A DNA stretch of 29,638 nt, taken from positions 1-29,638 of the forward strand of contig NZ_CP063366.1 of NCBI RefSeq assembly GCF_016807805.1, in the 5' to 3' direction. Shown here piece by piece: positions 1 to 29,638 of the stretch. This DNA is from Xanthobacter dioxanivorans. GTDB lineage: Bacteria > Pseudomonadota > Alphaproteobacteria > Rhizobiales > Xanthobacteraceae. How positions within the stretch are numbered: the first letter of the stretch is position 1; each line of letters begins with the position of its first letter. A model generated the notes under the pieces. That model saw nothing but the letters and a program-made list of their open reading frames with translations. It was not told where the DNA came from and made no database searches. Made by a program: the position numbers and the translations under genes.

Positions 1-994
1 TTCATCTTGCGCCTTCCGTCCTGCAACCCCTTCGACGTTGGCTGGAAGACGGTTGGGCGGAAATTGACGCTAAACGAGCCGCTTGGGACGCTGAGTGTGT
101 CCGATATCGGGAGGAGATGCGAGCCAGCACCTATTCCCTGCTTCTGCGGGGTTTGGAGCACAACGACACCACCACTGTCCATTGACGGCTCAGGATGATG
201 AATTCTGCGCAATGCTCCCAACTCCCGCTGCTGCTGATCTGCGTCGACCGCAGCCCAAAAATCGCTAGCCCCTCCCTTACCATGCGATTGTATCCGGGCC
301 GGGAGCGTGACCCGTCGATCTGGGGGTAATTGATCCGCCGCGTGCGGGTCCGGCACTTAGCCATATTGCGAGCGGCGCGCTCACGCGAAACCGGCCGGGC
401 GCCACGCCCCTCCATCGCTCGGGCCTTCGGGCCTTCGTGAATGGTAGGTGCCCGGTCGATGCCCTGGGCTTTCAGAGTACGATGGTCGATGCGCTCTTGC
501 CGCCCGGCGAGCTCAAGGGCGGCATTCGCGTGGCGCTCCCACGCGAGACGCAGGCGCTGGGTCGAGCCATGCTCGCTCATGCCCATTACCCGCTTGCCCG
601 TCTCCGGATCACGGTCCCGGATGATCAGGTGACAATGGGGATTGCTCTCGTCCTTGCCCTTATCGTGATAGGCCGCCAGCCAGGGCGCTTTCCCCATTGT
701 CACATCCTCGGCGAAGGACCGCACAAGCTGCACTCGTTGCGCAGCATTGAGCTCACGTGGAAGCGCAAGCGTGACCTTGTCGATGATGCGTGCATTCGCG
801 CGTGACGTGTCTTCTGCCTGGCACAACCAGTCGATGACGGATGCGGGCGCAACCGGCATCCTGGCCCCCTCCAGGCGGCTCATGGCACCAGGACGAGTGA
901 CATATCGGGCGTGAGCGGCGGCGGTATATGGCTGCCGTTGAGTAGATTTGCCGACTGCGCTGTGGTGGAGGCTGTAGATGGCCACCAGCGTCAT
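1..994 (-). CDS. mobA: MOBQ relaxase, 5' part only (cut by window start; copy 1)
   Basis: This is the N-terminal part of the relaxase described in full at 18027-19859. The start ATG is at 994-992. The conserved Tyr31 region and the PHCH metal-binding motif are present. After the residues MVREG the frame is lost through a missing C near 268, and a second base is missing near 30, so the apparent C-terminus here is an artefact of low-quality contig-end sequence. The 3' part of the gene lies at the other side of the circular junction. The entry is partial and frameshifted; use the second copy for the protein. Confidence 0.85.
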
Positions 995-1280
995 TCCCCG
1001 TCGAGTGGTCACAGGGTTTGCTACGCAAACCCATAAGTGCGCTCTACCTCTGGTTGGCACCATAAAATGCCCGCACGGTCGCCCGCAAGCCCCAGTCTGA
1101 ACGACAACTAGCACCCCCGTTGGACATCTCCGCACAGCGCCCAATGCCAAGGCCGGCCACTCATCGGGGGACATCACGTCAACTTAGTTGCAATTCGTGA
1201 ACCGTGCACTTGCACAAGCTTCTTGCGCAGGGGAATGGTGGCGATCTAGCTAGCCCGGTTGCAACGGGAGGTAGGGGCGC
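995..1280. promoter_or_regulatory. Divergent intergenic region between relaxase and transfer operon, copy 1
   Basis: The region separates the leftward relaxase gene from the rightward 70-aa/coupling-protein pair. It holds the oriT (1012-1045) and a small hairpin GTGCA-CT-TGCAC near 1202-1213. It ends in a good Shine-Dalgarno (GGGAGGT) about 8 nt before the ATG at 1281. Both transfer transcripts probably start here, so relaxosome binding could influence both, but I see no convincing consensus promoter boxes. Confidence 0.5.
1012..1045 (+). other. oriT: Origin of transfer, RSF1010/R1162 (MOBQ) type, copy 1
   Basis: A perfect 8-bp inverted repeat, GGGTTTGC-tac-GCAAACCC (1014-1032), is followed directly by ATAAGTGCGCTCT. 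IncQ-type oriTs have the same architecture: an inverted repeat, then TAAGTGCG / CCCT with the nick after TAAGTGCG. By analogy the nick would fall after 1041. The site lies just upstream of the relaxase start (994), the usual place. The identification rests on motif similarity and context; cleavage is inferred. Confidence 0.82.
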
Positions 1281-1493
1281 ATGTTCAAGCTTCTTATGGG
1301 GTGCTTCCTGATCGTCGTCGGCGCGATAGTCTCGTTTATCCCGCCGTTCATTTTCGGTATCCCGATCTTGATCATGGCGGGGGGCATGATCATGACGGGC
1401 CTCGGAAAGACGACAGTTCAAGCCGCCAAAGGCGGCGCTGCGGTCGCCCGCTATGTGAAAGACCGCCGCGACGAAAAGAACGCCGGTCTTTGA
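1281..1493 (+). CDS. Small two-helix membrane protein of the transfer operon, copy 1
   Basis: The 70-aa protein has a hydrophobic N-terminal half. Residues about 3-22 and 24-42 could form two transmembrane helices or a hairpin, with Gly/Pro/Ile-rich segments. A basic cytoplasmic-type tail of about 28 residues (KDRRDEKN near the end) follows. A strong Shine-Dalgarno, GGGAGGT, lies 8 nt before the ATG. The gene ends 17 nt before the coupling protein on the same strand, so the two are probably co-transcribed. I do not recognise a named family. By position it could assist membrane anchoring of the coupling protein, which itself has only a short membrane segment; that role is inference. Confidence 0.7.
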   Translation: MFKLLMGCFLIVVGAIVSFIPPFIFGIPILIMAGGMIMTGLGKTTVQAAKGGAAVARYVKDRRDEKNAGL

Positions 1494-1510
1494 TCAGCGG
1501 ATGAAATGTC

Positions 1511-3683
1511 ATGGGTGATGCTGCCGTCATCATCGGCTTCATGCTCGTGCTGTTCGGCTGGACTGTATTTCTATGTCGGCGGTCTCGGCGGCATCATCGG
1601 ATCGCTTTCGGCAAACCGCACCATCGAATCCGCCCGCCGCCGGGAACACGTGCACAGCACCGCTGCCGTGCGCGCGGACAGCCTGTCTTCCCAGCCCCCC
1701 GCTTCGGCGGGGGCTGGATTTTCACGGCCCGACATTCTTGCGGCCATCGACAAAAAATATTCCAATGACCTCACCCCCATCGAGATCCGCGTGGCGGACC
1801 TGGTGCCGGGGCTAATCTCGCGCGTCTCGCTGGAACGCATGGGCATCGCCATGGCCGACGAGCTGGCGACGTTCAAGAAGATCTACAATAACAAAGATGA
1901 CGGGATGGATCGCCTGATCGGCGACACTCAGGAATCCTATCTGCGTAAGATCGCGGCCGGGGCGTTGGAAGATGCGGTGCTGACGCGCACCCTGACCGAT
2001 TTCAAGGACAACGAACGCGCGGTACTCCGCCTGACCGAGATACTGCACGCCCTCGGCGAGGTGAGCGCGCGCGAGCGCATGGAAATCTTCGCCCCCATCG
2101 TGTGGAATGAGGGCAAATGCCTCGTGCGCTCCGATGTGCCGGGTTTCCGTAGCGGGGACCGACTAGAGGCACTGCGTGAACGCCTGGGAAAGCTGCTATT
2201 GGGGCATTTTGGCGAGACCGTTGCGTCAGCGGAACGCCTACAGGCGCGCTTGCGCGCGGTTTTGGCCCAGCCGGGGCGGGTCGGCGAAGGGGATCGAGCC
2301 GTGCTCGAGCGCTATTTGTTCGCCGGAGCCCGTTGGCTAGCGCCTGATTCCTCTGCCTCTTCCCTTGCGCCGCAAGGAACGAACAGCAGGACCGTGCTGC
2401 GGCTAGGCGCCTTCGAAGACGGCGGCGATCTCCTGTACGACTTGCCGCAAAGCCTCACCACCATCGGCATGCCTGGCTCGGGCAAATCGCAAACCCAGGT
2501 CGCAAGGAACCTGCTGCATTACCGGGGCGGTGCCGTGGTGGTTGACCTGAAGGGCGAACTTTTCGACATGACGGGCGGCTGGCGTCATGCGGAAGTCGGG
2601 CCGGTGCAATGTTTCGCTCCGGATCGGCCAGAGATCTCCGCCACGTTCAATCCCCTGGATTGGGTGCGCGGCGATCCGATATATGCTTGGGACGACGCCG
2701 AGCGCCTGGCCGATCTTCTGGTGGTCAAGACCAAGGAGGCAAAAGACCCTTATTGGGAGCAGCGAGGCCTTTCCCTGGTGACCACGGCATTGTCTTACAC
2801 CGCAATCGCCGCTCCGCCAGAACAGCGCAATATGAGCCACGTACTCAACCAGCTGTACGCCATCTCCGAGGACGAGGACCGCCAGAAATGGGCGGCCGCC
2901 TTGGCGGAAACCGGGGTAGAACAGCTGCGTTTAGAAGCTAAAGCGTTCCGCGACATGCCGCAGAACCAGCGGGAAGGCGTGTTCGAGAATGCGCGCACAC
3001 AGCTGCGGGTGTGGATTTCCCCGGCGATCAAAGCCATCAGCCACACCAGCTCCATCAATACCCTGGGCCTGCGCACCGGCGCCACGCTTTACCTGTGCGT
3101 TCGGGACGAAGATCTGGAACGCTATGCGACCGTGCTGCGGCCTCTCATCGGCCTCTCCATGCGCGATCTCATGTTCGGAGGCCCTGACCGTGAAGCGCCG
3201 GTCGTCACCTTCTTCATTGACGAGGCGCCCCGCCTCGGCCGCATGGACATCCTGGAATCCATGATCGACATCGGTCGGGGCTACGGCCTGCGAGTCTGGC
3301 TTCTGGCCCAAAATATCGGCCAGTTCCGCGAGCGCTACAAAAATGCCGATGGCATGATCGGCAATTGCATGGTGCGCTGCTACATGAATCCGGACGAGGA
3401 AGACGCGCAGCGGCTCTCCCGACTTCTCAATGAACGCGAAGGGCTTCTTGACGGACGTCGGAAGGCGCTCGTTGAGCCATGGCAACTGAGCGGTCCAGAG
3501 TATGCGGATAAGATTATTGCCTTCATTGCCAAGAATCACCCTGCTCGCTTGACCAAGGTGATGCCGCAGGATGATCTGGTGTGCTCCGGCCGCATCGGCT
3601 GGCCCCTGGGCCAGGCGGAGAAGGATGGAGTGTTGCTCACAATACTCCCCACGAGCCGGTCTCAGGCGGGGGTACAAAACTAA
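1511..3683 (+). CDS. Type IV coupling protein (VirD4/TraG family), copy 1, frameshifted near 1557
   Basis: This is the same protein as 20378-22552 (724 aa; see there for domains). In this copy two bases are missing around 1557 (GGCTGG here against GGCCTCGG in copy 2), which breaks the N-terminal membrane segment out of frame. The uninterrupted frame from about 1560 to 3683 still encodes the entire ATPase, including Walker A (GMPGSGKS) and Walker B (FFIDEA). The break lies close to the low-quality contig end and is most likely a sequencing error, not a real pseudogene. Confidence 0.9.
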
Positions 3684-3818
3684 AAGTCCGGCCGCAAACG
3701 CCCCGAGGCGGTGGCTGTCCGCCCCCGCACTCCCGAGGATATTTGGACAGGGTTGGGGGACTTCCGTTAGGATTCCGGTGCGGTGCAGCCTGGGAAGGCG
3801 ATGACCGTCAGGGTTGGG

Positions 3819-3854
3819 AGCCGCCCCGGGGGTCCCCCGCCGCCCGGGGCGGCT
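3819..3854 (-). terminator. Hairpin after the methyltransferase gene, copy 1
   Basis: A perfect 12-bp inverted repeat (3819-3830 with 3843-3854, GC-rich, 12-nt loop) begins immediately after the methyltransferase stop codon (3855-3857, minus strand). It sits between the convergent coupling-protein and methyltransferase genes. There is no clear T-run on either side, so it is a terminator-like or mRNA-stabilising hairpin, not a textbook intrinsic terminator. Confidence 0.55.
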
Positions 3855-4512
3855 TCAGCTTCCTTGCAGGGCTGCCACCCGTTGCCGCGCCGTGCGGTAG
3901 TGCCGGTAGTCCAGCTCCATGCCGGTGAACGCGCGTCCGCACCGGCGGGCCGCCACCAAGGTCGAGCCCGAGCCGCAGAACGGATCCAGGACCAGGCCCC
4001 CGGCGGGGCACAGCGCCTCGATGAGCGGTTGCAGGACCTCCACGGGCTTTTCCGTGGGGTGATGGCGGTTGCCGGTATAGACCCACTCGCGCACGTCGCC
4101 GATGGCGGCGCCGGACAGATCGGGGGCGCCCTTGGCCAGCAGATAGGCTTGCTCGTGCTCGTGCCGCAGGTAGCGGACCGAGGAAGCATAGCCCTTGCGG
4201 AACACCAGGTGCCCGACCGGCCGGAACCCGGTGGCGCGCCAGGCGGCCATGAACGTGTCCACCTGGTGCCAGCCGTAGAAGCTGACGCACAGGCTGTCGG
4301 GTTTCAGGAGCCGGTGCATCTCGGCGAACGCGGGAGCCAGCCAGCGGGCGTTGTCGTCGTTGCGGACGGTCCGGCCGCTGCGGTCCCGGTAGCGGCACAG
4401 GTAGGGCGGATCGGTCAGGATGAAGTCCACGCTGGCCGCGGGCATCCGGCGCATGAGCCGCACGCAATCGCCGTGCCGGACGGCGCCCCGGAGGGGGAGG
4501 CGGGGCGATCAT
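3855..4512 (-). CDS. Solitary DNA methyltransferase (N6-adenine/N4-cytosine, beta-type motif order), copy 1
   Basis: The catalytic motif DPPY (TDPPYLCRY) comes early, then HHPTEKP, then the SAM-binding motif DPFCGSGS near the C-terminus. This order (IV before I) is that of beta-class amino-methyltransferases. No restriction endonuclease lies beside it, so it is an orphan enzyme; such plasmid methyltransferases can protect the plasmid in new hosts. The longest clean frame starts at GTG 4463 (202 aa), but the conserved HGDCVRLM segment upstream lies in the same frame and should belong to the protein. ATG 4512 overlaps the stop of the preceding gene (ATGA) and would be in frame if the C-run near 4492 had six Cs. 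Copy 1 has four and copy 2 five. The expected full protein is about 219 aa. Confidence 0.85.
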
Positions 4513-4724
4513 TGCCCCGCCTCCCGGGTGTCGGTCTGGTCCCTGGGCTTGCGCTTGCGGATGACCAGGCGGCCGTCCACGGGGATGCAGCTGAGCCTGA
4601 CGTTGAAGCCGTCGCCCTTTTCGTGGGACCAGGCAGCGCCGATGCGGGTCCAGTAGGCGGTTTCGCCCTCACCCTCGACCACGTAGACATCGTGGCTGGG
4701 AGGGGTTGCTTGGTTGCGTTTCAT
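4509..4724 (-). CDS. Conserved 71-aa plasmid protein, copy 1
   Basis: The protein starts MKRNQATPPSHDVYVVEGEG and contains the segments AYWTRIGAAW and GFNVRLSCIPVDGRLVIRKRK. Proteins with this pattern recur on alphaproteobacterial plasmids and mobile elements as uncharacterised small proteins, as I recall. It looks like a compact beta-rich domain with a basic tail. The start is chosen by a clear Shine-Dalgarno (GGGAGA, 8 nt before ATG). The long upstream extension of this frame through the iterons is not coding. Its stop overlaps the probable methyltransferase start (ATGA), so the two genes are translationally coupled. Function is unknown. Confidence 0.8.
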   Translation of the reverse strand: MKRNQATPPSHDVYVVEGEGETAYWTRIGAAWSHEKGDGFNVRLSCIPVDGRLVIRKRKPRDQTDTREAGQ

Positions 4725-5393
4725 GGTGGGGATCTCCCTTTGGTTTTTCCGGCCACGCCCTTCGCGGCCGGTCGGGAGTTCCAAGCGGCGGGCAGCCGAG
4801 GCCCAAGGGGTCGTCCGACGGTCACCGGCAACACGGGAGCGCAGCGAATGGAGCGGGCGGCCGATTGACCGGCGGCGGCGCGCGCCGCATCTCCCGAACG
4901 TCCTGGCCGCGTGCGGGGCCGCGCCAAGGGAGCGGGTCTCCGGAACGCCAAGAAAATCGATCTCACGGCCAACGGGCGGGGTCCCGGGCGCAACCGCCTT
5001 CGTCCTGGACGGCATCAAAGCCCCCTGCCCTCTCGCGGCGCGGGGGGCCAACGGGTGGGGAGGCGCTTTCGTCTGGATGGCTGCGGGCGGCGTTCGGCCG
5101 CCATGGATCAGCTCCCGCGTAGCGGGGCAGCTCGCTCCTGCCTGTCGGGCTGAAAGGCGTGGGAAGCCGCTGGGAGCGCTTTGGGGGATGCTGGTGGAGG
5201 ATTTATCGTCCGAGAGGTTAAACGCCCGCAGAAGGCCGCCTGACCGGCTTTGCGCCCCCTTCCAGACAAAGCAGATCGCATGACCGATCAGGCTTCCGAC
5301 CTTTCGCGACGATGGCCGGGCTGCGGGATGCTGGGAAGTTACTCCTGAACGGGGAGTCGAGCGACCAAAAACCACCAAATTCGATTCATCGGC
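4725..5393. other. Gene-free leader region between the iterons and the 71-aa gene, copy 1
   Basis: About 670 bases without a convincing gene. All open frames here are low-complexity Arg/Pro/Gly/Ala translations of GC-rich DNA with no ribosome site. The region contains small GC-rich hairpins, for example CCGGCC...GGCCGG near 4750-4772 and GGCGGC...GCCGCC near 5088-5104. It presumably holds the promoter of the leftward 71-aa/methyltransferase operon. The right end grades into the AT-rich origin. Confidence 0.5.
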
Positions 5394-5467
5394 TTGTTCT
5401 GAGATTCTGATGATGTTCGGTAAAAAAGTGTTCTGAGATGTTCTGTTATGTTCTGTATCTATATATG
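5394..5467. other. AT-rich candidate unwinding element of the replication origin, copy 1
   Basis: A short AT-rich stretch directly beside the iterons contains repeated GTTCTGAGAT/GTTCTG motifs (near 5396, 5430-5455) and ends in TATCTATATATG. Iteron plasmids typically place an AT-rich region with short direct repeats next to the Rep-binding iterons as the site of strand opening. The position and composition fit; function is inferred. I found no convincing DnaA box. Confidence 0.6.
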
Positions 5468-5876
5468 GCGCCACCAAGTCTGCGTGGAATGCGCCACCAA
5501 GTCTGCGTGGAATGCGCCACCAAGTCTGCGTGGCAAATCGGGGTGGGCGCCACCAAGTCTGCGTAGGTGCGCCACCAAGTCTGCGTAGTGCATAGCGTAA
5601 GCCGTTGAAAACAAAGATGCCAAAAAACAGGCGGGCGCCACCAAGTCTGCGTGCCGGATTCCGGCTCGGGAGGCGCCACCAAGTCTGCGTATTCCGGAGC
5701 TTCGGCGACGGCTCGGAGGCGCCAGTAAGTCTGCGTGCTTCCGACCCTCGCCGAGGTGGGTAAGGGCGCCACCAAGTCTGCGTAACCTGGCCCCGGGAAG
5801 CGCGAGAGGTTGGGAAATGAGGTTCGGCGCGGCGCACGGGAGCCACGGCGGTGCGCAGGCGCCACCAAGTCTGCGT
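5468..5876 (+). repeat. oriV: Iteron array: ten direct 18-bp repeats (oriV), copy 1
   Basis: The unit is GCGCCACCAAGTCTGCGT. Copies start at 5468, 5491, 5514, 5547, 5569, 5635, 5673, 5719, 5766 and 5859. Nine are perfect; the one at 5719 has AGT in place of ACC's last two bases (two mismatches). All have the same orientation. Start-to-start distances are 23, 23, 33, 22, 66, 38, 46, 47 and 93 bp, mostly close to whole DNA turns. The array lies just 3' of repA and next to an AT-rich stretch, so it is almost certainly the RepA-binding origin and copy-number control locus. Translated, the repeats give the spurious QTWWR/ADLVAP/RRLGGA protein repeats. Confidence 0.93.
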
Positions 5877-5894
5877 ATACAACAGCTTGACGAA

Positions 5895-6980
5895 TCAGGA
5901 TTTTCTTGCAGCTCGGGGAGCTGGAAGCGCGAGCACGTGGGGATCGGCGGGCTCCATGACCAAGCCGTCTTCGGTGACCTTGACGGGGATCTTGGGGAGC
6001 ACCTCCTTGAGGTGAGCCAGATCCTGGGCGAACTGCGCGCGGAAGGCGCGCGGCCTGGCGAAGGACCCCCCGAACTGTTCCGCAAGGGCCTTCCAGCTGA
6101 CGCGCAACGTGGTGTCGATGTTGTGGAGACGGTAGCCCATCCAGGTGTAGAGGTCGAGCTTGCGGGCCGATCCGGCGAACGTCCGGATGACGTGGGCGCT
6201 GACCGGTAAGGCGTGCCGGTCGAGCGATTTATAGAAGGCGTCGTTGAACGTCACCGTGTCCGGCCAGAACATCTTCTGGTCCGGGTTGATGTTGGGCGGC
6301 AGCCACACGTCGATGGAATCGAAGGGCGTGATGCGCCGGGTGCGGGCGGTCTGCCCTGCCCCGTCCCATACGCCGATCTTCATGTCACAGGCCGCGAGGG
6401 CGTTCAGCTGTTCCTTGAATGCCTGGAGGGTCCCCTTCTTCCCGCCGGTGACCGGAAAGCCCATGTCCCGGATGAAGCCGGAAAGGCTGTCGGCGATCTC
6501 GATGGTGGGGTTTTTCTGCCGGATGGCTTCGGAGCATAGGTAGATCATGATGAGCCGGGCCTTCGGACCGAAGGGCAGCGGCTGCTGCACCCATTGCTGA
6601 TCCTTGCCGGTGAGTTCACCGGCCTGGATGAGGAGGCTCATGTTGCCCTGCTGCTTCTCGAAGCGGCGCACCTCCGGCGGTGGGCGGTCATAGGGCATGC
6701 CGCAGACGGCGATGACACTGTGGATGTGGCGCAGGTCGGCCGGAGTGGGCTGGGTGTTCTCGATGACTTCCCGGATGATGGCGCGGCGACGCCGTTCGCG
6801 GGGCATGACCGCGAGGGCCTGGGCCTTGGCTTCCTCCGCCTGGCGCTCGTCGTCGCGGCGGCGCTGGGTGGTGACCAGGATGCCCACCTGCTGCTCGAAC
6901 AAGAATTTCCCGCGCGCCTCTTCGAGTTTGGCGCGCAGGTCCTCGTCGCGAATCAGGTGCTCGTCCGGGTGCCGCATCAC
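5895..6980 (-). CDS. repA: Replication initiator, RepA family (plasmid RepA_C type), copy 1
   Basis: The 361-aa protein matches, by recognisable segments, the plasmid-encoded RepA family (Pfam RepA_C) of GC-rich proteobacterial plasmids. Examples are the central LLIQAGELTG, PLPFGPKARLIMIYLCSEAI, LSGFIRDMGFPVTGGKKGTL and the FWPDTVTFNDAFYKSL block. It would bind the iterons that start 19 bp past its stop codon and recruit the host replisome. The frame starts with GTG 6980 immediately followed by ATG 6977; neither has a strong Shine-Dalgarno, and I prefer the ATG. Expression is probably controlled by the palindromes at 7059-7088, which share 19 bp with the parA promoter. This copy is intact; copy 2 carries two frameshifts. 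Confidence 0.92.
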   Translation of the reverse strand: MMRHPDEHLIRDEDLRAKLEEARGKFLFEQQVGILVTTQRRRDDERQAEEAKAQALAVMPRERRRRAIIREVIENTQPTPADLRHIHSVIAVCGMPYDRPPPEVRRFEKQQGNMSLLIQAGELTGKDQQWVQQPLPFGPKARLIMIYLCSEAIRQKNPTIEIADSLSGFIRDMGFPVTGGKKGTLQAFKEQLNALAACDMKIGVWDGAGQTARTRRITPFDSIDVWLPPNINPDQKMFWPDTVTFNDAFYKSLDRHALPVSAHVIRTFAGSARKLDLYTWMGYRLHNIDTTLRVSWKALAEQFGGSFARPRAFRAQFAQDLAHLKEVLPKIPVKVTEDGLVMEPADPHVLALPAPRAARKS

Positions 6981-7058
6981 ATCATGCTATGCCGTGCGAC
7001 AAGACGGCGGAAGGGTTCGCGGCTGGATTGTGCCCAAGGAACCGGCACGACAGCATAT

Positions 7059-7088
7059 TTATGCTATAGCATAAAAGCATAATTATGC
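7059..7088 (-). promoter_or_regulatory. repA operator/promoter palindromes, copy 1
   Basis: TTATGCTATAGCATAA (7059-7074) is a perfect 16-bp palindrome and GCATAATTATGC (7077-7088) a perfect 12-bp one. The second overlaps the stop codon of the upstream RHH gene. The 19 bases TATAGCATAAAAGCATAAT at 7065-7083 recur exactly in front of parA (8148-8166). Read leftward, TGCTATAGC resembles an extended -10 for repA. A shared regulator, most simply the RHH protein, probably binds both sites. Confidence 0.7.
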
Positions 7089-7421
7089 CTTACCCTTGCG
7101 GGTGATCTCGTCGATGGACGGGTGAAGGCGGGATGTCAGCACGTGGTCGATGCCCTCGCGCAGAAGGTCGTGGACCTTCTTGCGCTCCACATGGGCGATC
7201 TCGCGCAGCACGTCATGCACGGCGTGCGAGAGGTAGAGGCTGGTGCGGAACATGTCCCCCTCCCCTTTTGCGGGGGCGGCGGATTCCACCACGCGGGCGT
7301 CCTCGGCGGCGGGAAGCATCGGGGCTGGCGCGGGTGCGGGCTTCGCCTTTTGGGCGGCGGGGGCCTTTTGGGGCACCGTTGCAAAGTCTGATGCGTCGAA
7401 AATGGAAGGTCTGCGGCTCAT
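7083..7421 (-). CDS. Ribbon-helix-helix partner of ParA (centromere-binding candidate), copy 1
   Basis: The 112-aa protein has an Ala/Pro/Lys-rich, probably flexible N-terminus (about 1-55). A C-terminal segment FRTSLYLSHAVHDVLREIAH with KKVHDLLREGIDHVL has the strand-helix-helix pattern of a ribbon-helix-helix DNA-binding dimer. Its ATG overlaps the parA stop (ATGA) and has a strong Shine-Dalgarno (GGAGGTGA). Small RHH proteins in this position (ParG, omega and similar) act as the centromere-binding and autoregulatory partner of Walker ParAs. The repeated TTATGCT half-sites before parA and before repA are candidate binding sites. Intact here; frameshifted in copy 2 near 26131. Confidence 0.82.
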   Translation of the reverse strand: MSRRPSIFDASDFATVPQKAPAAQKAKPAPAPAPMLPAAEDARVVESAAPAKGEGDMFRTSLYLSHAVHDVLREIAHVERKKVHDLLREGIDHVLTSRLHPSIDEITRKGKA

Positions 7422-8059
7422 TGGGTCACCTCCGGGGCTTGGCGATTGATCCAGGCCCACAGGGCGCGGACTTCCTCGGCGGCGCGTCCCTTGGGGGCAA
7501 ACTCGGTCACTCCCTGCCCGGCCGCGAAAGCGTCTTGATAGTCGGTGCGGGAGCAAATGGGCGGTTCGGCCAGGAAGCCGAGGGCCGAAAGCCCGGCGGC
7601 CATGTCGGCGGCGCGTGAGCTGCGGCCGGAGCTGGGGCACTGGTTGAGCACGAAGGCAAAGGGCTTGTCACCACGCATCAGCGCCCGGACAGTCTGCTGC
7701 ACGGCCATGGCATCGAGGCGGGTCGGCCGGATGGGGACCAGGCACCAGCTGGCGGCTTCCATGGCCTTGTGGGTGGCGGTGTTGTCGGCGCCGGGCGTGT
7801 CGATGATGACCAGGCTAAAGCCCTTGTTGGCCAGGCCGCGCACCATGTCGGGCAGCTGAGCGACGTTCTTTGCCGGGAACGTCTCAACAATCGGGGTTTC
7901 AGCGGTTCGCAGCTCCCCCCAGCGTGCCAGCGAGCCTTGGGGGTCGAGGTCGAAGGCGGCGACGGTCTCACCGGCTTCCATGGCGGCAACGGCAAGGGAG
8001 GTGGCAAGGGTGGTCTTGCCGGTCCCGCCCTTCTGGGTGGTGAGGGTGATGATCTTCAT
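7418..8059 (-). CDS. parA: Partition ATPase ParA (short, type Ib-like), copy 1
   Basis: The 213-aa protein starts MKIITLTTQKGGTGKTT, with the deviant Walker A motif KGGTGKTT at residues 10-17. Downstream are the FDLDPQGS switch (about 36-43) and VIIDTPG (Walker B region). It lacks the N-terminal helix-turn-helix of long ParAs, so autoregulation probably falls to the RHH partner. It segregates plasmids by ATP-dependent binding to nucleoid DNA. The chosen start fits the family. Upstream in-frame ATGs (8110 and 8068) would add residues translated from operator DNA and are less likely. No Shine-Dalgarno is visible before the start, which is unusual. Confidence 0.93.
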   Translation of the reverse strand: MKIITLTTQKGGTGKTTLATSLAVAAMEAGETVAAFDLDPQGSLARWGELRTAETPIVETFPAKNVAQLPDMVRGLANKGFSLVIIDTPGADNTATHKAMEAASWCLVPIRPTRLDAMAVQQTVRALMRGDKPFAFVLNQCPSSGRSSRAADMAAGLSALGFLAEPPICSRTDYQDAFAAGQGVTEFAPKGRAAEEVRALWAWINRQAPEVTQ

Positions 8060-8063
8060 GTGC

Positions 8064-8166
8064 AGCATAATAGCATAAAGACGCTGTGACGCTACAGCAT
8101 AACATCTCAAGATATAAGAGCATCATTATGCTACAGCATAAAGATATTATAGCATAAAAGCATAAT
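8064..8166 (-). promoter_or_regulatory. parA promoter and repeated TTATGCT operator/centromere candidate, copy 1
   Basis: Seven copies of AGCATAA/TTATGCT lie within about 100 bp (8064, 8072, 8096, 8126 inverted, 8135, 8151, 8159). The leftward sequence TGCTATAAT (TATAAT at 8151-8146) is a perfect extended -10. The 19-bp block 8148-8166 is identical to one in front of repA. The arrangement fits a combined parA operator and plasmid centromere bound by the RHH protein. Binding is inferred. Confidence 0.72.
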
Positions 8167-8461
8167 GACGCTGCGTGTGGCCTATGTCTCTGTTTTCATT
8201 GGGTCAGGGGTTCAGCCTGCCTGAACCCCTGCCACGTGGCGAACGCGGGGAAGGGTGGGGGGCAAGGGCTTGCCCCTTGCGGGGGAGGGATGGGGCGGCG
8301 CCCCGTCCTCCCCTCTCGGCCGCGTCTGCGGCCGGAAGGTGCTGCATCAGGGATGGACGCCCGCAGGGCCGAGACCGTTTGCGGGCTCGGTTCACGACAG
8401 CCCGGCGGCCGAAGGCCGGAGGCACCGTTTGAATTAGTTTCGCATATGATTCGAAAACCAA
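8167..8461. other. Hairpin-rich GC-dense intergenic region, copy 1
   Basis: No convincing gene. In order it holds a perfect 11-bp inverted repeat (8205-8215/8221-8231, loop CCTGC) and the palindrome GCCACGTGGC (8231-8240). These are followed by GGGGCAAG-GG-CTTGCCCC (8259-8276), a hairpin around GGGGC-GGC-GCCCC (8292-8304) flanked by GGGAGG/CCTCCC, and CGGCCGC-gtct-GCGGCCG (8317-8334). Open frames through it are mere translations of these repeats. The hairpins may terminate or insulate the divergent par and 8544 transcripts. Confidence 0.6.
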
Positions 8462-8490
8462 TTGACGTGGCCAAGCCAAAAAGCTACACA
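8462..8490 (+). promoter_or_regulatory. Candidate sigma-70 promoter for the 8544 gene, copy 1
   Basis: TTGACG (8462-8467) is separated by 17 bp from TACACA (8485-8490), about 54 bp before the ATG at 8544. The -35 is 5/6 to consensus and the -10 is weak. It is the best-spaced pair in an AT-richer stretch following the hairpin cluster. Confidence 0.45.
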
Positions 8491-8543
8491 CTAAATCACC
8501 GGCGCGGATATGGTATCCGACGCGGTTTCAGATGGAGCTAAAC

Positions 8544-9218
8544 ATGGCCAATTTGTCGAGCGAACAGAATGTAACGATTACGTGGAAGATGCTGGTGGAA
8601 GCTGCCAAGAAGGCTGCGGCAGCGCAGGGCTACGCCTTGGAACGCCTTCCGGGCCGTGGGCTGTCCAATATCTGGCAGCTGACCAAGGGGGGTAAGACCA
8701 AGGTCACGTCCATCCGCACCACGCGGGATCGCTGGGTTGCCTTCCCCCCGTTGGCGGGCGGCACCAAGTGGAAGACCCTGGACGAGGTGGACACGGTTCT
8801 GGTGGCCACGGTGGATGCCCGGGAGAACCCTCAGAATGTGCAGGTTTACATGTTCCCCGCTGACGACGTGCGAAAGCGCTTCAATGGGTCCTATGCGGCC
8901 CGGATCAAGGAGGGGCTGAAGGTCCAGGACAATTTCGGCATGTGGGTCTCGTTGGACCGCGATGAGCGCCCGGTATTCAGTGTGGGTTCGGGCATCATTG
9001 AGCACTACAAGCCCATCGCGATCTACCCGTTGGCCGACTTGGCGGCCGGAACCGCTGGCGAGGAGAGCGAAGCCGAGGCCGAAGAGGCCGCAGCTGAGAC
9101 TGCCGCGCCGACCCTTACCACCATTTCAGATGTGATCTCGTGGGCGCGCGAGCGCGTGGCGCAGATCGCGGGCGTGCAGCTGTCCGCTGTGAAGCTCGAT
9201 CTCAAGATCGAGTGGTGA
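8544..9218 (+). CDS. Conserved unknown protein with acidic linker, 224 aa, copy 1
   Basis: The first ~170 residues look like one globular alpha/beta domain, with recognisable blocks LERLPGRGLSNIWQL, SIRTTRDRWVAFPPL and VQVYMFPADDVRKRF. An Ala/Glu-rich linker (EESEAEAEEAAAETAA) and a short C-terminal helix-and-strand unit ending KLDLKIEW follow. I recall similar uncharacterised proteins on alphaproteobacterial plasmids, but no named family. The ATG at 8544 is chosen because GGAG lies 6 nt upstream; the ATG at 8532 has none. It sits alone between par and the toxin-antitoxin pair, with its own candidate promoter. A stability or defence role is possible but unsupported. Intact here, frameshifted in copy 2. 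Confidence 0.78.
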   Translation: MANLSSEQNVTITWKMLVEAAKKAAAAQGYALERLPGRGLSNIWQLTKGGKTKVTSIRTTRDRWVAFPPLAGGTKWKTLDEVDTVLVATVDARENPQNVQVYMFPADDVRKRFNGSYAARIKEGLKVQDNFGMWVSLDRDERPVFSVGSGIIEHYKPIAIYPLADLAAGTAGEESEAEAEEAAAETAAPTLTTISDVISWARERVAQIAGVQLSAVKLDLKIEW

Positions 9219-9226
9219 GGTAAATC

Positions 9227-9256
9227 GGGGGAGGGGAAGGGCGCCCCTCCTCCCCC
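9227..9256 (+). terminator. Hairpin after the 224-aa gene, copy 1
   Basis: GGGGGAGG (9227-9234) pairs with CCTCCCCC (9249-9256), and AGGGC/GCCCT can pair inside, starting 8 nt after the stop. No T-run follows, so it is a terminator-like hairpin only. Confidence 0.4.
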
Positions 9257-9288
9257 TCGACCGCTATTCGAATGCCACGCCCTTTGTA

Positions 9289-9322
9289 TTTCACAGTGAA
9301 AATACGTATTGTCAGTATGACA
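9289..9322 (+). promoter_or_regulatory. parDE operator candidates, copy 1
   Basis: TTTCAC-A-GTGAAA (9289-9301, perfect) and TGTCA-GTA-TGACA (9310-9322, perfect) lie in an AT-rich stretch 45-80 bp before parD. Antitoxins of the ParD family autorepress through such palindromes. TTGTAT (9285-9290) and TATTGT (9307-9312), 16 bp apart, could be the promoter that they cover. Confidence 0.6.
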
Positions 9323-9366
9323 GTGTAATATCGTGTGCTATAAGGGAGGAAAGAAAGGGTGCGAAC

Positions 9367-9642
9367 ATGAGAACGAGTAAACCGGTGACGGTCACGCTGG
9401 GCGACATGGCGGAGCGGGTCGATGCCCTGCGGGTGTCCGGGCGCTATGCGTCCACGAGCGAGGTCCTGCGCGCCGGGGTGCGGGCTCTGGAGCGGGAACA
9501 GGCGGCGCTGGATGCGTACATGCGGGAGGAAGTCCGCAAAGCCCTCGATGATACGCGGCCAAGCGTCCCGTCGGAGGATGTGTTTGCGCGGCTGAAGCGG
9601 CGCCACCAGGAGGAAGCGAAAGCGGCCGGGCGTGGCGTTTAA
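9367..9642 (+). CDS. parD: ParD-family antitoxin, copy 1
   Basis: The 91-aa protein begins RTSKPVTVTLGDMAERVDAL and has the segment VSGRYASTSEVLRAGVRALE. This is the ribbon-helix-helix pattern typical of type II ParD (CC2985-like) antitoxins. The C-terminal half (LDDTRPSVPSEDVFARLKRR) would wrap the toxin. The antitoxin gene comes first and overlaps the toxin gene by 11 nt, as in most parDE operons. It neutralises the toxin and represses the operon through the upstream palindromes. Together the pair stabilises the plasmid by killing or arresting plasmid-free cells. Confidence 0.92.
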   Translation: MRTSKPVTVTLGDMAERVDALRVSGRYASTSEVLRAGVRALEREQAALDAYMREEVRKALDDTRPSVPSEDVFARLKRRHQEEAKAAGRGV

Positions 9643-9940
9643 GGTCGTATTTCGCCCCCGGGCGGCCGAGGCGCTTGATCAGCTTTACACCTATATCAGC
9701 GAGCGCGGCGGCGCGGACGTGGCCCTTGGATATGTTCTGAAGATCGAGGAGCAATGCGCGCGCTTGGCGGAGATGCCGGAGCGGGCACCCCTCCGGCCGG
9801 AGGTTGGACCTGGTGTGCGCGTGCTCTCATTCCGGCGTCGGGTATCGATTGCCTACCGGATCACGGGGAAGGTGGTGGAGATCCTGGGCGTGTTCTACGG
9901 CGGCCGCTTCATGGAAGGCGCGCTCAGCGACGATCTGTAA
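9632..9940 (+). CDS. parE: ParE-family toxin, copy 1
   Basis: The 102-aa RelE/ParE-superfamily protein has FRPRAAEALDQLYTYI at the N-terminus, a middle helix ending CARLAEMPERAP, and the C-terminal strands VRVLSFRRRVSIAYRI and VEILGVFYGGR that are characteristic of ParE. ParE toxins block DNA gyrase; family members vary, so the target is inferred. The start is GTG 9632, inside the antitoxin gene, giving tight translational coupling. The length is normal for the family. Confidence 0.92.
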   Translation: MAFKVVFRPRAAEALDQLYTYISERGGADVALGYVLKIEEQCARLAEMPERAPLRPEVGPGVRVLSFRRRVSIAYRITGKVVEILGVFYGGRFMEGALSDDL

Positions 9941-9952
9941 AGCGCCAGGCGG

Positions 9953-10277
9953 GGCTTGAAGTCGCTCCGCCACTTCCTACCTAGAGCGGGTTACGAAATA
10001 GCCGCAGCGTGTTTGAGAGGTCACCCCCTAGGCTTAAACGGTAAAAAACCTCTCATCTGCTGGCCTGTTGCGTGAAGGCGGCTACCCCAAGGGCCTCGCG
10101 CATAGAGAGAAAGGGTTGCGAATGTTCGCAGTCTTTTGTCTCGAAGCCAGGCAGTCGGGGCATAGCAAGTGCTATCGACTCAAGCTGGGATTTTATATCC
10201 CGGGCTTTGCTTCGTTAGCTCTTCTGGCTCGACTGTTTTAGACAGGAAGGGCACCAGCTCCGGCTGGTGCCCTTTTT
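9953..10277 (+). ncRNA. Structured intergenic region, candidate small RNA ending in an intrinsic terminator, copy 1
   Basis: This ~320-nt stretch after parE has no credible gene but contains a series of stems. They are GAAGT/ACTTC (9959-9976), GAGAGGT/ACCTCTC (10015-10054), TGCGAA-TG-TTCGCA (10117-10130), AGTCG..ATAGCA-AG-TGCTAT-CGACT (10153-10180) and AAGCTGGGAT/ATCCCGGGCTT (10182-10207). A strong terminator lies at 10247-10277. The order of hairpins ending in a rightward terminator suggests a transcript, either a free RNA or the parDE 3' UTR. No known RNA family is recognised. The terminator is certain; the RNA is inferred. Confidence 0.45.
10247..10277 (+). terminator. Intrinsic terminator between parDE and the WGR gene, copy 1
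   Basis: A perfect 12-bp stem AAGGGCACCAGC/GCTGGTGCCCTT with loop TCCG is followed by a run of five T (counting the stem's end) on the plus strand. It serves the rightward parDE/RNA transcript. The leftward resolvase-WGR transcript also reaches this stem 13 nt after its stop codon, so it may act in both directions. Confidence 0.88.
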
Positions 10278-10289
10278 GTTTCTAGATAC

Positions 10290-10523
10290 TTAGATGGGCT
10301 GGGCGTATCCCTTGCGGACCTTCTGGCGCTGGCACTTGTCCAGGGCCGCCTCGGCCAGGGCAGGGGAGGGGAACGGCGTGGAGGCCACCCGGCCGGGGGA
10401 GCCGATCCGGCCCCACTCGCGCACCAGGCACCATTCACCGAACAGGCTGGGCTGCACGGTGAGCATGTAGAACCTGGCCATGTTGCGGCTGGGATCAATC
10501 CTGCGCAGCTGCACGGTGCTCAT
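10290..10523 (-). CDS. WGR-domain protein, 77 aa, copy 1
   Basis: Almost the whole protein is one WGR domain. It shows the RNMARFYMLTVQPSLFGEW strand pair, the diagnostic WGR triplet within LVREWGRIGSPG (Trp37-Gly38-Arg39), and the C-terminal helix AEAALDKCQRQKVRKGY. WGR domains bind nucleic acid, usually beside DNA breaks in PARPs and in bacterial DNA-acting proteins. The gene starts inside the resolvase stop (ATGA overlap), so it is translated with the resolvase; it could assist DNA binding during resolution, which is inference. Intact here, frameshifted near 29228 in copy 2. Confidence 0.87.
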   Translation of the reverse strand: MSTVQLRRIDPSRNMARFYMLTVQPSLFGEWCLVREWGRIGSPGRVASTPFPSPALAEAALDKCQRQKVRKGYAQPI

Positions 10524-11113
10524 GGGCGGGGCCTCAGCCTGGAGATGGTGGAGCGGCTGACGTTGAAGATGCGCGCCAGGTCCGCGAGCTGGGCGCCGTC
10601 CGCCAGGCGCTCACGCACCTCCTGCTTCTGCTGGGGGCTCAGAGCCGATCGGCGGCCCATCACCTGACCGCGTTCCTTGGCACGGGCGCGGCCCTCCGCC
10701 GTCCGGGTGCGGATCAGGTCCCGTTCCACGTCGGCGAGTCCGCCGAGGACGGCGAGCATCAGGCGGCCGGTGCTGGTCGCCGTGTCGGCCCAAGGCTCGG
10801 CGAGGGAGCGGAATTGCGCCTTCGCGTCCACGATCCGCCGGACAATGGCGAACAGGTCGAAGGTGGAGCGCGCCAGGCGGTCAATTCGAGTGACCAGCAC
10901 CTGGTCGCCCTCCCCAAGGGTGGCGAGGAGGCGGTTCAGCTCGCGCCGGTCGGCCCGGGCACCGCTGACCTTCTCCTTGAAGATGCGGGAACACCCGGCC
11001 GCCGTCAGCTGCTCAACCTGGGCGTCGAGGGTCTGGCCGAAGGTGGAGACGCGCGCATAGCCGACAAGGTTGGTGTCGGCCGAGGGGGCGTTGCGGGCGG
11101 CGCGCGGGGGCAT
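10520..11113 (-). CDS. Serine recombinase (resolvase/invertase family)
   Basis: The 197-aa protein has the catalytic-serine motif GYARVST (Ser23), the conserved arginine block VLVTRIDRLARST (about 73-84), the E-helix region GGLADVERDLIRTRTAEG, and a C-terminal helix-turn-helix ending LARIFNVSRSTISRLRPRP. Size and domain order are those of Tn3-type resolvases and plasmid multimer-resolution enzymes. A perfect 11-bp inverted repeat 27 bp upstream (11140-11192) is the likely binding site. No transposase or terminal repeats are nearby, so its job is probably resolving plasmid dimers and supporting stable inheritance. It overlaps the WGR gene by 4 nt. Confidence 0.92.
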   Translation of the reverse strand: MPPRAARNAPSADTNLVGYARVSTFGQTLDAQVEQLTAAGCSRIFKEKVSGARADRRELNRLLATLGEGDQVLVTRIDRLARSTFDLFAIVRRIVDAKAQFRSLAEPWADTATSTGRLMLAVLGGLADVERDLIRTRTAEGRARAKERGQVMGRRSALSPQQKQEVRERLADGAQLADLARIFNVSRSTISRLRPRP

Positions 11114-11139
11114 GTTTCGGGCCTGACTTTCGTACCTAT

Positions 11140-11192
11140 ATTATGCAAATATAACCCATTGAGGATTCAGGGCCAAAGGTAATTTGCATAAT
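11140..11192. promoter_or_regulatory. res-like inverted repeat upstream of the resolvase
   Basis: ATTATGCAAAT (11140-11150) and ATTTGCATAAT (11182-11192) form a perfect 11-bp inverted repeat with 31 bp between, in the AT-rich gap between the resolvase and spike genes. A partial third element (TTTTTGCAAA) follows at 11199-11208. Resolvases bind paired sites in the DNA just before their own gene and autoregulate there. The spacing of the arms differs from a single canonical Tn3 subsite, so they may be two subsites. Confidence 0.55.
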
Positions 11193-11211
11193 TCTTGATT
11201 TTTGCAAACGA

Positions 11212-13311
11212 TCAGCGGGTATAATCCGGCAAACTGTGGTCCGGCTGCCGGGTGGGGAAGTAAGTCACACGCCTGACCGAGGCATTGATTACGTCATAGA
11301 GCGTCGTCGATGATGGGATATAACCGTTTGATCCTACGTATATGTTATTAACTGACCAGCTGCCAGTGTACGCATTGCTGCTCGCAGCCAAACCTCGGGC
11401 CGTGATGCTTTGGGTCGAGGTTGCTGCATCAAAGGACGCAGCGGAGCGGAAACTCACATCGGGCGCTGCCGATGGAATGAAACTTCCAGAATAAAGCGAC
11501 GTTGTACCCGTATACATAACAGCCCTGTCCAGATTGGATGAAAGTCCCATCGCGATAAATACCTTCGGAAAATCTGCGCCAATAATCCTGCTTACAGTGG
11601 CCTGGCCTGAGCTTGAGTTAAAGTTTGCAAAGCTATCAGCCAGAAACGTACCCTCATTGGCGTTGAACCACCCGATTGATGTCGGGATCTGAAAATAATC
11701 CGCTGCCCGTGCGACCGAAACACTGGAGGTTGAGATATAGCTGGTGGGGAAGGCACCTGCCTCAGCCTGCGCGCCCCAGACAAGGCAGGTTCCACTTATC
11801 CAGGGATTTCTGATTTGCGGCAGCCAGGTGCCGGAGTTGGTGAGGGTCTCGGTGAGCCCTACCCGCCACCAGCCGTTTCCGATATTTTTTGAGAAATACG
11901 TAACCCCGGACCCAGTGGCCGAGCCGGAACGTATGGCGCTGCAGGTCGTCCCTGCAGGCGGCGCCTTGGTGAAAAACGAGAAGGTGTATGTTGTCCCCGA
12001 GGTGGTGGTCGGGCCTACGTACCTGGTGCAGTTTGCCATACTCGTGCAGGTAAGGCTGTGGGCTGTTGTGGTTCCGTCCGGCGCAACATCCGTATTGGTC
12101 ACAAAGGTTACGAAAGTTACGCTTCCGGCGGGTGAATAGCTCAGCCATGGCCACCCGATGATATCGGACGGAACGAGATTGGTGCGGGCTTCCTCGATGA
12201 GGATGCCCTTTGGTTCAGAAGTCGAGGGGTCGTAATCCAGCCGGGGGGTGTTGGCCGGGGCGTTGCGCAGGGTGCCGCTGGCATCGAAGTAGGTGCCGCT
12301 GTAGGGGGCGGTGTAAACATCCGCCGCGCGGGTGACGGCCGTGCCGGAGGTGGGGATGTAGCTGGTGGGGGAGGTGCCCTTCTCTACCTGTACACCCCAA
12401 AGCTGGATGCCGGATGTTCCATCTCCCGTATAGGCGCCGTAGAGCCCCGTGTAAAGCGCAATTAAGTTAAGCGCGGTATTGCTGGTGGTCCAGGTGGCAA
12501 TGCACCGGTAAACACCGTTTCCCATCGCGACCATTGATGTAGTTGGCGTCGGATTCGAGGACACAATGCTCGATCCCGTACCGATAGTGCCATTCGAAAG
12601 ATCAAATTTTGGGTTGTATCGGCTGCCATTAACCCCACCTGAGCCGATGATGTCCGGAATGACGGCATTTTGTGACCCATGGGACTTGGCATAAAAACTC
12701 AGCGTATACACAGTGTTTGTAACAAGAGCTGAGGCGTAGCCAACCGAGCAATAATGAAGCACGTTGGCTGTGGAGGGTCGACACACACCAAAATTGCTGA
12801 TTCCGTCAGGGGCTATATCGCCGGATACAATGCTGGTATTATAGGTAGACCATGCAGACCAGTTACTGGCGGGTGTTACCAGATTGGTCCGCGCCTCCTC
12901 AATCAGGATGCCTTTGTAGGCATGTGTCACCGGGTCGTAATCCGGCCGCGCGGTGTTGGCGGCCGCTGTCCGCATCACTCCGCTGCTGTCAATGTAGGTG
13001 GCGGAACTCGCCCGGCTGACGAAGCTCTGGTTGGCACTGAGGTAAAAGGGGTCTCCGGTTGCGGTGGTGTTGACTCCAGCGCGGATGAAGGTGCCGCTGA
13101 CGGCTGTGATGAACTGGCTGAGGCTGGTGTAAACCACCGGCGTGGTCAGGCTGACCATGTAGCGGTTGTGCACGAAGTCCATATCCAGCGTCGCCGTGTT
13201 GCGCCACCAATCCATCCGCCGCACGTGGGGCTGCCACGGCTGCGCAAATGAATAACCTGTGATTAATATTGTTATTGCAAAAATCAAGAATAATGAAAGT
13301 CGCCCGTTCAT
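11212..13311 (-). CDS. Secreted phage-spike/tail-fibre-like protein with two tandem repeats, 699 aa
   Basis: A signal peptide (hydrophobic LFLIFAITILITGYSFA, cleavage after about Ala23) is followed by a short adaptor. Two homologous modules come next (about 104-334 and 340-544). Each opens with Y-D-SG-R-A-ANT-R-DYDP then KGILIEEARTNLV, and closes with WG-Q-E-G--PTSYI-TS----RAAD. These are Phage head-spike or carbohydrate-binding-like repeats. The C-terminal 150 residues, Ser/Thr/Asn-rich, resemble a LamG-like beta sandwich. Phage versions lack signal peptides, so secretion to the periplasm or surface is notable. No phage structural or lysis gene is nearby. A surface adhesin or glycan-binding function is plausible but inferred. 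No clear Shine-Dalgarno was seen. Confidence 0.8.
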   Translation of the reverse strand: MNGRLSLFLIFAITILITGYSFAQPWQPHVRRMDWWRNTATLDMDFVHNRYMVSLTTPVVYTSLSQFITAVSGTFIRAGVNTTATGDPFYLSANQSFVSRASSATYIDSSGVMRTAAANTARPDYDPVTHAYKGILIEEARTNLVTPASNWSAWSTYNTSIVSGDIAPDGISNFGVCRPSTANVLHYCSVGYASALVTNTVYTLSFYAKSHGSQNAVIPDIIGSGGVNGSRYNPKFDLSNGTIGTGSSIVSSNPTPTTSMVAMGNGVYRCIATWTTSNTALNLIALYTGLYGAYTGDGTSGIQLWGVQVEKGTSPTSYIPTSGTAVTRAADVYTAPYSGTYFDASGTLRNAPANTPRLDYDPSTSEPKGILIEEARTNLVPSDIIGWPWLSYSPAGSVTFVTFVTNTDVAPDGTTTAHSLTCTSMANCTRYVGPTTTSGTTYTFSFFTKAPPAGTTCSAIRSGSATGSGVTYFSKNIGNGWWRVGLTETLTNSGTWLPQIRNPWISGTCLVWGAQAEAGAFPTSYISTSSVSVARAADYFQIPTSIGWFNANEGTFLADSFANFNSSSGQATVSRIIGADFPKVFIAMGLSSNLDRAVMYTGTTSLYSGSFIPSAAPDVSFRSAASFDAATSTQSITARGLAASSNAYTGSWSVNNIYVGSNGYIPSSTTLYDVINASVRRVTYFPTRQPDHSLPDYTR

Positions 13312-13418
13312 GGCGAGCAGCCTGAACGATTATTTATTGTTACTCAAGACGCTATGGTTGATTTGCACGATCAACGAGCAGACCTGTAGCGATTTAGGCG
13401 CAGTTTTCTGCAACTGGC
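13312..13418 (-). promoter_or_regulatory. AT-richer gap before the spike gene
   Basis: This 107-bp gap is less GC-rich than its surroundings and contains a small inverted repeat TTGAT-N7-ATCAA (about 13358-13374). It probably holds the promoter of the spike gene, though I see no firm -35/-10 pair. Confidence 0.35.
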
Positions 13419-13922
13419 CTAAGCCAACGACACGGCATCCAAAAAAGCGTCGTAGAAGCTGGCCCGCATGTCCACGGGCTGGGCCTGGTCGAGCGGCAGG
13501 ACCAGAACGGCCTTTCTGGCCATGTGCTGGAGGGGCACCCCGTCCAGCTGGTCGAGCCTCACCCAATAGGCCAGGTGGCCGCCCTCGGGGTCCAGGCACG
13601 CGAAATAGATGGTGACGCGGAACATGCGGGCGAAGGCCCGCAGCTTGCGGATTTCGTCCAGGTCGAACACCAGGCCCTCGGGGTAGAGGGTCTTTGCCTT
13701 CACGTCGAACGCCACCATGCCCACGTGGGGGATGCCCACGATGTAGTCCGGGCGCTTGATGTGGCCGCGCAGCGGCACCGGGACGCTGATGGGCGATTGC
13801 TCCACATAGATGTGGGGGAGCACGGAAGCGTCCAGCCAGGCGCGGAAGGCGGATTCCGCCGCGGCGCCCTTGGCAGCGTCAGCCGGTCGGATCGGGGAGG
13901 GGCGTTGCCGCTTCTTGTTCAT
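13419..13922 (-). CDS. Candidate PD-(D/E)XK nuclease-fold protein, 167 aa
   Basis: After a basic N-terminus the core reads KRPDYIVGIPHVGMVAFDVKAK, that is, a PD (Pro58-Asp59) followed 14 residues later by D-V-K (Asp73, Lys75). Predicted strands flank both parts. This is the signature spacing of PD-(D/E)XK nucleases, with Glu23 or Glu41 as a possible further metal ligand. A helix (DLDEIRKLRAFARMF) and strand (VTIYFACLD) follow, as expected for the fold. It could be a restriction-like or repair nuclease; the family is not recognised. It lies 46 bp after the 211-aa gene on the same strand, probably in one operon with it. Function is inferred from motif only. Confidence 0.65.
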   Translation of the reverse strand: MNKKRQRPSPIRPADAAKGAAAESAFRAWLDASVLPHIYVEQSPISVPVPLRGHIKRPDYIVGIPHVGMVAFDVKAKTLYPEGLVFDLDEIRKLRAFARMFRVTIYFACLDPEGGHLAYWVRLDQLDGVPLQHMARKAVLVLPLDQAQPVDMRASFYDAFLDAVSLA

Positions 13923-13968
13923 ATCCCTCTATGGGAAGCGGGAAAGGCAACGCCTGACGGGCGCCGTG

Positions 13969-14604
13969 CTATCGGCGGGGGTTTCGTCCTGACGGATAGC
14001 GGCCTTCTTCCCGCAGGCGTCGCTTGACGGTAGGGCCGAGGCTCTGGCTGACGCCCGCCCTTTTGCCGTCCACGGCGCCCTGGTCCTCGGGGCGGATGCC
14101 ATAGAACGGCGCAATGCCGGGCTCGATGCCCTTCAGCATGTACTTGCGGGCTCCCCTCGGCCGATAGGCGGGGCGCATATGGATCACGGGCGCCACGGCC
14201 TGGGCGGCGGTGCCGGTGACCGCGCCCAGCCAGGAGGGAAGACGCTCACGGAAGTCCGTCACCCTGCCTTCTGGCAGGTGCACCAGCCAGTGCGCGGCGA
14301 TCACGTTGCCGCCGTTCTCCAGCACCCACGCGAAGGTCGGGCGCGCCTTGGTGTGGCCGCTGTTCCGCGGCGGTCGCCGCATCCAGGGGCTGAACTTGGC
14401 GTCCCGCAGCTTGGCGAAAATCTCGGAGGCCTGTTCCGGGGCCACACCAGCCTCGGAAAGGTTGATGGTCACAAAATGGGTCAGGGGTGTGCCCTGGGCC
14501 TCTGCGAGCGCGGGAGCGTGGTGGATGCTAGATGCGGAGCGCCGCTTGATGTGATGCGTGCGGCGACGTGTGGACCCACCAGATGGTGTCGAAGTCGGGT
14601 GCAT
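13969..14604 (-). CDS. Unknown 211-aa plasmid protein, possibly a degenerate HUH-like fold
   Basis: The N-terminal 40 residues are basic and low-complexity, so the true start may be later. The conserved-looking core contains LTHFVTINLSEAG, then ARPTFAWVLENGGNVIAAHW with LVHLPEGRV, an IHMRPAYRP segment, a YMLKGIEPG segment, and a C-terminus GVSQSLGPTVKRR. I recall similar uncharacterised proteins from alphaproteobacteria. The AAHWLVHLP segment resembles the HUH motif region (HxH-L-LH-P) of replication/relaxase enzymes with one histidine missing. That would make it an inactive or divergent relative; this is a weak inference. It lies downstream of the tRNA-like gene and upstream of the candidate nuclease, same strand. 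No Shine-Dalgarno at ATG 14604. Confidence 0.65.
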   Translation of the reverse strand: MHPTSTPSGGSTRRRTHHIKRRSASSIHHAPALAEAQGTPLTHFVTINLSEAGVAPEQASEIFAKLRDAKFSPWMRRPPRNSGHTKARPTFAWVLENGGNVIAAHWLVHLPEGRVTDFRERLPSWLGAVTGTAAQAVAPVIHMRPAYRPRGARKYMLKGIEPGIAPFYGIRPEDQGAVDGKRAGVSQSLGPTVKRRLREEGRYPSGRNPRR

Positions 14605-14721
14605 ATATACTACTAATGCCGCGATCGTGGCGGCACTCCCAGTCTGTATGTCCCCCCCACCTTATAAGAACGAAGCAAGAACGATTCGGCAAGGCCCCCG
14701 CTTGCCCTGTCCTCAGAAAAA

Positions 14722-14831
14722 TGGTGCGCGGCGGCGGGACTTGAACCCGCGCCCTCCCTGCCCGTAGAAGAGGAGGCCATCGCTCTCCCACGTCGCCAAC
14801 AGGGTGCTCTTTCCAGCTGAGCTACGCCGCG
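14722..14831 (-). tRNA. tRNA-like gene with a 39-nt anticodon loop region (inserted hairpin)
   Basis: Read leftward from 14831, a tRNA outline is seen. It has a 7-bp acceptor stem (CGCGGCG/CGCCGCG), U8-A9, D-arm GCTC-AGCTGGAAA-GAGC with GG, and A26. It also has a 5-bp anticodon stem CCCTG/CAGGG, a 5-nt variable loop AGGGC, and T-arm GCGGG-TTCAAGT-CCCGC. The encoded 3' end is C-ACCA. Between the anticodon-stem strands are 39 nt, not 7: TTGGCGA, then a 10-bp helix (CGTGGGAGAG with CTCTTCTACG, two G-U pairs) capped by a 10-nt loop, then GG. If the extra 32 nt were absent the loop would be TTGGCGA (anticodon GGC), but the acceptor lacks the G3-U70 of tRNA-Ala. One extra base precedes CCA. It starts 10 nt after the upstream gene's stop and is followed by TTTTT. 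Confidence 0.7.
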
Positions 14832-14841
14832 AAACTCGTCA

Positions 14842-15327
14842 TCAGCCCTCGTTGCTGTGAACCAGGCGCGGCCGCTTGCGCTGCACCCGCTCCTGCCTGT
14901 CCTTCTTGGCCTTCTCGCGCTCGGCGATCTTCTCCTGGGCGAAGGGTGTGGCGGCCTTAATCAGTCCATCGAAATTGTATTTGTTGGGGATGCTGCCGTG
15001 TTGGGTGTGGCGACGCTCCTCACGGTGCAGGAGGTTGGCCGCTTCGAGAGCGCGCATGTGCTTTTGCACGGTGCGCTTGGTGACGCCGATGGCCTTGGCG
15101 ATGGTGGCGACGGTGGGCCGGGGCAGTTCCTCCTTGCTCCACCAGTAATGTGACAGGTGGATGAGAATGTTCATGTCGATGGGGCGGAGGCCCAGGGCTT
15201 CCTGCTTCTCGATGATGATGTTCGGGATGACGTTCCATCCCGCATCCATCAGGGTCTTGGACCACTTTTTTTCATTGGTCTTGAGCGTTTCGGTCTCGGT
15301 CTTTTTAGTCGCGGCTGCGGTATCCAT
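14842..15327 (-). CDS. Winged-helix (HTH_36-like) DNA-binding protein, 161 aa
   Basis: Residues about 28-120 form a winged helix of the kind found in plasmid replication and regulator proteins. The segment WNVIPNIIIEKQEALGLRPI is followed by DMNILIHLSHYWW, the helix-turn-helix TVATIAKAIGVTKRTVQKHM, RALEAANLL and a wing (REERRHTQHG). The N-terminus is Lys/Thr/Glu-rich, and the C-terminal 40 residues form a highly charged, probably helical tail (AEREKAKKDRQERVQRKRPR). The ATG at 15327 has AGG 7 nt before it. The tRNA-like gene begins 10 nt past the stop, so both must share a transcript unless there is an internal promoter. It is a likely local regulator or accessory initiator. Confidence 0.82.
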   Translation of the reverse strand: MDTAAATKKTETETLKTNEKKWSKTLMDAGWNVIPNIIIEKQEALGLRPIDMNILIHLSHYWWSKEELPRPTVATIAKAIGVTKRTVQKHMRALEAANLLHREERRHTQHGSIPNKYNFDGLIKAATPFAQEKIAEREKAKKDRQERVQRKRPRLVHSNEG

Positions 15328-15617
15328 CTCGGTGCCTCGTGGTCGGCGTCTGAGGTGAATATCGGCGCGGAAACGTCTGGAATCAATGGAAGTAGGGGTG
15401 AACGTTTATTCGCCCGCTAGCGACTCCAGAGGCGCCCGTGGGCGAATTCTAGGCCGGGGGGCCGGGCGGCGGCCGTGACACCCAAAGAAGGACGTATCGT
15501 TAAATAGGACGACACGTCTCAACGACGAAGCGTCGCTACTACTCACAGGACGTTACGGGGGGTGGCCGAAGATTCACCCGGTCTGCCGCAGGTTTCTCGA
15601 TTTTGCCCGGCTGGGTC
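15328..15617. promoter_or_regulatory. Intergenic region with operator-like inverted repeats
   Basis: No gene seen. GACGTATCGT (15491-15500) and ACGACACGTC (15509-15518) form an inverted repeat with one mismatch around an AT-rich 8-bp centre. CGACG-AAG-CGTCG (15523-15535) follows directly. These are good candidates for an operator of the winged-helix gene or a terminator of the gene to the right. The rest is GC-rich and featureless. Confidence 0.45.
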
Positions 15618-15929
15618 CTATTCGGTGCCGGTCCTCCCACCTGGAATGACGCGGAGCGCGCCGAGGGCGGGCGGCAAGTCGGGAGGGCGTGGGGCTCCTG
15701 GCCGGAGGTCAGTGAACCGCGCACCGCATTTCGCCTGGTACTTGCGCGGCGGGCGTCGCTGCGGATCCCTCCAGGGGCATCCGTAGGCGAGGGCGTCCAG
15801 CAGCTCCTCCAGGGTGATTTCGGCGCCGTGGAGCTGGGCGAGACGGGCCAGGCGGTAGCTGCCATGCCGTTTGCACAGGGGGCAGTCCACCCGGACGACG
15901 ACATAGGGGAATTGCCAAAGCCGCTCCAT
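15618..15929 (-). CDS. Small zinc-ribbon-like protein, about 103 aa
   Basis: The protein contains VVVRVDCPLCKRHGSYRLAR, then HGAEITLEELLDALAYGCPW, and later KYQAKCGARFTDL. This gives four cysteines (16, 19, 51, 68) in a CxxC...C...C layout suited to zinc binding. I recall small uncharacterised proteins with this pattern on alphaproteobacterial mobile elements. The frame is open far upstream (to 16448), but that part translates the GC-rich hairpin array and looks non-coding. The ATG at 15929 is chosen as the first start before the conserved part, although no Shine-Dalgarno is evident; an upstream GTG (15935) is possible. Function unknown. Confidence 0.6.
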   Translation of the reverse strand: MERLWQFPYVVVRVDCPLCKRHGSYRLARLAQLHGAEITLEELLDALAYGCPWRDPQRRPPRKYQAKCGARFTDLRPGAPRPPDLPPALGALRVIPGGRTGTE

Positions 15930-16491
15930 GGGCCGCACGGGATAGAACAAAAGCGGAACATAGACAAGCGGAGGTCCCTTCCCGGAAGGCGAGGCGAGCG
16001 CGCCCCCCACATGGCGCCGTAGTGAGCCGGAGCCGACCACGGTCGCCAGTCGGGGCGGCCGTTGGCCTGCTGGGAGGCCGTAAGGCCCTAAGCGGGCCAT
16101 GCCGGGGCTTGCGGGGGCGGCAGGCGCCCCGCTGCCCGCTGGGTGGGCTATAGCCCTTAAGCGGGCAGGGGAGGGGCGGGAGGGCACCCCTCCCGCTGGC
16201 CAGGCCATGCCCTCCCGGGGTGTGGCCTGGGCACCTCGGGCGCGACAGAGCCCTGTCACTGGCGGCGGTTGGGCTGACAGTGACAGGGCGGCTTGCAGGC
16301 GCGCGCCGCCCGGGCCTGACGGCCCGAACCCCAACGCAGCAGCCACAAGCGAGCGGACCAGGCGCCCCCCGTCAGGCAGGGCAGGACCGCGCCGGGATAA
16401 ATGCCCGACGCGTGCCACACGGGCCGCGTCATCGATGACAGGTGACATCTGCGGGCAACAGCCCGCGCAACATTGGAAAGGAACCCTGACG
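15930..16491. other. Gene-free GC-rich region with an array of perfect hairpins
   Basis: In about 160 bp there are four strong inverted repeats in succession. The first is GCCCGCT/AGCGGGC (16134-16166) enclosing the palindrome GGGCTATAGCCC (16145-16156). The second is GCGGGAGGG-cac-CCCTCCCGC (16176-16196), and the third CCAGGCCA/TGGCCTGG (16200-16230). The last is GCCCTGTCACTG/CAGTGACAGGGC (16250-16289, 12 bp, 16-nt loop). Open frames here are low-complexity. The region lies beside the tyrosine recombinase gene, so it may hold recombination sites, a single-strand origin or a structured RNA. None of these is demonstrated. Confidence 0.6.
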
Positions 16492-16599
16492 ATGCGCGAG
16501 CATCACGACACCGGCGGCCGCGAGCGCGGCGCCACCCCCTGGACAGAACCGCACGGCCCACGGGCACGGCACAGGAGAGCACATGGGTGCGAACGATGA
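16492..16599 (+). CDS. Possible 35-aa small ORF
   Basis: The ATG at 16492 is preceded by AAAGGAA about 9 nt upstream. The predicted peptide starts MREHHDTGGRERGATPW and is rich in His and Arg. The reading frame extends further upstream through the hairpin array without a good start. It could be a small protein or leader peptide ahead of the recombinase, or chance; nothing is recognised. Confidence 0.25.
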   Translation: MREHHDTGGRERGATPWTEPHGPRARHRRAHGCER

Positions 16600-16630
16600 A
16601 GAACATGACGACGAGCGAGCGAACGGCTGA
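16583..16630 (+). CDS. Possible 15-aa leader peptide with strong ribosome site
   Basis: ACAGGAGAGCAC immediately precedes the ATG, an excellent Shine-Dalgarno with 5-nt spacing. The frame encodes MGANDEEHDDERANG and stops. It overlaps the end of the 35-aa ORF in another frame and lies about 175 bp before the recombinase start. Very short, acidic, unrecognised; listed because the ribosome site is better than those of several real genes here. Confidence 0.25.
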   Translation: MGANDEEHDDERANG

Positions 16631-16805
16631 AAGGACGCGGCCACGCCGCTGAGAGCATGGAAGGCTTGTAGGCAAAAGGAACGGACGAAACGGACTTAGC
16701 TGGTCTCAAGTACCCCGGCCCTTGGCGTCTTCGGACGCGCCACCTGGCACCCGCGAGCGGGACAGGTGGAGGCCATGAACACTAACCACAACGATTGTAT
16801 GATGA
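16600..16805. other. Leader region before the recombinase gene
   Basis: No other gene seen. AGGTGGAGG lies 2 nt before an ATG at 16774 in a different frame from the recombinase (start MNTNHNDCMM). That frame runs out of the conserved protein, so either it is a short leader coupled to the recombinase ATG at 16806, or a base is missing between them and the recombinase has a longer N-terminus. Confidence 0.4.
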
Positions 16806-17698
16806 ATGGACGACCTGAGTTTTTCCCTCAAAGCCCTCACTCAGCGGGTGGCGGATGGGTCCTTTGCGACCCGCGCCAACCGGCACCGGGGCTTGCAGGC
16901 AATGGCGGGGGAGCTGCGGCAGCTGGGGTTCCGGCTCCCGGCGGCCACCTCCCTGAAGCCGAAGCATATTGAGGCCCTGGTGGGCCACTGGAAGGCCGAG
17001 GGCGTGACGGATGCCACCATACGCAACCGGCTGGGCTGGGCCAGGTGGTGGGCGGAGCAGATCAACAAGCCGGGCCTGGTGCCCGCCACGAACGAGCGGT
17101 TCGGCCTGGCCGAGCGCACCCCGTACCAGGGCAGCAAGGCCCGCAAGGCGGACGCGGCCACCCTGGCCAAGGTGAAAGACGAGCGGATCAAGCTGGCGCT
17201 CCAGCTGGAAGCGGCCTTCGGCCTGCGCCGCGAGGAGGCTCTGAAGTTCCGGCCGCAGGTCAGTGACCGGGGGCGATATCTCGCTTTGGTCCCGTCCACC
17301 ACCAAGGGCGGGCGCTATCGGGAAATCCCCCTGACCCACCCCGGCAGCGCGAGCTGCTGGAGGAGGTGCGCCGCGTCGCCGGCGACGGCTCCCTGGTGCC
17401 GGTCGGCATGACGTATCGGGACTACCTGCAACGCTACAAGCACCAGACCCGGGCGGCGGGCCTGGGCCAGGCCCACGGCCTGCGCCACGGTTATGCGCAA
17501 TGGCGGTACAAGGTCCTGACCGGCTGGGATTGCCCGGCCCGGGGCGGCCCCACCATCGAGCGCATGACGGCCGACCAGGAGCGCCGGGACCGGGCGGTGC
17601 GCCTGGCGATCTCCCGCGAGCTGGGCCACGGCCGCCTTGCCGTGGTGGACACCTACCTGGGCCGCCGCCGGGCGCCGAAGGAAGGGCGCGCGGCATGA
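16806..17698 (+). CDS. Tyrosine recombinase/integrase (Phage_int_SAM_2 + Integrase_1 type), frameshift at 17339-17342
   Basis: The first frame (16806 to about 17340) has MDDLSFSLKAL, then DGSFATRANR, TSLKPKHIEALVGHWKAEG, RWWAEQI and the active-site arginine block AAFGLRREEALKF. The second frame (about 17341-17698) continues with RRVAGDGSLVPVGMTYRDYL, the H-x-x-R box HGLRHGYAQ, and ISRELGHGRLAVVDTYLGRR with His and the nucleophile Tyr. One extra C in the run CCCC at 17339-17342 would join them as THPRQRELLEEVRRVAG, giving about 297 aa with a complete R-H-R-H-Y set. This region is read only once and other homopolymers in the contig are short, so a sequencing error is the likeliest cause. It probably catalyses site-specific integration or plasmid resolution. 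Confidence 0.85.
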
Positions 17699-18006
17699 TC
17701 GCACCCCGCAAATCCTCCGCCATGCTCGAACGGGCGCGGCAATCCACGCAGGACGGCCGGGAACAGGCCGCGCGCGAACTGCTGGAATGGGAAAAGGTGG
17801 AGGGCGCCATTCGGGAGGCGGCGGGCAAGGGGTTTGACCACGTGAACCTGGCCCCCGCTTTGCCCATCAACATCCGCGACACGGAGACCGGCCGAACGGC
17901 CATGGAAAGACTGACCCGCCTCGGCTTTTCGGCAAGCTGGGACTCGCGACCAGGACCACACCCCGGGACGCATTTCTATGTGCTGTCCATTAGCTGGACG
18001 ACCTAG
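17695..18006 (+). CDS. Unknown 103-aa protein coupled to the recombinase
   Basis: The ATG at 17695 overlaps the recombinase stop (ATGA). The N-terminal half is helical and charged (SAMLERARQSTQDGREQAAR, then ELLEWEKVEGAIREAA). The C-terminal half looks like alternating strands and helices (DHVNLAPALPINIRD, TAMERLTRLGFSASWDSRPG, HFYVLSISWTT). I do not recognise the family. Strict coupling suggests an accessory factor of the recombinase, such as a directionality or binding protein, but there is no obvious DNA-binding motif. It ends 20 bp from the convergent relaxase gene. Confidence 0.7.
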   Translation: MIAPRKSSAMLERARQSTQDGREQAARELLEWEKVEGAIREAAGKGFDHVNLAPALPINIRDTETGRTAMERLTRLGFSASWDSRPGPHPGTHFYVLSISWTT

Positions 18007-18026
18007 CAGCGGTACGGTGACCATAC

Positions 18027-19859
18027 CTACGGCTGAAACTCCTTGTCCTTCTTAGGCACAACTGTCTTTGCGGCCATCTGCTGGGGAGTGACGGCCGGAG
18101 TTGGGGCGGAACCTGACGTTATTGGCGCGGGCGCGGCAGGCGTGGCTTGGATACCAGGAGCCCGATTTGGTTGCGTCGCCATGTGCGGCGCTCGTTGGGC
18201 TTGCGGGGTTGGCGGTGTCGCTGATGGCGCTTTCTGCGGCAGAGGCTGCGCCACTACGTGCGGAGCGCGATGGGGTTCCGGAGGCCGGATAGATGGAGAT
18301 TGAGCAGGTGCGGCAGGTTCCCGCGCCACATGAGGCGCGCGCTCTGTTGAGGGCGCCGCTGCGGCGGTTCGTTGCCGATCTAAGGAAGTGTCATAGGCCG
18401 CCTTAGCGATATTTAAACGCTTCTGCGCCTCTCGGTGATCGCGAACAGCATCAGGCAGATCTCTACGCGCCAGCCAGGAGTCCTTCCTCCTCTCAGAAGC
18501 TCCTGATTTGAAAAAATCCTTTGACATAAGGCTTCCTGGACGTCTGCCAAATTCATTTTTTCTTTCGTTATTACGTAATAAATTGTAAAATTTATCGTCA
18601 CTATTATGCTTTGAAAAATTGTTCATTTTTCTTTCTGCTTCTATCGGATCTAAAAAAGATCTTTTCATCAATTGATCGTAGCTAGACTTCGCTTTATCGG
18701 CATTAACTTGAGCATTTACCAGTTCGAATCTATGCCTTCTTAGAATATCATCTTCTATAGACATCGATTTTTCCTTGTCAAAAGAGAGTAACTGCCCTAT
18801 TTCTACACCATGATAGAGTGGATTGACCGTTGGTTGTATGCTTCGGGCGAAGCCATCGGCCGCTTCATCTTGCGCCTTCCGTCCTGCAACCCCATTCGAC
18901 GTTGGCTGGAAGACGGTTGGGCGGAAATTGACGCTAAACGAGCCGCTTGGGACGCTGAGTGTGTCCGATATCGGGAGGAGATGCGAGCCAGCACCTATTC
19001 CCTGCTTCTGCGGGGTTTGGAGCACAACGACACCACCACTGTCCATTGACGGCTCAGGATGATGAATTCTGCGCAATGCTCCCAACTCCCGCTGCTGCTG
19101 ATCTGCGTCGACCGCAGCCCAAAAATCGCTAGCCCCCTCCCTTACCATGCGATTGTATCCGGGCCGGGAGCGTGACCCGTCGATCTGGGGGTAATTGATC
19201 CGCCGCGTGCGGGTCCGGCACTTAGCCATATTGCGAGCGGCGCGCTCACGCGAAACCGGCCGGGCGCCACGCCCCTCCATCGCTCGGGCCTTCGGGCCTT
19301 CGTGAATGGTAGGTGCCCGGTCGATGCCCTGGGCTTTCAGAGTACGATGGTCGATGCGCTCTTGCCGCCCGGCGAGCTCAAGGGCGGCATTCGCGTGGCG
19401 CTCCCACGCGAGACGCAGGCGCTGGGTCGAGCCATGCTCGCTCATGCCCATTACCCGCTTGCCCGTCTCCGGATCACGGTCCCGGATGATCAGGTGACAA
19501 TGGGGATTGCTCTCGTCCTTGCCCTTATCGTGATAGGCCGCCAGCCAGGGCGCTTTCCCCATTGTCACATCCTCGGCGAAGGACCGCACAAGCTGCACTC
19601 GTTGCGCAGCATTGAGCTCACGTGGAAGCGCAAGCGTGACCTTGTCGATGATGCGTGCATTCGCGCGTGACGTGTCTTCTGCCTGGCACAACCAGTCGAT
19701 GACGGATGCGGGCGCAACCGGCATCCTGGCCCCCTCCAGGCGGCTCATGGCACCAGGACGAGTGACATATCGGGCGTGAGCGGCGGCGGTATATGGCTGC
19801 CGTTGAGTAGATTTGCCGACTGCGCTGTGGTGGAGGCTGTAGATGGCCACCAGCGTCAT
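18027..19859 (-). CDS. mobA: MOBQ (MobA/MobL) relaxase, 610 aa, complete copy
   Basis: The relaxase domain (about 1-240) begins MTLVAIYSLHHSAVGKSTQR. It carries the candidate catalytic Tyr31 (AHARYVTR) and the metal-binding motif HDKGKDESNPHCHLIIRDR (His110, His120, His122), the pattern of MobA/MobL proteins of IncQ-like plasmids. It would nick the oriT 20 bp upstream and pilot the strand. Residues about 366-520 are charged, helical and encoded by clearly AT-richer DNA. The last ~90 residues are Pro/Ala-rich with RAPH-type repeats. The start at 19859 matches the family N-terminus; the frame extends 38 codons upstream through the oriT, which is unlikely to be translated. An internal ATG at 18764 with AAGGA before it could give a separate 245-aa C-terminal product. 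Confidence 0.88.
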   Translation of the reverse strand: MTLVAIYSLHHSAVGKSTQRQPYTAAAHARYVTRPGAMSRLEGARMPVAPASVIDWLCQAEDTSRANARIIDKVTLALPRELNAAQRVQLVRSFAEDVTMGKAPWLAAYHDKGKDESNPHCHLIIRDRDPETGKRVMGMSEHGSTQRLRLAWERHANAALELAGRQERIDHRTLKAQGIDRAPTIHEGPKARAMEGRGARPVSRERAARNMAKCRTRTRRINYPQIDGSRSRPGYNRMVREGASDFWAAVDADQQQRELGALRRIHHPEPSMDSGGVVVLQTPQKQGIGAGSHLLPISDTLSVPSGSFSVNFRPTVFQPTSNGVAGRKAQDEAADGFARSIQPTVNPLYHGVEIGQLLSFDKEKSMSIEDDILRRHRFELVNAQVNADKAKSSYDQLMKRSFLDPIEAERKMNNFSKHNSDDKFYNLLRNNERKNEFGRRPGSLMSKDFFKSGASERRKDSWLARRDLPDAVRDHREAQKRLNIAKAAYDTSLDRQRTAAAAPSTERAPHVAREPAAPAQSPSIRPPEPHRAPHVVAQPLPQKAPSATPPTPQAQRAPHMATQPNRAPGIQATPAAPAPITSGSAPTPAVTPQQMAAKTVVPKKDKEFQP

Positions 19860-19876
19860 TCCCCGTCGAGTGGTCA

Positions 19877-19910
19877 CAGGGTTTGCTACGCAAACCCATA
19901 AGTGCGCTCT
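19877..19910 (+). other. oriT: Origin of transfer, MOBQ type, copy 2
   Basis: Same site as 1012-1045: inverted repeat GGGTTTGC-tac-GCAAACCC at 19879-19897, then ATAAGTGCG with the expected nick after 19906. Both copies are identical here. Confidence 0.82.
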
Positions 19911-20147
19911 ACCTCTGGTTGGCACCATAAAATGCCCGCACGGTCGCCCGCAAGCCCCCAGTCTGAACGACAACTAGCACCCCCGTTGGACATCTCCGCA
20001 CAGCGCCCAATGCCAAGGCCGGCCACTCATCCGGGGGACATCACGTCAACTTAGTTGCAATTCGTGAACCGTGCACTTGCACAAGCTTCTTGCGCAGGGG
20101 AATGGTGGCGATCTAGCTAGCCCGGTTGCAACGGGAGGTAGGGGCGC

Positions 20148-20360
20148 ATGTTCAAGCTTCTTATGGGGTGCTTCCTGATCGTCGTCGGCGCGATAGTCTC
20201 GTTTATCCCGCCGTTCATTTTCGGTATCCCGATCTTGATCATGGCGGGGGGCATGATCATGACGGGCCTCGGAAAGACGACAGTTCAAGCCGCCAAAGGC
20301 GGCGCTGCGGTCGCCCGCTATGTGAAAGACCGCCGCGACGAAAAGAACGCCGGTCTTTGA
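20148..20360 (+). CDS. Small two-helix membrane protein of the transfer operon, copy 2
   Basis: Identical to 1281-1493. It has a 70-aa length, two hydrophobic segments, a basic tail and a Shine-Dalgarno GGGAGGT 8 nt before the ATG, and it ends 17 nt before the coupling protein. Family unknown; a role next to the coupling protein is inferred. Confidence 0.7.
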   Translation: MFKLLMGCFLIVVGAIVSFIPPFIFGIPILIMAGGMIMTGLGKTTVQAAKGGAAVARYVKDRRDEKNAGL

Positions 20361-20377
20361 TCAGCGGATGAAATGTC

Positions 20378-22552
20378 ATGGGTGATGCTGCCGTCATCAT
20401 CGGCTTCATGCTCGTGCTGTTCGGCCTCGGACTGTATTTCTATGTCGGCGGTCTCGGCGGCATCATCGGATCGCTTTCGGCAAACCGCACCATCGAATCC
20501 GCCCGCCGCCGGGAACACGTGCACAGCACCGCTGCCGTGCGCGCGGACAGCCTGTCTTCCCAGCCCCCCGCTTCGGCGGGGGCTGGATTTTCACGGCCCG
20601 ACATTCTTGCGGCCATCGACAAAAAATATTCCAATGACCTCACCCCCATCGAGATCCGCGTGGCGGACCTGGTGCCGGGGCTAATCTCGCGCGTCTCGCT
20701 GGAACGCATGGGCATCGCCATGGCCGACGAGCTGGCGACGTTCAAGAAGATCTACAATAACAAAGATGACGGGATGGATCGCCTGATCGGCGACACTCAG
20801 GAATCCTATCTGCGTAAGATCGCGGCCGGGGCGTTGGAAGATGCGGTGCTGACGCGCACCCTGACCGATTTCAAGGACAACGAACGCGCGGTACTCCGCC
20901 TGACCGAGATACTGCACGCCCTCGGCGAGGTGAGCGCGCGCGAGCGCATGGAAATCTTCGCCCCCATCGTGTGGAATGAGGGCAAATGCCTCGTGCGCTC
21001 CGATGTGCCGGGTTTCCGTAGCGGGGACCGACTAGAGGCACTGCGTGAACGCCTGGGAAAGCTGCTATTGGGGCATTTTGGCGAGACCGTTGCGTCAGCG
21101 GAACGCCTACAGGCGCGCTTGCGCGCGGTTTTGGCCCAGCCGGGGCGGGTCGGCGAAGGGGATCGAGCCGTGCTCGAGCGCTATTTGTTCGCCGGAGCCC
21201 GTTGGCTAGCGCCTGATTCCTCTGCCTCTTCCCTTGCGCCGCAAGGAACGAACAGCAGGACCGTGCTGCGGCTAGGCGCCTTCGAAGACGGCGGCGATCT
21301 CCTGTACGACTTGCCGCAAAGCCTCACCACCATCGGCATGCCTGGCTCGGGCAAATCGCAAACCCAGGTCGCAAGGAACCTGCTGCATTACCGGGGCGGT
21401 GCCGTGGTGGTTGACCTGAAGGGCGAACTTTTCGACATGACGGGCGGCTGGCGTCATGCGGAAGTCGGGCCGGTGCAATGTTTCGCTCCGGATCGGCCAG
21501 AGATCTCCGCCACGTTCAATCCCCTGGATTGGGTGCGCGGCGATCCGATATATGCTTGGGACGACGCCGAGCGCCTGGCCGATCTTCTGGTGGTCAAGAC
21601 CAAGGAGGCAAAAGACCCTTATTGGGAGCAGCGAGGCCTTTCCCTGGTGACCACGGCATTGTCTTACACCGCAATCGCCGCTCCGCCAGAACAGCGCAAT
21701 ATGAGCCACGTACTCAACCAGCTGTACGCCATCTCCGAGGACGAGGACCGCCAGAAATGGGCGGCCGCCTTGGCGGAAACCGGGGTAGAACAGCTGCGTT
21801 TAGAAGCTAAAGCGTTCCGCGACATGCCGCAGAACCAGCGGGAAGGCGTGTTCGAGAATGCGCGCACACAGCTGCGGGTGTGGATTTCCCCGGCGATCAA
21901 AGCCATCAGCCACACCAGCTCCATCAATACCCTGGGCCTGCGCACCGGCGCCACGCTTTACCTGTGCGTTCGGGACGAAGATCTGGAACGCTATGCGACC
22001 GTGCTGCGGCCTCTCATCGGCCTCTCCATGCGCGATCTCATGTTCGGAGGCCCTGACCGTGAAGCGCCGGTCGTCACCTTCTTCATTGACGAGGCGCCCC
22101 GCCTCGGCCGCATGGACATCCTGGAATCCATGATCGACATCGGTCGGGGCTACGGCCTGCGAGTCTGGCTTCTGGCCCAAAATATCGGCCAGTTCCGCGA
22201 GCGCTACAAAAATGCCGATGGCATGATCGGCAATTGCATGGTGCGCTGCTACATGAATCCGGACGAGGAAGACGCGCAGCGGCTCTCCCGACTTCTCAAT
22301 GAACGCGAAGGGCTTCTTGACGGACGTCGGAAGGCGCTCGTTGAGCCATGGCAACTGAGCGGTCCAGAGTATGCGGATAAGATTATTGCCTTCATTGCCA
22401 AGAATCACCCTGCTCGCTTGACCAAGGTGATGCCGCAGGATGATCTGGTGTGCTCCGGCCGCATCGGCTGGCCCCTGGGCCAGGCGGAGAAGGATGGAGT
22501 GTTGCTCACAATACTCCCCACGAGCCGGTCTCAGGCGGGGGTACAAAACTAA
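20378..22552 (+). CDS. Type IV coupling protein (VirD4/TraG/TraD family), 724 aa, intact copy
   Basis: A single N-terminal membrane region (about residues 5-32, two short hydrophobic stretches) is followed by a ~270-residue soluble segment. The motor ATPase then has Walker A GMPGSGKS (320-327), VVVDLKGELFDMTGGWR just after it, Walker B VVTFFIDEAPRLGRMD (565-580) and the sensor-like LLAQNIGQFRERY (598-610). These are hallmarks of T4 coupling proteins that hand the relaxase-bound strand to a secretion channel. The plasmid has no channel genes, so it must borrow one from a helper. An unusual N-terminal domain precedes Walker A. Start at ATG 20378, weak ribosome site, probably coupled to the upstream 70-aa gene. 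Confidence 0.93.
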   Translation: MGDAAVIIGFMLVLFGLGLYFYVGGLGGIIGSLSANRTIESARRREHVHSTAAVRADSLSSQPPASAGAGFSRPDILAAIDKKYSNDLTPIEIRVADLVPGLISRVSLERMGIAMADELATFKKIYNNKDDGMDRLIGDTQESYLRKIAAGALEDAVLTRTLTDFKDNERAVLRLTEILHALGEVSARERMEIFAPIVWNEGKCLVRSDVPGFRSGDRLEALRERLGKLLLGHFGETVASAERLQARLRAVLAQPGRVGEGDRAVLERYLFAGARWLAPDSSASSLAPQGTNSRTVLRLGAFEDGGDLLYDLPQSLTTIGMPGSGKSQTQVARNLLHYRGGAVVVDLKGELFDMTGGWRHAEVGPVQCFAPDRPEISATFNPLDWVRGDPIYAWDDAERLADLLVVKTKEAKDPYWEQRGLSLVTTALSYTAIAAPPEQRNMSHVLNQLYAISEDEDRQKWAAALAETGVEQLRLEAKAFRDMPQNQREGVFENARTQLRVWISPAIKAISHTSSINTLGLRTGATLYLCVRDEDLERYATVLRPLIGLSMRDLMFGGPDREAPVVTFFIDEAPRLGRMDILESMIDIGRGYGLRVWLLAQNIGQFRERYKNADGMIGNCMVRCYMNPDEEDAQRLSRLLNEREGLLDGRRKALVEPWQLSGPEYADKIIAFIAKNHPARLTKVMPQDDLVCSGRIGWPLGQAEKDGVLLTILPTSRSQAGVQN

Positions 22553-22687
22553 AAGTCCGGCCGCAAACGCCCCGAGGCGGTGGCTGTCCGCCCCCGCACT
22601 CCCGAGGATATTTGGACAGGGTTGGGGGACTTCCGTTAGGATTCCGGTGCGGTGCAGCCTGGGAAGGCGATGACCGTCAGGGTTGGG

Positions 22688-22723
22688 AGCCGCCCCGGGG
22701 GTCCCCCGCCGCCCGGGGCGGCT
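22688..22723 (-). terminator. Hairpin after the methyltransferase gene, copy 2
   Basis: Same perfect 12-bp inverted repeat as at 3819-3854, directly after the methyltransferase stop; no T-run. Confidence 0.55.
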
Positions 22724-23382
22724 TCAGCTTCCTTGCAGGGCTGCCACCCGTTGCCGCGCCGTGCGGTAGTGCCGGTAGTCCAGCTCCATGCCGGTGAACG
22801 CGCGTCCGCACCGGCGGGCCGCCACCAAGGTCGAGCCCGAGCCGCAGAACGGATCCAGGACCAGGCCCCCGGCGGGGCACAGCGCCTCGATGAGCGGTTG
22901 CAGGACCTCCACGGGCTTTTCCGTGGGGTGATGGCGGTTGCCGGTATAGACCCACTCGCGCACGTCGCCGATGGCGGCGCCGGACAGATCGGGGGCGCCC
23001 TTGGCCAGCAGATAGGCTTGCTCGTGCTCGTGCCGCAGGTAGCGGACCGAGGAAGCATAGCCCTTGCGGAACACCAGGTGCCCGACCGGCCGGAACCCGG
23101 TGGCGCGCCAGGCGGCCATGAACGTGTCCACCTGGTGCCAGCCGTAGAAGCTGACGCACAGGCTGTCGGGTTTCAGGAGCCGGTGCATCTCGGCGAACGC
23201 GGGAGCCAGCCAGCGGGCGTTGTCGTCGTTGCGGACGGTCCGGCCGCTGCGGTCCCGGTAGCGGCACAGGTAGGGCGGATCGGTCAGGATGAAGTCCACG
23301 CTGGCCGCGGGCATCCGGCGCATGAGCCGCACGCAATCGCCGTGCCGGACGGCGCCCCCGGAGGGGGAGGCGGGGCGATCAT
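22724..23382 (-). CDS. Solitary DNA methyltransferase, copy 2
   Basis: Same enzyme as 3855-4512, with DPPY, HHPTEKP and DPFCGSGS in beta-class order. The clean frame from GTG 23332 gives 202 aa; the conserved HGDCVRLM just upstream is also in frame. ATG 23382 overlaps the preceding stop (ATGA) but is one base out of frame, because the C-run at 23355-23359 has five Cs. A sixth would give a 219-aa protein. The open frame continuing far upstream of this (to 23560) crosses the 71-aa gene in another frame and is not coding. Confidence 0.85.
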
Positions 23383-23594
23383 TGCCCCGCCTCCCGGGTG
23401 TCGGTCTGGTCCCTGGGCTTGCGCTTGCGGATGACCAGGCGGCCGTCCACGGGGATGCAGCTGAGCCTGACGTTGAAGCCGTCGCCCTTTTCGTGGGACC
23501 AGGCAGCGCCGATGCGGGTCCAGTAGGCGGTTTCGCCCTCACCCTCGACCACGTAGACATCGTGGCTGGGAGGGGTTGCTTGGTTGCGTTTCAT
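23379..23594 (-). CDS. Conserved 71-aa plasmid protein, copy 2
   Basis: Identical to 4509-4724. Shine-Dalgarno GGGAGA 8 nt before the ATG; stop overlaps the methyltransferase start. Function unknown. Confidence 0.8.
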   Translation of the reverse strand: MKRNQATPPSHDVYVVEGEGETAYWTRIGAAWSHEKGDGFNVRLSCIPVDGRLVIRKRKPRDQTDTREAGQ

Positions 23595-24263
23595 GGTGGG
23601 GATCTCCCTTTGGTTTTTCCGGCCACGCCCTTCGCGGCCGGTCGGGAGTTCCAAGCGGCGGGCAGCCGAGGCCCAAGGGGTCGTCCGACGGTCACCGGCA
23701 ACACGGGAGCGCAGCGAATGGAGCGGGCGGCCGATTGACCGGCGGCGGCGCGCGCCGCATCTCCCGAACGTCCTGGCCGCGTGCGGGGCCGCGCCAAGGG
23801 AGCGGGTCTCCGGAACGCCAAGAAAATCGATCTCACGGCCAACGGGCGGGGTCCCGGGCGCAACCGCCTTCGTCCTGGACGGCATCAAAGCCCCCTGCCC
23901 TCTCGCGGCGCGGGGGGCCAACGGGTGGGGAGGCGCTTTCGTCTGGATGGCTGCGGGCGGCGTTCGGCCGCCATGGATCAGCTCCCGCGTAGCGGGGCAG
24001 CTCGCTCCTGCCTGTCGGGCTGAAAGGCGTGGGAAGCCGCTGGGAGCGCTTTGGGGGATGCTGGTGGAGGATTTATCGTCCGAGAGGTTAAACGCCCGCA
24101 GAAGGCCGCCTGACCGGCTTTGCGCCCCCTTCCAGACAAAGCAGATCGCATGACCGATCAGGCTTCCGACCTTTCGCGACGATGGCCGGGCTGCGGGATG
24201 CTGGGAAGTTACTCCTGAACGGGGAGTCGAGCGACCAAAAACCACCAAATTCGATTCATCGGC
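23595..24263. other. Gene-free leader region, copy 2
   Basis: Same as 4725-5393: GC-rich, small hairpins, no credible gene; probably the promoter region of the leftward 71-aa/methyltransferase operon. Confidence 0.5.
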
Positions 24264-24337
24264 TTGTTCTGAGATTCTGATGATGTTCGGTAAAAAAGTG
24301 TTCTGAGATGTTCTGTTATGTTCTGTATCTATATATG
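24264..24337. other. AT-rich candidate unwinding element, copy 2
   Basis: Same as 5394-5467: repeated GTTCTG motifs and TATCTATATATG beside the iterons. Confidence 0.6.
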
Positions 24338-24746
24338 GCGCCACCAAGTCTGCGTGGAATGCGCCACCAAGTCTGCGTGGAATGCGCCACCAAGTCTGCG
24401 TGGCAAATCGGGGTGGGCGCCACCAAGTCTGCGTAGGTGCGCCACCAAGTCTGCGTAGTGCATAGCGTAAGCCGTTGAAAACAAAGATGCCAAAAAACAG
24501 GCGGGCGCCACCAAGTCTGCGTGCCGGATTCCGGCTCGGGAGGCGCCACCAAGTCTGCGTATTCCGGAGCTTCGGCGACGGCTCGGAGGCGCCAGTAAGT
24601 CTGCGTGCTTCCGACCCTCGCCGAGGTGGGTAAGGGCGCCACCAAGTCTGCGTAACCTGGCCCCGGGAAGCGCGAGAGGTTGGGAAATGAGGTTCGGCGC
24701 GGCGCACGGGAGCCACGGCGGTGCGCAGGCGCCACCAAGTCTGCGT
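24338..24746 (+). repeat. oriV: Iteron array (oriV), copy 2
   Basis: The same ten 18-bp direct repeats as at 5468-5876, including the one variant copy (24589-24606). Sequence and spacing are identical in both copies, which supports them as accurate. Confidence 0.93.
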
Positions 24747-24764
24747 ATACAACAGCTTGACGAA

Positions 24765-25848
24765 TCAGGATTTTCTTGCAGCTCGGGGAGCTGGAAGCGC
24801 GAGCACGTGGGGATCGGCGGGCTCCATGACCAAGCCGTCTTCGGTGACCTTGACGGGGATCTTGGGGAGCACCTCCTTGAGGTGAGCCAGATCCTGGGCG
24901 AACTGCGCGCGGAAGGCGCGCGGCCTGGCGAAGGACCCCCGAACTGTTCCGCAAGGGCCTTCCAGCTGACGCGCAACGTGGTGTCGATGTTGTGGAGACG
25001 GTAGCCCATCCAGGTGTAGAGGTCGAGCTTGCGGGCCGATCCGGCGAACGTCCGGATGACGTGGGCGCTGACCGGTAAGGCGTGCCGGTCGAGCGATTTA
25101 TAGAAGGCGTCGTTGAACGTCACCGTGTCCGGCCAGAACATCTTCTGGTCCGGGTTGATGTTGGGCGGCAGCCACACGTCGATGGAATCGAAGGGCGTGA
25201 TGCGCCGGGTGCGGGCGGTCTGCCCTGCCCCGTCCCATACGCCGATCTTCATGTCACAGGCCGCGAGGGCGTTCAGCTGTTCCTTGAATGCCTGGAGGGT
25301 CCCCTTCTTCCCGCCGGTGACCGGAAAGCCCATGTCCCGGATGAAGCCGGAAAGGCTGTCGGCGATCTCGATGGTGGGGTTTTTCTGCCGGATGGCTTCG
25401 GAGCATAGGTAGATCATGATGAGCCGGGCCTTCGGACCGAAGGGCAGCGGCTGCTGCACCCATTGCTGATCCTTGCCGGTGAGTTCACCGGCCTGGATGA
25501 GGAGGCTCATGTTGCCCTGCTGCTTCTCGAAGCGGCGCACCTCCGGCGGTGGGCGGTCATAGGGCATGCCGCAGACGGCGATGACACTGTGGATGTGGCG
25601 CAGGTCGGCCGGAGTGGGCTGGGTGTTCTCGATGACTTCCCGGATGATGGCGCGGCGACGCCGTTCGCGGGCATGACCGCGAGGGCCTGGGCCTTGGCTT
25701 CCTCCGCCTGGCGCTCGTCGTCGCGGCGGCGCTGGGTGGTGACCAGGATGCCCACCTGCTGCTCGAACAAGAATTTCCCGCGCGCCTCTTCGAGTTTGGC
25801 GCGCAGGTCCTCGTCGCGAATCAGGTGCTCGTCCGGGTGCCGCATCAC
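24765..25848 (-). CDS. repA: Replication initiator RepA, copy 2 with two apparent frameshifts
   Basis: Same gene as 5895-6980. One C is missing in the run near 24946 and one G near 25670, so the frame breaks into about three pieces. The intact copy 1 shows that these are very probably errors in contig-end sequence. The protein should be 361 aa. Confidence 0.88.
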
Positions 25849-25926
25849 ATCATGCTATGCCGTGCGACAAGACGGCGGAAGGGTTCGCGGCTGGATTGTG
25901 CCCAAGGAACCGGCACGACAGCATAT

Positions 25927-25956
25927 TTATGCTATAGCATAAAAGCATAATTATGC
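25927..25956 (-). promoter_or_regulatory. repA operator/promoter palindromes, copy 2
   Basis: Same two perfect palindromes as at 7059-7088, including the 19-bp element shared with the parA promoter. Confidence 0.7.
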
Positions 25957-26288
25957 CTTACCCTTGCGGGTGATCTCGTCGATGGACGGGTGAAGGCGGG
26001 ATGTCAGCACGTGGTCGATGCCCTCGCGCAGAAGGTCGTGGACCTTCTTGCGCTCCACATGGGCGATCTCGCGCAGCACGTCATGCACGGCGTGCGAGAG
26101 GTAGAGGCTGGTGCGGAACATGTCCCCCTCCCTTTTGCGGGGGCGGCGGATTCCACCACGCGGGCGTCCTCGGCGGCGGGAAGCATCGGGGCTGGCGCGG
26201 GTGCGGGCTTCGCCTTTTGGGCGGCGGGGGCCTTTTGGGGCACCGTTGCAAAGTCTGATGCGTCGAAAATGGAAGGTCTGCGGCTCAT
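25951..26288 (-). CDS. Ribbon-helix-helix partner of ParA, copy 2, frameshifted
   Basis: Same gene as 7083-7421. One C is missing near 26131, between the Ala/Pro-rich N-terminus and the RHH domain, so the DNA-binding part is out of frame here. Copy 1 is intact. Confidence 0.8.
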
Positions 26289-26926
26289 TGGGTCACCTCC
26301 GGGGCTTGGCGATTGATCCAGGCCCACAGGGCGCGGACTTCCTCGGCGGCGCGTCCCTTGGGGGCAAACTCGGTCACTCCCTGCCCGGCCGCGAAAGCGT
26401 CTTGATAGTCGGTGCGGGAGCAAATGGGCGGTTCGGCCAGGAAGCCGAGGGCCGAAAGCCCGGCGGCCATGTCGGCGGCGCGTGAGCTGCGGCCGGAGCT
26501 GGGGCACTGGTTGAGCACGAAGGCAAAGGGCTTGTCACCACGCATCAGCGCCCGGACAGTCTGCTGCACGGCCATGGCATCGAGGCGGGTCGGCCGGATG
26601 GGGACCAGGCACCAGCTGGCGGCTTCCATGGCCTTGTGGGTGGCGGTGTTGTCGGCGCCGGGCGTGTCGATGATGACCAGGCTAAAGCCCTTGTTGGCCA
26701 GGCCGCGCACCATGTCGGGCAGCTGAGCGACGTTCTTTGCCGGGAACGTCTCAACAATCGGGGTTTCAGCGGTTCGCAGCTCCCCCCAGCGTGCCAGCGA
26801 GCCTTGGGGGTCGAGGTCGAAGGCGGCGACGGTCTCACCGGCTTCCATGGCGGCAACGGCAAGGGAGGTGGCAAGGGTGGTCTTGCCGGTCCCGCCCTTC
26901 TGGGTGGTGAGGGTGATGATCTTCAT
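26285..26926 (-). CDS. parA: Partition ATPase ParA, copy 2
   Basis: Identical protein to 7418-8059 (213 aa, KGGTGKTT). Overlaps the RHH gene by ATGA. Start without visible Shine-Dalgarno, as in copy 1. Confidence 0.93.
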   Translation of the reverse strand: MKIITLTTQKGGTGKTTLATSLAVAAMEAGETVAAFDLDPQGSLARWGELRTAETPIVETFPAKNVAQLPDMVRGLANKGFSLVIIDTPGADNTATHKAMEAASWCLVPIRPTRLDAMAVQQTVRALMRGDKPFAFVLNQCPSSGRSSRAADMAAGLSALGFLAEPPICSRTDYQDAFAAGQGVTEFAPKGRAAEEVRALWAWINRQAPEVTQ

Positions 26927-26930
26927 GTGC

Positions 26931-27033
26931 AGCATAATAGCATAAAGACGCTGTGACGCTACAGCATAACATCTCAAGATATAAGAGCATCATTATGCTA
27001 CAGCATAAAGATATTATAGCATAAAAGCATAAT
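26931..27033 (-). promoter_or_regulatory. parA promoter and TTATGCT repeats, copy 2
   Basis: Same seven half-sites and extended -10 as at 8064-8166. Confidence 0.72.
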
Positions 27034-27327
27034 GACGCTGCGTGTGGCCTATGTCTCTGTTTTCATTGGGTCAGGGGTTCAGCCTGCCTGAACCCCTGCC
27101 ACGTGGCGAACGCGGGGAAGGGTGGGGGGCAAGGGCTTGCCCCTTGCGGGGGAGGGATGGGGCGGCGCCCCGTCCTCCCTCTCGGCCGCGTCTGCGGCCG
27201 GAAGGTGCTGCATCAGGGATGGACGCCCGCAGGGCCGAGACCGTTTGCGGGCTCGGTTCACGACAGCCCGGCGGCCGAAGGCCGGAGGCACCGTTTGAAT
27301 TAGTTTCGCATATGATTCGAAAACCAA
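27034..27327. other. Hairpin-rich intergenic region, copy 2
   Basis: Same as 8167-8461, with one C fewer near 27177. The hairpins are preserved; no gene. Confidence 0.6.
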
Positions 27328-27409
27328 TTGACGTGGCCAAGCCAAAAAGCTACACACTAAATCACCGGCGCGGATATGGTATCCGACGCGGTTTCAGATG
27401 GAGCTAAAC

Positions 27410-28083
27410 ATGGCCAATTTGTCGAGCGAACAGAATGTAACGATTACGTGGAAGATGCTGGTGGAAGCTGCCAAGAAGGCTGCGGCAGCGCAGGGCTACG
27501 CCTTGGAACGCCTTCCGGGCCGTGGGCTGTCCAATATCTGGCAGCTGACCAAGGGGGGTAAGACCAAGGTCACGTCCATCCGCACCACGCGGGATCGCTG
27601 GGTTGCCTTCCCCCCGTTGGCGGGCGGCACCAAGTGGAAGACCCTGGACGAGGTGGACACGGTTCTGGTGGCCACGGTGGATGCCCGGAGAACCCTCAGA
27701 ATGTGCAGGTTTACATGTTCCCCGCTGACGACGTGCGAAAGCGCTTCAATGGGTCCTATGCGGCCCGGATCAAGGAGGGGCTGAAGGTCCAGGACAATTT
27801 CGGCATGTGGGTCTCGTTGGACCGCGATGAGCGCCCGGTATTCAGTGTGGGTTCGGGCATCATTGAGCACTACAAGCCCATCGCGATCTACCCGTTGGCC
27901 GACTTGGCGGCCGGAACCGCTGGCGAGGAGAGCGAAGCCGAGGCCGAAGAGGCCGCAGCTGAGACTGCCGCGCCGACCCTTACCACCATTTCAGATGTGA
28001 TCTCGTGGGCGCGCGAGCGCGTGGCGCAGATCGCGGGCGTGCAGCTGTCCGCTGTGAAGCTCGATCTCAAGATCGAGTGGTGA
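27410..28083 (+). CDS. Conserved unknown protein (224 aa), copy 2, frameshifted near 27688
   Basis: Same gene as 8544-9218. One G is missing in GATGCCCGGGAGAAC (reads CCGGAG here), splitting it into two overlapping frames. Copy 1 is intact, so this is probably a consensus error. Confidence 0.75.
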
Positions 28084-28153
28084 GGTAAATCGGGGGAGGG
28101 GAAGGGCGCCCCTCCTCCCCCTCGACCGCTATTCGAATGCCACGCCCTTTGTA

Positions 28154-28187
28154 TTTCACAGTGAAAATACGTATTGTCAGTATGACA
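28154..28187 (+). promoter_or_regulatory. parDE operator candidates, copy 2
   Basis: Same two perfect inverted repeats as at 9289-9322. Confidence 0.6.
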
Positions 28188-28231
28188 GTGTAATATCGTG
28201 TGCTATAAGGGAGGAAAGAAAGGGTGCGAAC

Positions 28232-28507
28232 ATGAGAACGAGTAAACCGGTGACGGTCACGCTGGGCGACATGGCGGAGCGGGTCGATGCCCTGCGGGTG
28301 TCCGGGCGCTATGCGTCCACGAGCGAGGTCCTGCGCGCCGGGGTGCGGGCTCTGGAGCGGGAACAGGCGGCGCTGGATGCGTACATGCGGGAGGAAGTCC
28401 GCAAAGCCCTCGATGATACGCGGCCAAGCGTCCCGTCGGAGGATGTGTTTGCGCGGCTGAAGCGGCGCCACCAGGAGGAAGCGAAAGCGGCCGGGCGTGG
28501 CGTTTAA
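28232..28507 (+). CDS. parD: ParD-family antitoxin, copy 2
   Basis: Identical to 9367-9642: RHH N-terminus, toxin-wrapping C-terminus, 11-nt overlap with the toxin gene. Confidence 0.92.
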   Translation: MRTSKPVTVTLGDMAERVDALRVSGRYASTSEVLRAGVRALEREQAALDAYMREEVRKALDDTRPSVPSEDVFARLKRRHQEEAKAAGRGV

Positions 28508-28805
28508 GGTCGTATTTCGCCCCCGGGCGGCCGAGGCGCTTGATCAGCTTTACACCTATATCAGCGAGCGCGGCGGCGCGGACGTGGCCCTTGGATATGT
28601 TCTGAAGATCGAGGAGCAATGCGCGCGCTTGGCGGAGATGCCGGAGCGGGCACCCCTCCGGCCGGAGGTTGGACCTGGTGTGCGCGTGCTCTCATTCCGG
28701 CGTCGGGTATCGATTGCCTACCGGATCACGGGGAAGGTGGTGGAGATCCTGGGCGTGTTCTACGGCGGCCGCTTCATGGAAGGCGCGCTCAGCGACGATC
28801 TGTAA
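28497..28805 (+). CDS. parE: ParE-family toxin, copy 2
   Basis: Identical to 9632-9940: 102 aa, GTG start inside the antitoxin gene, ParE/RelE fold segments intact. Confidence 0.92.
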   Translation: MAFKVVFRPRAAEALDQLYTYISERGGADVALGYVLKIEEQCARLAEMPERAPLRPEVGPGVRVLSFRRRVSIAYRITGKVVEILGVFYGGRFMEGALSDDL

Positions 28806-28817
28806 AGCGCCAGGCGG

Positions 28818-29141
28818 GGCTTGAAGTCGCTCCGCCACTTCCTACCTAGAGCGGGTTACGAAATAGCCGCAGCGTGTTTGAGAGGTCACCCCTAGGCTTA
28901 AACGGTAAAAAACCTCTCATCTGCTGGCCTGTTGCGTGAAGGCGGCTACCCCAAGGGCCTCGCGCATAGAGAGAAAGGGTTGCGAATGTTCGCAGTCTTT
29001 TGTCTCGAAGCCAGGCAGTCGGGGCATAGCAAGTGCTATCGACTCAAGCTGGGATTTTATATCCCGGGCTTTGCTTCGTTAGCTCTTCTGGCTCGACTGT
29101 TTTAGACAGGAAGGGCACCAGCTCCGGCTGGTGCCCTTTTT
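28818..29141 (+). ncRNA. Structured intergenic region/candidate RNA, copy 2
   Basis: Same as 9953-10277 with one C fewer in the loop of the GAGAGGT/ACCTCTC stem; all stems are preserved. Confidence 0.45.
29111..29141 (+). terminator. Intrinsic terminator, copy 2
   Basis: Same 12-bp stem and T-run as at 10247-10277. Confidence 0.88.
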
Positions 29142-29153
29142 GTTTCTAGATAC

Positions 29154-29386
29154 TTAGATGGGCTGGGCGTATCCCTTGCGGACCTTCTGGCGCTGGCACT
29201 TGTCCAGGGCCGCCTCGGCCAGGGCAGGGAGGGGAACGGCGTGGAGGCCACCCGGCCGGGGGAGCCGATCCGGCCCCACTCGCGCACCAGGCACCATTCA
29301 CCGAACAGGCTGGGCTGCACGGTGAGCATGTAGAACCTGGCCATGTTGCGGCTGGGATCAATCCTGCGCAGCTGCACGGTGCTCAT
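29154..29386 (-). CDS. WGR-domain protein, copy 2, frameshifted
   Basis: Same gene as 10290-10523. One G is missing in GCAGGGGAGGGG near 29228, after the WGR triplet, so the C-terminal helix is out of frame here. Copy 1 is intact. Confidence 0.82.
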
Positions 29387-29638
29387 GGGCGGGGCCTCAG
29401 CCTGGAGATGGTGGAGCGGCTGACGTTGAAGATGCGCGCCAGGTCCGCGAGCTGGGCGCCGTCCGCCAGGCGCTCACGCACCTCCTGCTTCTGCTGGGGG
29501 CTCAGAGCCGATCGGCGGCCCATCACCTGACCGCGTTCCTTGGCACGGGCGCGGCCCTCCGCCGTCCGGGTGCGGATCAGGTCCCGTTCCACGTCGGCGA
29601 GTCGCCGAGGACGGCGAGCATCAGGCGGCCGGTGCTGG
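29383..29638 (-). CDS. Serine recombinase, 3' part only (cut by window end; copy 2)
   Basis: C-terminal part of the resolvase at 10520-11113, including the helix-turn-helix. One C is missing near 29602, so the frame is broken 36 bases before the window edge. The catalytic serine region is not included. Confidence 0.85.
   Translation of the reverse strand, partial: QHRPPDARRPRRLADVERDLIRTRTAEGRARAKERGQVMGRRSALSPQQKQEVRERLADGAQLADLARIFNVSRSTISRLRPRP

Follow-up and report, generated by a model that had tools for sequence, protein, structure and literature searches.

An apparently new family of bacterial tRNA look-alikes, encoded behind a DnaD-like winged-helix gene and opened by a hairpin in the anticodon loop

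The best-known mimics of tRNA are viral or belong to a small set of cellular RNAs. In viral tRNA-like structures and mascRNA, such mimicry recruits tRNA enzymes (PMC4810234), and the tRNA-like domain of the bacterial Y RNA YrlA has been proposed to inhibit an anticodon nuclease competitively (PMC7790460). In the systems AbiF–AbiFr and RCd22, an RNA encoded beside a HEPN toxin gene is described as neutralizing the toxin by direct binding (PMC12373285, PMC12737573), and this type III-like RNA antitoxin is given as RF03085 (PMC12373285). Here, we report on a plasmid gene for a tRNA-shaped RNA whose relatives form what looks like a new family of bacterial tRNA look-alikes; no recognized description of such a family was found by term searches in one open-licence library of papers. 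That the family and its pairing with a helix-turn-helix (HTH) gene are real we regard as practically certain.

The window, as we call the whole stretch of 29,638 nucleotides from Xanthobacter dioxanivorans that was analyzed, encodes this RNA on the minus strand at positions 14722–14831 (110 nt including an encoded CCA). A 7-bp acceptor stem (CGCGGCG/CGCCGCG; 5′ strand at 14825–14831, partner at 14727–14733) leads via U8 and A9 to a D-arm, GCUC-AGCUGGAAA-GAGC (14806–14822), that keeps A14 and GG18-19. The anticodon stem pairs CCCUG (14800–14804) with CAGGG (14756–14760) and is followed by the variable loop AGGGC, the T-arm GCGGG-UUCAAGU-CCCGC (14734–14750) and a 3′ end that reads C-A-CCA and runs into UUUUU. 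Acceptor, anticodon and T-stem correspond to helices 1, 3, and 5 of the family. The 5-bp anticodon stem encloses 39 nt (7 + 30 + 2), which begin with a bulge resembling an anticodon loop, U32-U33-G34-G35-C36-G37-A38 (14793–14799), and continue with a 30-nt inserted hairpin (14763–14792) in which CGUGGGAGAG/CUCUUCUACG form 10 pairs, including two G-U pairs, and close a 10-nt loop; the homologous helix covaries among the relatives. Upstream, a 10-nt spacer (14832–14841) separates the RNA from the stop codon of the HTH gene. A first description of this DNA, made from the letters alone and here called the earlier note, had claimed the full set of tRNA arms with canonical features, the 10-bp helix and 10-nt loop within 39 enclosed nucleotides, a winged-helix reading frame ending 10 nt upstream and TTTTT downstream, and we could retrace all of this base by base. 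The extra base that it had seen before the CCA is real in the window RNA but is no family trait, one further nucleotide being found in 8 of 42 RNAs.

Scored with the Rfam tRNA model (RF00005), as the earlier note had proposed, the window RNA reaches 50.6 bits (E 3.1e-8; cut-off 29 bits) with the insert left unmodelled; our family model R2 gives 102.1 bits to the same RNA, which belonged to its training set. Free folding returns the acceptor, D- and T-arms together with a single long hairpin as the anticodon arm. The folding energy is unremarkable (z = −1.3; 19 of 200 shuffles were equally or more stable), so that the evidence for this RNA being real rests on its relatives and not on energy. 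ARAGORN calls it tRNA-Arg(ACG) at 14726–14797, from a different start, which is a misreading; a gene of this kind can thus be listed by a tRNA finder as if it were a normal tRNA-Arg.

The two ends of the window (1–10771 and ~18864–29638) duplicate each other with 99.86% identity, 15 gap openings and 0 mismatches, and judged by this repeat the window is a circular plasmid of ~18.87 kb assembled with overlap. Some ORFs within the repeated ends are intact in one copy and in a different frame in the other. No sigma-70-like promoter was found at 14550–15650. The window's own ORFs downstream of the RNA (211 and 167 aa) have no Pfam match; the 167-aa ORF (13419–13922, minus strand) contains a PDY...FDVKAK stretch, which we take to resemble the PD-(D/E)XK nuclease motif.

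Searches for relatives led to a final set of 42 RNAs at 39 loci, comprising the window, 8 plasmid records, 21 genome contigs, 2 viral contigs and 7 further genome stretches (loci are cited by L numbers). The carriers are plasmids, islands, chromosomes, and virus-like contigs of Alpha-, Beta-, and Gammaproteobacteria. When plasmids were searched by blastn for the RNA plus flanking DNA, matches came from Caulobacter, Acidisoma, Spongiibacter, and Paraburkholderia, among others, tblastn with the window HTH protein led to additional loci, and Methylosinus and Sinorhizobium plasmid records supplied additional members. A DNA pattern (D-arm, 42–72 nt, GGCAG, T-arm) scanned in one genome per species for 84,980 species returned 34 stretches. 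By inspection, 21 loci with 24 RNAs belong to the family, three of them carrying two copies each; 13 stretches were dropped as neighbouring tRNAs, archaeal introns, or chance. On viral contigs the strict pattern gave 40 stretches, with L247 and L250 as family members, and a loose pattern at least 120, among whose listed matches were other odd phage tRNAs and artefacts of neighbouring tRNAs; the pattern CTTTCTAC...GGGCAG had no match in viral contigs, and a phage collection yielded short T-arm matches only. A looser pattern matched 13 of 397 genomes of the window's order, five of which (5/397) carry the RNA by inspection, as do 3 of 248 genomes of a second family searched in the same way. By these counts the distribution of the module is sporadic.

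R2 did not discriminate on whole genomes, where ordinary tRNAs reach ~70 bits and the tallies of 385/385 and 398/398 are meaningless; for additions from this search only matches of ~104–112 nt among those listed were considered. L174 (72.7 bits) and L179 (68.0 bits) were left out of the set, L029, equal to L295 in length and RNA and taken as one contig with it, is represented by L295, and L303 was dropped in favour of L022 for a like reason. Also outside the counts stands L015 of Paraburkholderia ginsengisoli (2936–3063), a longer variant of 128 nt that scores 44 bits and lies behind an HTH gene. The RF00005 cut-off is passed by five of seven RNA-bearing plasmid loci (40.6–47.9 bits), L010 and the variant L015 failing it. 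Two tandem RNA copies follow one HTH gene in L019 and L037, and in L033 the entire HTH–RNA pair is present twice.

Base pairing across the family was assessed in a sequence-only MAFFT alignment of 30 RNAs (A1) and in a model-fitted alignment of 42 rows (A3), which leans towards structure. In A1, 93.7% of 814 pair cells are standard, and 0 of 500 shuffles were as high on any of five measures; versions with a slid structure were 37–52% paired. The corresponding value in A3 is 95.6% of 1147 cells. Two-sided changes occur at 7/7 pairs of the acceptor helix (paired cells 93.3% in A1, 94.9% in A3) and at 3/5 pairs of the T-stem (99.3 and 99.5%), and the anticodon stem, whose 3′ strand is partly contained in the search pattern, is paired in 91.3 and 99.1% of cells. 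The D-stem is invariant across the family but mostly set by the search patterns, and the columns of D-stem, GGCAG, and T-loop, being largely fixed in this way, prove nothing; outside the patterns lie the inserted helix and positions 15, 33–38, and 48. For the inserted helix, the earlier note had suggested looking for homologs with compensatory changes, and these exist: A1 contains 41 two-sided changes in its 30 RNAs with 87.3% of the cells paired, and A3 contains 72. Positions 15 and 48, a pair that is not part of the model, are G-C in 23 RNAs, A-U in 16, A-C in 2, and C-A in 1; 39 of 42 thus fit, against a mean of 20.6 and a maximum of 33 in 10,000 shuffles. Covariation of 15 and 48 is known for tRNAs in general, and its recurrence here argues that the family RNA is held in the tRNA L-shape. 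U8 and A14, present in 42/42, are weak evidence as both lie inside the search patterns. Taken together, the sequence comparison shows a gene with the complete tRNA core, whose anticodon loop is opened by a covarying hairpin.

Positions 32 and 38 are separated by 29–44 nt in the 42 rows, vs. the 7-nt loop of an elongator tRNA, and the distal hairpin of 24–38 nt continues the anticodon stem. The sequence G[ACG]?CA, a motif picked after viewing the sequences, occurs in 29/42 inserts (shuffled mean 17.6, maximum 28 in 2000) and hints at a conserved apical loop. At the 3′ end, CCA follows directly after position 73 in 20/42 RNAs and after three further nucleotides in 2/42, and in 12/42 the 8 nt that follow position 72 contain no CCA. 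Position 73 itself is C in 18, U in 13, A in 8, and G in 3 RNAs, and the pair 1-72 is non-standard in 11/42.

The 5′ half of the anticodon loop is retained as a bulge with the consensus Y32-U33-N34-N35-C36-K37-A38. In the 39 rows that could be counted at positions 32–39 (L010, L036, and L299 are shifted in the model alignment and omitted), U33 is found in 35, position 34 is U in 32, G in 6, and a gap in 1, C36 is found in all 39, position 37 is G in 21 and U in 18, and A38 is found in 35. The triplets 34–36 are UUC (26), GUC (3), UGC (3), GGC (2), UAC (2), GAC (1), UCC (1), and one gapped; the commonest, UUC, matches tRNA-Glu. All complete triplets are anticodons for GNN codons, which follows automatically from a fixed C36 with U or G at position 34; the informative features are C36 itself and the lack of A and C at position 34, even though changes from U to C are usually the most frequent kind. 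The pattern fits anticodon mimicry, with few triplet events that come from related sequences.

The usual partner of the RNA is the HTH gene, which in the window (14842–15327, minus strand) encodes a 161-aa winged-helix protein. This protein passes the Pfam cut-offs for DnaD_N (7.3e-8; 33 vs. 27 bits) and HTH_36 (1.1e-6; 28.8 vs. 25 bits), and the solved structures nearest to the family profile are those of DnaD (2vn2, 7.7e-12; 2v79, 2.3e-10). An HTH relative lies upstream on the same strand at 33/39 loci, with a spacing from its stop codon to the RNA of −10 to 60 nt (median 9). As a few plasmid loci had been found via the HTH protein, the fairer figure is 20/21, counted on the genome contigs that the RNA pattern had picked out. 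A comparison of 28 loci shows the HTH family in 25 and no other gene family of wide occurrence; a recombinase-like one recurs in 5. HTH and RNA distances correlate at 33 loci (Mantel r 0.26; 0/5000 permutations as high), which is a modest value. Comparative data thus show a conserved module of an HTH gene followed by the RNA gene, and the latter appears not to be a remnant; a small regulator gene can carry an RNA partner immediately past its stop codon. No HTH gene was recognized upstream at L003, L005, L295, L297, L301, and L302. In L301, L302, and L297 the RNA occurs without the HTH gene, the next gene encoding ribonucleotide reductase in L301 and having a similar start in L302; these RNAs are perhaps a domesticated form. 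Conversely, 17 HTH loci (L007–L009, L011–L014, L016, L269–L277) contain no family RNA, the best chance score being 17 bits. One of them, the 5.7-kb Vibrio plasmid L012, carries two PAGEV RNAs (800–1018 and 3554–3772) besides its HTH relative.

Pfam or PADLOC scans covered a downstream ORF at 28/39 loci; outside annotated records ORFs were picked by length, and some may be spurious. At least 5/39 loci have an Abi/HEPN-type gene within 163 nt of the RNA. On the same strand behind the RNA these are AbiTii (51 nt, L002), AbiJ/Abi_C (18 nt, L032), and a HEPN gene (17 nt, L045); convergent to it are Abi_C (3 nt, L250) and Ymh (163 nt, L037), a HEPN family member (PMC3710099). In the two convergent cases any action of the RNA would have to be in trans. 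L010 encodes a methyl-directed restriction-like protein beside the RNA and L027 a convergent ParE, and the neighbours in L033 and L050 are homologous proteins of 331–332 aa without Pfam match, whose motifs read like those of restriction-fold nucleases. A phmmer search of the L050 and L298 neighbours against the PDB gave nothing below E 0.2, and no defence-type family adjoins the RNA at the remaining scanned loci. Some loci have neighbours of housekeeping type, such as NnrS and ribonucleotide reductase, and presumably also LigA and ClpA, recognized by eye from the sequence starts.

A further link to abortive infection comes from sister loci, in which HTH relatives without the tRNA-shaped RNA precede Abi_2/AbiD-like genes. 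Pfam Abi_2 is found above the cut-off in L273 and L276 and below it in L008 and L275, PADLOC reports PD-T4-5/AbiD in L008, L009, L275, and L276 and PD-T4-5 in the short L274, and L277 has the gene layout of the other sister loci. Just before the Abi gene, L008, L009, L273, L274, L276, and L277 share a conserved element of ~50 nt, which is more divergent in L275; against Rfam, no family reached the cut-off in the sister loci and none was of interest by E-value. AbiF is described as being inhibited by an adjacent noncoding RNA (PMC12373285, PMC12737573). We consider the ~50-nt element a candidate proteobacterial antitoxin RNA of the AbiF type. By analogy, the slot between HTH gene and effector appears to be filled by an RNA of one of two kinds, AbiF-type or tRNA-like. 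Our preference for a role as decoy or antitoxin comes mainly from this parallel; since the HTH family also adjoins Abi genes in loci lacking the RNA, the link to defence may be a property of the HTH gene.

Two loci bear on mobility. In L300, a chromosome, the module lies in a segment (2632–3829) that is absent from the five relatives inspected; no other match inside the segment was found among those listed for 14 genomes of that genus, and ARAGORN detected no tRNA in the intergenic segment holding the module. In L299, a segment with the module at one end interrupts tRNA-Ser(CGA) near oriented position 4293. This tRNA gene is broken at the anticodon stem, is intact in L305–L307, and is apparently an integration site. 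Other unusual tRNA-like genes were met in viral contigs. Virus-like contigs L240, L243, L244, L246, L249, L259, and L266 have tRNA genes with a ~30-nt D-loop insert; L058, L081, L115, L133, L151, L158, and L166, also virus-like, have tRNA-like genes with ACAGCA-motif inserts between D-arm and T-arm; and a tRNA-like gene of phages recurs in L231, L234, L242, L245, L248, L251, L253–L255, and L258, its inserts between anticodon stem and T-arm being very long and alike.

What the RNA does can be framed as follows. The reading that we favour, at a probability of about 0.4, is a trans-acting, uncharged tRNA mimic that would target anticodon-loop ribonucleases of the HEPN/Abi type, whether by decoying or sensing them or as an RNA antitoxin. 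HTH gene and RNA would share one transcript, from which RNase P and the 3′-end enzymes could free the RNA thanks to its likeness to tRNA. The hairpin would bar it from the ribosome, and with mostly C or U at position 73 efficient charging is unlikely, so that the RNA might circulate uncharged. Enzymes that grip the anticodon arm of tRNAs would then meet its anticodon-like bulge, whose triplet is mostly the UUC of tRNA-Glu; the RNA would act in trans on the ribonucleases, and the HTH protein might set the RNA dose via autoregulation. Abortive-infection settings are perhaps where a role as RNA antitoxin or sensor would be played. Counting against this reading, an Abi/HEPN neighbour was recognized at only 5/39 loci and none in the window, co-inheritance of HTH gene and RNA is modest, and several loci have neighbours of housekeeping type. 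More specifically, the RNA might represent a new class, a bait derived from the tail of the transcript of a DnaD-like regulator that displays a chosen anticodon triplet of GNN-reading tRNAs on a rigid, ribosome-proof scaffold, by which mobile elements restrain or sense HEPN ribonucleases that cut anticodons, the triplet varying with the target; this version we consider doubtful.

The main rival requires no nuclease target. The RNA might instead serve the HTH transcript as a 3′-UTR, in end formation by RNase P, stability and dose, or it might serve the HTH protein as part of a ribonucleoprotein or as a co-repressor that senses the state of tRNA. The regular upstream position of the HTH gene at a median distance of 9 nt, its standing as the only widely shared gene family, and the significant if modest co-inheritance all speak for such a partnership, and we take it seriously without making it our first choice: the 17 HTH loci without the RNA indicate that the protein does not need it, no upstream HTH gene is recognizable at 6/39 loci, and the kept anticodon-like bulge would go unexplained. 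It also has to be asked whether the gene encodes a genuine tRNA, the hairpin being an intron placed immediately after the anticodon and spliced out by an unknown bacterial enzyme; the family would then supply tRNAs that read GNN codons, the one in the window being Ala-GGC. The introns of archaeal and eukaryotic tRNAs occupy nearly the same place, all complete triplets are real anticodons, the tRNA core is kept, and CCA directly follows position 73 in nearly half of the RNAs (20/42). Nevertheless, the host genome (99.95% complete; the window's genome was the only host examined) has no match to tRNA-splicing endonuclease (PF01974) or RtcB (PF01139), for which controls were positive in 4/14 and 9/14 genomes, respectively. 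Moreover, ordinary tRNAs are present: ARAGORN recognized 30 anticodon types in the host around the best 30 of 46 listed tRNA matches, window RNA included, with Ala(GGC) and Arg(ACG) among them and Glu(UUC) and Ala(UGC) outside the 30 examined. The prevalence of C and U at position 73, the non-standard 1-72 pairs, and the sporadic distribution also count against this reading, and the internal loop of ~7 nt vs. 1–2 nt is unlike the bulge-helix-bulge, which is defined as 3-4-3. With neither splicing enzyme detected, ordinary tRNAs present, and position 73 mostly C or U, a spliced tRNA appears unlikely, at least in this host. A group I intron was rejected as well, the insert measuring only ~32 nt and no group I intron being among the Rfam matches.

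A tRNA remnant or an attachment site formed by integration, as the interrupted tRNA-Ser(CGA) of L299 might suggest, is very improbable: covariation over 42 copies, the kept tertiary pair, and the conserved upstream gene contradict it, no tRNA was detected at the L300 segment, and a covarying family at 39 loci refutes it as a general explanation. The window is a tandem-redundant plasmid assembly, which could raise suspicion of a sequencing or assembly artefact; the RNA lies in the non-duplicated part, though, and many genomes that were sequenced separately contain family members, so that resequencing of the insert is unnecessary and the chance of an artefact is negligible. The four readings offered by the earlier note have thus parted ways: a regulatory mimic or decoy is favoured, an intron-bearing tRNA is disfavoured, and a remnant is excluded in general. 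For a trans-acting mimic, a family with a whole tRNA core and an opened decoding loop would permit a clean test of restraint on anticodon nucleases and other tRNA enzymes, and the variation of the triplet makes the idea of target matching directly testable.

Among known systems, tRNAs with archaeal or eukaryotic bulge-helix-bulge introns resemble the family in that their insert, too, lies in the anticodon loop on the 3′ side of the anticodon; the family differs from them in that no splicing enzymes were detected in the host and in the other internal loop, the conserved partner gene, and the unusual position 73. Bacterial tRNAs with group I introns share the anticodon-loop insert, but not its size of ~32 nt or the lack of an Rfam group I match. 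Viral tRNA-like structures and mascRNA belong to other hosts, and the mascRNA model scores 16.1 bits vs. a cut-off of 42.5. The HTH partner is likened to the DnaD N-terminal winged helix and HTH_36 by its Pfam and profile matches; it differs as a stand-alone gene of ~160 aa. The closest published idea that we found is that for YrlA, the partner of Rsr/Ro60, likewise a bacterial noncoding RNA with a tRNA-like domain as described. The family RNA, in contrast, has the form of an entire tRNA, leaves the acceptor end free, and follows a DnaD-like HTH gene. A Y RNA was rejected, with no Y RNA family among matches up to E 10 and no TROVE/Rsr domain (PF05731; control positive in 1/14 genomes) in the host genome. 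From AbiF–AbiFr, as far as that system is described, the family is set apart by its tRNA shape, usually single copy (tandem in L019 and L037), HTH partner, and a recognized Abi/HEPN neighbour at only 5/39 loci, and it is likened to it by the sister HTH loci, which keep a conserved element in the same slot.
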